DNA of 64,000 nt from Agromyces rhizosphaerae. Its GTDB lineage: Bacteria > Actinomycetota > Actinomycetes > Actinomycetales > Microbacteriaceae. Numbering within the stretch: the stretch's first letter is position 1; each line of letters begins with the position of its first letter. Of this stretch, positions 1 through 64,000 are shown in pieces. The notes beneath the pieces are model-generated. The model saw only the letters and a list, made by a program, of their open reading frames with translations, had not been told where the DNA came from and did not search any database. Location of the stretch: positions 124,001 to 188,000 of the forward strand of contig NZ_BSDP01000001.1 of the NCBI RefSeq assembly GCF_027925245.1. Direction: 5' to 3'. The position numbers and the translations under genes were made by a program.

Positions 1-5
1 TAGAG

Positions 6-881
6 GTGAGATTCGCGCACCTGAGAGTCGACGGCCAACGGACCCCCCGACTCGCGGTGGTGGAGGGCGACCGTGCACTCTTCCTCGACGAGGTGGTCGA
101 CGACCCGCCGCGCGACCTGCAGGACCTCATCGAGCGCGGCCCCGAGGGCCTCGCGCACGTGCGCGGGCTCGCCGACGCGGCGATCGCCGCCGATGCGCCG
201 ACGCACGCCGTCGCCGACCTGCGGCACGCCTCCGCCGTGCTGCGCCCGCCGCACATCCTCGCGATCGGCGCGAACTACGCGGCCCACGCCTCGGAGCTCA
301 AGCTGCGCTCCGAGACCGCCATGACGGTCTTCTCGCTCTGGCCGAACTCGCTCGCGGGGCACGGCGGCACCACGACGTGGCCCGACGAGCTCTCGCAGGA
401 GGTCGACTACGAGGCCGAGCTCGGCGTCATCATCGGCCGGCCCGCCCGCGGCGTGCGCGTGCAGGACGCGCTCGACTACGTCTGGGGTTACACCGTCGTG
501 AACGACATCACGGCCCGGAACATCCAGTTCTCCGAGGCGCAGTGGTCCAGGTGCAAGTCGTTCGACGGGTTCACGCCGACCGGCCCGGTGGTCGTCACCG
601 CCGACGAGGTGCCCGACCCGCAGGACGTCTGGCTCACGACGAACGTCGACGGCCGCATCCTGCAGGACGCGTCGAGCGCCGAGATGGTGCGCTCGGTCGC
701 GGAGATCATCTCGTACCTGTCGCGCTCGGCGACCATCCCGCCGGGCACGCTCATCTCGACGGGCAGCCCCGGCGGCGCGGGCTACTCGCGCAAGCCCCCG
801 GTGTTCCTCGCCGACGGGGCGACCGTCACGGTGTCGATCGACCGCATCGGCGCGCTCACGACGCACTGCCGCGTGGTCTGA
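6..881 (+). CDS. fumarylacetoacetate hydrolase (FAA) family protein
   Basis: Predicted cytosolic metal-dependent C-C hydrolase, isomerase or decarboxylase acting on small 2-oxo acids from aromatic or amino acid breakdown. The 291-residue length fits the family: a short N-terminal domain, then the FAH fold. Seen: the IGANYAAHASELK segment near residue 90 resembles the family GxNYxxHxxE motif; Glu136 and Glu138 in DYEAELG and Asp167 in VVNDITARN sit where the divalent-metal ligands are expected; SFDGFTPTGPVV follows. The GTG at position 6 is taken as start, but only five bases of upstream sequence are visible, so the start is uncertain and an operon partner may lie to the left. Substrate cannot be read: fumarylpyruvate, acylpyruvate and 2-oxo-hept-3-ene-dioate are all possible. 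Confidence 0.85.
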   Translation: MRFAHLRVDGQRTPRLAVVEGDRALFLDEVVDDPPRDLQDLIERGPEGLAHVRGLADAAIAADAPTHAVADLRHASAVLRPPHILAIGANYAAHASELKLRSETAMTVFSLWPNSLAGHGGTTTWPDELSQEVDYEAELGVIIGRPARGVRVQDALDYVWGYTVVNDITARNIQFSEAQWSRCKSFDGFTPTGPVVVTADEVPDPQDVWLTTNVDGRILQDASSAEMVRSVAEIISYLSRSATIPPGTLISTGSPGGAGYSRKPPVFLADGATVTVSIDRIGALTTHCRVV

Positions 882-903
882 CGGCGGGCGCCGCCCCGGG
901 CGG

Positions 904-2406
904 TCAGTCCGACGGCTCCGCCTTCAGCTGCACCACGGGGATCGCGCTCGTGATCGGCTCCATGCCCGACAGCCGGTTCGGCGAGAGCTGGTGGGTCACG
1001 GCCTCGCGGGTCATGAGCCCGGCCTCGACGACCAGGTCGGCGACGGGCCGGCCCGTGCGCAGCGCCTCCTTGGCGAGCTCGGCCGCCTGCTGGTAGCCGA
1101 TGAACGGGATGAGCGCGGTGATGACGCCGACGCTCGAGGCGACCATGTCGCCGAGGCGCTCGGTGTTCGCGGTGATGCCGTCGATGCAGTTGACGCGCAG
1201 CGTCCAGCAGGCCTGGCGCATCCACGTGATCGACTGCAGCAGCGAGTGCGCGATGACCGGCTCGAACGCGTTGAGCTGCAGCTGGCCGGCCTCGGCCGCC
1301 ATGGTGACGGTGACGTCGGTGCCGGCGACCTGGAACGCGACCTGGCTGACGGCCTCCGGGATGACCGGGTTCACCTTGCCCGGCATGATGGACGAGCCCG
1401 CCTGCTTGGGCGGGAGGTTGATCTCGCCGAGGCCGGTCTGCGGGCCCGACGAGAGCAGTCGCAGGTCGTTGCAGATCTTCGAGAGCTTGATCGCGCTGCG
1501 CTTGAGCGACCCCGAGAACGACATGAACACGCCCGTGTCACTCGTCGACTCGATCAGGTCGGGCGCGGTCTCGAGGCCCAGGCCGGTGATCTCGTTGAGG
1601 TGCCGCACGGCCGCGGAGGCGTAGCCCGGGTCGGCCGTGATGCCGGTGCCGATCGCCGTCGCGCCGAGGTTGATCTCGGCGAGCAGCCAGCAGGTCTCCT
1701 CGAGCCGGGCCTTGTCCTCGCCGAGGGTGGTGGCGTACCCGTGGAACTCCTGGCCGAGCGTCATCGGCACGGCGTCCTGCAGCTGCGTGCGGCCGACCTT
1801 GAGGATCTCGCGGAACTCCATCGCCTTGCGGTGGAACGACAGCCGCAGCTCCTCGAGCTCGTCGAGCAGCGTGCGCAGCGAGAGCGACAGGGCGATCTTC
1901 AGCGCCGTCGGGTAGGTGTCGTTGGTCGACTGGCTGCGGTTGACGTCGTCGATCGGGTGGATGACGTCGTAGCGGCCCTTCTCGTAACCGGCGAGCTCGA
2001 GCGCGACGTTCGCGATCACCTCGTTGGCGTTCATGTTCGTCGACGTGCCGGCGCCGCCCTGGATCACGCCGACCACGAACTGCTCGTGGAAGTCGCCGTC
2101 GATGATCCGCTGGCAGGCGGCGTCGATGCGGTCGGCGGTCTCGGGCCGGAGCGCGCCGACCTGCTTGTTGGCGCGCGCCGCGGCCTGCTTGACGGAAGCG
2201 AGCGCGACGATCAGCTCGGGGTAGACCGAGATCGGGCGCTTGGAGATGGGGAAGTTGTCGAGTGCGCGACGCGTGTGCACGCCCCAGTAGGCGTCGGCCG
2301 GAACCTCGACCCGGCCGAGCGAGTCCGACTCGGTGCGCGTCGGCTCGTCGTGTGTTCGTCCCTCCCCTTCGATGTCGGAATGGTGCTCGAGGGGGTGCAG
2401 GATCAT
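904..2406 (-). CDS. aspA: aspartate ammonia-lyase (aspartase)
   Basis: Reversibly deaminates L-aspartate to fumarate and ammonia in the cytosol. This 500-residue protein belongs to the fumarase/aspartase superfamily; the signature GSSIMPGKVNPVIPE lies near residue 335. VIPE after the signature is typical of aspartase, whereas class II fumarase has TQCEA there. TSTNMNANEVIANVA, around a quarter of the way in, is another family block. The chosen ATG is preceded by GGAGAACCC, a Shine-Dalgarno sequence at normal spacing; an in-frame extension further upstream would add about 16 poorly conserved residues and is less likely. It is convergent with the FAA hydrolase gene, 22 bases apart. The first ~28 residues are charged and unusual but contain no export signal. 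Confidence 0.92.
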   Translation of the reverse strand: MILHPLEHHSDIEGEGRTHDEPTRTESDSLGRVEVPADAYWGVHTRRALDNFPISKRPISVYPELIVALASVKQAAARANKQVGALRPETADRIDAACQRIIDGDFHEQFVVGVIQGGAGTSTNMNANEVIANVALELAGYEKGRYDVIHPIDDVNRSQSTNDTYPTALKIALSLSLRTLLDELEELRLSFHRKAMEFREILKVGRTQLQDAVPMTLGQEFHGYATTLGEDKARLEETCWLLAEINLGATAIGTGITADPGYASAAVRHLNEITGLGLETAPDLIESTSDTGVFMSFSGSLKRSAIKLSKICNDLRLLSSGPQTGLGEINLPPKQAGSSIMPGKVNPVIPEAVSQVAFQVAGTDVTVTMAAEAGQLQLNAFEPVIAHSLLQSITWMRQACWTLRVNCIDGITANTERLGDMVASSVGVITALIPFIGYQQAAELAKEALRTGRPVADLVVEAGLMTREAVTHQLSPNRLSGMEPITSAIPVVQLKAEPSD

Positions 2407-2525
2407 GGGTTCTCCATCGCCATCGGTGGTGATGCGCCGGTGGGTCGCCGGCACCCTCCGAGCCTACCGCCGCGGGCCGCCCGGCGACACCGGGACGGCC
2501 CGCGATCCGCGCGACGGCGGGTGGC

Positions 2526-2840
2526 TCAGAGGATGGCGAACGGCAGCGCGAACAGCGCGACGGCGATGGTGCCGAGCGCGGCCAGCGCGGCGATGCCGAG
2601 CACGACGGCGTTCAGCACGATTCCCCAGATCGCCATGGTGCGGTTGCCCGGCTCGCGCGAGAGCGAGACGATGCCGAGCGCGAGGCCGGCGATGGGCCCG
2701 ACGACGGCCCCGCCGCCGGTGAGGATCGAGACGATGCCGAGCACGAGGCTCGCGATGCCGAGCCCGCGGGGCTCGGCGCGGACGGCGCTCGGGCCGTAGT
2801 CGACGGTCGGAGCGGTGCTGGTGGGTGCGGTGGTGGTCAT
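2526..2840 (-). CDS. small DUF4190-type membrane protein
   Basis: A 104-residue protein with a Thr/Ala/Pro-rich N-terminus and then two or three hydrophobic helices. The Gly-rich pattern GLGIASLVLGIVSIL...GLALGIVSLSR matches the DUF4190 type of small actinobacterial membrane proteins, whose function is unknown. The start is set by a TAGCGT -10 box seven bases before the ATG, which predicts a leaderless transcript; an upstream in-frame ATG lies before this promoter. It appears to be its own transcription unit. Confidence 0.75.
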   Translation of the reverse strand: MTTTAPTSTAPTVDYGPSAVRAEPRGLGIASLVLGIVSILTGGGAVVGPIAGLALGIVSLSREPGNRTMAIWGIVLNAVVLGIAALAALGTIAVALFALPFAIL

Positions 2841-2847
2841 GGCATCC

Positions 2848-2853
2848 ACGCTA
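2848..2853 (-). promoter_or_regulatory. -10 box, leaderless promoter of the DUF4190 gene
   Basis: TAGCGT on the minus strand ends seven bases before the ATG at 2840, so transcription should begin at or near the start codon. No clear -35 is visible. Confidence 0.5.
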
Positions 2854-2912
2854 CGGATGCGGCCGGCAGCGCGACATCCGGCGAACCCCCGCATTCCGGC
2901 GGTGGCGCTCCG

Positions 2913-3395
2913 TCACGCGGCGGGCGGTTCCTCCTCGGCGTCGACGCTCGCGAGGTCCTCGGCGAACCGGAACGCCCGGCGCACGCGGCCGCCCGCGAGC
3001 ACGCCGGGCAGCCAGAACCGGGCGTCGTCCCACATCTCGTCGAGCGGCAGCCGGTCGACCCGGTACCACGCGGGAACGAGCTCGTCCGACTCCGCGGGCA
3101 CGCCGTCGAACCGCGTGCCGACGAACACGTCCGACTCCTGGCTCCACGCGCTGCGGGTCGGGAAGCGGTAGGTGAGCCGGCCGCGATGGTCGAGGTCGGA
3201 TGCCGCCACGACGACGCCCGACTCCTCGTGCACCTCCCGCACGGCGGCCGCGAGCGCGGTCTCCCCGGGCTCGAGCTTGCCGCCGAGCCCGACCAGGCGG
3301 CCCGCGCCCAGCCCCTCCTTCTTGCGCCCGAGCAGCACCTCCCGCCCGCCCGCGCTCTCGCGCAGCAGGTAGCAGACGCACACCCGGGGCAGCAT
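2913..3395 (-). CDS. NUDIX hydrolase, 8-oxo-dGTP diphosphatase-like
   Basis: 160-residue pyrophosphohydrolase. The NUDIX box is intact at about residues 39-61: GGKLEPGETALAAAVREVHEESG, giving GX5EX7REVXEEXG. The absence of other domains and the short N-terminal strand MLPRVCVCYLLRE make it MutT/MTH1-like, so oxidised nucleotide sanitation is a reasonable inference, though other nucleoside diphosphate derivatives are possible. It starts only three bases after the 6-phosphofructokinase stop and is co-transcribed with it. The C-terminal tail is acidic (SVDAEEEPPAA). Confidence 0.82.
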   Translation of the reverse strand: MLPRVCVCYLLRESAGGREVLLGRKKEGLGAGRLVGLGGKLEPGETALAAAVREVHEESGVVVAASDLDHRGRLTYRFPTRSAWSQESDVFVGTRFDGVPAESDELVPAWYRVDRLPLDEMWDDARFWLPGVLAGGRVRRAFRFAEDLASVDAEEEPPAA

Positions 3396-3398
3396 GGC

Positions 3399-4430
3399 TC
3401 AGCCGAAGAGGATCTTCGCCTCGTCGTACCGGGACGCGGGCACGTGGTTGAGCGCGCCCGTGGCCTCCTGGAGGCTCACCACCTCGATGTCGGTGCCGCG
3501 CAGCGACACCATCTGGCCCCACGCCTGGTCGTGCACGGCCGAGACGGCGGCCATGCCCAGACGGGTGGCGAGCACGCGGTCGAACGCCGACGGCGCCCCG
3601 CCGCGCTGGATGTGGCCGAGCACCGTCTCGCGCGACTCGATGCCCGTGCGCTCCTCGATCATGGGTGCGAGCAGCTCGCCGATGCCGCCCAGGCGCGGGC
3701 GGCCGAACGCGTCGAGCCCCTTGTGCGAGTGCGCCTCCGACATGCCCTCCAGCGTGAAGCCCTCGGCGACGACCACGAGCGGCGCGCGACCGCGGTCGAC
3801 GACCGACTCGACCCACTCGCAGATCTCGTCGATGGTCTTCGGCTGCTCGGGGATGAGGATGGCGTGCGCGCCGCCCGCCATGCCCGAGTGCAGCGCGATC
3901 CAGCCGACGTGGCGGCCCATGACCTCGACGACCATGCAGCGGCCGTGCGAGTCGGCGGTCGTGCGCAGGCGGTCGATGGCCTCGGTCGCGATCTGCACCG
4001 CGGTGTCGAAGCCGAACGAGTAGTCGGTCGCGGCCAGGTCGTTGTCGATCGTCTTCGGCACGCCGACGACGTTGATGCCGCCCTCGTCGACGAGCCGGCG
4101 GGCCGCGGTGAGCGTGCCCTCGCCGCCGATGGCGATGATCGCGTCGATGCCGTTGTCGTCGAGCATGCGCTGGATGTTCTCGGGACCGCCGCCCTCGCCC
4201 TCGAACGGGTTGGTGCGGCTCGAGCCGAGGATCGTGCCGCCCTGCTTCGAGAGACCGCGCACGTCGTGACGGACGATCTCCTCGAAGTCGGCCTCGACGA
4301 CGCCGCGCCAGCCGTTCCTGAACCCGACGAACTCGTCGTCGTGGGAGATGATGCCGTTCAGCACGGCACCGCGGATGACCGCGTTCAGTCCTGGGCAGTC
4401 GCCGCCGCTGGTGAGCAGACCGATCTTCAT
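3399..4430 (-). CDS. pfkA: 6-phosphofructokinase, actinobacterial ATP-type
   Basis: Phosphorylates fructose 6-phosphate to fructose 1,6-bisphosphate, the committing step of glycolysis. At 343 residues it is normal for bacterial PfkA. Seen: GLLTSGGDCPGLNAVIRG at the N-terminus, IGGEGTLTAA, the PKTIDND active-site loop, and GRHVGWIALHSG. In E. coli numbering residue 104 is Gly (as in ATP enzymes) and residue 124 is Lys (as in pyrophosphate enzymes), the mixed pattern reported for Streptomyces-type ATP-dependent PFKs. The ATG at 4430 is preferred over a GTG at 4439 because AAGGAG lies 11 bases from the ATG but only two from the GTG. Confidence 0.93.
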   Translation of the reverse strand: MKIGLLTSGGDCPGLNAVIRGAVLNGIISHDDEFVGFRNGWRGVVEADFEEIVRHDVRGLSKQGGTILGSSRTNPFEGEGGGPENIQRMLDDNGIDAIIAIGGEGTLTAARRLVDEGGINVVGVPKTIDNDLAATDYSFGFDTAVQIATEAIDRLRTTADSHGRCMVVEVMGRHVGWIALHSGMAGGAHAILIPEQPKTIDEICEWVESVVDRGRAPLVVVAEGFTLEGMSEAHSHKGLDAFGRPRLGGIGELLAPMIEERTGIESRETVLGHIQRGGAPSAFDRVLATRLGMAAVSAVHDQAWGQMVSLRGTDIEVVSLQEATGALNHVPASRYDEAKILFG

Positions 4431-4525
4431 GGGATGCACGACTCCTTGTCGATCATCGAGTGCGGGTGGTGGTGCCGGCCCGGTCCCCCGGGACGGGTCT
4501 GCCGCAGTCTATCGACAGCCGGTGT

Positions 4526-6646
4526 TCAGAGCGTGCCGTCGAGCGCCTGCCGCAGCAGGTGCTGCAGCGCGTCGAGCTGCACCGAGTCGGCCGAGCCCGG
4601 GTCGACGTCGCTGCCGTCGAGGGCGCGCGCCGCGAGCCCCTGCTTGGCGTCGATCAGCTCCGCGATGCGCGTGTCGATGGTGTGCGCGGCGATGATGCGC
4701 CACGCCGTGACCGGCTCGTCCTGCCCGATGCGGTGCACGCGGTCGATCGCCTGCGTCTGCTCGGCCGACGTCCAGCTGAGTTCGGCGAGCACGACGTTCG
4801 ACGCCGACTGGAGGTTCACGCCCACGCCCGCCGCGGTCAGCGAGCAGACCGCGACGTGCACCTCGGGGTCGGAGTTGAACGCGTCGATCGCGGCCTGGCG
4901 CGCGAGCGCCGACTGGTCGCCCCGGATCGAGACCGAGCGCAGCTCGCGCGAGGCGAAGGCGGCCTCGGCCTGGTCCATGACGTCGATGTGCTTGGCGAAG
5001 AACACGACCTTGCCGGCCGAGCGTGCGAGCTGCGCGGCGTAGTCGGCCGCGAGGCCCGCCTTGGCCTGGCCGATGCGGCGCACCATGGTGAACACGTTGT
5101 CGCCCGACTTCGCGCTGCGCGACTCCTCGAGCTCGGCGCTCGCGACGGCGCGGATGAACGCATCGCGCTGGTCGTCGTCGAGGTCGCCGACGCGCAGGTC
5201 GCGGCTGGCGACGAGCGAGCGGAACCGGTCGGCGAGGCGCTGCGCGAGCTCGCGCTCGGCCTGGCGGATCGAGCGGCCGAGTTCGTCGTCGAGCTCGACC
5301 GGCAGGTCGGCGACGCGCTTGTCGGGCAGGTCGGCGGCGACGTCGACCTTCCGGCGACGCACGATGCCGAGGTCGACCACGGCCTGGCGCGCCTCGGGGT
5401 AGAAGCCCTGGTCGGCCGGCGTGAGGCCCGTCTCCTCGAGCCGCGCGAGCAGCTCGGGGGCGGGCTTGTCGCCGTCGATCCAGCCGAGGAAGCGCCAGAT
5501 GGCGCGGAAGTCGTCGACGTCGTTGATGAGCGGCGTGCCCGTGAGCGCGAGCAGCAGCGGGTCGCCGCCGGGGGTGCGCTCGCGGATGCGCTCGGCGAGC
5601 TGCAGCACGTTGCGCGAGCGCTGCGACTGGAGGTTCTTGATGAAGTGCGCCTCGTCGACCACCATGCCGCGGAAGCCGAGGGTCGACAGCCACGACATGT
5701 GGCGGTCGAGCACGTCGTAGTTGACGATCACCACGTCGGCGAACGCGTCGAGGGAGTCGCCGTCGCCGTGGATGACGGTGGCCCGGCGGTGCGGGGTCCA
5801 GCGCTCGACCTCGCGCGCCCAGTTCATCTTCACGACGTTCGGCACGACGGCGAGCAGCGGGTAGGCGTCGGCGACCGAGGCGGCGAGCACGCTCTGGGCG
5901 GTCTTGCCGAGGCCGGGCTCGTCGGCCAGGAGGAAGGTGCGGTGGCCCTCGCGTGCGGCCTCGATGAAGCGCGCCTGGTGGTGCATGAGCTCGAGGTGGC
6001 GCGGCGACAGGCGGTCGATCGCGGGAACCTCGGGCAGGTCCATGGACGCGGCACGGCCGCCCGAGCCCTGCTCGAACGCCTTGAACAGGGGCTGCAGCAG
6101 CTCCCAGTTCGCGAGCCGCCGCACGGGCACCTGCGCCTTGCGCGGCGCGGAGAGGTCCGGGGCGAGGAAGGGGTTGGCGAGCTGCCTGGCCCGCACCGAG
6201 GCCGGCACGACCTGGTTCTCGCTGAGGGCCTCGACCACCGGCTCCGGCTCGCGCGAGATGATCAGCTCGTCGGGGCTGAGCTCGGCGCCCGACTCGAGCA
6301 GCCAGTCGCGGCGGAACCGCTGCGCGACCGTCGAGATCGAGGCATCCGGCTCGAGCAGCGAGATGAGGCTCGTGTCGCGCGCGGCGGTCTTCGCGAGGAT
6401 CTGCGCGATGCCGTCGAGGCGCTTCAGGAGCTCGGCGCGAGGGGTGTCGTCGATGTCCGCGTCGGTCTTGACCCGGGCGCGCTCCTCGCGCATGAGCAGC
6501 GCGATGACCTGGAACTTCGTGCGGTTGGTCGGCCCGACCTTGCCCTTCTGGGCCTTCGCCTCGACCTCGCGCACCTTGCGCGCCAGGATCGGGATGATGG
6601 GCGCGTCATCGTCGCGGGAGCGCGTGCGCTGCCTCGTGCTGGCCAT
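4526..6646 (-). CDS. SNF2-family DNA helicase/translocase
   Basis: 706-residue superfamily 2 ATPase, predicted to translocate on double-stranded DNA and remodel protein-DNA complexes. Seen in order: a ~200-residue N-terminal region of no recognised fold, Walker A DEPGLGKT, the VVPNVVKMNW motif, DEAH box (VVDEAHFIKN), LALTGTPLIN motif III, then the second RecA lobe ending in TQAIDRVHRIGQ (motif VI). Unlike bacterial RapA or HepA it lacks SWIM and other added modules. The ATG is supported by a near-perfect GGAGG three bases upstream; a further in-frame extension into the intergenic region is rejected. No restriction or defence partner is adjacent, so a housekeeping role is more likely than a phage-defence one. 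Confidence 0.88.
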   Translation of the reverse strand: MASTRQRTRSRDDDAPIIPILARKVREVEAKAQKGKVGPTNRTKFQVIALLMREERARVKTDADIDDTPRAELLKRLDGIAQILAKTAARDTSLISLLEPDASISTVAQRFRRDWLLESGAELSPDELIISREPEPVVEALSENQVVPASVRARQLANPFLAPDLSAPRKAQVPVRRLANWELLQPLFKAFEQGSGGRAASMDLPEVPAIDRLSPRHLELMHHQARFIEAAREGHRTFLLADEPGLGKTAQSVLAASVADAYPLLAVVPNVVKMNWAREVERWTPHRRATVIHGDGDSLDAFADVVIVNYDVLDRHMSWLSTLGFRGMVVDEAHFIKNLQSQRSRNVLQLAERIRERTPGGDPLLLALTGTPLINDVDDFRAIWRFLGWIDGDKPAPELLARLEETGLTPADQGFYPEARQAVVDLGIVRRRKVDVAADLPDKRVADLPVELDDELGRSIRQAERELAQRLADRFRSLVASRDLRVGDLDDDQRDAFIRAVASAELEESRSAKSGDNVFTMVRRIGQAKAGLAADYAAQLARSAGKVVFFAKHIDVMDQAEAAFASRELRSVSIRGDQSALARQAAIDAFNSDPEVHVAVCSLTAAGVGVNLQSASNVVLAELSWTSAEQTQAIDRVHRIGQDEPVTAWRIIAAHTIDTRIAELIDAKQGLAARALDGSDVDPGSADSVQLDALQHLLRQALDGTL

Positions 6647-6894
6647 GGTCCTCCAAAAAACTTCGTCCCCCGGTGCGTGCGCACGCGGGCGGATCGCCCC
6701 GTCCCCGTCCCCTCGGCGGTGGCATCCCGGAGATGCGCCCGTCGTGACGGGTGCGCCGAGACCGGTGCCCGAGCGAGATGCGAGCGCCCTCGCGGACGTG
6801 AACTCGCACCATCGGAACGAACGAGCAGGCTCGACCGGCGCGGCCCCCATTCTAGCCGCACGGCGCCGTCCGGTGCCACGACGCGCGGTGGGAC

Positions 6895-6900
6895 TACCCT
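6895..6900 (+). promoter_or_regulatory. -10 box, leaderless promoter of the CsoR-family gene
   Basis: TACCCT ends six bases before the GTG at 6907, predicting a leaderless mRNA. A repressor site might overlap it, but I see no clear inverted repeat. Confidence 0.5.
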
Positions 6901-6906
6901 GAGAGC

Positions 6907-7185
6907 GTGATCGAGGACATCAAGAAGCGCGCGCTGCACCGCACGCGCATCATCGAGGGCCAGCTGCGCGGCATCGAGAAGATGATCGAGAACGAGGAGT
7001 ACTGCGTCGACATCGTGACGCTGTCGCTCGCCGTGCAGAAGTCGCTCGCGTCGCTGAACAAGCTCCTCGTCGAGAACCACCTGCGCACGCACGTCAGCCA
7101 CCAGTACGAGGCCGGCGGCGAGGAACGCGATGCCGCCGTCGCCGAGCTCGTGCGGCTGTTCGAGCTCTCCAACAACCGGAGCTGA
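6907..7185 (+). CDS. CsoR/RcnR-family metal- or formaldehyde-sensing repressor
   Basis: 92-residue all-helical DNA-binding protein of the DUF156 family; members form dimers or tetramers and release DNA on ligand binding. Seen: [14 protein letters not shown] near residues 14-27 and the ligand positions Cys33, His58 and His62. The 25- and 4-residue spacing equals Cys36-His61-Cys65 of the copper sensor CsoR, but the third ligand is His, as in the Ni/Co sensor RcnR (Cys35-His60-His64). RcnR's His3 is Glu here, so metal cannot be assigned; formaldehyde sensing (FrmR-like) is also open. The GTG start is fixed by the leaderless -10 box. The macrodomain gene begins two bases after the stop, so the two are probably one operon. 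Confidence 0.85.
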
Positions 7186-7187
7186 CG

Positions 7188-7733
7188 ATGCCCCGGCTGC
7201 AGCTCGTGACCGGGGATCTCACGCGCGAGCGGGTCGACGCCATCGTCAACGCCGCCAACTCGACGCTGCTCGGGGGCGGCGGCGTCGACGGGGCGATCCA
7301 CCGCGCCGGCGGGCCAGCGATCCTCGAGGAGTGCCGCGCGCTGCGCGAGACCGTGCTCGTCGACGGGCTCGGCACCGGCGAGGCCGTGGCGACCACGGCC
7401 GGCCTGCTCGACGCGCAGTGGGTCATCCACACCGTCGGCCCGGTGTGGCCCGGGCACGGCGCCGAGGCCGACGCACGACGCGAGCTGCTGACGAGCGCCT
7501 ACCGCTCGTCGCTGTTCCTCGCCGCCGAGCTCGGCGCGGAGTCGATCGCCTTCCCGGCCATCTCCGCGGGCGTGTACGGGTGGCCGCTCGCCGACGCGGC
7601 GCGGGTCGCGATCGACGCCGTTTCCGGCGCATCCGACACCCCCGGCCTGGTGCGGTTCGTGCTGTTGAGCGCGTCGACCCACGCCGTGTTCGCTCAGGCG
7701 GCGGCGGATGCGGGCGTCGACGCGGAGTCCTGA
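7188..7733 (+). CDS. macrodomain protein, O-acetyl-ADP-ribose deacetylase-like
   Basis: 181-residue single macrodomain. The ligand-binding loop [23 protein letters not shown] (about residues 20-42) is the hallmark of MacroD-type enzymes, which hydrolyse O-acetyl-ADP-ribose and mono-ADP-ribosyl esters; [12 protein letters not shown] is the second ligand loop. It follows the metal-sensor gene with a two-base gap and a GGAG site, so it may be under that repressor's control, an unusual pairing. Its last 40 bases overlap the 3' end of the convergent NAD-binding protein gene. A partner ADP-ribosyltransferase is not present nearby. Confidence 0.88.
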
Positions 7734-9193
7734 GCCTCGGCCTGCGCACGCGCCGTGATGCGGTTGGCCATGCCCGAGAAGATCACGCCGTGGAACGGCA
7801 GGATCGCGAACCAGTAGAGGCGGCCGAGCAGTCCCTTCGGGAAGAACACCGCGCGCTGGCGGTAGACGGATGCCTCCCCGTCGGGCTCGGCGCGCATCTC
7901 GAGCCACGCCTTGCCGGGTAGTCGCATCTCCGCGCGCAGGCGCAGCAGCTTCCCGCGCTCGAGGCGCTCGACCCGCCAGAAGTCGACCGCGTCGCCGGGG
8001 TGCAGCTCGTCGGGGTCGCGCCGGCCGCGCCGGAGGCCGACGCCGCCGACGAGCTTGTCGATCCAGCCGCGGAGCGCCCAGGCGAGCGGGAACGAGTACC
8101 AGCCGTTCTCGCCGCCCACGCCCTCGATCACCGACCAGAGTCCCGCGACCGGGGCGGGCGATCTCCGCTCGCGCTCGTCGACGTACACGGTCGAGCCCGC
8201 CCAGTCGGGGTCGCTCGGCAGCGGGTCGCTCGGCGCGCCCAGCACCCGCGCGTTGCGCCAGCTCGTCTCGACCTCGCCCTCGCGCTCGCGCTCGAGCGCG
8301 AGCCGCACCGCGCGACGGTACGGCGTGAGGCCACCCTCGGGCGGCGGGATGACCGCGTCGATGTCGTGCTCGCGCGCGACGCACTCGAACTGGAGCGACT
8401 CGATGATCGGCACGGCGAGGCGGCGCGGGATGGGGGTGACGAGGTTCACCCACTGGCTCGCGAGGTACGGGGTGAGCACCGGCAGCGCGGCGATCGGGCG
8501 CTGTCGCAGGCCCGCCTCGACCGCGTACCCGTTCATGAGCTGGCCGTAGCGGTGCACGTCGGGCCCGCCGATGTCGAACGTGCGGTTCACGTCGTGCTCG
8601 AGCGACGCGGCCTCGACGAGGTAGTGCAGCACGTCCCGCACCGCGATGGGCTGGATGCGGTTGCGCACCCAGCGCGGCGCGGGCATGTACGGGAGCACCT
8701 CGGTGAGGTGGCGGATCATCTCGAACGACGTCGAACCCGAGCCGATGATCACCCCGGCCTGGAGCACCATCGTGGGCACGCCGGAGTGCAGCAGGATCTC
8801 GCCCACCTCGACCCGCGACGCGAGGTGCCGCGACAGGTCGTCGGCGTCGGGGTGCAGCCCGCCGAGGTAGACGATCTGCTGCACGCCCGCCGCCCGGGCG
8901 GCACGGGCGACGTTGCGCGCGATGGCCCGCTCGTCGGCGGCGAAGTCGCCGCGCGACCCCATCGAGTGCACGAGGTAGTACAGCACCTCGATGCCCTCGC
9001 AGGCGCGGGCGACGGATGCCTCGTCGCGGAGGTCTCCCTCGACGACGTCGACGTCGGCGGCCCACGGCACGTCGCGCAGGCGCTGCGGCGAGCGCACCAG
9101 CACCCGCACGTCGTGCCCCGCCGCCGCGAGCCGCGGCGCGAGGCGCCCGCCGATGTAGCCGGTCGCGCCGGTCACGAGCACTCGTCGTCCCAT
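7694..9193 (-). CDS. NAD(P)-binding SDR-like protein with C-terminal DUF2867 domain
   Basis: 499 residues in two parts. The N-terminal half is an atypical short-chain dehydrogenase/NmrA-like Rossmann fold: [18 protein letters not shown] binds the dinucleotide, and YYLVHSMG is a family motif. The C-terminal half (about residues 340-480, including [20 protein letters not shown] and FHGVIFSGM) matches DUF2867, related to START-like ligand-binding folds. Function is unknown; a reductase or a ligand-gated NAD-binding protein are guesses. The ATG is chosen because GAGGGGGG precedes it and GATGYIGG starts at residue 8. The gene tail overlaps the macrodomain gene on the other strand by 40 bases. Confidence 0.82.
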
Positions 9194-9216
9194 GCGTGAC
9201 CCCCCTCGCGCCGAGC

Positions 9217-10077
9217 CTAGATCATGCTCTTGGTGTGCCAGACCGTCTTCGTCTCGGTGAACGCGGTGATGCGGTCGAGCGACGGCGCAGCGGCATCCGC
9301 CCCCTGCTCGGGACGGAGCACGCGCTTCAGCGTCTGCGCGGCGGCGATCTCGAGGTCGACCCAGTCGAGCGCGCCGGCGCCGACCAGGTCGAGCGCGTTG
9401 ACGTCCTCGTGGCTCGCGAGCCACGGGGCGATCTCGGCGGGCGAGCCGGTGAGCGTGTTGACCACGCCGCCCGGCACGTCGCTCGTCGCGAGCACCTCGG
9501 CGAGGCTGATCGCCGGCAGCGGGTGGGCCTCGCTCGCGACGACCACGACCGCGTTGCCCGCGACCAGCGCGGGAGCGACCGCGGAGACCAGGCCGACGAG
9601 CGACGAGTCCTGCGGGGCGATGATCGCGACGACGCCGGTGGGCTCGGGCACCGAGATGTTGAAGAACGGGCCGGCGACCGGGTTCGCGTTGCCCGCCACC
9701 TGGGCGAACTTGTCGGACCAGCCGGCGTACCAGACCCAGCGGTCGATGGCCTCGTCGACCTGCGCGGTCGCCGCGGCGCGCGTGACGCCCTCGAGCGCGA
9801 CGATCTCGTCGGCGAACTGCGCCCGCCGGCCCTCGAGGAGCTCGGCGATGCGGTACAGCACCTGGCCGCGGTTGTACGCGGTGGCGCCCGACCAGCCCTT
9901 CACCGCGGCGCGCGCGGCGACGACCGCGTCCCGGGCGTCCTTGCGGGAGGCCTTCGCGGCGTTCGCGAGGAACGACCCGTCGGCGGTGCGCACCTCGTAG
10001 GTGCGGCCCGACTCGCTGCGCGGGAACTTCCCGCCGATCGCGAGCTTGTACGTCTTCGGCACGGCGAGCCGGCTCAT
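9217..10077 (-). CDS. half-length aldehyde dehydrogenase-like protein, catalytically incomplete
   Basis: 286 residues that align with only the NAD-binding N-terminal part of the aldehyde dehydrogenase encoded just upstream. Seen: VVAARAAVKGWSGATAYNRG, EPTGVVAIIAPQDSSLVGLV and GGVVNTLTGSP follow ALDH order. The protein ends shortly after the position of the FTGS motif and lacks the LELGGK glutamate and the catalytic cysteine. It therefore cannot catalyse aldehyde oxidation alone; an accessory subunit or structural partner of the full-length enzyme is plausible. Its ATG overlaps the upstream stop (ATGA), implying translational coupling. I see no frameshifted remnant of the missing half downstream, so this looks like a real short gene rather than a recent pseudogene. 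Confidence 0.85.
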   Translation of the reverse strand: MSRLAVPKTYKLAIGGKFPRSESGRTYEVRTADGSFLANAAKASRKDARDAVVAARAAVKGWSGATAYNRGQVLYRIAELLEGRRAQFADEIVALEGVTRAAATAQVDEAIDRWVWYAGWSDKFAQVAGNANPVAGPFFNISVPEPTGVVAIIAPQDSSLVGLVSAVAPALVAGNAVVVVASEAHPLPAISLAEVLATSDVPGGVVNTLTGSPAEIAPWLASHEDVNALDLVGAGALDWVDLEIAAAQTLKRVLRPEQGADAAAPSLDRITAFTETKTVWHTKSMI

Positions 10078-11627
10078 CGCTTCGTTCCCTTCGCCTGGCG
10101 CTTGGGCGTTCGCGCCGACTTCTTCGCGGGTGCCGCCTCCACGGCGGCGGGCTCCGATGCGGCCACCTGCTTCCGCGCGGTGCCGCCGACGGTGGCGGGT
10201 GCGAGGTACGCGGCGAGGCCGTGCCGGCCGCCCTCGCGGCCGTAGCCCGACTCCTTGTAGCCGCCGAACGGGCTCGCCGGGTCGAACCGGTTGAACGTGT
10301 TCGCCCAGATGACGCCCGCGCGCAGCCGGTCGGCGACCGCGAGGATGCGGCTGCCCTTGTCGGTCCAGATGCCCGCGGAGAGCCCGTACGGCGTGTTGTT
10401 CGCCTTCGCGACGGCCTCGGCCGGGGTGCGGAACGTGAGCACCGACAGCACCGGCCCGAAGATCTCCTCGCGCGCGATGCGGTGGCTCGTCGAGACGTTG
10501 GTGAAGATCGTGGGCGCGTACCAGAACCCGTCGTCGGGGATCTCGCAGTCCGCGCTCCAGCGCTCGGCGCCCTCGTCGACGCCCGCGTCGCTCAGCTCGC
10601 GGATGCGCTCGAGCTGCTCGCGCGAGTTGATCGCGCCGATGTCGGTGTTCTTGTCGAGCGGGTCGCCCAGGCGCAGCGTCGAGAGCCGGTCCTTCAGCCG
10701 GTCGACCACCTCGTCGTGCACGTTCTCCTGCACGAGCAGTCGGCTGCCCGCGCAGCAGACGTGGCCCTGGTTGAAGAAGATGCCGTTCACGATGCCCTCG
10801 ATCGCCTGGTCGATCGGCGCGTCGTCGAACACGATGTTCGCGGCCTTGCCGCCGAGCTCGAGGGTCACCTTCTTGTGCGTGCCGGCGACCTGCTTCGCGA
10901 TCGCGCGCCCCACGCCCGTCGAGCCCGTGAACGCGACCTTGTCGACGTCGTCGTGCGCGACGAGCGCGGCGCCCGTGTCGCCCGCGCCGGTGATGATGTT
11001 CACCACGCCCGGCGGCAGGTCGGCCTGCTGCACGATCTCGGCGAACAGCAGCGCGGTGAGCGGCGTCGTCTCGGCGGGCTTCAGCACGACCGTGTTGCCC
11101 GCGGCGAGCGCCGGGGCGATCTTCCACGCGAGCATCAGCAGCGGGAAGTTCCACGGGATGACCTGCGCCGCCACGCCCAGCGACCTGGGGTCGGCGCCGA
11201 GGCCCGCATGGTCGAGCTTGTCGGCCCAGCCGGCGTAGTAGAAGAACCACGCGGCGACGAGCGGCACGTCGACGTCGCGGCTCTCCTTGATGGGCTTGCC
11301 GTTGTCGAGGCTCTCGGCGACGGCGAGCTCGCGGGCGCGCTCCTGCAGCAGGCGCGCGATGCGGAACAGGTACTTGCCGCGGTCGCGGCCCGACATGCGC
11401 GACCAGGTGCGCTGGTACGCCCGGCGGGCGGCCGCGACCGCCGCGTCGACGTCGGCGGCGTCGGCGGTCGAGATCGTCGCGATCTTCTCCTCGGTCGCCG
11501 GCGAGATGGTCTGGAACGGCGTGCCACGGCCGGCGACGAACTCGCCGTCGATGAACAGGCCGTACTCGTCGCGGAGGTTCAGGATGGCGCGCGACTCGGG
11601 GGCCGGCGCGTACTCGAGGAAGCTCAT
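10074..11627 (-). CDS. aldehyde dehydrogenase (likely acetaldehyde in deoxyribose breakdown)
   Basis: 517-residue NAD(P)-dependent aldehyde dehydrogenase. The catalytic glutamate lies in VTLELGGKAAN and the nucleophilic cysteine in FFNQGHVCCAG near residue 300; VIPWNFPLLMLAWKIAPALAAGN and GPVLSVLTF are family motifs. The last ~40 residues are a Lys/Ala-rich tail (PAKKSARTPKRQAKGTKR) beyond the usual ALDH end. Thirteen bases separate it from deoC upstream, and it overlaps the half-ALDH downstream. DeoC releases acetaldehyde, so oxidation to acetate is the natural inference. Confidence 0.88.
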   Translation of the reverse strand: MSFLEYAPAPESRAILNLRDEYGLFIDGEFVAGRGTPFQTISPATEEKIATISTADAADVDAAVAAARRAYQRTWSRMSGRDRGKYLFRIARLLQERARELAVAESLDNGKPIKESRDVDVPLVAAWFFYYAGWADKLDHAGLGADPRSLGVAAQVIPWNFPLLMLAWKIAPALAAGNTVVLKPAETTPLTALLFAEIVQQADLPPGVVNIITGAGDTGAALVAHDDVDKVAFTGSTGVGRAIAKQVAGTHKKVTLELGGKAANIVFDDAPIDQAIEGIVNGIFFNQGHVCCAGSRLLVQENVHDEVVDRLKDRLSTLRLGDPLDKNTDIGAINSREQLERIRELSDAGVDEGAERWSADCEIPDDGFWYAPTIFTNVSTSHRIAREEIFGPVLSVLTFRTPAEAVAKANNTPYGLSAGIWTDKGSRILAVADRLRAGVIWANTFNRFDPASPFGGYKESGYGREGGRHGLAAYLAPATVGGTARKQVAASEPAAVEAAPAKKSARTPKRQAKGTKR

Positions 11628-11640
11628 GGTTCGTGTGTCC

Positions 11641-12651
11641 TCAGTCGATCGTCAGGTAGTCGGGTCCGGAGTAGTGCCCGCTGGCCATCTTGCGGCGCTG
11701 CATGAGCACGTCGTTCAGGAGGCTGGAGGCGCCGTAGCGGAACAGGTGCGGCTGCAGCCACTCCTCCCCCACGGTCTCGGCGACGGTCACGAGGTACTTG
11801 ATCGCGTCCTTCGACGAGCGGATGCCGCCGGCGGGCTTCACGCCGATGCGCTGGCCGGTCAGGCGGTGCCAGTCGCGCACGACCTCGAGCATGAGCAGCG
11901 TCACGGGCAGGGTCGCGGCGGGCTGCACCTTGCCGGTCGACGTCTTGATGAAGTCGCCGCCGGCCAGGATCGCGAGCCACGAGGCGCGGCGCACGTTGTC
12001 GTACGTGTTGAGCTCGCCGGTCTCGAGGATCACCTTGAGCGAGGCGGACGTGCCGTCGGGCCGGGCGCACGCCTCCTTGACCTGGGCGATCTCGTCGAAC
12101 ACCTGGCCGTACCGGCCCGCGAGGAAGGCCCCGCGGTCGATCACCATGTCGATCTCGTCGGCCCCGGCGGCCACGGCGTCGGCCGTGTCCTGCAGCTTGA
12201 TCGCGAGCGACGAGCGCCCGCTGGGGAACGCGGTGGCCACCGCGGCGACCGAGACGAGGCCGTCGTCGGGGTCGCCGTGCGCGGCGCCGAGCGCCTCGAC
12301 GGCGTGGGGCACCATGTCGCCGTAGACGCAGACGGCCGCGACGCGCGGGGTCGTCGGGTCCGACGCGTCGGGGCGGAGCGCCTTCGCCACGAGCGAGCGC
12401 ACCTTGCCCGGGGTGTCGGCGCCCTCGAGCGTGGTCAGGTCGATGAGCTCGATGATCTTGTCGAGCGCCCACCGCTTCGACGAGGTCTTGATCGACCTGG
12501 TGCCGAGGCCGGCCGCGCGTTGCTCGAGGCCGACGGCGTCGACCCCGGGGATGCCGTGGAGGTACCTGCGGAGCGTGGCGTCGTCGGGGTCGCCGCCGAG
12601 GATGGCGACTGCGCGCTCACGTGCGGGATGCACGAGCTGGGATCCGGACAT
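11641..12651 (-). CDS. deoC: deoxyribose-phosphate aldolase
   Basis: Splits 2-deoxy-D-ribose 5-phosphate into glyceraldehyde 3-phosphate and acetaldehyde. 336 residues, longer than the ~220-260 of classic DeoC because of an N-terminal extension of about 75 residues. The Schiff-base lysine is in FIKTSTGKVQ; ADEIDMVID, LKVILETGEL and GVKPAGGIRS are further family motifs. It starts 26 bases after the SorC-type regulator and is followed by two aldehyde dehydrogenase genes, forming an operon for deoxynucleoside sugar use. Confidence 0.93.
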   Translation of the reverse strand: MSGSQLVHPARERAVAILGGDPDDATLRRYLHGIPGVDAVGLEQRAAGLGTRSIKTSSKRWALDKIIELIDLTTLEGADTPGKVRSLVAKALRPDASDPTTPRVAAVCVYGDMVPHAVEALGAAHGDPDDGLVSVAAVATAFPSGRSSLAIKLQDTADAVAAGADEIDMVIDRGAFLAGRYGQVFDEIAQVKEACARPDGTSASLKVILETGELNTYDNVRRASWLAILAGGDFIKTSTGKVQPAATLPVTLLMLEVVRDWHRLTGQRIGVKPAGGIRSSKDAIKYLVTVAETVGEEWLQPHLFRYGASSLLNDVLMQRRKMASGHYSGPDYLTID

Positions 12652-12677
12652 TGCGTGACTTCCTTCGTGCGGACGGC

Positions 12678-13622
12678 TCAGCCGTCGAGGATGTGGAGTG
12701 CCGTCTCCTCGTCGGTGACGAGGACGGTGCAGAGGCCGCTGCGCACGACGGCGTCGGCGACCGCGTGCTTGCTGCGGCCGGCGATCACCGCGATCGCGTG
12801 GTCGGCGGCGCGCAGCTCGTCGAGCGTGAGGCCGACGGTGCGCGCGTCGAGGGCGGGGTCGACGATGTTGCCGTCGGGGTCGATGTAGCGGCCCACGACG
12901 TCGCCGACGGCGCCCTTGCGCACGAGCTCGTCGACGTCGGATGCCGCGAGGTACCCGCTCTCGACGTGCACGGACCCGTGGTCGGCCGCGCCCGCGCTGA
13001 ACAGGTAGGCGCTCGCCGAGCGGGCCTCGTCGATCACGCCGGCGACGACGCGGTCGGACTCGATGGCGCGCTTGGTCTCGATGCGCTCGAGGATGGCGGG
13101 GCTCGGCAGCAGCGTGGCGTGGCCCGCGCCCTTCTGGGCGATCGCGACGGCGGTCGCGGCCGCGGTGCCCGCGCGCCGGTTGAGGCTCACGCCGCCGTTG
13201 ATCTGCACGACGCCGACGCCCGACGCCCAGCCCTGGCGGAGGTGCTGGGCGACCAGGTGCAGCGTGCGGCCCCAGCTCACCCCGAGGGTGCGCGGCACCG
13301 GGCGCAGTGCGGTGAGGTAGTCGGCCGCGGCCTGCGCGGTGCGCGCCTGCACCTCGTCGGCCGAGTCGACGCCCGCGGAGGACACGACGATCGCGTCCGC
13401 GAGGCCGCGCTCCTCGCGCAGCCGCCGCTCGATCGGCAGGCGCCTCGCCCGCGGGTGCACGATCTCGATCCGGATGTACCCCTTGGCCTTCGCCTGCGAG
13501 AGGAGCCGGCCGACCTTCCAGCGGGTCAGGTGCAGTGCCTGGCCGATCTCGTCCTGGGTCTTGTTCTCCTCGTAGTAGAGCTCCGCCGCCCGGATCGAGA
13601 GGAGTTCGTCGGTCTCGACCAT
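12678..13622 (-). CDS. SorC/DeoR-type sugar-phosphate-responsive transcriptional regulator
   Basis: 314-residue regulator. The N-terminal helix-turn-helix (about residues 17-45, YYEENKTQDEIGQALHLT) is followed by a SorC-type sugar-binding domain with VVQINGGVSLNRR and LGVSWGRTL. Family knowledge: Bacillus subtilis DeoR, also in this family, represses deoC genes and is relieved by deoxyribose 5-phosphate. Being first gene of the deoC operon makes an analogous autoregulatory role likely. GGGAGG precedes two adjacent possible starts (GTG 13625, ATG 13622); the ATG has the better spacing. Confidence 0.88.
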   Translation of the reverse strand: MVETDELLSIRAAELYYEENKTQDEIGQALHLTRWKVGRLLSQAKAKGYIRIEIVHPRARRLPIERRLREERGLADAIVVSSAGVDSADEVQARTAQAAADYLTALRPVPRTLGVSWGRTLHLVAQHLRQGWASGVGVVQINGGVSLNRRAGTAAATAVAIAQKGAGHATLLPSPAILERIETKRAIESDRVVAGVIDEARSASAYLFSAGAADHGSVHVESGYLAASDVDELVRKGAVGDVVGRYIDPDGNIVDPALDARTVGLTLDELRAADHAIAVIAGRSKHAVADAVVRSGLCTVLVTDEETALHILDG

Positions 13623-13645
13623 CACGTTCCCTCCCACATGTGCCC

Positions 13646-13674
13646 ACGGTACGCCTGCCCGGACGGGGCGGCAA
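13646..13674 (-). promoter_or_regulatory. promoter of the regulator-deoC-ALDH operon
   Basis: On the minus strand a -35-like TTGCCG (13669-13674) is followed after exactly 17 bases by a -10-like TACCGT (13646-13651). A transcript from here would carry a short leader containing the GGGAGG ribosome site. Confidence 0.5.
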
Positions 13675-13690
13675 CACCTGTTGGCATTCA

Positions 13691-13704
13691 TGCTCAGATG
13701 AGCA
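13691..13704. promoter_or_regulatory. perfect palindrome, candidate operator of the SorC-type regulator
   Basis: TGCTCAGATGAGCA is a 6-2-6 perfect inverted repeat in the divergent gap between the SorC-type regulator and the ROK kinase. A further TGCTCA half-site occurs at 13743-13748, just before the ROK -10 box. It lies 16 bases upstream of the operon -35, so it could serve either divergent promoter. Confidence 0.45.
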
Positions 13705-13749
13705 CTGCGGATGCCCCCGCGAGCGCGATCGCGCCCCGCCGATGCTCAC

Positions 13750-13755
13750 TAGGCT
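13750..13755 (+). promoter_or_regulatory. -10 box, leaderless promoter of the ROK kinase gene
   Basis: TAGGCT ends six bases before the ATG at 13762. It follows the TGCTCA half-site directly, so regulation by the neighbouring SorC-type protein is possible. Confidence 0.5.
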
Positions 13756-13761
13756 TGCCCC

Positions 13762-14691
13762 ATGCGCCCCCTCGCACTCGCCGTCGACATCGGCGGCACC
13801 AAGGTCGAGGGCGCCCTCGTCGACGACGCCGGCACGGTACTGCCCGGCACGCGGCACCGGCGCCCGACCGGCCCCTCAGCGACCTCGGACGAACTCGCGG
13901 CGAACGTCGCGGAGGTCGTCACCGCCACCGCCGCGGCACTGCCGGACGGCGACGCCCTCCTCGGCGTCGGCATCGGCTCGGCGGGCCCCGTCGACCTCGT
14001 CGGCGGCCTCGTGTCGCCGCTGAACCTGCCGGTCTGGCGCGACTACCCGCTGGTCGGCCTGGTCGAGCGCACGCTGCCGGGCGTGCCCGTGACGCTCCGC
14101 ATCGACGGGCTCTGCATCACGCTCGCCGAGCACTGGCTCGGCGCGGGGCGGGGCGTCGGCGCGATGATGGGCATGGTCGTCTCCACGGGCGTCGGGGGCG
14201 GCTTCATCCTCGACGGGCGCGCCGTCGCGAGTCCCACCGGCAACGGCGGGCACGTCGGCCACATCGAGGTGGGCGGCTTCGACGACCCGTGCCCGTGCGG
14301 CGGCACGGGATGCCTCGAGGCCGTGGCATCCGGCCCCCGCACCGTGGCCTGGGCCCGCTCGCAGGGGTTCACCGGCAGCACCGGCGAGGACCTCGCCGCG
14401 GCGCACGCGGCGGGCGACGCGATCGCGATCGCCGCGGTGCGGCGCGCGGGCACGGCGGTCGGCCGCGCGGCCGCGTCGGCCACGAACCTGCTCGACCTCG
14501 ACCTCGTGGCGATCGGCGGCGGGTTCTCGCACGTCGCCCCGGCGTTCTTCGACCACGCCCGCGCGGCGCTCGCCGAGCGCACCGGGTTCGGGTTCGTCAC
14601 GCGCCTGAAGATCGTGCCGTCGGCGCTGTCGGGCGACGGCCCGCTCATCGGCGCGGCGTCGCTCGTGCACCGCGCCGGCGAGCTCGCCTGA
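13762..14691 (+). CDS. ROK-family sugar kinase
   Basis: 309-residue ATP-dependent sugar kinase, probably acting on glucose or another hexose. Seen: the phosphate-binding AVDIGGTKVEGALVD at the N-terminus, VSTGVGGGFILDG, HVGHIEVG, and the zinc-binding CPCGGTGCLEAVASG near residue 178-192, which is the ROK signature. Without an N-terminal helix-turn-helix it is an enzyme rather than a ROK repressor. Glucokinase, fructokinase and N-acyl-hexosamine kinases share these motifs, so the substrate is not assigned. Confidence 0.88.
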   Translation: MRPLALAVDIGGTKVEGALVDDAGTVLPGTRHRRPTGPSATSDELAANVAEVVTATAAALPDGDALLGVGIGSAGPVDLVGGLVSPLNLPVWRDYPLVGLVERTLPGVPVTLRIDGLCITLAEHWLGAGRGVGAMMGMVVSTGVGGGFILDGRAVASPTGNGGHVGHIEVGGFDDPCPCGGTGCLEAVASGPRTVAWARSQGFTGSTGEDLAAAHAAGDAIAIAAVRRAGTAVGRAAASATNLLDLDLVAIGGGFSHVAPAFFDHARAALAERTGFGFVTRLKIVPSALSGDGPLIGAASLVHRAGELA

Positions 14692-14700
14692 GCGGTCGGC

Positions 14701-15630
14701 TCAGCCCAGGGTGCGGCGCACGTCCTCGACGTCCTGGCGCATCTGCGCCATGAGCGGCTCCATCCCGGCGAACGCGACCATGCCGCGCATCCGCTCGGCG
14801 AACTCGATGTCCACCACGTGGTCGTAGAGGTCGATGTCGCGGTCGAGCACGTACGCCTCGACCTGCTGCTGGCGCACGCCCTGGAACGTCGGGTTGTTGC
14901 CGACCGAGATCGCGGCGGGGAGCCGGTCGTCCCCGTCGACCAGCCAGCCCGCGTACACGCCGTCGGCAGGGATGAGCCCCTCCGACTCCTCCGCGAGGTT
15001 CGCGGTCGGGAACCCGAGCTCGCGCCCGCGGGCGGCCCCGTGCACGACGATGCCGCGCACCGTCGGCGGGTGGCCGAGCAGGCCGCCGGCCGCGGCGACG
15101 TCGCCGGCGTCGAGCAGCTCGCGGATCCAGGTCGAGGACACCTTGCGGTCGGCCTCCGGCACCACGTCGCCGACCACGCGCACGGCGAACCCGTGTCGCT
15201 CGCCGGCCTCGGCGAGGCTCGCCACGTCGCCCGCGCCGCGGTGACCGTAGCGGAAGTCCGCGCCGACCAGCACCTCGCGGGCGCCCAGCGCGTCGACCAG
15301 CACGTGGCCGACGAAGTCCTCGGGCTCGATCGACGCGAGCCGCGCGTCGAAGTGCAGCAGCAGGGTCTCGTCGACGCCGGTCCCGGCGAGCAGGTCGAGC
15401 TTCTGGCGCACGCTCACGAGCGGCTCGGGGCACTTCTCGGGCGCGAGGTAGGCGAGCGGATGCCGGTCGAAGGTGACGACCGCCGAGGCGACGCCGAGCG
15501 CCTCGGCGCGTGCGCGCAGCTCGTCGATCACGGCGCGGTGCCCGGTGTGCACCCCGTCGAACTTGCCGATCGTGACGACCGAGGGCCCGGCGTCGCCCGG
15601 CACGTCGGCCAGGCCGTCGAAGACCCTCAC
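14701..15630 (-). CDS. ribF: bifunctional riboflavin kinase/FAD synthetase
   Basis: Makes FMN from riboflavin and then FAD from FMN and ATP. 309 residues, normal for the bifunctional bacterial enzyme. The N-terminal FMN adenylyltransferase half contains TIGKFDGVHTGHRAVI; ADRKVSSTWIRELL is its KMSSS-like region; the C-terminal flavokinase half contains GRELGFPTANL and VGNNPTF. The GTG start overlaps the stop of the upstream membrane-protein gene (GTGA) and has a GAGG site, so it is translationally coupled as the last gene of the truB operon. Confidence 0.93.
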   Translation of the reverse strand: MRVFDGLADVPGDAGPSVVTIGKFDGVHTGHRAVIDELRARAEALGVASAVVTFDRHPLAYLAPEKCPEPLVSVRQKLDLLAGTGVDETLLLHFDARLASIEPEDFVGHVLVDALGAREVLVGADFRYGHRGAGDVASLAEAGERHGFAVRVVGDVVPEADRKVSSTWIRELLDAGDVAAAGGLLGHPPTVRGIVVHGAARGRELGFPTANLAEESEGLIPADGVYAGWLVDGDDRLPAAISVGNNPTFQGVRQQQVEAYVLDRDIDLYDHVVDIEFAERMRGMVAFAGMEPLMAQMRQDVEDVRRTLG

Positions 15631-16070
15631 TCGACGACCTCCGCGCGGCGCACCGGGTGGCGCGCGAGCCACCACATGCCGAGCACCGGCAGCACGGCCG
15701 GGATGAACAGGTAGCCGCGACCGAACGCCGACCACACGGTGTCGTGCGGGAACAGCGCGGGATCGACCAGCGACAGCGTGCCGACGACGAGCACGCCCGT
15801 GAACTCGAAGACGATCGTGACCCAGGCGACCACGTACCAGGCCCGTCCGCGCCGGATCAGCGCGACGGTCGCGAGCACGTACACGACCGCGGCGAGCGCC
15901 GAGAGCAGGTACGCGAGCGGCGCCTCGTCGAACTTCGTCGCGATCTGCACGAAGGAGCGCCCGGTCGCCGCGAGGGCGAGCACGGCGTACACGGCCACGA
16001 GCACGCGCCCGATCCCGCTCATGCGGGGGCGGGTCGCGGGGGCATCCACGGTTCGGTCGACTTCGGTCAT
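15627..16070 (-). CDS. conserved four-helix membrane protein of the truB-ribF operon
   Basis: 147 residues with about four hydrophobic segments (roughly residues 20-40, 50-75, 80-105 and 115-138) after a short charged N-terminus. FVQIATKFDEAPLAYLLSALAAVVY and FGRGYLFIPAVLPVLGMWWL are visible, but I recognise no named family. It lies between a second small membrane protein and ribF, with overlapping ribF start; the operon position suggests a conserved housekeeping or flavin-linked role, which is inference only. Confidence 0.8.
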   Translation of the reverse strand: MTEVDRTVDAPATRPRMSGIGRVLVAVYAVLALAATGRSFVQIATKFDEAPLAYLLSALAAVVYVLATVALIRRGRAWYVVAWVTIVFEFTGVLVVGTLSLVDPALFPHDTVWSAFGRGYLFIPAVLPVLGMWWLARHPVRRAEVVE

Positions 16071-16097
16071 CGTTCCTCGATTATCGCTGGCGGCAGG

Positions 16098-16466
16098 TCA
16101 GGCCTGCTGCACGGTCCAGATCTGCAGCATGCGGTAGACCATCACGGCGACCGCCAGCGCGGCCACGCCCAGCACGACGGTGCTCCACCTGCTGCGCTCG
16201 AGCAGCGCCCAGAAGCCCGCGCCGACCGGCAGCAGCACCGCGGACACCAGGTAGGTCCAGAACTCGAGCGGGTCGCCGGTCGGCGCGTTGCCGAACGCCG
16301 GGGCCGCGATCGCGACCACCACCTGCGCCACCAGCAGCACCTCCACGAGCGCGAGCGCGCCCATGGTGAGGTCGCTCGGCGCACGGCCGACGAGACCGAG
16401 CACCACGCAGAGCAGCCCGGCCGCCGTGGCGACGCCGACCTGCAGGTACGCGAACCAGTCGATCAC
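16098..16466 (-). CDS. small membrane protein co-translated with truB
   Basis: 122 residues, about four hydrophobic helices covering nearly the whole protein, starting MIDWFAYLQVGVATAAGLL. The ATG overlaps the truB stop (ATGA). No signature residues or known domain are recognised. A 27-base gap separates it from the next membrane protein gene; both differ in sequence and are not obvious duplicates. Confidence 0.8.
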   Translation of the reverse strand: MIDWFAYLQVGVATAAGLLCVVLGLVGRAPSDLTMGALALVEVLLVAQVVVAIAAPAFGNAPTGDPLEFWTYLVSAVLLPVGAGFWALLERSRWSTVVLGVAALAVAVMVYRMLQIWTVQQA

Positions 16467-17356
16467 GATGCCTCCTCGGCGGGGAATCCGGTGACCACGG
16501 CGAGGGTGCCGCCGCGGCGCTCGACGATGGCGACCAGCCGGCCGGACGGATCGACGGCGGCGAACGGGCCGCGCGAGCCGGGGTCGATCGCGACGCGCTT
16601 GCCGTGCCCGAGATCGGTCGCCTGCTCGGCGTCGACGTCGACGCGGGGCAGCACTCGGGAGGCCGCCTCGGCCGGTGCGAGCAGCGCGCCGGCGACATCG
16701 GTGTCGTCGGCGAGCTCGACCGCGTCGGCCACGTCGAACGGGCCGACGCGCGTGCGGCGGAGCATCGTGAGGTGGCCGCCGACCCCGAGGGCCGCGCCGA
16801 GGTCGCGCGCGAGTGCGCGGATGTACGTGCCCGACGAGCAGTCGACGGTCACGTCGAGGTCGATCACGCCGTCGCCGCGCCGCCAGGCGTCGACCGCGAA
16901 GCCGTGCACGGTGACAGCGCGGGCGGCGAGTTCCACGTCCTCCCCCGCGCGCACCCGGTCGTAGGCGCGGCGGCCGTCGACCTTGATGGCGCTGACGGCG
17001 CTCGGCACCTGCTCGATGGCGCCGGTGAGGGCGCGGATGCCGGCGTCGACCGCGTCCCGGGTGACCGCGTCCACCGCTGCGGCGTCCGCGACCTCGACGA
17101 CCTCGCCCTCGGCGTCGTCGGACACGGTCGTGGCGCCGAGCCGGATCGTCGCCTCGTACCGCTTGTCGAGGCCGACCATGTGGTGCAGCAGGCGGGTCGA
17201 TGCGCCGATGCCGATCACGAGCAGGCCGGTGGCCATCGGGTCGAGGGTGCCGGCGTGGCCGACCTTCCGGGTGCCGGCGAGGCGCCGCACCCGGCCGACC
17301 ACGCCGTGGCTGGTGATCTGCTGCGGCTTGTCGACGAGGAGGATGCCGCTGGTCAC
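16463..17356 (-). CDS. truB: tRNA pseudouridine-55 synthase
   Basis: Converts U55 in the T-loop of tRNAs to pseudouridine. 297 residues with KVGHAGTLDPMATGLL near residue 30-45, holding the catalytic aspartate, then RYEATIRLG and the SSGTYIRALARDLG block; a PUA-like C-terminal part follows. The GTG start lies eight bases after a TAGCCT -10 box and has no good ribosome site, in line with leaderless translation. It heads the operon truB-membrane protein-membrane protein-ribF. In many actinobacteria truB and ribF sit beside rbfA; here rbfA is about 10 kb away. Confidence 0.93.
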   Translation of the reverse strand: MTSGILLVDKPQQITSHGVVGRVRRLAGTRKVGHAGTLDPMATGLLVIGIGASTRLLHHMVGLDKRYEATIRLGATTVSDDAEGEVVEVADAAAVDAVTRDAVDAGIRALTGAIEQVPSAVSAIKVDGRRAYDRVRAGEDVELAARAVTVHGFAVDAWRRGDGVIDLDVTVDCSSGTYIRALARDLGAALGVGGHLTMLRRTRVGPFDVADAVELADDTDVAGALLAPAEAASRVLPRVDVDAEQATDLGHGKRVAIDPGSRGPFAAVDPSGRLVAIVERRGGTLAVVTGFPAEEAS

Positions 17357-17364
17357 GGGGGTCA

Positions 17365-17370
17365 AGGCTA
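17365..17370 (-). promoter_or_regulatory. -10 box, leaderless promoter of the truB operon
   Basis: TAGCCT on the minus strand ends eight bases before the GTG of truB. It is divergent from the panE-like promoter 33 bases away. Confidence 0.45.
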
Positions 17371-17402
17371 CCAGCGGTGCGGCTCCGGCCCCGCCCGCCA
17401 CG

Positions 17403-17408
17403 TAGGCT
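17403..17408 (+). promoter_or_regulatory. -10 box, leaderless promoter of the panE-like gene
   Basis: TAGGCT ends seven bases before the GTG at 17416; no ribosome-binding site is present. Confidence 0.5.
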
Positions 17409-17415
17409 GTCGCGG

Positions 17416-18411
17416 GTGAGGATCGGGATCGTCGGCGCCGGTGCACTCGGCGGCGCGTTCGCCGCGCTGCTCGCCCGCGCGGGCCACGACGTCGAGGTGA
17501 CGGCCCGCGGTGCGGGGCTCGAGGCGATCCGGCGGGACGGCCTCAGGCTGAGCGGCGGCTACGGCGAGGCGCACGTGCGCGTCGAGGCATCCGACCGTCT
17601 CTCGCAGCGACCCGACCTCGCGCTCGTCTGCACCAAGGCGCAGGACGCCCGGCAGGCGATCGCCGACAACCGCGACGCGCTCGAGGGCACGACCGTGGTC
17701 GTCGTGCAGAACGGCCTCGAGGGCGTCCGGGTCGCGCGCGAGCTGCTGCCGGGGGCCGACTGCTTCGGCGTGCTCTCGATCATCGCCGCGAACTACACCG
17801 AGCCGGGGCACGTGCGCATCACGACCACCGCCGCGAGCTACCTCGGCCGCGGCGCCGGCCCCGCCGACGACGGCTCGCGGCGCGTGGCCGCGCTGCTCTC
17901 CGAGGCCGTGCCGGTCGTGGCCGTCGACGGCTTCGAGGGCGCGCAGTGGACCAAGCTCGTGGTGAACATGCTGAACGCGCTGCCCGCGATCACCGGGCTG
18001 AGCGTGCAGGAGGTCATCGCCGACCGCCGGCTGCGGCGCGTGCTCACGGCGTCAATGCGCGAGACCGTGCGCGTCGGCGTCGCCTGCGGGGTGCGCTTCG
18101 GCGCACTGCAGGGGCTCGGCGACCGGCGGTTGCGGCTCTTCGCGCGCCTCCCGCTCGCGCTCGACCAGGTGCTGCCGCTCGTGATGGGCGCGCGGATGGG
18201 GCGCGTGCCGAACCTCGGGTCGACGCTGCAGAGCATCCGGCGCGGCCAGCGCACCGAGATCGACTTCCTGAACGGCGCGGTGGCGCAGCGGGCGGATGCC
18301 GCGGGCGTCCCGGCGCCCGTGAATCGCACGCTCACCGGGCTGGTGCACCGGGTCGAGGAGACGGGCGCGCACGTGCCGGTGGACGAGGTGCTCGGGGCCG
18401 TCGCCGGGTGA
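17416..18411 (+). CDS. ketopantoate reductase family (PanE/ApbA) oxidoreductase
   Basis: 331-residue NADPH-dependent reductase. Seen: the N-terminal dinucleotide loop RIGIVGAGALGGAFAALLARAGHDV, LVCTKAQDARQAI, VVVQNGLEGV and, in the helical C-terminal domain, QWTKLVVNMLNALPAITG with the conserved Lys and Asn. Classical PanE reduces 2-dehydropantoate to pantoate for coenzyme A synthesis; paralogues act on other 2-oxo acids, and no other pantothenate gene is adjacent, so the symbol is withheld. The GTG is set by the leaderless -10 box. Confidence 0.85.
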   Translation: MRIGIVGAGALGGAFAALLARAGHDVEVTARGAGLEAIRRDGLRLSGGYGEAHVRVEASDRLSQRPDLALVCTKAQDARQAIADNRDALEGTTVVVVQNGLEGVRVARELLPGADCFGVLSIIAANYTEPGHVRITTTAASYLGRGAGPADDGSRRVAALLSEAVPVVAVDGFEGAQWTKLVVNMLNALPAITGLSVQEVIADRRLRRVLTASMRETVRVGVACGVRFGALQGLGDRRLRLFARLPLALDQVLPLVMGARMGRVPNLGSTLQSIRRGQRTEIDFLNGAVAQRADAAGVPAPVNRTLTGLVHRVEETGAHVPVDEVLGAVAG

Positions 18412-18901
18412 CGGGCGCTCTTGTGTTTCGCGCCGGTGTCGCACTCGTGAAGCCCATCGTTCGGGAAGGGCGTCGCACGTAACGGCGAGGTGAAATCTCG
18501 CTGGGTGCCGGGACGCGTTCGGGTGAGCGCCGAAGGCCCGCGCGACCTCCGCGAGCGCGACGGCCCGAGCGCGTGCAATCGCGTGCGCCTGGCACGGAAA
18601 CAGCCGGTCAAAGGCATTTTCAGAGTCGAGCCTAGCTCATGTTATGTGTCCCCGATGCGCCTCCCATGCGACGTGCCAGGGCCGGGCCCCGGAGCGCGCA
18701 CGACCCCCGATCGCTCCCCCGTTCGGGGGACTGTGATACCGGCGGCGGCCGCCACTACCTTCGGCAGCAATTCCCCCGCCAGACGTTCGGTACCCGCAGG
18801 GCTCCACCGCACGACCACCACTGCGGCCCGCACGGATCGATCCCCTCGCACCCGGGATCGACGCCCACCCGGCACTCCCCACCCGACGCAGTTGGCAACC
18901 C
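18412..18901. other. 490-base intergenic region upstream of the glycan operon
   Basis: I find no convincing coding frame or RNA gene here. The segment 18605-18650 is less GC-rich than its surroundings (CAAAGGCATTTTCAGAG, then CTAGCTCATGTTATGTG) and could hold a promoter. A short palindrome at 18715-18730 is listed separately. The long space suggests that the operon starting at 18902 has a regulated promoter and a leader of 100-250 bases. Confidence 0.5.
18715..18730. promoter_or_regulatory. C5/G5 inverted repeat, candidate operator of the glycan operon
   Basis: TCCCCCGTTCGGGGGA has 6-base perfect arms around GTTC and is followed within a few bases by GTGATACC, a possible -10 region. The position (about 170 bases before the oxidase start) suits an operator. 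It could also be a short RNA hairpin; nothing else supports either reading. Confidence 0.3.
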
Positions 18902-21460
18902 ATGGGAAACCTCCCCTCACCCGTGTTCCGCGCGCTCGCCGCGCTGGCCGCGATCGCCGTGCTCGCGACGATCCCCGCGGCGACCGTCGCCGCGCCCGCG
19001 AACCTCGTGCAGAACCCCTCGCTCGAGGACGGCGAGGCGTGGCCGACGTGCTTCGCCGCGAGCGGATGGGGCACCGAGGCGGACTGGTCGTTCGTCGAGC
19101 GCGCCGACGGCGGGCGCGCCGTGCGCATCGACCTCGCCGGCCACGAGGCCGGCGACCGCAAGCTCCTGCAGGCCGAGACCGACGCGTGCGCTCCGGCCGT
19201 CGAGCCGGGCAACGCCTACGACCTCGAGGTCGCCTACCGCTCCGACGTCGCGACCGGCATCACGCTGTTCCGCCGCACCGCCGAGGGGTGGACGTACTGG
19301 GGCGACCTCGGCCAGGCACCCGCATCCGCCGACTGGACCACCGCGACGGCCACCACCCCGATCGTGCCCGAGGGCACCGACCGCATCGTGTTCGGGCTCT
19401 CGCTCGCGACCGACGGGTTCCTGGAGACCGACGACTACGCGCTGCTCGACCTCGCCGGCAGCGAGGAGCCCGACCCGGAGCCCGAGCAGCTGGTGGTCAA
19501 CCCGTGGCTCGTCGACGGCGACGACCCGGGCGCCTGCATGCAGCTCGGGGGCTGGGGCGAGCACGACTCGGTCGCCGGCCTCGCCGACGCGGTCCCCGCG
19601 GACGCGCCCGAGGGCGCGCGCTCCTACCGGATCGAGATGGCCGACCGCGTCTCGGGCGACCTCAAGCTGATCCAGTCCGAGGCGGCGGGGTGCGCCCCCG
19701 ACGTCGCGCCGGGCGACGAGCTCGTCGCGTCGGTCCGGTACCGCTCCGACGCCGCGGCGGTCTCGGTCACCGCGTTCATCCACGGCACCGCGGGGTGGTC
19801 GTACTGGACCGAGCTCGCCGCCCTCCCGCCCGCGGCCGAGTGGACGACGGCGACGGTGCCGCTGCCGACGATCCCCGACGGCGCCGACCGCGTGAGCTTC
19901 GGCGTCTCGATCTCGTCCGACGGCGTGCTGGAGACGACCGGGTACGGCCTCACCGCGCTGATCGAGCCCCCCGAGCAGACCGCCACGCCCACGCCGACGC
20001 CCACTGCGGACCCCGGCGAGGAGCCCACCGGCGACCCGGCGCTCGACGGCTCGTGGGAGGTCCGCACGACCGAGATGCCGATCCGCACGATCCACAGCAC
20101 GCTGCTGCACGACGGGCGGATCCTGCTCATCGCCGGCTCCGGCAACGACGGCGCGCAGTTCGCCGCGGGCACGTTCCGGGCCGTGGTCTGGGACCCCGAC
20201 GCCGACACCTTCGACGAGGTGCCCGTGCCGTACGACATGTTCTGCGCCGGGCACGTGACGCTGCCCGACGGCAAGGTGCTCATCGCCGGGGGCACGGAGG
20301 CCTTCCCCGAGGAGGACCAGGGCCCGAACACGTTCAAGGGCTCCGCGCACAGCTACTACTTCGACCCCGAGGACGACGCCTTCCACGTGCTCGCCGACAT
20401 GGCGGGCGCGCACTGGTACCCCACGCTCACCAAGCTCGGCAACGGCGACGTGTGGGCGGCCGGCGGCCTGGACGAGAAGGCCTCGGGCACGGTGCTCACC
20501 GAGATGTTCGACGTCTCGGAGATGGCATGGCTCCCCGCGGGGCAGGTGCCGCAGACCTGGAGCTTCTGGGGCACGTACCCGCACATGTACCTGCTCGAGG
20601 ACGGGCTGCTCTTCTACGCCGGCGCCCACACGTTCGGCAACGGGCTCCCCGGCACCGGTGCCTCGCTCTACGACTGGACCCAGGCGCAGATCTGGGACGT
20701 GCCCGGCCTGCGCGAGAAGGACATGCGCGACCAGGCCGGCTCCGTGCTGCTTCCGCCGGCGCAGGACCAGCGCGTGATGATCGTCGGCGGCGGCAACACC
20801 GACGGCGCCGCGCCCGGCATCGACCTCGTCGACATCATCGACCTCTCCGAGCCGTCGCCGGCGTACGAGCCCGCCGCGGACCTCCCCGGTCCCGGCAAGG
20901 GCTACGTGAACGTGATCAACCTGCCCGACCGCACGGTGCTGGCGACGAGCGGCGCGCGGTACAACCGCGCCGACGACGTGCTCACCTCGGCGATCTACGA
21001 CCCGCAGGGCGACGTCTGGCGCGCCGTCGAGCCCGACCCCATCGGGCGCAACTACCACTCGAGCGCCATCCTGATGCCCGACGGGCGCGTGGCGGTGATC
21101 GGATCGAACCCGCTCGACAACTCGTACGAGCACCGCCTCTCGGTCTACAGCCCGCCCTACCTGCACGCGGGCACCCGGCCGACGGTCGCGGGGGTTCCGG
21201 ATGCCGCGAGCCACGGCGACGTGCTCGAGCTCGACGTCACCGGCGAGGTCGTCTCCGCCTCGCTGCTCGCGCCGATGTCGTCCACCCACCAGACCGACAC
21301 CAACGCGCGCCTGGTCGACCTGCCGATGGCGGGCGCCGACGGCACGCGCACCGTGCAGGTGCCCGACAACCCGAACCTCCTCCCCCCGGGCCCGTACATG
21401 CTCACCGTGCTCGACGCCGCCGGCGTGCCGAGCGTCGCCGAATGGATCTGGATCTCATGA
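18902..21460 (+). CDS. secreted GlxA/galactose-oxidase-like copper radical oxidase
   Basis: 852 residues, exported. Order: signal peptide (about 1-33, core ALAALAAIAVLATIPAAT), two homologous ~155-residue jelly-roll-like modules (34-190 and 195-353), a Thr/Pro/Glu linker (357-380), a kelch propeller (about 385-740) and a DUF1929-like C-terminal domain. The copper-radical site appears complete: Cys448 in MFCAGH and Tyr506 in HWYPTL match the thioether-linked Cys-Tyr pair, Tyr718-His719 in RNYHSS the axial Tyr and first His, and His796 in SSTHQTD the second His. Such enzymes oxidise alcohols or aldehydes with O2, releasing H2O2; Streptomyces GlxA acts with the synthase CslA on a cell-surface glucan. 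The next gene overlaps by ATGA, and a GT2 lies two genes on. Confidence 0.85.
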   Translation: MGNLPSPVFRALAALAAIAVLATIPAATVAAPANLVQNPSLEDGEAWPTCFAASGWGTEADWSFVERADGGRAVRIDLAGHEAGDRKLLQAETDACAPAVEPGNAYDLEVAYRSDVATGITLFRRTAEGWTYWGDLGQAPASADWTTATATTPIVPEGTDRIVFGLSLATDGFLETDDYALLDLAGSEEPDPEPEQLVVNPWLVDGDDPGACMQLGGWGEHDSVAGLADAVPADAPEGARSYRIEMADRVSGDLKLIQSEAAGCAPDVAPGDELVASVRYRSDAAAVSVTAFIHGTAGWSYWTELAALPPAAEWTTATVPLPTIPDGADRVSFGVSISSDGVLETTGYGLTALIEPPEQTATPTPTPTADPGEEPTGDPALDGSWEVRTTEMPIRTIHSTLLHDGRILLIAGSGNDGAQFAAGTFRAVVWDPDADTFDEVPVPYDMFCAGHVTLPDGKVLIAGGTEAFPEEDQGPNTFKGSAHSYYFDPEDDAFHVLADMAGAHWYPTLTKLGNGDVWAAGGLDEKASGTVLTEMFDVSEMAWLPAGQVPQTWSFWGTYPHMYLLEDGLLFYAGAHTFGNGLPGTGASLYDWTQAQIWDVPGLREKDMRDQAGSVLLPPAQDQRVMIVGGGNTDGAAPGIDLVDIIDLSEPSPAYEPAADLPGPGKGYVNVINLPDRTVLATSGARYNRADDVLTSAIYDPQGDVWRAVEPDPIGRNYHSSAILMPDGRVAVIGSNPLDNSYEHRLSVYSPPYLHAGTRPTVAGVPDAASHGDVLELDVTGEVVSASLLAPMSSTHQTDTNARLVDLPMAGADGTRTVQVPDNPNLLPPGPYMLTVLDAAGVPSVAEWIWIS

Positions 21461-22131
21461 GCGCGCCCGAGCGACGTGCCCGCCTCGCGCCGGTCCCCGC
21501 CGCGATCGCCCTCGGCGTGATCGCCGTCGTCGGCGCTGCGCTGCTCCTGCCGGGCCTCGCGGGCGAGCGCACGGAGGCAGGCGCACCGACCGGCGCGCAC
21601 GCGAACCACGGCATCCCCTCCGACGCCGGGGCCGCGTCCGTCGGCCCGGCCCCGTCGACGGCGGCGACCGCGACGCCCTCCGAGGAGGCCACCGACGACG
21701 AGCCCGGGCGCACGAGCATCGAGCCGCCCGTCGATCAGGCGCCCGGCACCACCGCGCAGACCAGCCTCGCGCAGGCGGCCTCCGCCCCGATCACCCAGCG
21801 CGACGGCACCGCCGGGCTCGGCGAGGCTCGCCCGGCGATCGCACCCGAGGACACGACCGCGGGCGACACCGGCTACGGCGGGTGCCTCGTCGAGTACGGC
21901 GAGAACGGGCAGTGCCTGCCGACCATCCCGCCGAGCCTCACCGGGCACGTGTCGGAGATGCTCGAGGCGGGCCTCGACCCGTCCGACATGTACCACCCGT
22001 GGACCTGCACCGAGGTGCGCGAGTACTTCCCGGACGGCATCGCCGTCCGGCAGGGCGTCGATCCGCAGGGGCTCGACCCCGACGGCGACGGCACCGCATG
22101 CACCGCCCGAGACCTGGAGGAGACCCGATGA
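21457..22131 (+). CDS. membrane-anchored protein with excalibur-like C-terminus
   Basis: 224 residues: short basic N-terminus, one transmembrane helix (about 14-33, IALGVIAVVGAALLLPGLAG), a ~100-residue Ala/Thr/Glu/Pro-rich stalk, and an extracellular C-terminal module with four cysteines (GGCLVEYGENGQC, HPWTC, DGTAC). The end DPDGDGTAC matches the excalibur-type calcium-binding motif DxDxDGxxC. HPWTCTEVREYFPDGIAVRQ is unusual for the family. It is translationally coupled to the oxidase upstream and the GT2 downstream (ATGA at both ends), so a cell-surface scaffold or oxidase partner is a fair inference. Function is otherwise unknown. Confidence 0.8.
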   Translation: MSAPERRARLAPVPAAIALGVIAVVGAALLLPGLAGERTEAGAPTGAHANHGIPSDAGAASVGPAPSTAATATPSEEATDDEPGRTSIEPPVDQAPGTTAQTSLAQAASAPITQRDGTAGLGEARPAIAPEDTTAGDTGYGGCLVEYGENGQCLPTIPPSLTGHVSEMLEAGLDPSDMYHPWTCTEVREYFPDGIAVRQGVDPQGLDPDGDGTACTARDLEETR

Positions 22132-23396
22132 TCGTCGCATCCGCCCTGCTGGTCCTGTTCGCGCTCGCGCTCCTCGCGATCTCGCTCTCGACGCTCTTCC
22201 TGGCGACCTACGCCTGGTGGGACCCGGGACAGCGCAACCGGACCGGCTTCCCCGAGCTCGACGACGGCGAGGACGCGCTCCACTTCTCGCTCATCGTGCC
22301 CTGCCGGCACGAGACCGAGGAGGTCATGCGCACGACGATCGGGCGCCTGCTCGGGCAGTCGCACCAGCGACTCGACGTCGTGATCTCGGTGGGGCACGAC
22401 GACCCCGAGACCGTGGCGACCGCGCAGCGCATCGCCGCGGAGACCCCGGACCGCGTCGCCGTCAGCATCGACTACAGCGAGTCGAAGAACAAGCCGCGCC
22501 AGATGAACACCGCGCTCGCGATGTGCCACGGCGACGTGGTGGGCGTCTTCGACGCCGAGTCGGTCGCCGCACACGACCTGCTCCGCAAGATCGAGGCGGC
22601 CTTCCGCTCGACGGGGGCCGACGCGGTGCAGGGCGCCGTGCAGCTCGTCAACTACCGCGACAGCTGGTACGCGCTGCGCAACTGCCTCGAGTACTTCATC
22701 TGGTTCCGGTCGCGCCTGCACGCCCACGCCCGCATGGGGTTCATCCCGCTCGGCGGGAACACCGTCTTCGTGCGTCGCGCGCTGCTCGCGGACGTCGGCG
22801 GGTGGGACGCCGACTGCCTCGCCGAGGACTGCGAACTCGGCGTGCGGCTCTCGACCCTGAAGCACCGCATCGTCGTCGCGTACTCCCCCGAGCTCGTCAC
22901 CCGCGAGGAGACCCCCGACTCGGTCAGGGCCCTGGTCAAGCAGCGCACCCGCTGGTCGCTCGGCTTCATGCAGGTCTACGCGAAGGGCCAGTGGCGCACG
23001 CTGCCGCGCCTCTCGGAGCGCATCACCGCGTGGTGGACGCTCACCCAGCAGCACCTCATGGCGCTCACCGGCATCGCGGTGCCGGCGTCGATCGCGCTGG
23101 CGATCTTCGGCAAGTTCCCGCTCGGGGTCACGATGATCACGTTCCTCCCGCTCATCGCGACGCTCGCGACCGTGGCCCTCGAGGTGTGCATGCTCCGCGA
23201 GTTCGGTCGCGACCACGCCTTCCGCATACGGCTCCGCGACTACGTCACGCTCGTGGTCAGCACCCCGGCGTACCACCTCCTGCTCGCGGTCGCCGCGGTG
23301 CGCGCGTTCTGGAAGTTCCAGGGCGGCGACTTCCGCTGGGAGAAGACGGCCCACAAGGGATCGCACCTCACCTACCTCGGGGCGGAGACGCGATGA
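22128..23396 (+). CDS. processive-type family 2 glycosyltransferase, membrane-bound
   Basis: 422 residues. An N-terminal transmembrane helix (1-25), a cytosolic GT-A domain, and about three C-terminal helices (305-400). Seen: LIVPCRHE at the start of the fold, VFDAES at the DxD position (Asp-Ala-Glu rather than Asp-x-Asp), AEDCELG at the TED catalytic-base position, and KQRTRWSLG, the Q(R)xRW motif of cellulose-synthase-like processive enzymes. It is shorter than Streptomyces CslA and lacks a PilZ domain. Together with the oxidase it resembles a CslA/GlxA pair. Sugar donor and product are unknown. Confidence 0.88.
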   Translation: MIVASALLVLFALALLAISLSTLFLATYAWWDPGQRNRTGFPELDDGEDALHFSLIVPCRHETEEVMRTTIGRLLGQSHQRLDVVISVGHDDPETVATAQRIAAETPDRVAVSIDYSESKNKPRQMNTALAMCHGDVVGVFDAESVAAHDLLRKIEAAFRSTGADAVQGAVQLVNYRDSWYALRNCLEYFIWFRSRLHAHARMGFIPLGGNTVFVRRALLADVGGWDADCLAEDCELGVRLSTLKHRIVVAYSPELVTREETPDSVRALVKQRTRWSLGFMQVYAKGQWRTLPRLSERITAWWTLTQQHLMALTGIAVPASIALAIFGKFPLGVTMITFLPLIATLATVALEVCMLREFGRDHAFRIRLRDYVTLVVSTPAYHLLLAVAAVRAFWKFQGGDFRWEKTAHKGSHLTYLGAETR

Positions 23397-24994
23397 GCAC
23401 GGCACTCGAACCCGAGATCGTCGAGGTCGTCGACCCGCGCACGAGGCGCGCCGAACGGCTGCGCCGCCTGCTGACCCGCGACCGCATCACGGCGCTCGCG
23501 ATCGGGCTCTGCGCCTACGTCCTCGGCCTCTGGAACATCGCGGGCAGCCCGACCTTCCAGGACGACGAGGGCACCTACGCCGCGCAGGCGGCGGCGGTGC
23601 TCGAGGGCGACCTCGCCCCGTACACGTACTGGTACGACCACCCGCCGCTCGGCTGGATCCAGCTCGCGATCGGCGGATGGCTGCCGTACCTGCTCGGGAT
23701 CGGCGGCTCGGACCTCGCCGCGTTCCGCACGGTCATGCCGATCGCGTTCGCCGCGAGCGCCGCGCTGGTCTACCTCATCCTGCGCCGCGTGCGGGTGCGG
23801 ACGGCGTTCGCGGTCCTCGCATCCGTCGTGTTCGCCCTGTCGCCGCTCTCGCTGGAGCTCGGCCGCCAGGTGTTCCTCGACAACGTCGCGACGCCCTGGG
23901 TGCTGCTCGCGGTCTACGCCGCGCTCTCCCCGCGCACGGCGCTGTGGCACCACGTCGGCTCGGGCCTGTTCTTCGCCGTCGCCGTGCTCACCAAGCTCAC
24001 GTCCGCGATCTTCGGCCCCGCCATCATGCTCGCGATGCTGGGCCGCGACGGCTGGCGCGGGCGCTCGTTCTCGATCGTCGGGTTCCTCACCGTCGGCGGT
24101 CTCGTGCTCGCCCTGTTCCCGGTGATGGCGATCCTGCGCGGGGAGCTCCTCTCCGACCCGAACCGGGTGTCGCTGCAGGACGCGCTCGCGTACCAGTTCC
24201 TCTCCCGCTCGGGCTCCGGGTGGCTGTGGGAGGAGGGCTCGCATCGTGGCGGCCTCGTCGCCTCCTGGGTCGCGCAGGACCCGCTGCTCCTCCTCGCCGG
24301 CGTCGCCGCCGCGCTCGCCTGCGCCTTCGCCCAGCGCACGCGCTGGATCACGGTCGCCATCGCCGGCTTCGCCCTCCCGATCGTCGCCAGCCAGGGGTAC
24401 CTGCCGGCGATGTACGTGATCGGCGTGCTGCCGTTCCTCGCGCTCGCGATGGGCGCCGGGCTCGACCTGGCCTGGCGCGCGGGCGAGAAGGCGCTCGATG
24501 CCCGCGCCCCCGCGATCCGCGAGGGCTTCGGGACCGTGATCGCCACCGCGGTGGCCGTGGCACTGATCGCGGTGCCGGCGGTCCGGTTCGTCGAGCGGGC
24601 GCCAGAGGTGCTCGCGGGCGACGCGAACGGCGACTGGAAGCGCACCCTCGCGTGGGTGACCGAGCACGTGCCGCGAGACGAGGTCGTCCTGGTGCCGTAC
24701 TCGATGTGGCTCGACCTCGACACCGCCGGATGGAACGACCCCTGGACCCTGATCGTGCTCGAGAAGGTCGACCTCGACTCGCAGTTCGACGTGGAGCATC
24801 CGGACGGCTGGACCGAGATCCGGTGGATCGTCGAGGGGCCGACCGTACGGCCGAACATCGAGCACCTCGGACTCGAGACCGCGGGACGGGCGCTGGATGC
24901 CGCCGAGCCCGTCGTGACCTTCGGCGAGTGGACCGTCCACGCCGTCGTCCCGCCCACGCCGCCCCAGCCCGGGGCCACGTCGCCAGCTCCCTGA
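23393..24994 (+). CDS. GT39/PMT_2-type polyprenyl-phosphate-sugar glycosyltransferase
   Basis: 533-residue GT-C enzyme with roughly ten to eleven transmembrane helices and a C-terminal extracytoplasmic tail of about 110 residues. The first external loop carries FQDDEGTYAAQAAAVLEG, with the acidic pair used for catalysis in protein-mannosyltransferase/ArnT-like enzymes, and YWYDHPPLGW is the second family motif. These enzymes take a sugar from a polyprenyl phosphate and transfer it outside the membrane. It overlaps the GT2 (ATGA), and the gene 67 bases downstream makes such lipid-linked sugars, a coherent pair. The acceptor may be the operon's glycan or a protein. Confidence 0.85.
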   Translation: MSTALEPEIVEVVDPRTRRAERLRRLLTRDRITALAIGLCAYVLGLWNIAGSPTFQDDEGTYAAQAAAVLEGDLAPYTYWYDHPPLGWIQLAIGGWLPYLLGIGGSDLAAFRTVMPIAFAASAALVYLILRRVRVRTAFAVLASVVFALSPLSLELGRQVFLDNVATPWVLLAVYAALSPRTALWHHVGSGLFFAVAVLTKLTSAIFGPAIMLAMLGRDGWRGRSFSIVGFLTVGGLVLALFPVMAILRGELLSDPNRVSLQDALAYQFLSRSGSGWLWEEGSHRGGLVASWVAQDPLLLLAGVAAALACAFAQRTRWITVAIAGFALPIVASQGYLPAMYVIGVLPFLALAMGAGLDLAWRAGEKALDARAPAIREGFGTVIATAVAVALIAVPAVRFVERAPEVLAGDANGDWKRTLAWVTEHVPRDEVVLVPYSMWLDLDTAGWNDPWTLIVLEKVDLDSQFDVEHPDGWTEIRWIVEGPTVRPNIEHLGLETAGRALDAAEPVVTFGEWTVHAVVPPTPPQPGATSPAP

Positions 24995-25061
24995 CGACCG
25001 CGACCCGCTCGCGCCACGCGCCCCCGCAGCAGTGCCCGCTCCATCACCCGAAGGAGACGCA

Positions 25062-26225
25062 GTGACCACCACCACCACCATCATCGTCCCCACCTTCAAC
25101 GAGGCGCCCAACGTGGGCGAGCTCGTCCGGCGCCTCGACGCGGTCGCCGACCCGCGCGACACCGAGATCCTCTTCGTGGACGACTCCTCCGACGACACCC
25201 CCGACCGGGTGCGCGCCGCGGCGGAGACGAGCCGCGTCCCCGTGCGGCTCATCCATCGCGACGAGCCGGACGGCGGACTGAGCGGCGCGGTCGTCCGCGG
25301 CATCCGCGAGTCCGACTCGGAGTGGTTCGTCGTCATGGACGGCGACCTCCAGCACCCGCCCGAGCTGGTGCCGATCCTGCTCGAGACCGGCCGCGCGACC
25401 GGTGCCGACGTCGTCGTGGCCTCGCGGCACGCGCAGGGCGGCAGCAGCGAGGGCCTCTCGAACTGGGTGCGGCGCGCGGTGTCGTCCGGCTCGATCCTGC
25501 TGACCCGCTCGATGTTCCCCTCCCGGCTGCGCAACTGCTCCGATCCGATGACCGGGTACTTCGCCGTGCGCCGCGCGAGCGTCGACACGGCCGAGCTGCA
25601 GCCGCGGGGCTTCAAGATCCTGCTGGAGATCCTCGCCCGGAAGCGCATGTCCGTGGTCGAGGAGCCCTTCGTCTTCGCCGAGCGCATCGCGGGCGAGTCC
25701 AAGGCCGACCTCCGGCAGGGCCTGCGATTCCTGCACCAGCTCGCGTCGCTGCGGTTCGGCCGGATGTCGCGCTTCGCCGTCATCGGCGGGTTCGGCGCGG
25801 TGCTGAACCTCGCGATCATGGCCGCGCTGGTCGCGGTGAGCGTGAACTACGTGATCGCCGCGATCGTCGCGGCGGCGGTGACCATCGTGATGAACTTCTT
25901 CCTGCAGGAGCGCTTCGTGTTCCGCGACCTCCGGCACGAGCGCCATGCGTTCTGGACGAGGTTCAGCGCGTCGGTCGGATTCAACTCGCTCGAGGCCGCG
26001 GTGCGCCTGCCGTTCCTCGCGCTCCTGGTCGCGTTCACGCCGATCCCCAGCGTGGTCGCGCAGGCGGTCACGCTCGCAGCCGCGTTCGTGCTGCGCTTCC
26101 TGTTCCACTCGAGTTTCATATACCGGCCGCGTCGCACCACCCCGGTCAGTCCACTCATCGCAGAAGCCGCACCGCTGCCCACGCAGTCGGGTCGCGAGGC
26201 AGCGATCGGCGGCTCGATGAACTGA
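25062..26225 (+). CDS. polyprenyl-phosphate sugar synthase fused to GtrA
   Basis: 387 residues. The N-terminal ~230 residues are a DPM1-like GT2 (IIVPTFNEAPNVGELVRRL, EILFVDDSSDDTPD, VVMDGDLQHPPELVP with the DxD), which loads a hexose onto polyprenyl phosphate. Residues ~245-360 are a four-helix GtrA domain (RFAVIGGFGAVLNLAIMAAL, NFFLQERFVF), thought to move lipid-linked sugars across the membrane. The GTG has AAGGAG upstream; an upstream ATG would disrupt that spacing. It supplies the likely donor of the preceding GT39 enzyme and closes the operon. Confidence 0.88.
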   Translation: MTTTTTIIVPTFNEAPNVGELVRRLDAVADPRDTEILFVDDSSDDTPDRVRAAAETSRVPVRLIHRDEPDGGLSGAVVRGIRESDSEWFVVMDGDLQHPPELVPILLETGRATGADVVVASRHAQGGSSEGLSNWVRRAVSSGSILLTRSMFPSRLRNCSDPMTGYFAVRRASVDTAELQPRGFKILLEILARKRMSVVEEPFVFAERIAGESKADLRQGLRFLHQLASLRFGRMSRFAVIGGFGAVLNLAIMAALVAVSVNYVIAAIVAAAVTIVMNFFLQERFVFRDLRHERHAFWTRFSASVGFNSLEAAVRLPFLALLVAFTPIPSVVAQAVTLAAAFVLRFLFHSSFIYRPRRTTPVSPLIAEAAPLPTQSGREAAIGGSMN

Positions 26226-26271
26226 CCCTGGGAACTGTGCGCGCCGGGGCGAGCTCGTCGACAAGCCCGCC

Positions 26272-26307
26272 GAGCGCACCGCGGGACCTCCCTCCCGCGG
26301 TGCGCTC
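26272..26307 (+). terminator. hairpin terminator of the glycan operon
   Basis: A 15-base perfect stem (26272-26286 with 26293-26307, arm GAGCGCACCGCGGGA) around a six-base loop lies 46 bases after the last stop. There is no T-run, as is common in high-GC actinobacterial terminators. Confidence 0.6.
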
Positions 26308-26337
26308 ACTCGTGTGCGGGGTGCATCCGGCGGCCAG

Positions 26338-26343
26338 TACGAT
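26338..26343 (+). promoter_or_regulatory. -10 box, leaderless promoter of mutY
   Basis: TACGAT ends six bases before the GTG of mutY. Confidence 0.5.
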
Positions 26344-26349
26344 GACCCG

Positions 26350-27222
26350 GTGCACTCCGATCTCGTCGCGACGCTCGTGCGCTGGTACGAGGAGGAGGCG
26401 CGCGAGCTGCCCTGGCGCCGCGCCGACCGGACGCCCTGGTCGGTGCTCGTGAGCGAGTTCATGCTGCAGCAGACGCAGGTCTCGCGCGTCGCGCCGGCCT
26501 TCGAGGAGTGGATGCGACGGTGGCCGACGCCGGCTGCGCTGGCCGCCGAGCCGGCCTCCGAGGCGGTGCGCGCCTGGGGCGGGCTCGGGTACCCCCGCCG
26601 GGCGAGGTGGCTGCACGGCGCGGCCGCGCGGATCGTCGAGGAGCACGGCGGCGAGGTGCCCTCCGACGTCGATGCATTGCTCGCCCTCCCCGGCGTCGGC
26701 CCGTACACCGCGCGCGCGGTCGCCGCGTTCGCGTTCGGGTCGCGGGTGCCGGTCGTCGACACGAACACCCGGCGCGTGATCGCACGGGCCGTCGACGGGA
26801 ACGGGGACGCGGCGCCGCCGTCCACCCGGCGCGACCTGGCCGCGATGGAGCGCCTGCTGCCCGCCGACACGCGCGTCGCGCAACTCGTCAACGCGGCGAC
26901 GATGGAGCTCGGCGCGGTCGTCTGCACCGCGCGCGCGCCCCGCTGCGAAGCCTGCCCGGTCGCCGTGCACTGCGCGTGGCGCAGCGCCGGGTACCCGGCC
27001 TACGAGGGGCCGCGCCGGCGCGTGCAGGCGACGTTCGCCGGGTCCGACCGGCAGGTGCGCGGCATCGTCATGCGCGAACTGCGCGCGGCGCATCGACCGG
27101 TGACGCGAGGCGAGCTGGCACCGGCGTGGGCGGATGCGGCGCAACTCGAACGTGCGATCGACACGCTGGTCGCCGACGGCCTCGCCGCCGAGGGTGCCGA
27201 GGGGCTGGCGCTCGCGGAGTGA
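26350..27222 (+). CDS. mutY: A/G-specific adenine DNA glycosylase
   Basis: Removes adenine mispaired with 8-oxoguanine. 290 residues. Seen: Glu36 in SEFMLQQTQVSRV (catalytic acid), helix-hairpin-helix LPGVGPYTARAV, Asp137 in VVDTNTRRV, and the iron-sulfur cluster motif C-x6-C-x2-C-x5-C in CTARAPRCEACPVAVHC. The C-terminal NUDIX-like domain that recognises 8-oxoguanine in longer MutY proteins is reduced to about 60 residues. It is convergent with rbfA, 21 bases apart. Confidence 0.92.
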   Translation: MHSDLVATLVRWYEEEARELPWRRADRTPWSVLVSEFMLQQTQVSRVAPAFEEWMRRWPTPAALAAEPASEAVRAWGGLGYPRRARWLHGAAARIVEEHGGEVPSDVDALLALPGVGPYTARAVAAFAFGSRVPVVDTNTRRVIARAVDGNGDAAPPSTRRDLAAMERLLPADTRVAQLVNAATMELGAVVCTARAPRCEACPVAVHCAWRSAGYPAYEGPRRRVQATFAGSDRQVRGIVMRELRAAHRPVTRGELAPAWADAAQLERAIDTLVADGLAAEGAEGLALAE

Positions 27223-27243
27223 CCCGCGATGCCCGAGCCGCGG

Positions 27244-27678
27244 CTACTCCTCGTCGGCCTCGCGCGGCGTGACGTACGGGTCGGCCTCGCCGGCGTACTG
27301 GGCGGTGCTGGCGGTCTTCGTGGTCTCCGCGTCGCGCTCGCGCGCCTCGCGGAGCAGCTCCTCGATGTGCTGCGCGTTCTCGGGGATCGCGTCGAGGATG
27401 AACTCGAGGCTCGGCGTGAGGCGAGCCGTGATGTTCCGGCCGACCTCGCTGCGGAGCATGCCCGTGGCAGCCTTCAGCGCGGCGGCGGAGTCGGCGCGCT
27501 CCTCGTCGGTGCCGTAGACCGTGTAGAACACGCTCGCGTGCTGCAGGTCGCCCGTCACCTTGACGTCGGTGATCGTCACGAACCCGAGGCGCGGGTCGCG
27601 CAGGCCCTTGTCGAGGCGCCGCGCGACGATCTCCTTGATGCGGTCGGCCATCTTCCTGGCCCGTGCCGGATCAGCCAT
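27244..27678 (-). CDS. rbfA: 30S ribosome-binding factor
   Basis: Assists late 16S rRNA maturation in the 30S subunit. 144 residues with the KH-like fold; RKMADRIKEIVARRL, DPRLGFVTITDVKVTGDLQHASVFYTVYG and the EFILDAIPENAQHIEELL segment are typical. The C-terminal ~30 residues are an acidic tail. It follows infB after a strong hairpin, and an AAGGGGAG site precedes its ATG. Confidence 0.93.
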   Translation of the reverse strand: MADPARARKMADRIKEIVARRLDKGLRDPRLGFVTITDVKVTGDLQHASVFYTVYGTDEERADSAAALKAATGMLRSEVGRNITARLTPSLEFILDAIPENAQHIEELLREARERDAETTKTASTAQYAGEADPYVTPREADEE

Positions 27679-27696
27679 GCTCTCCCCTTCCGAGAA

Positions 27697-27726
27697 CGTC
27701 CGGGGCGGCTCGCGCCGCCCCGGACG
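27697..27726 (-). terminator. hairpin between infB and rbfA
   Basis: CGTCCGGGGCGG pairs perfectly over 12 bases with 27715-27726 around a six-base loop. It starts only six bases after the infB stop, so it may end part of the transcripts or protect an mRNA end, lowering rbfA expression relative to infB. Confidence 0.55.
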
Positions 27727-27732
27727 GGATAA

Positions 27733-30531
27733 CTAGACCCGCGGCTTCTCGCGCATCTCGGTCGTCTCGATCTCGTCGCCGACCTGGATGTCGTTGAACT
27801 TGCCGAGGCCGATACCGCACTCGAAGTCCGTGCGGACCTCGGTCACGTCGTCCTTGAACCGACGCAGCGACTCGATCGCCAGGCCGTCCGCCACGACCAC
27901 GCCGTCGCGGATGACCCGCGCCTTCGCGTTGCGCGTGATGGTGCCCGAGCGCACGATCGAACCGGCGATGTTGCCGAACTTCGACGAGCGGAACACCTCG
28001 CGGATCTCCGCGACGCCCGACTGGACCTCCTCGAACTCGGGCTTGAGCATGCCCTTGAGCGAGTTCTCGATGTCGTCGATCGCGTTGTAGATGACGTTGT
28101 AGAAGCGCACGTCGACGCCCTCGCGGGCGGCGCGCTCGCGCGCCTTCACGTCGGGCCGGACGTTGAACCCGATCACGATCGCGTTGTCGATCGTGGCCAG
28201 GTCGATGTCCGACTCGGTGACGGCGCCCACGCCGCGGTGGAGGATGCGCAGCTGGACCGAGTCGTCGACCTCGATCTTCATCAGGGACTCCTCGAGCGCC
28301 TCCACGGCACCCGAGACGTCGCCCTTGATGATGAGGTTGAGCGCCTCGACCTTGCCCTCCTCCAGCGCACGCGTGAAGTCCTCGAGCGAGATGCGCTTGC
28401 GGGCCTTCGCCAGCTGCGCGTTGCGCTCGGCGGCCTCGCGCTTCTCGGCGATCTGGCGCGCGGTGCGGTCGTCGCCGGTCACGAGGAACGTGTCGCCGGC
28501 GCGCGGCACGGTCGACAGTCCCTGCACCTGCACGGGACGCGACGGCGTGGCCTCGTCGACCGCGTCGCCGTTCTCGTCGACCATGGCGCGAACGCGGCCG
28601 TAGGCCGTGCCCGCGACGATCGCGTCGCCGACCCGCAGCGTGCCCGACTGGATGAGCACGGTCGCGACGGCGCCGCGTCCCTTGTCGAGCTTGGCCTCGA
28701 TCGCGACGCCGCGCGCGTCCTTGTCGGGGTTCGCGCGCAGGTCGAGACCGGCGTCGGCGGTGAGCAGCACCGCGTCGAGCAGGTCGTTGATGCCGATGTC
28801 CTCGCGGGCCGACACGTCGACGAACATGACGTCGCCGCCGTACTCCTCGGCCACGAGGCCGAACTCGGTCAGCTGCTGGCGCACCTTCTGCGGGTTCGCG
28901 TCGGGCTTGTCGATCTTGTTCACCGCGACCACGATCGGCACGTCGGCCGCCTGGGCGTGGTTCAGCGCCTCCACCGTCTGCGGCATGATGCCGTCGTCGG
29001 CGGCGACCACGAGGATCGCGATGTCGGTCACCTGCGCACCGCGGGCACGCATGGCGGTGAACGCCTCGTGACCCGGGGTGTCGATGAAGGTGATCGCGCG
29101 GTCCTTGCCCTCGTGCTCGGTGTGCACCTGGTACGCACCGATGTGCTGGGTGATGCCGCCGGCCTCGCCCGCCACCACGTTGGCGTTGCGGATGGCGTCG
29201 AGCAGTCGCGTCTTACCGTGGTCGACGTGACCCATGACGGTCACGACCGGCGGACGCCACTCGAGGTCCTCGTCGGACTCGTCCTCGAGCTCCTGCTCGA
29301 GGTCGATGTCGAAGCCCTCGAGGAGCTCCTTGTCCTCGTCCTCGGGCGAGACGATCTGGATCTTGTAGCCGAGCTCCTCGCCGAGCACCTCGAAGGTGGC
29401 CTCGTCGAGCGACTCGGTCGCCGTGGCCATCTCACCGAGGTGGAACAGCACGGTCACCAGGTTGCCGGGGCTCGCGTCGATCTTGTCGGCGAAGTCCGAG
29501 ATGGACGCGCCGCGGCGCAGCCGGACGACGGTGCTGCCGTCGCCGCGCGGGACCTGCACGCCGCCGATCGACGGCGCCTCCCGCATCTCGAATTCCTGCC
29601 GCTTCGTCCGCTTCGACTTGCGCGAGCGGCTCTTGCCGCCACCGCGTCCGAACGCACCAGCGGTGCCGCCGCCGGGGCCACGGCCACGGCCGCCGCCTCC
29701 GCCGGGACGCGGGCCGAACCCGCCGGGACGCCCGGGCGCACCGGTGAAGCCGCCGGGACGCTGGCCGCCGCCGGGACCGCCCTGGCGACCGCCGCCGCCA
29801 CCACCGGGACGACCGCCGCCACCGGGACGCTGGCCCGCCGGACGGGGCGCGCCGGGACGCGGGATCGAGGGCCGCGGGATGTTGCCCGGGGTCGGGCGCT
29901 GGCCCATGCCCTGCGAGCTCGAGTACGGGTTGTTGCCCGGACGCGGCTGGGCCGGGCGCTTGCCCATGCCCTGCGACGACGCGAAGGGGTTGTTGCCGGG
30001 GCGCGGCGCACCGCCGGGCTTGGGGGCTCCGGGCTTGGTGGCACCGGGCTTCGGCGCACCACCGGGCTTGGGACCGCTGCCGGGCTTCGCGGCGTCGGAA
30101 GCGGGCTTCGCGGCCTCGGCCGGCTTGGGCGTGGCGGGCTTCGCCGCCTCGGCACGGGCCTGGCGCTCGGCGACGCTCATCGGCTGGTCGGCGGGCGCGG
30201 GGGCCTCGGCCTTCGGCTCGGCCTTGGGCGCCGGCTTGGGGCCGGGCTTCGAAGCACCGGGCTTCGCGGCACCCGGCTTCGCGGCGCCGGGCTTGGCGGC
30301 ACCGGGCTTGGCGGCACCGGGCTTCGGCGCGGCCGTGCCGGACGCGGCGGAACCGTTGCCGGCGGAGCCGGCGTCGGCGAGCGCGGCCCTCAGGCGGCGC
30401 GCGACCGGGGGCTCGACGCTGGACGACGGTCCCTTGACGTACTCGCCCATCTCCTTGAGCTTCTCGAGCGCGACCTTGCTGTCGACGCCGAGCTCACTCG
30501 CGATCTCGTGTACACGGGGCTTGGCAGCCAC
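27733..30531 (-). CDS. infB: translation initiation factor IF-2
   Basis: GTPase that places initiator tRNA on the 30S subunit. 932 residues. An IF2_N module ([19 protein letters not shown]) is at the N-terminus. Then comes a long low-complexity linker, Ala/Lys/Pro/Gly-rich to about residue 200 and Gly/Arg/Pro-rich to about 310, which is typical of actinobacterial IF-2. A second IF2_N-like region follows, then the G domain with GHVDHGKT (G1), DTPGHEAF (G3) and NKID (G4), and the C-terminal domains II-IV. The start is GTG behind AGGAG. It lies in the nusA-ylxR-infB-rbfA order. Confidence 0.96.
30254..30328. repeat. five 15-base tandem repeats inside infB
   Basis: Five consecutive 15-base units related to GCACCGGGCTTCGCG (plus strand) encode repeats of Ala-Lys-Pro-Gly-Ala in the IF-2 linker. 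Unit-number variation between strains would not shift the frame. Confidence 0.8.
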
Positions 30532-30618
30532 ATTTCTCCTGTTCCGGGTCTGCGCCCGGACAGGGGCAGACCATACCTAGCGGACGGGTCTCATTTCGAG
30601 CCGTTCATCGGTTGTCCA

Positions 30619-30864
30619 TCAGCCGTTCAGCCTGTTCTCTAAGTCGTTCGTGTCCAGTTCGCCGGTCACGCGCAACGCCCGCCCGAAGGCACGGCGGCGC
30701 AGTGCGAGCCGGAGGCACTCACGGTCCGGATGCAGCCACGCACCACGCCCGGGCAGGCTCGCAGCGGTATCCACCACGACCTGGGATTCTCGGACGACGA
30801 CCCTCAGAAGCGAGGAACGTGCGGTGCGCGAACGGCATCCGATGCACGTTCTGACCGGATCCAT
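30619..30864 (-). CDS. ylxR: YlxR-family RNA/DNA-binding protein (DUF448)
   Basis: 81-residue basic protein with the family opening RTCIGCRSR and [26 protein letters not shown]. Family members bind RNA or DNA and sit between nusA and infB, as here. The ATG has GAGGTG upstream. It starts 27 bases after the nusA stop. Confidence 0.9.
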
Positions 30865-30891
30865 CCTACACCTCGGCGCGCGGGCCCCGAC

Positions 30892-31893
30892 TCACTCGCC
30901 GGACCCGGCCTGCGAGTCCGGCTGGATGTCGATCTTCGCCCCGGTGAGCTTCGCGGCCAGGCGGGCGTTCTGGCCCTCCTTGCCGATCGCGAGCGAGAGC
31001 TGGTAGTCGGGCACCAGCGCGCGCACGGCGCGGAGCTCGGGGTCGATCACGACGGTCTTCGACACCTTCGCGGGCGACAGCGCGCTCGCGACGAAGGAGG
31101 CGAGGTCGTCGGAGTAGTCGACGATGTCGATCTTCTCGTTGTTGAGCTCGGCGGTCACCGAGCGCACGCGCTGACCGAGCTCGCCGATGCACGCGCCCTT
31201 GGCGTTCACGCCCGGCTGGGTCGCACGCACCGCGATCTTGGTGCGGTGACCCGCCTCGCGGGCGAGCGACACGATCTCGACCACGCCCGAGGCGATCTCG
31301 GGCACCTCGAGCGCGAACAGCTTGCGCACCAGGGCGGGGTGCGTGCGGGACACCGTGATCGACGGCCCCTTGAGGCCCTTCGTGACGCTGGTCACGTAGA
31401 CGCGGATGCGCGCGCCGTGGCGGTACTCCTCACCCGGCACCTGCTCCTCGGGGGGCAGGATCGCCTCGACGGTGCCGAGGTCGATGTGGATCATCCGCGG
31501 GTTCGGGCCCTGCTGGATGATGCCGGCGACGATGTCGCCCTCGCGGCCGCGGAACTCGCCGAGCACCGCGTCGTCGGCGATGTCGCGCAGGCGCTGGTTG
31601 ATCGTCTGCTTGGCGGCGAACGCGGCGATGCGGCCGAAGTCGCTCGGGCTGTCGACGACCTCGCCGATGACGTTGCCGTCCTCGTCGTGCTCGGGCACGT
31701 AGACCGTCACATGGCCGGTCTTGCGGTCCAGCTCGACGCGCGCACCGAGCGGGTTGGCGTGCCCGTGCTGGCCCGGGTTGGTGTGCTTGAGGTACGCCAT
31801 GAGGATCGCCTGCTCGATGATCGTGACGAGCTCATCGAAGGGGATCTCCTTCTCGCGCTCCATCATTCTCAGGACGCTGAGGTCGATGTCCAC
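30892..31893 (-). CDS. nusA: transcription termination/antitermination factor NusA
   Basis: Binds RNA polymerase and nascent RNA and modulates pausing, termination and antitermination. 333 residues, the short form: N-terminal RNA polymerase-binding domain, S1 domain ([14 protein letters not shown]), then KH domains ([39 protein letters not shown]). It lacks the C-terminal acidic repeats of E. coli NusA, as in other actinobacteria. The GTG follows GGAGG. rimP, usually just upstream, is not there. Confidence 0.95.
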
Positions 31894-32051
31894 AGCCGGC
31901 CTCCTCTATTCAACTCTCTCGCCGTCGTCCCACCACTCGACGGGCCAGAAGACTACGGTACCGGATGCCGCGGCCACGGCGAACGTGACACCGGTGTTGC
32001 GGCGCCGCTACGAGCACGATTCGCCTCTGGCGGGCGACGACGCGGCGACGC

Positions 32052-32057
32052 CATACT
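32052..32057 (+). promoter_or_regulatory. -10-like box of the sodium/alanine symporter gene
   Basis: CATACT ends six bases before the ATG at 32064, predicting a leaderless transcript and favouring this ATG over the GTG at 32058. Confidence 0.4.
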
Positions 32058-32063
32058 GTGGCG

Positions 32064-33572
32064 ATGGACGCGATCAACGAATTCGTCCTCTTCTCGGGGG
32101 ACCTGCTCTGGACCTGGATCGTGCTGCCGCTGGTGGTGCTCCTGGGCCTCTACTTCACGGTGCGCAGCGGGGTGGTGCAGTTCCGGCTCATCCCGGAGAT
32201 GTTCCGCACGCTCACCGACAAGACGCCGCGCGACGCGAACGGCGAGCCGCAGTCCGTGTCGGCCTTCCAGGCCTTCACCGTCTCGGCCGCCTCGCGCGTC
32301 GGCGTCGGCAACATCGCCGGCGTCGGCACGGCCATCGCCATCGGCGGGCCGGGCGCGGTGTTCTGGATGTGGCTCATGGCGTTCGTGGGCGGGGCGAGCG
32401 CGTTCATCGAGTCGACGCTCGGCCAGCTCTACAAGGTGCGCGACGCCGACGGGTTCCGCGGTGGGCCCGCGTACTACATGGAGCGGGGCCTGAAGGCCAG
32501 GTGGATGGGCATCGTCTTCGCGATCACGCTCATCATCTGCTTCCCGTTCGTCTTCTCCGCGCTTCAGGCGAACACGATCAGCGCGACCGTGGCGACCACC
32601 GTCGCCGGCGACGAGGCGCCGTGGTGGATCGCGTGGATCGTCGGCGGGGTCGTGGCGCTGCTCACGGCGCTCGTCGTCTTCGGCGGCATCCGCCGCATCG
32701 CCCACGTCACCCAGGCGGTCGTGCCGCTCATGGCGCTCGTCTACCTGCTCGTCGGCCTCGTCGTCGTCGCGATGAACATCGGCGAGCTGCCGGCCGTGTT
32801 CGCGTCGATCTTCACCGAGGCGTTCGGGTTCAACGAGGTGGTCGGCGCCACGCTCGGCATGATCATCCTCACGGGCGTGCGGCGCGGCATGTTCTCGAAC
32901 GAGGCCGGCCTCGGCTCGGCGCCGAACGCGGGTGCGAGCGCGGCGGTGACGCACCCGGTGAAGCAGGGGCTCGTGCAGACGCTCGGCGTGTACTTCGACA
33001 CCTTCCTCATCTGCTCGATCACCGCGTTCATCATCCTGGTGTCGAGCCCGGACCTCGCGAACGCCGAGCGCGGCATCGGCCTCACCCAGGGCGCGATCAC
33101 CGGCAGCCTCGGCACCTGGGCGGGCGTGCTGCTGAGCGTGGTGATCTTCCTGCTGGCGTTCAGCTCGATCCTCGGCAACTACTACTACGGCGAGGCGAAC
33201 ATCGACTTCATCACGACGCACCGCGGCGTGCTCACCGGGTTCCGGCTCGTGGTGGTCGCCGCGATCTTCGTCGGGTCGGTCGCGTCCTCCGACGTGGTGT
33301 GGAACACCGCAGACTCGGTCATGGGGCTGATGGCGCTCGTGAACCTCATCGCGATCGGCCTGCTCTCGGGCGTGGCGTTCCGGCTGCTGCGCGACTACAC
33401 GAGACAGCGACGCGAGGGGCGGAACCCGGTCTTCACGCGTGCGCTCATGCCCGACCTCGACGGCATCGAGTGCTGGGAGGACGAGCTCTCCGTCACCGGC
33501 CCGATCGACGTCGACACGAAGCGGCACGAGGCGGAGAAGCACCGCGACCACCTGCACCACCAGGAGGACTGA
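32064..33572 (+). CDS. alanine/sodium symporter, AGCS family
   Basis: 502-residue integral membrane transporter importing alanine or glycine with Na+ or H+. About ten to eleven helices; AGCS signatures seen are GVGNIAGVGTAIAIGGPGAVFWMW, SAFIESTLGQLYK, RGMFSNEAGLGSAPNAGASA. The ~50-residue C-terminal tail is cytosolic and charged, ending in a His-rich HRDHLHHQED. It stands between the nusA operon (divergent, 170 bases away) and a convergent lipoprotein gene. Confidence 0.9.
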   Translation: MDAINEFVLFSGDLLWTWIVLPLVVLLGLYFTVRSGVVQFRLIPEMFRTLTDKTPRDANGEPQSVSAFQAFTVSAASRVGVGNIAGVGTAIAIGGPGAVFWMWLMAFVGGASAFIESTLGQLYKVRDADGFRGGPAYYMERGLKARWMGIVFAITLIICFPFVFSALQANTISATVATTVAGDEAPWWIAWIVGGVVALLTALVVFGGIRRIAHVTQAVVPLMALVYLLVGLVVVAMNIGELPAVFASIFTEAFGFNEVVGATLGMIILTGVRRGMFSNEAGLGSAPNAGASAAVTHPVKQGLVQTLGVYFDTFLICSITAFIILVSSPDLANAERGIGLTQGAITGSLGTWAGVLLSVVIFLLAFSSILGNYYYGEANIDFITTHRGVLTGFRLVVVAAIFVGSVASSDVVWNTADSVMGLMALVNLIAIGLLSGVAFRLLRDYTRQRREGRNPVFTRALMPDLDGIECWEDELSVTGPIDVDTKRHEAEKHRDHLHHQED

Positions 33573-33594
33573 GCGGAGCGGATGCGACGCCGGC

Positions 33595-34134
33595 TCAGCG
33601 CTCGTAGACCATGACCGCGACCATCGGCGGCGGGTGCGGGCCCGGCTGCATCTGGAGGTTCACGGCGTACGTGTCATCCAGGAACTGCCAGAAGTAGCCG
33701 TCCCCGCCGCCGGGTGTCCCCTCGTCGTCGAGCGGGACGACCTCGCCGTAGGCCTCCGCGAGCTGTTCGGCCTGCTCGGGCTCGTCGGTCTCGATGATCA
33801 GGTCCCAGACGCCGTCCCCGGCGAGCGAGGACACGACCTCGCCCTCCGGGAGCGGGAACTCGTCGGGGAAGTCCGGAGCGACGCCGTCGATCTCCTCGAC
33901 GCCGTCGCCCAGTTCCCCGTCGTCGAACCCGTACAGCGCGATGAACGCCTCGTCCCACACCGTCGCCTCGGTGCCGGCATCCGCGACCTCGGCGGTGTCG
34001 TCGGCCGCGACCTCGGCGGCGTCGTCCGTCGCGCCTCCTGCGGTGCACGCGGCGCCGACCAGTACGACGACCGCAGCGACTCCCGCGATGCCCACGCGAC
34101 GCGCGGATCGGTGATGCCTGTCCATGGTGAACAT
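33595..34134 (-). CDS. predicted lipoprotein, acidic
   Basis: 179 residues with an N-terminal basic region (MFTMDRHHRSARR), hydrophobic stretch and AVVVLVGAACTAGG, an acceptable though imperfect lipobox before Cys. The mature part is very acidic at first (repeats of A/D/E), then a folded region with VWDLIIETDEPEQAEQLAEAYG. It shares no convincing sequence with the lipoprotein array at 59-62 kb. Function is unknown. Another start, ATG at 34125, is possible. Confidence 0.7.
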   Translation of the reverse strand: MFTMDRHHRSARRVGIAGVAAVVVLVGAACTAGGATDDAAEVAADDTAEVADAGTEATVWDEAFIALYGFDDGELGDGVEEIDGVAPDFPDEFPLPEGEVVSSLAGDGVWDLIIETDEPEQAEQLAEAYGEVVPLDDEGTPGGGDGYFWQFLDDTYAVNLQMQPGPHPPPMVAVMVYER

Positions 34135-34286
34135 GACTGCCCCCATCCCTCGGATATCTGGATGCACCGAGGCTCCCGCGTGCCGATATCCGTCCGGTAT
34201 CCGCCGCGGCGGCGCCTGCTCGTCGCGCCCGTGATCGCACGTCGCAGGGGCTGCGTCAAGCCCCGGTGCAGGGCACCTGTCGTCGC

Positions 34287-34292
34287 TACTGT
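34287..34292 (+). promoter_or_regulatory. -10 box, leaderless promoter of the DUF1206 gene
   Basis: TACTGT ends six bases before the ATG at 34299. Confidence 0.5.
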
Positions 34293-34298
34293 GACGTG

Positions 34299-35108
34299 AT
34301 GGACATCGATTCCCCCAAGGACGCCGCCCGCACCGCGGAGCGCTCGCAGACGTTCCGGATCCTCGCCCGATCGGGCTACGTCGTGCTCGGCATCATCCAC
34401 GTCATCATCGGCGCGATCGCGATCTCGGTGGCGACGGGCAACGGCGGCGGGGAGGCCGAGGAGTCCGGGGCGCTCGAGCAGATCGCGAAGACGCCGTTCG
34501 GCGGCGTCCTGCTGTGGGGTATCGCGGTCGGCCTGTTCGCGCTCGCGATCTGGTCCGTGGCCGAGGCGCTCCTCGCGCAGGGGTCGGACGAGAAGGAGAA
34601 GTGGGGCGAACGGCTGAAGGAGGGCGGCAAGGCCGTCACGTACCTCGCGGTGGGCTACACGGCGGTCGTGTTCGCCCTCGGCGGCAGCAGCGACTCGTCG
34701 GAGTCGAGCCAGGGACTCGCGGCGACCCTCATCCGGATGCCGGGCGGCGTCTTCGTGCTCGCGCTGATCGGCCTGGTCGTGCTCGGCATCGGCGTCGGCT
34801 TCGTCTGGCGGGGCGTGCGGGTCTCGTTCACCGACGGCCTGAACGTGCCGTCGGGAGCCGTCGGGTCGGCGCTCGTCGCGCTCGGCGTCGCCGGCTACGT
34901 CGCAAAGGGCATCGGCGTCGGGATCGTCGGCGTGCTGTTCGTCGTCGCGGCGTTCACGCTCGACCCCGAGCAGGCGGGCGGGCTCGACGCGGCACTGAAG
35001 AGCCTGCTCGAACTGCCGTTCGGCGTCGTGCTGCTGTGGGCGATCGGCCTCGGGATCATCGCGTACGGCGCCTACTCGGTCGCACGCGCGAAGTACGCCC
35101 GGCTCTGA
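34299..35108 (+). CDS. DUF1206 membrane protein
   Basis: 269 residues with six hydrophobic helices in three two-helix repeats. Each repeat has the pattern ARSGYVVLGIIHVIIG, GKAVTYLAVGYTAVVFA or GSALVALGVAGYVAKGIGVG, followed by a linker and a Gly-rich helix (PFGGVLLWGIAVGLFALAIW, PFGVVLLWAIGLGIIAYGAY). This matches DUF1206, an actinobacterial family of unknown role. It is convergent with proS. Confidence 0.88.
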   Translation: MDIDSPKDAARTAERSQTFRILARSGYVVLGIIHVIIGAIAISVATGNGGGEAEESGALEQIAKTPFGGVLLWGIAVGLFALAIWSVAEALLAQGSDEKEKWGERLKEGGKAVTYLAVGYTAVVFALGGSSDSSESSQGLAATLIRMPGGVFVLALIGLVVLGIGVGFVWRGVRVSFTDGLNVPSGAVGSALVALGVAGYVAKGIGVGIVGVLFVVAAFTLDPEQAGGLDAALKSLLELPFGVVLLWAIGLGIIAYGAYSVARAKYARL

Positions 35109-35129
35109 GCCGGGCACCGCCGGGTCGCG

Positions 35130-36896
35130 CTAGCCGCGCACCGCCGGGACGACTTCCGCCAGCGGCACCGTCGTGCGCTCCCCCGAGGCGCGGTCCCACA
35201 CCTCGACGACGCCGTCGGCCACACCGCGGCCCACGATGACGATCTTCGGCACGCCGATCAGCTCGGCGTCGGCGAACTTCACCCCGGGCGACAGCTTCGG
35301 GCGGTCGTCGAACAGCACGTCGCATCCGCTCGCCTCGAGGTCTGCGACGACCCCCTCGGCGGCCTCGAAGACCGCAGGGTCCTTGCCGGTGGCGACCACG
35401 TGCACGTCGAACGGCGCGATCGATGCGGGCCAGGCCAGGCCCTTCTCGTCGTTGTGCTCCTCGGCGATGATCGCGAGGATGCGGGTCACGCCGATGCCGT
35501 AGGAGCCCATCGTGACGGTCACGAGCTTGCCGTTCTCGTCGAGCACCTTGAGGCCGAGCGCGTCGGCGTACTTGCGGCCGAGCTGGAAGACGTGGCCGAT
35601 CTCCATGCCGCGCGCGAGGTGCACGGGGCCGGAGCCGTCGGGTGCGGGGTCGCCCTCGCGCACGGAGGCGGCCTCGATGGTGCCGTCGGCGGTGAAGTCA
35701 CGACCGGCGACGAGGCCGAACACGTGCTTCTGGTCGAGGTTCGCGCCGGTGATCCACTCGGTGCCGTCGACCACGCGGGGGTCGAGCAGGTAGCGGATGC
35801 CGGTGGCCGACTCCGCGCCGAGCACGGCGCCGTCCGGCGACCAGGGGCCGATGTAGCCCTTCACGAGGCCGGGGTGCGCCGCGAAGTCGGCCTCGGTGGC
35901 AGGCTCGACCTCGGCCGGCGCGAACGCCACCTCGACGCGCTTGTCGTCGACCTCGCGGTCGCCGGGGAGGCCGACGATCACGAGCTCGCGCGAGCCGTCG
36001 GGCTGCACGAGCGCGAGCACGACGTTCTTGAGCGTGTCGGCCGCGGTCCAGTCGCGGCCGTCGGGCCGCGGGTACTCGGCGTTCGCGAGGTCGACGAGCG
36101 TCGCGATGGTCGGCGTGTTCGGCGAGTCGAGCACGACCGCGTCGGGCAGGCCCTCGGTCGGCAGCGCGTCGGGCACCACGGTGGTGAACGCCTCGACGTT
36201 GGCGGCGTAGCCGCCCTCGGAGCGCACGAAGGTGTCCTCGCCGACGGGCGTCGGGTGCAGGAACTCCTCGCTGCGGGAGCCGCCCATCGCACCGGCATCC
36301 GCCTGCACGATCACGTACTCGAGTCCGAGGCGCGCGAAGATGCGCTCGTAGGCGTCGCGCTGCGCCTGGTAGCTCGCGTCGAGACCCGCATCCGTGTGGT
36401 CGAACGAGTACGCGTCCTTCATGGTGAACTCGCGGCCGCGCAGGAGGCCTGCGCGCGGACGCGCCTCGTCGCGGTACTTGTCCTGGATCTGGTAGATCGA
36501 CAGCGGCAGGTCCTTGTACGACGAGTAGAGGTCCTTCACCGTGAGCGTGAAGACCTCCTCGTGCGTGGGCGCGAGCAGGTAGTCGGCCCCCTTGCGGTCC
36601 TGCAGGCGGAAGATGCCGTCGCCGTACTCCTCCCAGCGACCGGTCGCCTCGTAGGGCTCCTTCGGCAGCAGCGCCGGGAAGTGCACCTCGTGCGCGCCGG
36701 CGGCGGCCATCTCCTCGCGGATGATGCGCTCGACCTTCTCCTTGACCCGGAGGCCGAGCGGGAGCCAGGCGAACACGCCCGGCGCCTGGCGTCGGATGTA
36801 GCCGGCGCGCACGAGCAGCTTGTGGCTCGTGACCTCGGCGTCGGAGGGGTCTTCGCGGAGCGTGCGGAGGAAGTAGTTCGTCAGGCGTACGGGCAC
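35130..36896 (-). CDS. proS: prolyl-tRNA synthetase, bacterial type
   Basis: Charges tRNA-Pro. 588 residues, the bacterial (ProS type 1) length, with class II core motifs ([48 protein letters not shown]), an inserted YbaK-like editing domain around residues 225-390 and an anticodon-binding C-terminus ([18 protein letters not shown]). Usual TxE and GRExxMxD elements are present. The GTG start is leaderless. Confidence 0.95.
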
Positions 36897-36902
36897 CCGA
36901 AC

Positions 36903-36908
36903 AGTCTA
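36903..36908 (-). promoter_or_regulatory. -10 box, leaderless promoter of proS
   Basis: TAGACT on the minus strand ends six bases before the GTG at 36896. Confidence 0.5.
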
Positions 36909-36951
36909 GAGGCGGCGGGCGGATGCCTCCGGGCGCCCGATCCCCCTCGCG

Positions 36952-36965
36952 CTGTGTATACACAG
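36952..36965. promoter_or_regulatory. GntR operator candidate 1
   Basis: CTGTGTATACACAG is a perfect 14-base palindrome between proS and the GntR gene. Its TGTATACA-like core is the kind of site bound by FadR-subfamily GntR regulators. Confidence 0.6.
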
Positions 36966-37016
36966 ATACCCGCATTCTTCCGTATGCTCGCGATTCGTCG
37001 GGCTGGATGCTACGTT

Positions 37017-37028
37017 CTGTATACACAG
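37017..37028. promoter_or_regulatory. GntR operator candidate 2, over the ribosome-binding region
   Basis: CTGTATACACAG repeats the first site with two bases less and a perfect TGTATACA core (37018-37025). It directly follows a possible -10 box TACGTT (37011-37016) and ends where the AGGAGG ribosome site (37027-37032) of the GntR gene begins, an arrangement well suited to autorepression. Confidence 0.6.
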
Positions 37029-37037
37029 GAGGCGACG

Positions 37038-37736
37038 ATGACCACGACAGGGCGCGCAAGCGACCGGGCGTACGACACGCTCCGCGACGAGATCATCGCG
37101 TGGGAGCTCCCGCCCGGCAGCGTGCTCGGCGAGGTCGAGCAGGCCGCGCGGCTCGGCGTCTCGCGCACGCCGCTGCGCGAGGCCCTCTCGCGCCTCGCCG
37201 CCGACGGTCTCGTCGCCCCGCACGGCGGGCGCGGCGTCGTCGTCACCGACCTCTCCGCCGACGACGTGCGCGAGCTGTTCGAGGTGCGCCGCGCGCTCGA
37301 GGAGCAGGCCGCGCGCCTGGCCGCCCGCCGCGCCGATCCCGAGCCGTTCCGCGCGCTCGCCGCCGAGTTCGCGGAGGTCCGCGACCTGCTCGAGCACGAC
37401 GACCCGCTGCGGCACCGCTACTTCGACCTCGTGGGCCGGTTCGACGCGGCGCTCGACGCGGCCATGGCCAACGGCTACCTCGCCGCCGCGCTCCGCCCGG
37501 TGCGCACCCACCTCGCCCGCGTGCGACGCATGGCCCGCTTCGACGCGGCGCGCCTGCTCGAGGCCGCACGCGAGCACCAGGCCATCGCCCTCGCCATCGC
37601 CGACGGCGAGCCCGAGCTCGCGGCGCACGCGACCCACCTGCACCTGCACCACGCGCTGCAGGGCATCCTCGACCACCTCGCCGGCGATGCCGCCGGCACG
37701 CACGACCACCCGCAACGAACGGAGCACATCGCATGA
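37038..37736 (+). CDS. GntR-family (FCD/FadR-subfamily) regulator of the methylcitrate operon
   Basis: 232 residues. The N-terminal winged helix has [21 protein letters not shown] and [20 protein letters not shown]; the C-terminal all-helical FCD domain starts at [19 protein letters not shown] and has His residues (HYLHLHH region) that could bind metal or an acid ligand. Its stop overlaps the prpD start (ATGA), so it is cotranscribed with the genes it probably controls. The expected effector is 2-methylcitrate or a related acid. Two matching palindromes lie just upstream. AGGAGG gives the start. Confidence 0.9.
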
Positions 37737-39229
37737 TCGACCTCGAGGTCCGCACCTACCGCAGCGACGAGCTGCTGCCGCGCGAGGAGCAGCTCGCCTG
37801 GCGCATCGCCGAGATCGCCGCGGACCCCGTGGCCGTCGACGACGACGTCACCGAGATGATCATCAACCGCGTGATCGACAACGCGTCGGTCGCCGTCGCC
37901 TCGCTCGGTCGCGCGCCGGTCGTCGCCGCGCGCGGGCAGGCGCAGGTGCACCCCTACTCCCCCGGGTCGACCGTGTTCGGCGTCGCGGGTCGCTACAGCC
38001 CCGAGTGGGCCGCGTACGCGAACGGCGTCGCCGTGCGCGAGCTCGACTACCACGACACCTTCCTCGCCGCCGAGTACTCGCACCCGGGCGACAACATCCC
38101 GCCGATCCTCGCGGTCGCCCAGCACGCCGGGCGCGACGGCGCGGCCCTCGTGCGCGGCATCGCCACCGGCTACGAGGTGCAGGTCGACCTCGTGAAGGCC
38201 ATCTCGCTGCACAAGCACAAGATCGACCACGTCGCCCACCTCGGGCCGAGCGCCGCAGCCGGCATCGGCACGCTGCTCGGGCTCGACCCGACCGTGATCT
38301 ACCAGGCCATCGGCCAGGCGCTGCACACGACCACCGCGACCCGCCAGTCGCGCAAGGGCGAGATCTCCACCTGGAAGGCCTCCGCCCCGGCGTTCGCGGG
38401 CAAGATGGCCGTCGAGGCGGTCGACCGCGCCATCCGCGGCCAGACCAGCCCCTCCCCCATCTGGGAGGGCGAGGACGGCGTGATCGCGTGGCTGCTCGAC
38501 GGGCCGGAGGGTCGCTACACGGTGCCGCTGCCCGGTCCGGGCGAGTCCAAGCGGGCCATCCTCGACTCGTACACGAAGGAGCACTCGGCGGAGTACCAGG
38601 CGCAGGCGCTCATCGACCTCGGCCGGCGCCTCGGCACCGAGCACCCCGAACTGCGCGACCCGGCCGCCGTCGAGTCGATCCTCATCGCGACCAGCCACCA
38701 CACCCACTACGTGATCGGCTCGGGTGCGAACGACCCGCAGAAGTACGACCCGACCGCCTCGCGCGAGACGCTCGACCACTCCATCCCCTACATCTTCACC
38801 GTGGCGCTGCAGGACGGCGCCTGGCACCACGTCGACTCGTACGCGCCCGAGCGCGCGCAGCGGCCCGACACCGTCGAGCTGTGGCGCAAGGTCACGACCG
38901 TCGAGGACCCGGAGTGGACCCGCCGCTACCACTCGATCGACATCGCCGAGAAGGCGTTCGGCGGCCGGGTGGAGATCACCCTCGCCGACGGCAGCCGCAT
39001 CGTCGAGGAGATCGCGGTCGCCGACGCCCACCCGCTGGGCGCCCGGCCGTTCGGTCGCGACGACTACGTGCAGAAGTTCCGCACCCTCGCCTACGGCGTG
39101 CTGTCGGCCGCCGAGGTCGACCGCTTCCTCGACCTCGCCGTGCGCCTGCCCGAGCTCACGCCCGGCGAGCTGGGCGAGCTGAACCCGATCGCCGACCGGG
39201 TGCCCGAGGCGCCGAAGGGGCTCTTCTGA
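37733..39229 (+). CDS. prpD: 2-methylcitrate dehydratase (MmgE/PrpD family)
   Basis: Dehydrates 2-methylcitrate to cis-2-methylaconitate in propionyl-CoA breakdown, without an iron-sulfur cluster. 498 residues, normal. Seen: [48 protein letters not shown], and [18 protein letters not shown]. It overlaps the GntR gene upstream and shares the sequence TGATG with prpB downstream, so translation is coupled. Confidence 0.93.
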
Positions 39230-40185
39230 TGGTGCTGCACTCGAAGGTCACGCCGACCGAGAAGCGGCGACGGTTCCGCGAGGCGCTCGCGGCCCCGGAG
39301 ATCGTGCGCATGCCCGGCGCGTTCAACCCGCTGAGCGCCCGGCTCATCCAGGACGTCGGGTTCGAGGGCGTCTACATCTCGGGCGCCGTGCTCTCGGCCG
39401 ACCTGGGCCTGCCCGACATCGGGCTGACCACCCTCACCGAGGTCGCCGGCCGCGGTGCCCAGATCGCCCGCGTGACCGACCTGCCGACCCTCATAGACGC
39501 CGACACCGGATTCGGCGAGCCCATGAACGTGGCGCGCACGGTGCAGGTGATGGAGGACGCCGGCATCTCGGCGCTGCACATCGAGGACCAGGTCAACCCG
39601 AAGCGGTGCGGGCACCTCGACGGCAAGGACGTGGTCGACGAGGCCACGGCGCTCCGCCGCATCCGTGCCGCCGTCGACGCCCGCCGCGACCCCGAGCTCG
39701 TGATCATGGCCCGCACCGACGTGCGCGGAGTCGCCGGGCTGCGGGCGGCGACCGACCGCGCCAGGGCCCTGGTCGACGCGGGCGCGGACGCGATCTTCCC
39801 CGAGGCGATGGCCGACCTCGACGAGTTCGCGGCCATGCGCGCCGCGGTCGACGTGCCGATCCTCGCGAACATGACCGAGTTCGGCAAGAGCCCGCTGTTC
39901 ACGGCCGCCGAGCTCGAGTCGGTGGGCGTGAACCTCGTGATCCACCCCGTCTCGCTGCTGCGCCTGGCAATGGGCGAGGCCGAGCGGAGCCTCCGGCAGC
40001 TCGCCGCCGAGGGCAGCCTCACCAACGCGGTGCCGCGCATGCAGACCCGCGCGCGCCTGTACGAGCTCAACGAGTACGCCGACTACGCCCGGTTCGACGA
40101 GGAGGTCTTCGCCTTCGACGTGCCGGGCGCAGCGGACCGAACGCCCCGCGAGGACGCGGAGCCCCGACGAAGGGAACACGCATGA
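39229..40185 (+). CDS. prpB: 2-methylisocitrate lyase
   Basis: Cleaves 2-methylisocitrate into pyruvate and succinate. 318 residues of the isocitrate-lyase/PEP-mutase family. The active-site hexapeptide NPKRCGH (Lys-Arg-Cys-Gly-His) is the PrpB form; DADTGFGEPMNVARTV holds the Mg-binding aspartates. The start overlaps prpD by one base, and the stop overlaps the prpC ATG. Confidence 0.94.
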   Translation: MVLHSKVTPTEKRRRFREALAAPEIVRMPGAFNPLSARLIQDVGFEGVYISGAVLSADLGLPDIGLTTLTEVAGRGAQIARVTDLPTLIDADTGFGEPMNVARTVQVMEDAGISALHIEDQVNPKRCGHLDGKDVVDEATALRRIRAAVDARRDPELVIMARTDVRGVAGLRAATDRARALVDAGADAIFPEAMADLDEFAAMRAAVDVPILANMTEFGKSPLFTAAELESVGVNLVIHPVSLLRLAMGEAERSLRQLAAEGSLTNAVPRMQTRARLYELNEYADYARFDEEVFAFDVPGAADRTPREDAEPRRREHA

Positions 40186-41315
40186 CCGACACCACACCCG
40201 AGATCCGCAAGGGCCTCGCCGGAGTCGTCGTCGACACGACGGCGATCTCGAAGGTGAACCCCGCCACCAACTCGCTGCTCTACCGTGGCTACCCCGTGCA
40301 GGAGCTCGCCGAGCACTGCTCGGTCGAGGAGGTCGCGCTGCTGCTGTGGACCGGCGAGCTGCCCACCCCCGACGAGCTCGCCGCGTTCGAGGCCGAGGAG
40401 CGCGCCGGCCGCGCCCTCGCCCCGCAGGTGCGCGACGCGATCACCCGTGCGCCGCTCACCGCCCACCCGATGGACGTCGTGCGCACCGCGATCAGCGTGC
40501 ACGGCGAGATCGACCCCGACACGGCGGATGCCTCGCCCGAGGCCGACCTGCGCAAGGCCAAGCGCCTGTTCGCGGCGGTGCCCGCCATGGTCGCGCTCGA
40601 CCAGCGCCGCCGGCACGGCCTCGACGAGATCGCGCCGCGCGAGGACCTCGACTACTCGGCGAACCTGCTCTGGATGACGTTCGGCACCGAGCTCACGGAG
40701 GCCGAGATCGACGTGTTCCGCGTCTCGATGGTGCTCTACGCCGAGCACTCGTTCAACGCGTCGACCTTCACCGCGCGGGTCGTGACCTCGACCATGAGCG
40801 ACCTGCACTCGGCGGTCGTGGCGGCCGTCGGCGCGCTCAAGGGCCCGCTGCACGGCGGCGCGAACGAGGCCGTCATGCACATGTTCGACGAGATCGGCGA
40901 CGCCTCGGCGGCCGTGGCCTGGCTCGACGAGGCCCTCGCGAGCAAGCGCAAGATCATGGGCTTCGGCCACCGCGTCTACAAGAACGGCGACTCGCGCGTG
41001 CCGACCATGAAGGCCGCGCTCGACCGCCTCATCGCCGAGCGCGGGCGCGACGACCTGCTCGCGCTGTACGACACGCTGGGCGACGCGATGGCCGAGCGCA
41101 AGGGCATCCTGCCGAACCTCGACTACCCGAGCGGCCCCGCGTACCACCTGCTCGGCTTCGACACCCCGACGTTCACGCCGCTGTTCGTCGCCAGCCGGGT
41201 CATGGGCTGGACCGCGCACATCATGGAGCAGGCGGCGGCCAACGCGCTCATCCGCCCGCTCTCGGCGTACGACGGGCCGGAGCAGCGGCACGTGCCGCAG
41301 GCCGTCTCGGTCTGA
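40182..41315 (+). CDS. prpC: 2-methylcitrate synthase/citrate synthase
   Basis: Condenses propionyl-CoA (and often acetyl-CoA) with oxaloacetate. 377 residues, the short citrate-synthase type. Catalytic residues are visible in GPLHGGANEAV, MGFGHRVYKNGDSR and FDTPTFTPLFVASR. KGLAGVVVDTTAISKV at the N-terminus is typical of PrpC. It closes the methylcitrate operon and is followed by a strong hairpin. 2-methylcitrate synthase is favoured by context. Confidence 0.93.
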   Translation: MTDTTPEIRKGLAGVVVDTTAISKVNPATNSLLYRGYPVQELAEHCSVEEVALLLWTGELPTPDELAAFEAEERAGRALAPQVRDAITRAPLTAHPMDVVRTAISVHGEIDPDTADASPEADLRKAKRLFAAVPAMVALDQRRRHGLDEIAPREDLDYSANLLWMTFGTELTEAEIDVFRVSMVLYAEHSFNASTFTARVVTSTMSDLHSAVVAAVGALKGPLHGGANEAVMHMFDEIGDASAAVAWLDEALASKRKIMGFGHRVYKNGDSRVPTMKAALDRLIAERGRDDLLALYDTLGDAMAERKGILPNLDYPSGPAYHLLGFDTPTFTPLFVASRVMGWTAHIMEQAAANALIRPLSAYDGPEQRHVPQAVSV

Positions 41316-41325
41316 CCCGACTCCC

Positions 41326-41370
41326 GCGCGACGCCCGGGCCGGACACGAGTTCCGGCCCGGGCGTCGCGC
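41326..41370 (+). terminator. 19-base-pair hairpin terminator of the prp operon
   Basis: The arm GCGCGACGCCCGGGCCGGA (41326-41344) pairs perfectly with 41352-41370 around a seven-base loop, 10 bases after the prpC stop. No T-run follows, but the stem is long enough to act as an actinobacterial-type terminator. Confidence 0.7.
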
Positions 41371-41413
41371 TGTCCTCGGGCGCGGCGGAGTCGACCGCGC
41401 GGTGCCGGATATT

Positions 41414-41425
41414 GAATCGCGATTC
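41414..41425. promoter_or_regulatory. perfect palindrome upstream of the beta-oxidation operon
   Basis: GAATCGCGATTC, a 12-base perfect inverted repeat, shares its GAATCG half-site with the inverted repeat before the TetR gene at 47901. An unusually AT-rich stretch (41480-41508, including CTTTTTTGAATCTATTG) lies between it and the acyl-CoA dehydrogenase start and probably carries the promoter. Confidence 0.45.
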
Positions 41426-41573
41426 GGCCGGATTGTCGCGACGCCCCTGTGCGTCCGGTCTCGGCCCGCGAATCTCTGCGAACTTTTTTGAATCTATTGT
41501 AGAAAATCGGGATCGGTGCCACACTGGCGGGACAGGGCCGACCGGCCAGGGCAGATCAGTGAGGATCGATCGG

Positions 41574-42737
41574 ATGTTCAAGGACCTCGGAACGTCGCGC
41601 ACCGTCTACGACACGGAGCACCGCGAGTTCGGCGCGCTCGTCGCCGACTTCGTCGAAGCGGAGGCCGCACCGAACGCGGAGCGGTGGGAGCGCGAGGGGA
41701 AGGTGGACCGATCCCTGTTCACCGCCGCAGCGGAAGCCGGCATCCTCGGCTTCGGCGTGCCGGAGGAGTACGGCGGCATGGGCATCGACGACTTCCGCTA
41801 CAACGCGATCATGGGCGAGGAGCTCGCGCGCAACCCGGTCAGCGACGGCATGGCCGGGATCGCGCTCTCGAACGACATCGTCTACCCGTACTTCCTCGAC
41901 CTGACGAACGACGACCAGAAGGCGCGCTGGCTCCCCGGGCTCGCCGAGGGCACGCTCATCACGGCCATCGCGATGACCGAGCCGGGCACGGGCTCCGACC
42001 TCGCGGGCATCCGCACCACCGCCGTCCGCGACGGCGACGAGTACGTGGTCAACGGCGCGAAGACCTTCATCTCGAACGGCCAGAACGCCGACCTGGTGGT
42101 CACCGCGGTGCGCACCTCGGACGACCGTCACAAGGGACTCAGCCTCATCGTGATCCCGTCCGACTCCCCCGGCTTCTCGCGCGGACGCAACCTCGACAAG
42201 ATCGGCCTGCACGCGCAGGACACCAGCGAGCTCGCGTTCACCGACGTGCGGGTGCCGGCCGAGAACCTGCTCGGCCCGGAGGGCGCCGGGTTCCTCGGGC
42301 TGATGAAGAACCTGCCCCAGGAGCGCATCTCCATCGCGGCCGCGGCGGTCGCCGCCTGCGAGGGCGTGCTCGAGCGCACCCTGTCGTACGTGAAGGAGCG
42401 GAAGGCCTTCGGGCAGCCGATCGGCAGCTTCCAGAACACGCGCTTCGTGCTCGCCGAGCTGACCACCGAGGTGCGCGTGACCCGTGCGTACATCGACGAC
42501 TGCCTGCGCCAGCACGTCGCCGGCCGCCTCTCCGCCGAGGACGCCGCCGCCGCGAAGTTCTGGTGCACCGAGCTGCAGCAGAAGGTCGTCGGCAAGTGCC
42601 TGCAGCTCTACGGCGGCTACGGCTACATGCGCGAGTACCGCATCGCGCGCGACTACGAGGACGCGCGCATCACGACCATCTACGGCGGCACCACCGAGAT
42701 CATGAAGGAGATCGTCGGCCGCAGCCTCGGGCTGTGA
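41574..42737 (+). CDS. acyl-CoA dehydrogenase
   Basis: FAD enzyme that introduces the trans-2 double bond in beta-oxidation and passes electrons to ETF. 387 residues. Seen: [27 protein letters not shown] for FAD contacts, [26 protein letters not shown] and [19 protein letters not shown], where Glu in TTEI is at the catalytic-base position of medium/short-chain enzymes. An alternative GTG start lies 15 bases upstream; the ATG with GAGG upstream is preferred. First gene of a four-gene operon. Confidence 0.93.
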
Positions 42738-42763
42738 CCTGCGATCGGAAGGACGACACCACG

Positions 42764-43972
42764 ATGACCGACGCATTCATCTACGACACGTTCCGCACCC
42801 CGCGCGGCAGGAACCGCGGCGGCGCGCTGCACGGGACCAAGCCGGTGGACCTCGCGAGCGGCCTGCTCGCCGAGCTCGGCCCGCGCAACCCGTCTCTCGA
42901 CCTCGACCGCATCGACGACGTCGTGCTCGGCGTCGTCTCGCCCGTCGGCGAGCAGGGCGGCGACATCGCGCGCACCGCGATCCTGAACGCGGGGCTCCCC
43001 GAGCACGTGCCCGGCGTGCAGGTCAATCGCTTCTGCGCCTCGGGCCTCGAGGCCGTGAACCTCGCCGCCCAGAAGGTCGCCTCCGGCTGGGAGGACCTCG
43101 TGGTCGCCGGCGGCGTCGAGGCCATGTCGCGCGTGCCGATCGGCTCCGACGGCGGCGCCTACGCGCAGGACCCGACCACCGCCTACGACGCCTACTTCGT
43201 GCCCCAGGGCATCTCGGCCGACCTCATCGCGACCATCGAGGGCTTCGACCGCGAGGACGTCGACGCGTTCGCGGTCTGGAGCCAGGACAAGGCGGATGCC
43301 GCCTGGGCGAACGGGTACTTCGAGAAGTCCATCGTGCCCGTGCGCGACATGAACGGCGTGCTCGTGCTCGACCACGACGAGCACCGCCGGCCCGGATCGA
43401 CCGTCGACGGGCTCGGGAAGCTCCCGTCGGCATTCGCCACCATGGGCGACCTGGGCGGCTTCGACGCCGTGGCGCTGCAGAAGTACCACTCGGTCGAGAA
43501 GATCTCGCACGTGCACACGGCGGCGAACTCGTCGGGCATCGTCGACGGCGCCGCGCTCGTGGTGCTCGGCAGCGAGGCCGCGGGCGACGCCATGGGCCTG
43601 ACGCCCCGCGCGCGCATCGTCGGTACGGCCGTGCTCGGCAGCGAGCCGACCATCATGCTCACCGGGCCGACCAGCGTCACCCAGCGCGTACTCGACAAGA
43701 CCGGACTCACCGTCGACGACATCGACCTGTTCGAGCTCAACGAGGCCTTCGCGTCGGTGGTCCTCAAGTGGATGAAGGACCTGGACATCCCGCGCGACAA
43801 GGTCAACGTCAACGGCGGCGCGATCGCCATGGGGCATCCGCTCGGCGCCACCGGCGCGATGATCCTCGGCACCATGCTCGACGAGCTCGAGCGCCGCGAC
43901 CTCCGACGGGGCCTCGCGACGCTCTGCGTCGGTGCCGGCATGGGCATCGCCACCGTGATCGAACGACTCTGA
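42764..43972 (+). CDS. fadA: acetyl-CoA C-acyltransferase (thiolase)
   Basis: Cleaves 3-ketoacyl-CoA with CoA, the last beta-oxidation step. 402 residues. Catalytic Cys in [15 protein letters not shown], His in [18 protein letters not shown], and the second Cys in LCVGAGMG are intact. Together with the downstream FadB-type protein it would form the trifunctional complex. The last codons run into a 16-base tandem repeat. Confidence 0.93.
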
Positions 43973-44023
43973 GCTCGAACGACTCCGAGATCGAACGACT
44001 CCGAGATCGAACGACTCCGACCC
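43960..44023. repeat. four 16-base tandem repeats at the fadA 3' end
   Basis: Four consecutive 16-base units of CGAACGACTCCGAGAT (units 2 and 3 identical, 1 and 4 with two or three changes) start in the last codons of fadA and fill most of the gap before fadB. The first unit contains the fadA stop. It looks like slipped-strand duplication of the gene end. Confidence 0.85.
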
Positions 44024-44051
44024 GAACGAACCGACAGGACTGGACCCACTC

Positions 44052-47247
<3,196 letters not shown>

Positions 47248-47250
47248 GCC

Positions 47251-47901
47251 TCAGCGGCCGGCGCGCTCGCCCAGGCCCGGCGCCCCCATGCCGTGCAGCA
47301 CGAGCGAGCGCGCCGCCGCGACGAGGTCGGTCAGCGAGCGCATCCGCGGGTTCCACCACTCCGCCGCCCAGTTCATCGAGCCGAGCAGCAGCAGCCGCGA
47401 GACGTTGATGTCGAGCCCGTCGCGGAGCTGGCCCGCACGCGCGGCCTCGTCGAACAGGTCGCGCCAGATGCGGCTGTACGCCGCCTCCTCCTCGGCCGGG
47501 CGCGTACGCAGCTGCTCGGGAACCTGGCCGGCGTTGCGCACCGACGCCGTCGTGTAGTCGGAGATGCTGAGCTCGTACCGCAGGTGCTCCTCCACCGCGG
47601 CCAGGATGCGGTCGATCGGCTCGGTCCCCTCGGGAAGGGCATCGAGCACGGCCTGCACGTGCAGCCGCACGCGGTGCGCGCCGACCCACATGACCTCCTC
47701 GATGAGGTCGTCGCGCGAGGCGAAGTAGTAGTAGATGGCCGGAGCCTGCACCTCGGCCACCTCCGCGACGTCGCTGAGGCGCGTGCCGGCGTAGCCCTTG
47801 CGGCTCAGCACGTGCGCGGCGGCGTCGAGGATGCGCTCGCGGGTGCGCTCCGACTTCGTCGGAGCCGCGACCTGCTGCTGCGCGGCGGCACGCTGGGCCA
47901 T
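47251..47901 (-). CDS. TetR-family regulator of the fatty acid genes
   Basis: 216 residues. The N-terminal helix-turn-helix has RERILDAAAHVLSRKGYAGTRLSDVAEVAEVQAPAIYYYFASRDDLIEEV; the rest is an all-helical ligand domain. AAGGGGG gives the ATG at 47901. It sits between the beta-oxidation operon (convergent) and a divergent aldehyde dehydrogenase gene, and inverted repeats lie in the divergent gap. A repressor relieved by an acyl-CoA is the expected model, by analogy with FadR/KstR-type TetR proteins. Confidence 0.9.
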   Translation of the reverse strand: MAQRAAAQQQVAAPTKSERTRERILDAAAHVLSRKGYAGTRLSDVAEVAEVQAPAIYYYFASRDDLIEEVMWVGAHRVRLHVQAVLDALPEGTEPIDRILAAVEEHLRYELSISDYTTASVRNAGQVPEQLRTRPAEEEAAYSRIWRDLFDEAARAGQLRDGLDINVSRLLLLGSMNWAAEWWNPRMRSLTDLVAAARSLVLHGMGAPGLGERAGR

Positions 47902-47933
47902 CTGCGCCCCCTTCACCGTCACACCATCGGACG

Positions 47934-47955
47934 GAATCGAATCGTCGTTCGATTC
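47934..47955. promoter_or_regulatory. inverted repeat before the TetR gene
   Basis: Perfect 8-base arms GAATCGAA and TTCGATTC flank six bases. The half-site matches the palindrome at 41414-41425 before the acyl-CoA dehydrogenase, so both may be operators of this TetR protein. Confidence 0.55.
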
Positions 47956-47987
47956 TCTCACGTCATCCCCAGCCACCGCGAGACATC

Positions 47988-48016
47988 TTGTGCCGAGTCG
48001 GAGAGTCGGGGATACT
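47988..48016 (+). promoter_or_regulatory. promoter of the aldehyde dehydrogenase gene
   Basis: A -35-like TTGTGC (47988-47993), 17-base spacer and -10-like GATACT (48011-48016) are followed immediately by the 16-base palindrome. Confidence 0.5.
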
Positions 48017-48032
48017 GTGAATGATCATTCAC
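48017..48032. promoter_or_regulatory. 16-base perfect palindrome, repressor site at the ALDH promoter
   Basis: GTGAATGATCATTCAC begins right after the -10 box and covers the expected transcription start. TGAATGA half-sites are also used by the TetR-family fatty acid repressor FadR of Bacillus subtilis, with a different spacing. Confidence 0.65.
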
Positions 48033-48069
48033 TTGTGATCGACGACTCCCCGAGGATGCGGAGAATCCC

Positions 48070-49524
48070 ATGACACTGACCGACAGCCCGAAGCTGCAGC
48101 AGCAGCCCGAGCAGCCCCTGCCCGACGTCACCGCGACGGTCGCCGCCGCGCGCGAGGCGTCGGCGTGGTGGGCGGGCCTCGGCTACGCGGAGCGCCGCCG
48201 GCGCACGCTCGCCTGGAAGAACGCCATCGCCAACGGCGCCGAGGAGCTCGCCGAGATCATCTCGCGCGAGACCGGCAAGCCGGTCGGCGATGCCACGCTC
48301 GAGATCATGCTCACCCTGGGGCACCTCGACTGGGCCGCGAAGCACGCCCGGAAGGTACTGAAGCGCCGCGGCGTTCCCGCGGGCGCGGTCGCGTTCAACC
48401 AGAAGGCCACGCTCGGGTACGAGCCGTACGGCGTCGTCGCCGTCATCGGCCCGTGGAACTACCCGCTCTACACGCCGATGGGGTCGGTCGGCTACGCGAT
48501 CGCCGCGGGCAACGCCGTCGTGTTCAAGCCCAGCGAGCTGACCCCCGACACCGCGGTCTGGCTGGCCGAGGCATGGACGCGCGCGAACCCCGAGCAGCCC
48601 GTGCTGCAGGTCGTGACCGGTGGCGGCGAGGTCGGCGGCGCGCTGATCCGCGCGGGGGTCGACAAGGTCGGCTTCACCGGGTCCACCGCGACCGCGAAGA
48701 AGGTCATGGCGGCCTGCGCCGAGCAGCTCACGCCGCTGGTCGCCGAGTGCGGCGGCAAGGACGCGATGATCGTCGCGGCCGACGCGAACCTCGACCTCGC
48801 CACGGACTTCGCGGTGTTCGGCGGCTTCGGCAACAGCGGCCAGACCTGCGTCGGCGTCGAGCGCGTCTACGTGGTCGAGTCGGTGCGCCGGCAGTTCCTC
48901 GACCTCCTGGTCGAGAAGGCCCGTACGCTCGCGCCCGGCACGGACGAGTCCGCGTCGTACGGCCGCATGACGCACCCGGCCGGCGGCGACGTCGTGCGCG
49001 AGCACGTGCAGGACGCCCTCACCCGCGGCGGCACCGCGGTGCTCGGCGGGGTCGACTCGGTCAAGGCGCCGTTCGTCGAGCCGATCGTGCTGACCGACGT
49101 GCCCGAGGACGCCGACGCCGTGTGCGTGGAGACGTTCGGACCCACCCTCGTGGTCAACGGCGTCGCCGACCTCGACGAGGCCGTCGAGAAGGCCAACGCG
49201 ACCGACTACGGCCTGGGCGCCTCGATCTTCACGCGCAACCACAAGCTGGGCGAGCGCCTCGCCGCCCGGCTCAAGGCCGGCGCGGTCACGATCGACTCGG
49301 TGCTCGGCTTCGCCGGGGTCGCCGCACTGCCGTTCGGCGGCGTCGGCGGCTCGGGCTTCGGCCGCGTGCACGGGCCCGACGGCCTGCGCGAGTTCAGCCG
49401 CGCGAAGTCGATGACCGTGCAGCGCTTCAAGGCGCCGCTCGACCTGCTGCGCATCGACCGCTCCGAGCGCGACATGAAGATCGCGAAGTCGATGCTGCAC
49501 TCGCTGCACGGCAGCAGGAAGTAG
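48070..49524 (+). CDS. aldehyde dehydrogenase
   Basis: 484-residue NAD(P)-dependent ALDH. Seen: VAVIGPWNYPLYTPMGSVGYAIAAGNAVVFKPSE, GFTGSTATAKKV, catalytic Glu in LVAECGGKDAM and nucleophile Cys in NSGQTCVGVE. The divergent TetR, the palindromic operator and the surrounding fatty acid genes suggest a fatty or alkyl aldehyde substrate; semialdehydes cannot be excluded. It stops ten bases before the convergent tandem-TetR gene. Confidence 0.9.
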   Translation: MTLTDSPKLQQQPEQPLPDVTATVAAAREASAWWAGLGYAERRRRTLAWKNAIANGAEELAEIISRETGKPVGDATLEIMLTLGHLDWAAKHARKVLKRRGVPAGAVAFNQKATLGYEPYGVVAVIGPWNYPLYTPMGSVGYAIAAGNAVVFKPSELTPDTAVWLAEAWTRANPEQPVLQVVTGGGEVGGALIRAGVDKVGFTGSTATAKKVMAACAEQLTPLVAECGGKDAMIVAADANLDLATDFAVFGGFGNSGQTCVGVERVYVVESVRRQFLDLLVEKARTLAPGTDESASYGRMTHPAGGDVVREHVQDALTRGGTAVLGGVDSVKAPFVEPIVLTDVPEDADAVCVETFGPTLVVNGVADLDEAVEKANATDYGLGASIFTRNHKLGERLAARLKAGAVTIDSVLGFAGVAALPFGGVGGSGFGRVHGPDGLREFSRAKSMTVQRFKAPLDLLRIDRSERDMKIAKSMLHSLHGSRK

Positions 49525-49534
49525 GCGCCGCGAC

Positions 49535-50743
49535 TCAGCGGCCGAGGTCGGTGTCCGGCGGGTCGAGCACGGCGTCGACCATGGCCGCGACGCAGCGCAC
49601 GACCGCGGGGTCGTCGCTCCAGTGGGAGCGGCGGCCCCCGTCCACGACCACGCCGAGCGCGGCGTGCACCAGGATGCGCGCGGAGGGCTGGTCGAGCGAC
49701 GGATGCACCGCGCGCAGCCGGTTCACCCACTCGGCCACGTGCTCGCGCTGCAGCGCCAGCAGGCGCGACAGGTCATGCTCGGGCAGGCTCGTCGCGTCGG
49801 CGGAGTAGACCGACAGCAGCTCGTGCTGCTCGAACGCGAAGCGGATGTAGGCGCGCCCCATCGACTGCAGCGCCCCGGCGGGATCGGACCCGGCCCTCGA
49901 CGTGGCCTCCGCCGTGACCTGGGTCAGCCGCTCGGCGGCACGCACGCATGCCGCGAAGAGGATGTCGGACTTCCCCGCGAAGTGGCGATAGACGCCGGAC
50001 GGGGTGAGGCCGGCGGCCGCGGCGATCTCGTCGATGCCGACGTCGTGGTAGCCACGACGGTTGAAGAGCGTGATCGCCTTCGAGAGCAGCAGCTCGCGAC
50101 GGCCCCCGATCGGTTCGGAGTCGCTCCGCTCGATGGGCGGCGCCTCGGCGCCGTCGGGCGAGACCCGCAGCACGCGGTGCGCGGCACCGCCGATCACGCG
50201 GTCCATGCGGCGCACGCCCAGCGACGTGCGGTGTGCGGTGATCGAGGCGATCACCGCGAGCGCCCCCGAGGCGATGCGATCGGCCTCCACCGGCCCGAGG
50301 TCGTCGCGCACCGCGAGCAGCGCGTCGGCGATCGTCGCGGTGAGCCGGTCGAACTGCTCGCCGATCTCGGCCCGGTGCTCGGGCGCGAGGTAGCGACCCT
50401 CCCAGCGGTAGAGCCCGCCGGTGCTGCGGTTGGCCACGGTCACCTTCAGCACCGCGGCCAGGAGCGCGTCGAGGCGCTCGTCGGGGTCGTCGGATGCGGG
50501 GACCTCGTCGATCCCGTCGAGGAGCCCGCCCGCCAGTCCCCTCGCGCACGCGACGAAGAGCGCGTACTTGCTCGGGTAGTGCCGGTAGAGCGCCGGAGCG
50601 GAGACCCCGACCGCCGCGGCGATGTCCTCCATGCCGACCGCGTGGAATCCGTGCGCGCTGAAGGCCTCGGCCGCGGCCGCCTCGATGCGCTGCTTGCGAT
50701 CCTTCGGCCGGCGCCGAACCGTCTCCGTCACGACTTCGGACAC
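49535..50743 (-). CDS. tandem TetR-family regulator (two TetR units in one chain)
   Basis: 402 residues holding two complete TetR units. Unit 1: RIEAAAAEAFSAHGFHAVGMEDIAAAVGVSAPALYRHYPSKYALF; unit 2 from about residue 210: LLLSKAITLFNRRGYHDVGIDEIAAAAGLTPSGVYRHFAGKSDILF. The chain is twice the usual ~200, so it may act as an internal dimer. GGGAGG precedes the GTG. It is divergent from the acyl-CoA ligase gene (153 bases between starts), its most likely target. Confidence 0.9.
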   Translation of the reverse strand: MSEVVTETVRRRPKDRKQRIEAAAAEAFSAHGFHAVGMEDIAAAVGVSAPALYRHYPSKYALFVACARGLAGGLLDGIDEVPASDDPDERLDALLAAVLKVTVANRSTGGLYRWEGRYLAPEHRAEIGEQFDRLTATIADALLAVRDDLGPVEADRIASGALAVIASITAHRTSLGVRRMDRVIGGAAHRVLRVSPDGAEAPPIERSDSEPIGGRRELLLSKAITLFNRRGYHDVGIDEIAAAAGLTPSGVYRHFAGKSDILFAACVRAAERLTQVTAEATSRAGSDPAGALQSMGRAYIRFAFEQHELLSVYSADATSLPEHDLSRLLALQREHVAEWVNRLRAVHPSLDQPSARILVHAALGVVVDGGRRSHWSDDPAVVRCVAAMVDAVLDPPDTDLGR

Positions 50744-50896
50744 GCCGCACCTCCCCACCAGCACCCTACGGCACCCGGCCCCGGTGCGCAGGACGAATCG
50801 CACACTGAGAACCGCGATTAACAAAAGTGATGACGCGGGCCGACTTCTGGGGCATACTGGGGGCAGTTCTGCACGAGGAAGTGGGAAAGGGATTCG

Positions 50897-52486
50897 ATGA
50901 CGAATACAGCAGTCGCGGAGACGCCCGTCGCCCAGGCGATGCCGACCTGGTCGTTCCGCAGCCATTGGATGGCCCAGACGGCGGGCCACGCCGTGTCACG
51001 GCCCGATGCGGTCGCGCTGCGCTACCTGGGCCAGGACACGACCTGGCGCCAGCTGCACGAGCGCTCGCTCGCCCTCGCCGGCGCGCTGCGCGAGCGCGGC
51101 GTGCAGTCCGGCGACCGGGTGATGCTGCTCACGCTGAACCGGCCCGAGTTCGTCGAGGCGGTCTTCGCGATCAACAGCCTCGGCGCGATCGCCGTGCCGG
51201 TGAACTTCCGCCTCACCCCGCCCGAGATCCTCTACCTCATCGAGGACAGCGGGTCGCGCGTCCTGATCGTCGACGGCCCGCTCGCGCCGCTCGGCGCCGC
51301 CGTCGCCGGCATGACCTCGCAGCTCGAGTCGAAGATCGTGCTGGGCGAGGCCGACGGCTTCGAGTCGTACGAGCAGGTGCTCGCCGACGCCGACCCGATC
51401 GAGCTCGAGGACGTGCCGGAGGACTCGACGGCGCTGCTCATGTACACCTCGGGCACCACCGGCGCCCCCAAGGGCGCGATGCTCTCGCACCGCAACATGT
51501 ACCTCCAGGCGGTCACCTGCATCCGCTGCAACGAGGTCTGGGACGAGTCGGACGTCGGCTTCCTGACCGCGCCGTTCTTCCACATCGCGGGCCTCGGCTC
51601 GATCGCCGCGAACTTCATCATCGGCACGCCGACCGTGATCCACCCGCTCGGCGCCTTCGACCCCGAGGCCGTCGTCGACGCGTGGGAGCGCGAGGGTGCG
51701 ACCATCGTCTTCAACGTCCCGCAGCAGTGGCAGGCGATCTGCGCACTGCCGGGCATCACGGACCGCGATCTCAAGCTGCGCATCATCAGCTGGGGCGCCG
51801 CACCGGCGTCGGACACCGTGCTGCGGGCGATGGAGGAGACCTTCCCCGAGGCGACGAACGTCGCGGTGTTCGGCCAGACGGAGATGTCGCCGATCACGTG
51901 CGTGCTGAGCGGGGACGACTCGCGCCGCAAGCTCGGCTCGGTGGGCAAGCCGATCCCGACCATCCAGTACCGCGTGGTCGACGACGAGATGAACGACGTG
52001 CCCGTCGGGGAGATCGGCGAGATCGTCTACCGGGGCCCGACCATGATGTCGGCCTACTGGAACAAGCCCGAGGAGACCGCCAAGGCGTTCGAGGGCGGCT
52101 GGTTCCACTCGGGCGACCTGGTCCGGCAGGACGACGAGGGCTTCGTCTGGGTCGTCGACCGCAAGAAGGACATGATCATCTCGGGCGGCGAGAACATCTA
52201 CTGCGCCGAGGTCGAGAACGCCATGTTCGCCCACCCGAAGGTGCTCGAGGCAGCGATCGTCGGCCGGGAGGACGACCGCTGGGGCGAGGTGCCCGTGGCG
52301 TTCGTCGCGCTGAAGCCGGAGCAGGAGCTCACGCTCGAGGAGTTCACCGACTTCCTCGGCGCGACGCTCGCCCGGTACAAGCTGCCGAAGGACCTCGTGA
52401 TCGTCGACGCGCTCCCCCGCAACGCCGGCGGCAAGGTCCTCAAGACCGTGCTCCGCGACCGCCTGGCCGAGTTGGCGAACGGGTGA
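50897..52486 (+). CDS. acyl-CoA ligase (AMP-forming)
   Basis: 529-residue adenylating enzyme that activates a carboxylic acid to its CoA thioester via acyl-AMP. Seen: P-loop YTSGTTGAPKGAMLSH, VFGQTEMSP, GWFHSGDLV, DRKKDMIISGGENIY and the C-terminal catalytic Lys in RNAGGKVLKTVLRDRL. Fatty or alkanoic acid substrates fit the neighbours. A GGGAAAGG-type site precedes the ATG; CATACT at about 50853 may be its -10. Confidence 0.9.
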   Translation: MTNTAVAETPVAQAMPTWSFRSHWMAQTAGHAVSRPDAVALRYLGQDTTWRQLHERSLALAGALRERGVQSGDRVMLLTLNRPEFVEAVFAINSLGAIAVPVNFRLTPPEILYLIEDSGSRVLIVDGPLAPLGAAVAGMTSQLESKIVLGEADGFESYEQVLADADPIELEDVPEDSTALLMYTSGTTGAPKGAMLSHRNMYLQAVTCIRCNEVWDESDVGFLTAPFFHIAGLGSIAANFIIGTPTVIHPLGAFDPEAVVDAWEREGATIVFNVPQQWQAICALPGITDRDLKLRIISWGAAPASDTVLRAMEETFPEATNVAVFGQTEMSPITCVLSGDDSRRKLGSVGKPIPTIQYRVVDDEMNDVPVGEIGEIVYRGPTMMSAYWNKPEETAKAFEGGWFHSGDLVRQDDEGFVWVVDRKKDMIISGGENIYCAEVENAMFAHPKVLEAAIVGREDDRWGEVPVAFVALKPEQELTLEEFTDFLGATLARYKLPKDLVIVDALPRNAGGKVLKTVLRDRLAELANG

Positions 52487-52989
52487 TCGACGCCGCCACG
52501 GCCGACGCGCGCCTCGAGGTCTCCCCCGGCCTCGAGGCGCGCGTGCGCGGGCTCCTCGCGCGCGACGCGGTGGACCCCGACGAGCTCGACGAGGTGTGGG
52601 CGGCGCTGCCCACCGCATCCATCGACGACCTCCTCGGCCGCTGGCGCGGCACGCCCGTGCCCACGGGTCACGGGCTGGGCCGGGTGCTCGACGGCGTGCG
52701 CTGGCACGGCAAGCACATGCGCTCGGCGAACGACGTGAGCCCGATCGTCTGCGAGGCGCCCGACGGCTCGCTCGTCGACAACGTCGAGCTCGCGCGCGGC
52801 GGCGCGTCGCTCTGGATGGTCGCGTTCCGCGACGAGGTCACCGCGACCATGGTGTACGACGGCATGGCGACGTTCGATCACTTCAAGCGCGCCGGCGACG
52901 GCCTCCTGCTCGGCGTGATGAACGGGAAGGACGTGCTGCACCGCGGTCGCCACTTCTGGTTCGTGCTCGATTCCGAGGGCCCGGCCTGA
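52483..52989 (+). CDS. GXWXG/DUF4334 domain protein
   Basis: 168 residues, coupled to the ligase by a GTGA overlap. LLGRWRGTPVPTGHG matches the GXWXG motif, and the C-terminal half (VMNGKDVLHRGRHFWFVL) fits DUF4334, a small beta-rich family of unknown role that recurs beside lipid or terpenoid catabolism genes. A lipid-binding or chaperone-like function for the ligase product is only a guess. Confidence 0.8.
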   Translation: MIDAATADARLEVSPGLEARVRGLLARDAVDPDELDEVWAALPTASIDDLLGRWRGTPVPTGHGLGRVLDGVRWHGKHMRSANDVSPIVCEAPDGSLVDNVELARGGASLWMVAFRDEVTATMVYDGMATFDHFKRAGDGLLLGVMNGKDVLHRGRHFWFVLDSEGPA

Positions 52990-53012
52990 CCCGTCCGACG
53001 GCCGGTTCCGGC

Positions 53013-53018
53013 CAGAAT
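53013..53018 (+). promoter_or_regulatory. -10-like box, leaderless TetR gene
   Basis: CAGAAT ends six bases before the ATG at 53025; no ribosome site is visible. Confidence 0.35.
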
Positions 53019-53024
53019 GGGCCC

Positions 53025-53645
53025 ATGAGCGCTCCCGCCGACCCCACCCGCTTCCCGGTGCCGACGCCGCAGTCGGCCCGCCGCACGAGCCGCCAGGACG
53101 ACCTCTACCGCCGACTCGGCGAGCTGTACCTGCGACGCGGCTTCGTCGCCCTCACGGTCGACGAGACCGCCGCGGAGCTGCACTGCTCGAAGTCCACGAT
53201 CTACGCCCTCGCCCCCACGCGCGAGGAACTGCTCCGCCAGGTCGTGCTCGACTACTTCCGGCGCGCGGCGGACATGATCGAGGCGCGCGTCGCCGAGCAG
53301 GTCGACCCGGTGCGCCGCCTCGAGGCGTACCTCACCGGCGTCTCCGACGCGGTGCGCGACGCGTCGGAGACGTTCATGGACGACGTGGTGGAGTTCGGCC
53401 CGACCCGCGAGGTGTACGAGGTGAACGCGGCCGGGGCCGCCCGTCGCATCCGCGAGCTCATCGAGGCCGGCGTCGACGCCGGCGCGATCCGCCCGGTCCG
53501 GGCCGCGTTCGCCGCCGACCTCGCCACCTCGGCGATCGTGCGCATCCAGCAGCGCGAGGTGCGCCGCAACACGGGCATGGCCGAGCCGGAGTCGTTCACC
53601 GCGCTCGCGGACCTCCTGCTCGAGGGCCTCCGCTCGCGCGACTGA
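53025..53645 (+). CDS. TetR-family regulator upstream of etfBA
   Basis: 206 residues; helix-turn-helix LYLRRGFVALTVDETAAELHCSKSTIYALAPTREELLRQV with an atypical recognition region (CSKSTIYALA). The C-terminal domain is helical. It precedes etfB by 85 bases, where a palindrome sits between the -35 and -10 elements, so it probably controls electron-transfer flavoprotein expression. Confidence 0.88.
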   Translation: MSAPADPTRFPVPTPQSARRTSRQDDLYRRLGELYLRRGFVALTVDETAAELHCSKSTIYALAPTREELLRQVVLDYFRRAADMIEARVAEQVDPVRRLEAYLTGVSDAVRDASETFMDDVVEFGPTREVYEVNAAGAARRIRELIEAGVDAGAIRPVRAAFAADLATSAIVRIQQREVRRNTGMAEPESFTALADLLLEGLRSRD

Positions 53646-53664
53646 ACGATACGGAGAACTGTAC

Positions 53665-53692
53665 TTGCGTGCTGCTAGCAGTACGGTATGAT
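53665..53692 (+). promoter_or_regulatory. etfBA promoter with internal palindrome
   Basis: TTGCGT (53665-53670), 16 bases, TATGAT (53687-53692). The spacer holds the perfect palindrome CTGCTAGCAG (53672-53681), ideally placed for a repressor such as the TetR protein encoded just upstream. Confidence 0.6.
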
Positions 53693-53730
53693 CGATCCAT
53701 CCGATGCCGACGACGGTGCGAGGAGGATCG

Positions 53731-54498
53731 ATGAGGATCGCCGTATTGCGCAAGCAGGTGCCCGACACGTGGGGCGAACGACGCATGGACCCGACGACGG
53801 GGCGCGCCGATCGCGACGCCTCCGACGCCGTGGCCGACGAGATCGACGACCGGGCGCTCGAACTGGCGCTCCACCTGCGAGAGGAGCTCGGCGGGGCCGA
53901 GATAGTGCTCCTGACGATGGGGCCGGATGCCGCCGAGCAGGCGCTGCGCGCCGGCCTCGCGCTCGGCGCCGACCGCGCCGTGCACGTCATCGACGAGCGA
54001 CTGGTCGGGGCCGACCTGCTGCAGACCGGTCGCGCACTCGCCGCCGCGCTCGCCCGCGAGGCGTTCGACCTCGTGCTCACGGGCCTGGAGTCCACCGACG
54101 GCCGGGGCGGCGTGCTCCCGGCGATGCTCGCCGAGCGCCTCGGCCTGCCGCTCGTCTCCGCCGCGACCTCGCTCGAGGTCGCGGGCGGCGCGCTCCGCGC
54201 CGCCCGCGCGACCGAGTTCCAGGCGATGGACGTCGAGGTGCCGCTGCCGGCGATCGTCACGGTCACCGAGCGGTTCCCCGAGGCGAGGATCGGCTCCTTC
54301 CGCGGCATCCGCCAGGCCAAGAAGAAGCCGGTCGACCGGCTGAGCCTGTCCGACCTGGCGCTCGCTCCCGCCCCCGCGGCATCCGTCGTCGTCGACGTCG
54401 ACCGTGCCCCGGAACGCACCGCCGGCGCGCGGATCGTGGACGACGGCACGGCCGCCGAGGCGGTCGCCGACTTCCTCGCCGAGCGCAACCTGATCTGA
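53731..54498 (+). CDS. etfB: electron transfer flavoprotein, beta subunit
   Basis: 255 residues. With EtfA it accepts electrons from acyl-CoA dehydrogenases. Seen: [14 protein letters not shown] at the N-terminus, the AMP-binding segment with [25 protein letters not shown], and [27 protein letters not shown] lies five bases before the ATG. etfA follows after 11 bases. Confidence 0.93.
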
Positions 54499-54509
54499 GG
54501 AGCAGAACC

Positions 54510-55472
54510 ATGACGAGCGTGCTCGTACTGGCCGAGGTCGCCGCGAACGGCTCCGTGCGCAACACCATCGATCCCCTGGTCGGCGCGGCCGCCGCCGTGG
54601 GCGACCCCGTCGCCGTCGCCGTCGTGCCGCCCGGGCACCGCGACGCGGTCGCCGGGCGACTGCATGCGGCCGGCGCGTCCCGCGCGATCGTCGCCGAGTC
54701 CCCCGACGCGGGCGTGCTCGTGTCGGCACCGCAGGTCGACCTGCTGCAGGCCGCGGTCGCCCTGGTCGGCCCGGTCGCCGTCGTCGTGGGCCACACGGTC
54801 GAGGGCCGCGAGGTCGCCGGCAGGTACGCCGCGCGCACCGAGTCCCCGGTCGCGACCGACGCGATCGACGTCGGCCTCGACGGCGGCGCCGTGCGCATCA
54901 CGCACTCGGTGTTCGGGGGCTCGTGGATCGTCCGCTCGGGCGTCGAGGGCGGCGTCCCCGTGGTGACGGTGCGCGTGGGCGCGACCACGCCGACCGGTCC
55001 GGCTGCCGCGATCGACGTCGAGGAGGTCGCGCTCGACTCCCCGACCGGAGTGAGGGCCGCGGATGCCCGTGAGCTCGGCGGCTCCACCAGCCGGCCCGAC
55101 CTCCGGGGCGCCGCCAAGGTCGTGTCCGGTGGCCGCGCCCTCGGCTCGAAGGAGCAGTTCGTGCTCGTCGAGCAGCTCGCCGACACGCTCGGCGCGGCGG
55201 TCGGCGCCTCGCGCGCGGCCGTCGACTCCGGGTACGCCCCGCAGGCGCTCCAGGTCGGCCAGACCGGCACAACCGTGGCACCCGACCTGTACCTCGCGCT
55301 CGGCATCTCGGGCGCGATCCAGCACCTCGCCGGCATGCGCACGTCGAAGACGATCGTCGCGATCGACCGCGACCCCGACGCGCCGATCTTCGAGATCGCC
55401 GACCTCGCCGTCGTGGGCGACCTGTTCCAGGTGGTGCCGAAGCTCATCGACGCGGTCGAGGCACGGCGATGA
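54510..55472 (+). CDS. etfA: electron transfer flavoprotein, alpha subunit
   Basis: 320 residues. The C-terminal FAD-binding domain shows [66 protein letters not shown] and [21 protein letters not shown] order. A minor change is Thr-Thr where most proteins have Lys-x in QTGKxV. The stop overlaps the start of the cytochrome b gene (ATGA), so the three proteins are coupled. Confidence 0.93.
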
Positions 55473-56395
55473 CGACGTCGACGCGCCAGGGTGCGCCCAG
55501 TCGCTGGAAGGTGCTCGGCTGGGCGATCCCGGCCGCACTCGTGGCGGTGGTCGCGCTCGTGCTGCTCGCGCGCTGGCTGCGCACCCTCGCGGGCGTCGAG
55601 GCGTTCGTCGACGCGTACCCGGGCACGGTGCCCCCGCCGCCGGGCACGCCCGAGGGCTTCCCCGCGTGGCTCAGCTGGCAGCACTTCCTGAACGCGTTCT
55701 TCCTGCTGCTGATCGTGCGCACCGGCTGGCGCGTGCGCACCGTGCAGCGACCCGAGGCGCACTGGACCCGCACCAACACCGGGCGCTTCCGCACGAAGCG
55801 GGCGCCGAAGCGCATCAGCTTCGACCTCTGGCTGCACCTCTCGCTCGACGCCCTGTGGGTGCTGAACGGCATCGTGTTCATCGTGCTGCTGTTCGCCACG
55901 GGACACTGGGCGCGCATCGTGCCCACGTCGTGGGACGTCGTGCCGAACGCGCTCTCGGTGGCACTGCAGTACGTGTCGCTCGACTGGCCCGCCGAGGACG
56001 GCTGGGTGGTCTACAACAGCCTGCAGCTGCTGGCCTACTTCGGCATCGTGTTCATCGCGGCGCCGCTGGCGATCCTCACGGGGCTGCGGATGTCGCCGGC
56101 GTGGCCCGTCGACACCCCGCGCCTGAACCGCGCCTACCCGATCGGCCTGGCGCGCGCGGTGCACCTGCCCGTGATGCTCGCCTTCGTGGCGTTCGTGATC
56201 GCCCACGTCGGCCTCGTGCTCGCGACCGGCGCGCTGCGCAACCTCAACCACATGTACGCCGGCACCGACGAGGTGAACTGGATCGGCGCGGCGGTGTTCG
56301 CCGGCACGGTGGTCGTGATGGTCGCCGCGTGGATCCTCGCCCGGCCGGTCTACCTGCGCGGCCTCGCGCAGCTCACGGGCAAGGTCACGCGGTAG
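55469..56395 (+). CDS. membrane cytochrome b (b561/hydrogenase-b type) coupled to ETF
   Basis: 308 residues with about five transmembrane helices. [23 protein letters not shown] resembles the first heme helix of the Ni/Fe-hydrogenase/formate dehydrogenase b-type family. Candidate heme ligands: His72, His123, and His232 with His246, 14 residues apart in one helix, the usual diheme spacing. It has no catalytic subunit of its own; its overlap with etfA suggests that it takes electrons from ETF to quinone. An ETF-quinone oxidoreductase or EtfD gene is not in this window. Confidence 0.85.
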
Positions 56396-56426
56396 GGCCC
56401 GGTTCAGCCGCGGCATCCGGTGCGAA

Positions 56427-56432
56427 TAGGCT
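56427..56432 (+). promoter_or_regulatory. -10 box, leaderless promoter of pcp
   Basis: TAGGCT ends eight bases before the GTG at 56441. Confidence 0.45.
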
Positions 56433-56440
56433 CGGATGCC

Positions 56441-57079
56441 GTGACCAGCGTGCTCCTCACCGGCTTCGAGCCGTTCGGCGGCGACGCCGTCAACCCCTCC
56501 GGCGACGCCGTGCGCGCGGTCGGCGCGAGCTGGTCGTGGCCGGAACGGCTGGTCACGGCCGTGCTGCCGGTGTCGTTCGCCGCCGCGGCCGACGAGCTCG
56601 AGCGGCTCGTCGAGGCGCACTCCCCCGACGTGCTCATCGCGACGGGGCTCGCGGGCGGACGCGCGGGCATCACGCCCGAGCGCGTCGCGGTGAACCTCGC
56701 CGACGCGCGCATCCCCGACAACGACGGCGACCAGCCGCTCGACGCGGCCGTCGTGGCGGGCGGGCCCGATGCGCGCTTCACGGGCCTGCCGGTGAAGGCC
56801 ATCGACGCGGAGTTGGCCGCCCGGGGCATCCGCTCGTCGCTCTCGACCACCGCGGGCACCTACGTGTGCAACGCGGTCTTCTACCGGGCCACGCACCTCG
56901 CGGTTGCACGGCCCGGACTGCGTGCCGGGTTCATCCACGTGCCGTACGCGGCCGAGAGCGCACCCGAGGGGGCGCCGTCGCTGCCCGCGGCGACCATCGC
57001 CGAGGCGCTCGCCATCGCGTGCCGCGTGAGCCTCGACACCGCGGCCGATGTCGCGATCGCGGGAGGCTCGCTGCACTGA
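56441..57079 (+). CDS. pcp: pyroglutamyl-peptidase I
   Basis: Cysteine peptidase removing N-terminal pyroglutamate. 212 residues, normal. Seen: LLTGFEPFGGDAVNPSG at the N-terminus, catalytic Glu in GGRAGITPERVAVNLADARIPDNDG, Cys in STTAGTYVCNAVFY and His in GFIHVPYA. Cytosolic; the GTG start is leaderless. Confidence 0.92.
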   Translation: MTSVLLTGFEPFGGDAVNPSGDAVRAVGASWSWPERLVTAVLPVSFAAAADELERLVEAHSPDVLIATGLAGGRAGITPERVAVNLADARIPDNDGDQPLDAAVVAGGPDARFTGLPVKAIDAELAARGIRSSLSTTAGTYVCNAVFYRATHLAVARPGLRAGFIHVPYAAESAPEGAPSLPAATIAEALAIACRVSLDTAADVAIAGGSLH

Positions 57080-57107
57080 CCGGCGACGCGCCGGCGGGTC
57101 AGCCCGC

Positions 57108-58109
57108 TCAGCCCGCCATCGTGCCGAGCAGCAGCGAGGCCAGCGCGGCCGCGTCCTCGGCGTCGGAGGCGAAGGTCGTGACGAGGTTCGCGCCGTCGGT
57201 CGCGCGCACCTCGACGCGGCCGCCGTCGGGCATCGCGAGTGCGCTCGCCGCGCCGGCGACGTCGATCGGCTCCGCGCTCTCGATTCCCGCAGCATCCGTG
57301 GCCGCCCAGCCGGCGCCGCGGAGCATCACGGACTCGACGAACACGGTGTCGCCGTTCCAGTGGCAGCCACGCCAGCCGGAGGCGAAGATCGCGGTGTAGA
57401 GGCCGGGGTCCGCCTCGCCGGCGAGGTTCCCGGGGGTCGCCGCGAGATCCACGCCGAACGCTGCCGCCGCGTCGACCGATGACGCGAGCGACGCGCACTC
57501 CGGCACGAGGCCCCACGTGCCGTCGGGCGGCACCGGGACCTCGGCGGGCGTCGACCCGGCACGGACGCCGAACGCGGAGGTCAGCGACATCACGGCGATC
57601 GACGGATCGGTGGCAGACGACGCCGGAAGCTCGACGCTGCCCGTGAACCACCACTCGCCCACCGCTGACGCGAAGCGGCAGGTCGTCAGGGTCTGCGTGC
57701 CGTCGGAGGACTCGTAGCAGGACTCCCCCGGCGCCTCGTCGATGGCGGCCTGCACCGGCAGCAACGTGAGCGAGACACGGCCGGCGGCGTCGGGCCAGCG
57801 CCAGGTGCAGGCGATGCCGCCCAGCGTCCGAACGGCGACCGCGGCCATCGCGGTCGTCGGCGCGTCGAGCGCGGGCAGGTCGGCGGCGCCCACCGAGGTC
57901 GCGAGCTCGTCGAGGGTCACGACCGCGCCGCAGTCGTCGCCGAACGCGCCGGGCGCGGTGAGCGGCGGTGCCTCGTTCTCCGGCTCCGCCACGGCCGGCT
58001 CGGTGGACGGGGCCGCCTCGGTCGGGGCGATGTCCGCCGCATCCGCCGCCGCGCACCCGCTGAGCGTGAGCGCGAGCAGGGTGACGGGCGCGAGCAGGCG
58101 GAGACGCAT
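57108..58109 (-). CDS. predicted lipoprotein, four or more cysteines
   Basis: 333 residues with a clear signal peptide and lipobox (LLALTLSGC). The mature protein has Cys residues spaced through two similar halves (DDCGAVVTLDEL...CTWRWPD and PECASLASSVDAAAAFG...CHWNGD), which looks like an internal duplication. No family is recognised. A leaderless -10 box fixes the start. Confidence 0.78.
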   Translation of the reverse strand: MRLRLLAPVTLLALTLSGCAAADAADIAPTEAAPSTEPAVAEPENEAPPLTAPGAFGDDCGAVVTLDELATSVGAADLPALDAPTTAMAAVAVRTLGGIACTWRWPDAAGRVSLTLLPVQAAIDEAPGESCYESSDGTQTLTTCRFASAVGEWWFTGSVELPASSATDPSIAVMSLTSAFGVRAGSTPAEVPVPPDGTWGLVPECASLASSVDAAAAFGVDLAATPGNLAGEADPGLYTAIFASGWRGCHWNGDTVFVESVMLRGAGWAATDAAGIESAEPIDVAGAASALAMPDGGRVEVRATDGANLVTTFASDAEDAAALASLLLGTMAG

Positions 58110-58116
58110 GGAGACA

Positions 58117-58122
58117 ACCCTA
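58117..58122 (-). promoter_or_regulatory. -10 box, leaderless promoter of the duplicated lipoprotein gene
   Basis: TAGGGT on the minus strand ends seven bases before the ATG at 58109. Confidence 0.5.
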
Positions 58123-58195
58123 GGAACGGGCCGCGGCGGACTCACGGCGTCCCCAGCGACAGCCGGGACCCGTTACCGGATCGGGATATCCGAGG

Positions 58196-59347
58196 TCAGC
58201 TCGTGACGACCTGCGGGCTGCCGACCGGGGCATCCGCCCCCATCTCGTCGGCGATGCGGTTGGCCTCGGCGATGAGGGTCTCGACGATCTCGGCCTCGGG
58301 CACCGTCTTGATGACCTCGCCCTTGACGAAGATCTGGCCCTTGCCGTTGCCGGATGCCACGCCGAGGTCAGCCTCGCGCGCCTCGCCGGGTCCGTTCACG
58401 ACGCAGCCCATGACAGCCACGCGGAGCGGCACGCTCATGCCCTCGAGGCCCGACGTGACGTCGTCGGCGAGCTTGTAGACGTCGACCTGGGCGCGGCCGC
58501 ACGACGGGCACGAGACGATCTCGAGCTTGCGCTCGCGGAGGTTCAGCGACTGCAGGATCTGCAGGCCGACCTTGACCTCCTCGGCCGGCGGGGCCGACAG
58601 GGAGACGCGGATGGTGTCGCCGATGCCCTCGGCGAGCAGGATGCCGAACGCCGTCGCCGACTTGATCGTGCCCTGGAAGGCGGGGCCGGCCTCGGTGACG
58701 CCGAGGTGCAGCGGCCAGTCGCCGCGCTCGGCGAGCATGCGGTACGCCTTCACCATCACGATGGGGTCGTTGTGCTTGACCGAGATCTTGAAGTCGTGGA
58801 AGTCGTGCTCCTCGAAGAGGCTCGCCTCCCACACGGCCGACTCGACGAGCGCCTCGGGGGTCGCCTTGCCGTACTTCTGCAGCAGGCGCGGGTCGAGCGA
58901 GCCGGCGTTCACGCCGATGCGCAGCGAGACGCCGGCCTCCTTGGCGCGCTTGGCGATCTCGCCGACGCGGTCGTCGAACTTGCGGATGTTGCCGGGGTTC
59001 ACGCGCACCGCGGCGCAGCCCGCGTCGATCGCAGCGAACACGTAGTTCGGCTGGAAGTGGATGTCGGCGATGACCGGGATCTGGCTCTTCTTCGCGATGA
59101 TCGGGAGCGCCTCGGCGTCGTCGCGGCTCGGCACGGCGACGCGCACGATCTCGCAGCCCGACGCCGTGAGCTCGGCGATCTGCTGCAGCGTGGCGTTGAT
59201 GTTCGGCGTCGGCGTGGTCGTCATCGACTGCACGCTCACCGGCGCGTCTCCCCCGACCAGCACCTTGCCGACCTTGATCTGGCGGGACTTCCTCCGCGGG
59301 GCGAGGGTTTCGGGGACCTTCGGCATTCCGAGATTCACTGCAGGCAC
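58196..59347 (-). CDS. ispG: (E)-4-hydroxy-3-methylbut-2-enyl-diphosphate synthase
   Basis: MEP-pathway iron-sulfur enzyme making HMBPP for isoprenoids, needed for polyprenyl carriers. 383 residues. TIM barrel with [32 protein letters not shown]; [4Fe-4S] ligands in [13 protein letters not shown] and [11 protein letters not shown]. The GTG at 59347 is chosen for its leaderless -10 box. A second start at ATG 59326 would drop seven residues. Confidence 0.94.
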
Positions 59348-59354
59348 GTCTGCC

Positions 59355-59360
59355 AGTCTA
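59355..59360 (-). promoter_or_regulatory. -10 box, leaderless promoter of ispG
   Basis: TAGACT on the minus strand ends seven bases before the GTG at 59347. Confidence 0.5.
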
Positions 59361-59392
59361 CGTGCGGGTCGGATGCCCGGGGCGACGCCGCG

Positions 59393-60010
59393 CTAGCCGC
59401 AGGTGCCCGCGAGCACAGGTGCCACGAGCGCCGTCACGATGTGGTCGTGGTCGGTCTCGGCACGCAGCTCCCACTCCTCGACCACGGAGCCCGTGTCGAT
59501 CAGCGCCTGGCCGTCGCAGTCGTAGGCGTCGGGGTGGCGCTGCGTGTCGACGACCTCGCCGACCGCGAGCCGCTCGGGCGCGAGCAGTCGCACGTCGCCG
59601 ATCGCGTCGGCTTCGAAGCGCACCGTGACGAGGGGCGCGCCCGCGGCGCCACCCGCTGCCGCCAGGGTCATACCGCCCCAGGAATACGACGAGTCCGACG
59701 ACTCCTCGATCGCCTCCCAGTCGACGCCGTGCGCCTCGAGGAACCCGCGGATGCCCGGCGCCGCGTCGTCCACCGGCTGATCGAACCGCACTTCCGACAC
59801 CCCGGCGACCTCGGCGGGCCGAAGCTCGAGCCGGTCCGCCCGCAGCACGATCGACGCGGTCGCCACGACCTCGGGGCGCTCGCTCTGCTGCACGGCGGCA
59901 GGCTCCGCCGACGCTGCGGCGCCGTCATCCGCCGTGCACCCCGTCCCGAGGAGCATGGTCGACGCGATCAATACGAGAGCGGCAATGCCGCGCGGGGAAT
60001 GTCGAAGCAC
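59393..60010 (-). CDS. lipoprotein, divergent member of a tandem paralogue array
   Basis: 205 residues; signal peptide with LLGTGC as a weak lipobox. The core SIVLRADRLELRPAEVAGVSEVRF is a diverged copy of the ETVVEIVLRPEQLDL region in the next three genes upstream, and SYSWGGMTLA aligns with their WDGFTVTDDL block. Function unknown. The GTG at 60010 has GAGGATCAAGG upstream; a longer start at 60055 is possible. Confidence 0.7.
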   Translation of the reverse strand: MLRHSPRGIAALVLIASTMLLGTGCTADDGAAASAEPAAVQQSERPEVVATASIVLRADRLELRPAEVAGVSEVRFDQPVDDAAPGIRGFLEAHGVDWEAIEESSDSSYSWGGMTLAAAGGAAGAPLVTVRFEADAIGDVRLLAPERLAVGEVVDTQRHPDAYDCDGQALIDTGSVVEEWELRAETDHDHIVTALVAPVLAGTCG

Positions 60011-60140
60011 CCTTGATCCTCTCGCGGCGACGGACCCGAAGCGCGCTGTCCACACGTCTCTGCGCGAGATTCCGCGAATCGACCCGCTCCAGCATCGCGA
60101 CTCGTGCGCCGTGGCCGGTCGCCGCAGCGACCACGTCGGA

Positions 60141-60898
60141 TCAGTGCCGCGCGACGCCGACGTTCACCGGCGCGCCGATGGCCGTGCCATCCGGGAAGGA
60201 GGTCATCACCACGGAGTACGCGTTCGGCACATCGGCCAACTCGCGCTCACCGAGTTCGGGGCCCGTCTCGACGACGATCTCGTCGTATCCGTTGCCCCAG
60301 AACGGTACCGACAGGGATGCCGCGATCGCCTCCAGGTCGTGATCGACGGTGTACCCCTGCACGGTCTGGATCGCGACCCCGCCGACCGATGCGGCGCGAA
60401 CGCCCACGTACACGTTCATGCCCCACGTGTCCGGCCTGTCGTCCGGGTACCAGGTCCACGTCTCCGGGGTGTTGCCGCCCTCGACATTACCCATGAGGTC
60501 GTCGGCGATCCAGAGTCCATCCCACTCGTAGATATCGGTCTGTGCCCCTCGACCTGAGCGGGCTGCAGGCGATACTCGGGCGCGACATCGAACACGGTCG
60601 AGAGGGTCTCGACCAGCTCGCCGGTCGGGAGGTCGTACGACAACTCGGCCACCGTCGCGCCGGTCTCGTCGTGCAGGTCGAGCTGCTCGGGTCGGAGCAC
60701 GATCTCGACGACCGTCTCGAGCGGGTCGGGCTCCGCGGTGGGTGTCGGCGTCGGCGTCGCGATCGGAGTCGGATCCGGTTCCGGGTCGGCGACGGCTTCC
60801 GGCTGCGCACACCCAGCCAGCGCGAGCCCGGTGGCCAGCGCCACGACGATTCCGATCCGCACCCTCCGGTGACGCCGAGGAACGATTCGACCGCGCAT
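60141..60898 (-). pseudogene. frameshifted lipoprotein of the tandem array
   Basis: The N-terminus (signal peptide, lipobox LALAGC, PT-rich linker, ETVVEIVLRPEQLDLHD) is in one frame and the C-terminus (TDIYEWDGLWIADDLMG... GPELGERELADVPNAYSVV) in another. Comparison with the intact neighbour shows one missing base: between PE and WDG there are 50 bases where 51 are needed. Adding one G to the G4 run (plus-strand C4 at 60544-60547) restores QVEGAQTDIYEWDG. It may be a real disruption, phase variation or a sequencing error. Its start shares TGATG with the previous gene's stop. Confidence 0.8.
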
Positions 60899-61668
60899 CA
60901 GGCCCCGCCTTCGCCGAGGTTCATCGGGGCGGTGATCCTGCTGCCGCCCGCCACGGCGGCGCCCCCGCCCGCCTCGGGCCAGTCGCTCAGGAGCACTGAG
61001 TTCGCGTTCGGCGCGCCGGTCTGGCTCTCGCCGAGTTCAGGCCCGGACTCGACGATGATCCGGTCATTGCCGTTGCCGCGATAGTCCTCGCCGAGTTCGG
61101 CGGAGAGCGCGGCGACATCGTCGCCAGCCCGGTAGCCGGGCTCGGTGGTGAGCACGACCGCGCCGACCACGGTGGCATCCGCGGTGACGAACACGTTCAT
61201 GCCGATCACATCGGGACCATCGGTCTCGACCCACACCGAATTGCCCGAGCCGTCGTCGTCCCACTTCCCGACGAGGTCGTCCGTCACGGTGAACCCGTCC
61301 CAGTGATAGGCGTGCATCTCGGAGAAGTGCGTGCGCGCCTCGAGCACCTCGAGCTCGGGCTCCGCGCCGAACACCGTCGTCAGCGCCGCCACGAGTTCAT
61401 CGGTATCCAGGTCGTACGACAGTTCGGCGACCTTGGCCCCGGCGTCATCGCGCAGGTCAAGTCGCTCGGGCCGGATCACGATCTCGACGACGGTCTCGAG
61501 TGGGTCCTGCTCCGGGGTCTGCGTCGGCGACTCGGTGACGACGGGAGCGGGCGACTCGGTCTCGGCGACCGGTGCCGCCGCGGGAGCGCAGGCCGCGAGC
61601 AACGTACCGGCAGCCAATGCGGCGAGCACCGATGCAGAACGTCGGACGGGCTTCTGCGCGAGCTTCAT
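60898..61668 (-). CDS. lipoprotein, intact member of the tandem array
   Basis: 256 residues. Signal peptide, lipobox TLLAAC, Thr/Pro/Glu-rich linker, then a conserved domain beginning DPLETVVEIVIRPERLDLRDD with YHWDGFTVTDDLVGKWDD, and ending GPELGESQTGAPNANSVLLSDW. Very similar to the genes on either side. I know no family name. GAGGG precedes the ATG. Confidence 0.8.
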   Translation of the reverse strand: MKLAQKPVRRSASVLAALAAGTLLAACAPAAAPVAETESPAPVVTESPTQTPEQDPLETVVEIVIRPERLDLRDDAGAKVAELSYDLDTDELVAALTTVFGAEPELEVLEARTHFSEMHAYHWDGFTVTDDLVGKWDDDGSGNSVWVETDGPDVIGMNVFVTADATVVGAVVLTTEPGYRAGDDVAALSAELGEDYRGNGNDRIIVESGPELGESQTGAPNANSVLLSDWPEAGGGAAVAGGSRITAPMNLGEGGA

Positions 61669-61745
61669 GTCTCAACCCTCACATTCAGGTGGACGGTGGG
61701 GTCAGCATCCACACCGACGCGCGACAACGATTCGGCAACGCGCAG

Positions 61746-62522
61746 TCAGACGCTCGGCACGCCGATGTTCCGCGGGGCCAGGATCTGTGTCGGCTCCCAC
61801 GGCGACCCGTCGAACAGTGTCGTTTCCAAGTAGGAGACGAACACCACCGAATTGGCGTTCGGAACCTCGTCGTACCACCGCTCGCCGAGCTCCGGCCCGG
61901 TCTCGACCGCCACCACGAGCCAGGGCACCTCCGGCAGACGCGTCGACGCACTGCCCTCGATCGAGTCGACCCACTCGAGATCGTCTCCCGGCCGATAGCC
62001 CTCGACCGTACGGATCCCGACGTCACCGACGGCGGGCCTGCCCGCGACGACATGCACGTTCATGTCGCTGAGGTCGGGCTCGTCGGTGGTGACCCACTCG
62101 TTCCCGTCCCGATACCCGACGAGGTCGTCGTAGACCTCGAAGCCGTCCCAGAGGAAGGCGTCGATCTGGGGAGACCGGTGCGTCGCGACCAGCACCTCGT
62201 GGTCCGGCGCGGACCCGAACACGGTCGTCAGCGCCCCGACGAACTCGTCGGTGGGCAGGTCGTAGGAGAGCTCGGCGACGATCGCGCCGCTCGCGTCCAG
62301 CACGTCGAGCTGCTCGGGTCGCACGACGAGCTCGGTCGCCGACTCGAGCGGGTCGGCCGGTTCGGTCGGCGTCGGTGTCGGAGACGGCTCGACTGCGGGC
62401 TGCGCCGCCGGCGTCTCCGCCGCGACCGGCTCGACCGCCGACGCGCAGCCCGACAGCGTGAGCGCCGCGACCACGGCGAGCACCGGGAAGAGGCTCCCCC
62501 TGGCCCGTCTCGGATTCGGCAT
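61746..62522 (-). CDS. lipoprotein, first member of the tandem array
   Basis: 258 residues; lipobox ALTLSGC, PTPTPTEP-rich linker, then DPLESATELVVRPEQLDVLD, FLWDGFEVYDDLVGYRDG and ETGPELGERWYDEVPNANSVVFVSY. These blocks recur in the two downstream copies. GAGGATCGG sits before the ATG. Exported, membrane-tethered, unknown role. Confidence 0.8.
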   Translation of the reverse strand: MPNPRRARGSLFPVLAVVAALTLSGCASAVEPVAAETPAAQPAVEPSPTPTPTEPADPLESATELVVRPEQLDVLDASGAIVAELSYDLPTDEFVGALTTVFGSAPDHEVLVATHRSPQIDAFLWDGFEVYDDLVGYRDGNEWVTTDEPDLSDMNVHVVAGRPAVGDVGIRTVEGYRPGDDLEWVDSIEGSASTRLPEVPWLVVAVETGPELGERWYDEVPNANSVVFVSYLETTLFDGSPWEPTQILAPRNIGVPSV

Positions 62523-62603
62523 GGTCCGATCCTCACCCGAACCCGCCTGCGGAACCGCGCCGTCCACAGGCACGGCGGTCACGATCGGACAACGACGTAC
62601 GCG

Positions 62604-62675
62604 GATGCGGAGATCCGGCGCGACACGCCGGACGGAGGCCGCTGCGGGCGGCGTGTCGGGCCGGATCTCCGCATC
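62604..62675 (-). terminator. large hairpin downstream of the alpha/beta hydrolase gene
   Basis: Two 27-base arms (62604-62630 and 62649-62675, outer part GATGCGGAGATCCGGC) pair with a single mismatch around an 18-base loop. It lies 32 bases after the hydrolase stop, so it probably ends that transcript before the lipoprotein array. Confidence 0.65.
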
Positions 62676-62707
62676 GGCGAGCGCGGGTGGGTTGTCGCCG
62701 CGGCGGG

Positions 62708-63763
62708 TCAGCCGCCGAGCTGGTCGAGCAGCGCGCCGAGGAACACGTCGGGGTGCTCGAGGTGCGGCGAGTGGCCGCAGTCGGGCACCTCGACCTCGCG
62801 GGCGACGCCGCCGTTGTCGACGTAGCGGCCGAGCACGGTGCGCGTCTGCGTCACCATGGGCTGCACCGGCGCGGCATCCGCCCCCGGCCAACCCGGGATC
62901 ACGCCGAGCGCACCGAGGTTGTTGAGGTCGAAGAGCGACGCGTCGGAGACGATCACGTCGTCGGCGCCGTGGATCCAGAGGATCGGCGGCTTGGTCGCCA
63001 GGTCGGCGATGCCCGAGACGTCGAACACGGTCGGCGCCATGGTGTTGAGCACGCCGGAGGTGCCGGGCGCGAAGCCGGGCCAGTTCTCCGAGGTCGTGGC
63101 GTCGCCCGGGTAGTTGCCGACGCCGGTCTTCGTGGTGAGCATCGACTCGATCCAGATCGCGTCGTACTCGCTCGTGAAACCGGGCTTCACGTAGGTGCCG
63201 AGGTAGACCGAGAGCGGCGAGGTGGCCGCGTCCGACGAGCGGTCGCCGTCGGCGAGGCGCTGCACGAAGTCGGGGTTGGCGCCGCCACCGCCGGCACCGG
63301 CCGCATCCGGGGTCACGAGCGCGCCGGAGGCATCCGTCGCCCCGAACCCGTAGGGCGACACGGGGTCGACGAGGGTGACGGATGCCACGGAGACGTCCTG
63401 GTGCTCGAGCAGGAACTGCATGACGACGCCGCCGCCCATGCTCCACCCGACGAGGTGCACGTCCGTCAGCTCCAGCGCAGCGATGACGGATGCCACGTCG
63501 TCGGCGAAGTCCCCGAGCCCGCGCGTCGCGTCGACCGGCAGGGTCTCCGACTCGCCGAAACCGCGGAGGTCGACGGCCAGCGCCCGCACGTCGTCGGGCA
63601 GGCCGAGCATCGTCGGCTGCCAGAACAGCGACGACGACACGTTGCCGTGCACGAAGAGCACGGTGCGCGCGGCGGTCGCCGACGGGCGCTCGAGCACGCG
63701 CGCGGTCAGGCGCGGCGTGGTGACGTCGTGGGCGGTGATGCCGTGCAGCAGGGTGTCGGTCAC
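62708..63763 (-). CDS. alpha/beta hydrolase
   Basis: 351 residues. Oxyanion region FVHGNVSSSLFW, nucleophile Ser in LVGWSMGGGVVMQ, acid in WIHGADDVI and His in DCGHSPHLEHPD form a complete triad. A Gly-rich insertion (AAGAGGGGANPDF) lies in the cap domain. Esterase, lactonase or similar; an enol-lactonase role is suggested only by the CoA-transferase gene upstream. GAGGAG precedes the GTG. Confidence 0.85.
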   Translation of the reverse strand: MTDTLLHGITAHDVTTPRLTARVLERPSATAARTVLFVHGNVSSSLFWQPTMLGLPDDVRALAVDLRGFGESETLPVDATRGLGDFADDVASVIAALELTDVHLVGWSMGGGVVMQFLLEHQDVSVASVTLVDPVSPYGFGATDASGALVTPDAAGAGGGGANPDFVQRLADGDRSSDAATSPLSVYLGTYVKPGFTSEYDAIWIESMLTTKTGVGNYPGDATTSENWPGFAPGTSGVLNTMAPTVFDVSGIADLATKPPILWIHGADDVIVSDASLFDLNNLGALGVIPGWPGADAAPVQPMVTQTRTVLGRYVDNGGVAREVEVPDCGHSPHLEHPDVFLGALLDQLGG

Positions 63764-63860
63764 GGTGACTCCTCGTCGAGTGGTGCGGTGGAACGGACGG
63801 TACTGGTGGATCGGTGGTTCGTCGACGGGTGTCGTCGTGCGGGGCTCGCCTCGCGGCGGA

Positions 63861-64000
63861 TCAGGCGGGGACGGCGACCTTGAGCGGCGGCTCGGTCGCG
63901 GCGACGACCTCCTCGACGGTGACGCCGGGCGCCACCTCGACGAGCACGAGCCCGTCGGGCGTGACGTCGATCACGGCGAGGTCGGTGATGATGCGGTCGA
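63861..64000 (-). CDS. CoA-transferase beta subunit, C-terminal fragment (cut by window)
   Basis: The last ~46 codons read [16 protein letters not shown]...[23 protein letters not shown] and end at 63861. This closely matches the C-terminus of succinyl-CoA:3-ketoacid or 3-oxoadipate CoA-transferase subunit B. The rest lies beyond the window. It lies 97 bases upstream of the hydrolase gene on the same strand. Confidence 0.75.

Follow-up and report, generated by a model that had tools for sequence, protein, structure and literature searches.

The studied example of a copper-oxidase glycan system in Streptomyces is CslA-GlxA. The portions of the literature that bear on it report that CslA activity depends on GlxA (PMC11022532) and that a cslA-glxA-cslZ cluster lies beside sco in Frankia (PMC4736821). 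A domain-architecture survey, in the part that deals with this enzyme, places actinobacterial GlxA orthologues only in Streptomyces and Frankia (PMC3543389). The cassette described here, from Agromyces rhizosphaerae, is, judged by its sequences, a paralogous counterpart of CslA-GlxA and not a member of that system. It spans 18902..26225 of the window, i.e., the whole stretch of 64,000 nucleotides that was analyzed, and consists of five genes, all on the + strand. The genes and their flanks are as follows.

17377..18411, + strand: apbA/panE-type ketopantoate reductase (PF02558); left flank, outside the cassette, marks the insertion site
18902..21460, + strand: copper-radical oxidase (secreted; AA5-like, GlxA-related), 852 aa; from Pfam, PDB match and residue mapping
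18989..20035, + strand: oxidase residues 30-378, two predicted beta-sandwich carbohydrate-binding-like modules and a Thr/Pro linker
21457..22131, + strand: excalibur-like protein, membrane-anchored, 224 aa; from the hydrophobic stretch 13-31, the DPDGDGTAC motif and the Streptomyces fusion
22128..23396, + strand: GT2 polysaccharide synthase, 422 aa; from Pfam, motifs and about five hydrophobic stretches
23393..24994, + strand: GT-C polyprenyl-phosphate-sugar-dependent glycosyltransferase (PMT_2 family), 533 aa; from PF13231
25062..26225, + strand: polyprenyl-phosphate-sugar synthase with GtrA-type TM domain (DPMS-like), 387 aa; from PF00535, PF04138 and 5MLZ
26314..27222, + strand: mutY-type DNA glycosylase (PF00730); right flank, outside the cassette, marks the insertion site

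An earlier, sequence-only reading of this locus had described five co-directional genes, four of them coupled by ATGA, and the layout bears this out: ATGA overlaps at 21457, 22128 and 23393 couple the oxidase, excalibur-like, GT2 and PMT_2 genes. The DPMS-like gene has no overlap. Its better start is the GTG at 25062, which has AAGGAG upstream and lies 67 bp past the PMT_2 stop; an earlier, longer call starting at 25032 was set aside for it. A scan for sigma-70 promoters gave 0 matches against 0.1 expected and says little at such a G+C content. The cassette is patchy in Agromyces, being found in 2 of 49 genomes. It sits between apbA and mutY, which adjoin each other without it in the empty-site comparison (G006, G016, G001 and G030). 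A foreign origin was considered from composition, of which there is no sign (G+C 72.6% in the operon, 72.1% in the window). The suggestion that the host is probably non-filamentous is doubtful. Agromyces is a genus with branching, fragmenting hyphae, and filamentous genera also carry the cassette.

The oxidase matches the Pfam models GO-like_E_set (72.7 bits) and kelch, and its closest PDB match is GlxA (4unm, E 1.5e-77). The copper-site residues proposed earlier, Cys448, Tyr506, Tyr718, His719 and His796, are confirmed by alignment to GlxA, where C448 corresponds to C121, W505 to W288, Y506 to Y289, Y718 to Y501, H719 to H502 and H796 to H589. Trp505 (GlxA Trp288) is to be added to the set. 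With kelch and E-set domains and the Cys-Tyr and Tyr/His/His site residues, the protein has the hallmarks of an AA5-like copper radical oxidase, and by alignment it is a copper-radical oxidase with intact Cu/Cys-Tyr site residues. These residues are conserved in 32 of 32 aligned cassette rows (the window together with 31 cassette oxidase loci out of 71), except for a gap at H796 in L072, which is cut by the contig end. Two rows classed as other oxidases deviate at the site, L110 at five positions and L119 at the Trp. Fungal galactose oxidase (AA5_2) shares the kelch and E-set domains and the copper site, but it is remoter than GlxA (1gof, E 1.4e-21), and the Agromyces enzyme is bacterial and coupled to a synthase. 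Among plasmid oxidases, only two match at E<=1e-60, both from Nostoc, with 34-35% identity.

At the N-terminus, crude hydropathy, which is not a signal-peptide predictor, marks a hydrophobic stretch at residues 11-29. Structure models of the modules that follow show a CBM-like fold, which non-CBM sandwiches also match, and a segment at residues ~355-378 has many Thr, Pro and Ser. All 10 further module-bearing proteins scanned (10/10) are CE4 deacetylases sharing these modules. The CE4 deacetylases in question sit near PgaC-like GT2s. The CBM-like modules are also similar to modules of plant-wall hydrolases.

The resemblance to the CslA-GlxA-CslZ system of Streptomyces lies in a secreted copper-radical oxidase next to a QxxRW GT2, with identical copper-site residues. 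The Agromyces cassette differs in adding the PMT_2 enzyme, the DPMS-like enzyme, the excalibur-like protein and the CBM-like modules. Its oxidase reaches 406.2 bits with the GlxA model (NCBIfam NF052501), below the cut-off of 800. GlxA domain 2 (aa 143-260) is missing from it, so that 57 residues separate C448 from Y506, compared with 167 in GlxA. Cassette and GlxA oxidases form separate clades (SH-aLRT 99 vs 100) in a tree where some deep joins link long branches, and for which 93 rows were reduced to 72 by omitting 21 (copies from genomes already represented, thinned near-copies among GlxA and L111-L113, and the over-long L017). Membership in CslA-GlxA is rejected on the basis of the separate clades, the score and the missing domain. 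The CslZ endoglucanase (GH6) was found beside glxA in one canonical locus scanned (L154) and is not beside the Agromyces cassette, which is flanked by apbA and mutY. The description of the locus as a distinct version holds for the oxidase and for the GT2.

The GT2 matches Glyco_tranf_2_3 (149 bits), carries the motifs DAE142, AED232 and QRTRW272 (QxxRW type) and has about five hydrophobic stretches; a PilZ domain gave no Pfam match in it. It scores higher with the PgaC model than with CelA (74.1 vs 40 bits), and CslA runs the opposite way (CelA 88, PgaC 35 bits). Five CslA sequences form their own clade (support 98), and the Agromyces GT2 falls outside. CslA, which the first reading had taken as the model, is thus a poor guide to this synthase, and the clade, the lack of a PilZ match and the order of the scores mean that a glucan product is not established. 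Likeness to the PgaC/IcaA PNAG synthases consists in PgaC being the top model and in the oxidase modules being common to CE4 deacetylases. However, 74.1 bits is far under the cut-off of 422 for the PgaC/IcaA model (TIGR03937), and the Agromyces cassette has no CE4 gene. For the Streptomyces-type GT2 (L201), an XrtP-associated model is better than PgaC/IcaA (94 vs 77 bits).

These comparisons bear on the idea that the cassette is a diverged CslA-GlxA cellulose synthase, with the oxidase mainly a structural partner. The best PDB matches of the GT2 are indeed bacterial cellulose synthase (E 7e-8), the need of CslA for GlxA (PMC11022532, in the part concerned) would provide a precedent, and GH5 and GH8 genes neighbor variants with no oxidase in view. 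Nevertheless, the clades of both proteins are separate, GlxA domain 2 and the PilZ match are missing, and a canonical GlxA is encoded elsewhere in the same genome in 21 of the 41 cassette genomes tested, so that both systems exist together. We consider a diverged CslA-GlxA very unlikely.

The excalibur-like protein has a single hydrophobic stretch (residues 13-31, crude hydropathy), and Thr, Pro and Ser abound in its residues ~40-110. Its earlier description as an anchored excalibur-like protein is retained. The Pfam Excalibur model (PF05901) gives 12.4 bits, below the gathering cut-off of 22, but the acidic motif DPDGDGTAC, Cys included, and a profile of its own support the assignment of this 224-aa protein at the sequence level. 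The profile, made from 11 separate (unfused) copies, matches at the C-terminal end in 54 of the 61 other oxidases (E<=1e-3), and in none of 72 shuffles or of 6 GlxA-clade oxidases. Streptomyces oxidases carry the excalibur-like domain as a fused C-terminal part, which ties the two proteins together.

The other two enzymes are likely to handle a lipid-linked sugar. The label of GT39 given to the first is loose: a GT-C transferase it remains, but its only Pfam match is PMT_2 (PF13231), PMT (PF02366) being unmatched; a Frankia homologue barely reaches the latter (22.9 bits, cut-off 22.7). As to kinship with the ArnT, Pmt or OST transferases, no PDB sequence matches it up to E 1. The second had been read as a synthase fused to GtrA. 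The polyprenyl-phosphate-sugar synthase stands, and the GtrA part is better seen as the transmembrane half of an enzyme of DPMS type, since the protein (PF00535 97 bits, PF04138 65 bits) matches dolichol-phosphate mannose synthase of P. furiosus, which has the same GT2 and GtrA-type TM domains, nearly end to end (5MLZ; E 7.8e-57, residues 15-358 of the longer form). PF04138 is common to GtrA flippases and DPMS.

Actinobacterial Pmt O-mannosylates secreted proteins. The DPMS-like and GT-C enzymes could likewise O-glycosylate the oxidase and the excalibur-like protein at their Thr/Pro linkers, not the polysaccharide, leaving only the GT2 and the oxidase as the glycan part. The Thr/Pro/Ser-rich segments of both proteins would suit this, and the predicted GT-C fold resembles Pmt1-Pmt2 and Pmt4 to the same degree; ArnT and OST fit it just as well, however. 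Moreover, each of the 80 loci has PMT_2 close to the GT2, and in 9 of them no oxidase is in view, so it is unlikely that the oxidase and the excalibur-like protein are the sole acceptors. Protein O-glycosylation is an unlikely account, though one with a real chance of being right.

All 80 loci found with the GT2 have PMT_2 nearby; 74 have DPMS, 71 have the oxidase and 67 have all four. These counts are not independent, because the best 80 of 298 loci by GT2 similarity were taken and 56 of them are from Streptomyces. Starting from the oxidase, GT2-PMT_2-DPMS adjoin 10 of 11 cassette-type oxidase places, window included (two surveys). The set thus co-occurs across several actinobacterial genera, as the earlier coupling claim expected. 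Related cassettes occur in Arthrobacter, Cryobacterium, Nocardia, Actinoplanes and Streptomyces, and the range takes in Microbacteriaceae, Micrococcaceae, Nocardioides, Nocardia, Micromonosporaceae and Streptomyces. Two gene orders hold the same set, ox-exc-GT2-PMT-DPMS and GT2-PMT-DPMS-ox. Pairwise identities across the four families correlate (Spearman 0.82-0.89, 26-29 rows), a pattern that species history also gives. These comparisons support a conserved, coupled gene set in which the predicted copper-site residues are kept. That the oxidase is a secreted H2O2-producing or biomass-attacking enzyme merely next to a glycan locus, as its plant-wall-like modules might hint, is scarcely credible given the gene overlaps, the linkage from both directions and the oxidase-excalibur fusion. 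Arthrobacter L160 differs in that the GT2 next to its cassette-clade oxidase lies outside the cassette GT2 clade, a placement made unsure by a branch length of 4.64. There is no oxidase match in L032, L035, L054 and L091, each with at least 7 kb on both sides, nor in L031, L033 and L034, where the contig is partly cut. Judging from these loci, the oxidase seems dispensable to the glycan part.

We think it reasonably probable that the locus is a translationally coupled surface-glycan cassette with a GT2 chain, a lipid-linked side sugar and oxidation outside the cell. The GT2 would build and export a chain of beta-linked hexose or hexosamine units. The DPMS-type enzyme would load one sugar onto polyprenyl phosphate, and the GT-C enzyme would move it onto the chain outside the membrane. 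The excalibur-like partner may keep the secreted oxidase at the cell surface and the two CBM-like modules may keep it on the polymer, where it would convert primary alcohols (C6-OH) to aldehydes, releasing H2O2. Such oxidation could stiffen, cross-link or protect the coat. The original proposal of an extracellular glycan, side-decorated by lipid-linked sugars and oxidized outside, is kept as an inference.

Clues to the polymer conflict: variant neighbors point to a beta-glucan or to an amino-sugar polymer. For the former there are GH5 (L013) and GH8 (L034) neighbors in the variants with no oxidase in view; for the latter, the G352 oxidase has as neighbors a CE4 and a chitinase-like/LysM protein, in the gene row GT2, CE4, PMT_2, oxidase, excalibur-like, chitinase-like/LysM. 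The chitinase-like call comes from a PDB match (3ebv, E 2.8e-11), while Pfam shows LysM only. This gene row, the GT2 being nearer PgaC than CelA and the modules common to CE4 enzymes lead to a bolder idea, which we regard as a long shot: a second actinobacterial copper-radical-oxidase polysaccharide system making an amino-sugar polymer, whose C6 aldehydes and free amines (from CE4 or partial deacetylation) would yield a self-cross-linking coat, with lipid-linked side sugars setting the cross-link sites.

A search of open-licence PMC papers found none describing the cassette. It would be a second cassette beyond CslA-GlxA, often in genomes that also have glxA, and could account for unassigned surface glycans. 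Through it, oxidase-glycan coupling could be studied in hosts outside Streptomyces, and the question of why a bacterium should oxidize its own coat becomes open to experiment. As to accessory genes, maturation in the CslA-GlxA system involves Sco and DtpA. The Frankia copy (L161) contains a SCO1/SenC copper-chaperone gene, and Sco gave no match in the A. rhizosphaerae genome. A single DyP peroxidase is encoded there, unlinked, at a distance of 1.36 Mb from the cassette, and DyP matches are present in 9 of 13 cassette carriers.

The cassette is real and conserved, and it is a variant of a kind of pairing already known, that of a synthase with a copper-radical oxidase. As the sequence-only reading had it, five genes lie in one direction, on the + strand at 18902-26225 of the window. 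The excalibur-like gene overlaps the oxidase gene by ATGA, and the GT2 and PMT_2 (GT-C transferase) genes are each joined to their predecessor in the same way, which bears out the described overlaps among four genes. The best start of the DPMS-type gene is GTG 25062, after a 67-bp gap. The host genome is a single contig of 3.6 Mb, with completeness given as 100%. In the PDB comparison, the closest solved structure to the oxidase is 4unm (E 1.5e-77; table title 'secreted protein'), which we take to be GlxA of Streptomyces lividans. A description of the cassette was not found in our search of open-licence PMC papers.

First gene of the cassette
Window, + strand: copper-radical oxidase, 852 aa, with kelch and galactose-oxidase E-set domains

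A genome-collection scan with the GT2 alignment gave at least 594 pattern matches, with 298 relatives among the matches listed, and the best 80 were kept (56 titled Streptomyces). Near the GT2 in these best 80 of 298 loci are PMT_2 (80/80), DPMS (74/80), the oxidase (71/80) and all four together (67/80). The order is GT2-PMT-DPMS-oxidase in 58 and oxidase-GT2-PMT-DPMS in nine (Agromyces, Cryobacterium, Arthrobacter), with partial orders in the remainder. An oxidase is absent from view in nine of the 80: at L030 and L042 the contig stops no more than 0.4 kb past the last gene, one flank is short at L031, L033 and L034 (2.9, 3.6 and 0.5 kb), and none was found at L032, L035, L054 and L091 despite at least 7 kb on either side. 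In the reverse direction, 10 of 11 cassette-type oxidase places from the order and phylum surveys, the window included, adjoin GT2-PMT_2-DPMS; genomes G227 and G817 are also among the best 80 GT2 loci (as L021 and L062). The homologues co-occur from both sides, which supports the coupled system proposed in the sequence-only reading. The eleventh place, in genome G352, differs: its row runs GT2, CE4 deacetylase, PMT_2, oxidase, excalibur-like stretch and LysM-bearing chitinase-like protein.

Variant row of genome G352
L193:9027-15809 (L193 / L217): cassette-clade oxidase; chitinase-like protein with best PDB match 3ebv, E 2.8e-11

At L160 (Arthrobacter sp. P2b) a cassette-clade oxidase lies beside a PMT_2 gene and a GT2 from outside the cassette clade. 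The copy at L094 (Streptomyces sp. I6, about 12963-16340) could be defective or wrongly sequenced, its oxidase and DPMS each being split across two open frames. At L091 (Streptacidiphilus pinicola, 5921-9970) a 1349-aa protein with lectin-like and Ig-like domains is directly upstream of the oxidase-less GT2-PMT_2 pair.

The Cu/Cys-Tyr site proposed for the oxidase holds up in alignment with the GlxA copy of Streptomyces violaceoruber NRRL S-981 (L154), where C448, W505, Y506, Y718, H719 and H796 pair with GlxA C121, W288, Y289, Y501, H502 and H589. We aligned 93 oxidases (the window and 31 of 71 cassette loci, 26 canonical GlxA and 35 others). All six columns are kept in 32/32 cassette rows, save that L072, where a contig end cuts the oxidase, has a gap at H796, and in 26/26 GlxA rows and 33/35 other rows. 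The exceptions are L119, at Trp, and L110, which deviates at five of the six positions and may be inactive. L110 is one of several GlxA-clade oxidases from the same order as Agromyces (with L015, L016 and L105-L108); at L016 (genome G073) a CslA homologue (51%) adjoins the oxidase. Five more bacterial oxidases have 33-43% identity: L194 (genome G357), L199 and L200, with no cassette genes in view, and L103 and L104, outside the cassette and GlxA clades alike. L103 additionally matches multicopper-oxidase and plastocyanin-type models.

We considered whether the cassette is the CslA-GlxA system of Streptomyces. The NCBIfam GlxA model was run on 41 GT2-cassette genomes from the best 80 of 298 loci, and 36/41 match at E<=1e-30. 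The cut-off is exceeded in 21/41 (17 Streptomyces, 4 Micromonosporaceae), which is not a frequency of the cassette among GlxA genomes, the 41 having been chosen as cassette carriers. All 21 have a second, lower-scoring match elsewhere, consistent with the cassette oxidase. In 12 genomes, those of L019-L029 and L036 (Agromyces, Cryobacterium, Arthrobacter, a Micrococcus MAG, Nocardioides, Nocardia), every match falls short of the cut-off. The lower-scoring matches omit model positions about 143-260, which are GlxA domain 2 according to an excerpt of PMC11022532; this domain is present in GlxA but skipped in the cassette-oxidase-like matches. In a 72-row oxidase tree, the cassette branch (39 rows, SH-aLRT 99) is separate from the GlxA branch (26 rows, 100). 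A 49-row GT2 tree has three clades: one of five CslA (98), one of five CE4-linked GT2s (100) and one of the cassette GT2s, with 37 rows (80), or 38 with Frankia L161 (99); the 37 include the GT2 of L014, though no cassette is in view there. The separate clades, missing domain 2 and sub-cut-off GlxA score place the cassette outside CslA-GlxA, and the earlier suggestion of a distinct version is upheld by both trees. PMC3543389, which searched by domain architecture, reports just one galactose oxidase for S. coelicolor and no actinobacterial orthologues beyond Streptomyces other than those of Frankia.

The strongest single argument that the oxidase and the excalibur-like protein would act together is from gene structure, because one group encodes them as a fusion and another as two genes. 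Sorted by strict motif, the 71 loci with an oxidase comprise 49 fusions, 13 with a separate gene, 3 cut off by a contig end and 6 that lack the motif; of these last, L028 has a tblastn match, and a degenerate form of the motif can be read in the oxidase tails of L040, L047, L056 and L078. A profile built from 11 separate domains (window and L019-L028) matches the C-terminus of 54/61 other oxidases (E<=1e-3). The misses are L036, L046, L048 and L066, each with a separate excalibur gene detected by the profile, L041 and L072, whose oxidases are cut, and L029, which retains the motif alone. The profile matched 0/6 GlxA-clade oxidases, 0/72 shuffles and not the small protein of Frankia L161.

We infer that the cassette most likely would synthesize a glycan, then decorate it on the side, the glycan being the presumed acceptor, and then oxidize it at the wall. 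The GT2 has about five hydrophobic stretches as well as the motifs DAE, AED and QRTRW, as expected for a processive membrane synthase. A GT-C fold is predicted for the PMT_2 protein and fits Pmt, OST and ArnT equally well. The fifth protein aligns with P. furiosus DPMS over almost its whole length; the proposed polyprenyl-phosphate-sugar synthase stands, its GtrA part being the TM half of a DPMS-type enzyme. Two beta-sandwiches are predicted at the oxidase N-terminus, with a tandem CBM22 pair and CBM4, CBM16 and CBM61 chains as top matches; similar scores go to a phage tailspike, indole-alkaloid cyclases and meprin, and the match list mostly covers the second module. The modules are CBM-like in predicted fold, a likeness that alone is no proof of binding. 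This module family seems to accompany secreted polysaccharide-editing enzymes, because CE4 deacetylases carry similar modules in 10/10 further module-bearing proteins scanned (7 + 3). At L205, L206, L208, L211 and L212 a GT2 gene is no more than 5 kb from such a gene, and for two of these GT2s the top score is with PgaC, under its cut-off. The secreted CE4 proteins sharing modules with the oxidase are at L202-L212; one at L212 ends in SLH domains, and an NDP-sugar epimerase/dehydratase-like gene is near the CE4 and GT2 genes of L208.

The clues to the polymer point two ways. A beta-glucan or mannan is suggested by GH5 on either side of the oxidase-less GT2 locus L013 and by GH8 at L034, which has no oxidase in view. 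An amino-sugar polymer is suggested by the CE4 and chitinase-like/LysM proteins of G352, by the modules shared with CE4 enzymes and by how the window GT2 scores with PgaC. The GT2-PMT_2-DPMS set of L013 is in genome G066, and one GH5 there carries a mannanase-type galactose-binding-like domain. The G352 row by itself hints that the substrate is an amino sugar. By contrast, the top score of the Streptomyces-type GT2 (L201) is with an XrtP-associated model, at 94 bits against 77 for PgaC.

The full oxidase is present in 2/49 genomes of the genus sample (the window genome and G012), and two further genomes match the N-terminal module only. Any oxidase match at E<=1e-15 occurs in 31/396 genomes of the order sample, with six cassette-type places at >=53% identity (the window genome, G227, two in G308, G192 and G352). 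In the phylum sample 11/396 match at E<=1e-60, six of cassette type (the window genome and five of genus g110, with cassette proteins that share 71-93% identity with their equivalents in Streptomyces L067). The window cassette lies between apbA and mutY; truB-apbA-mutY-rbfA-infB-nusA is uninterrupted in G001, G006, G016 and G030, where the cassette is absent. In G012, truB, apbA and mutY lie near a contig end and a different contig opens with the cassette and rbfA, so it seems to be between mutY and rbfA. In Cryobacterium L020 it is past nusA, by protein clusters. Agromyces and Cryobacterium thus hold the cassette in three places of one neighbourhood near nusA-infB-rbfA-truB. The region (window 17377-27222; L012, L020, L187-L191) is a possible insertion hot spot.

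The window genome has one DyP peroxidase, distant from the cassette, and DyP is not universal among carriers, since it was matched in 9/13. Sco (PF02630) has no match in the window genome. The Frankia cassette (L161, Frankia sp. CIT1) includes a SCO1/SenC copper chaperone gene, and a second cassette-type oxidase is nearby; the two features are at 3365-4093 and 12399-13946.
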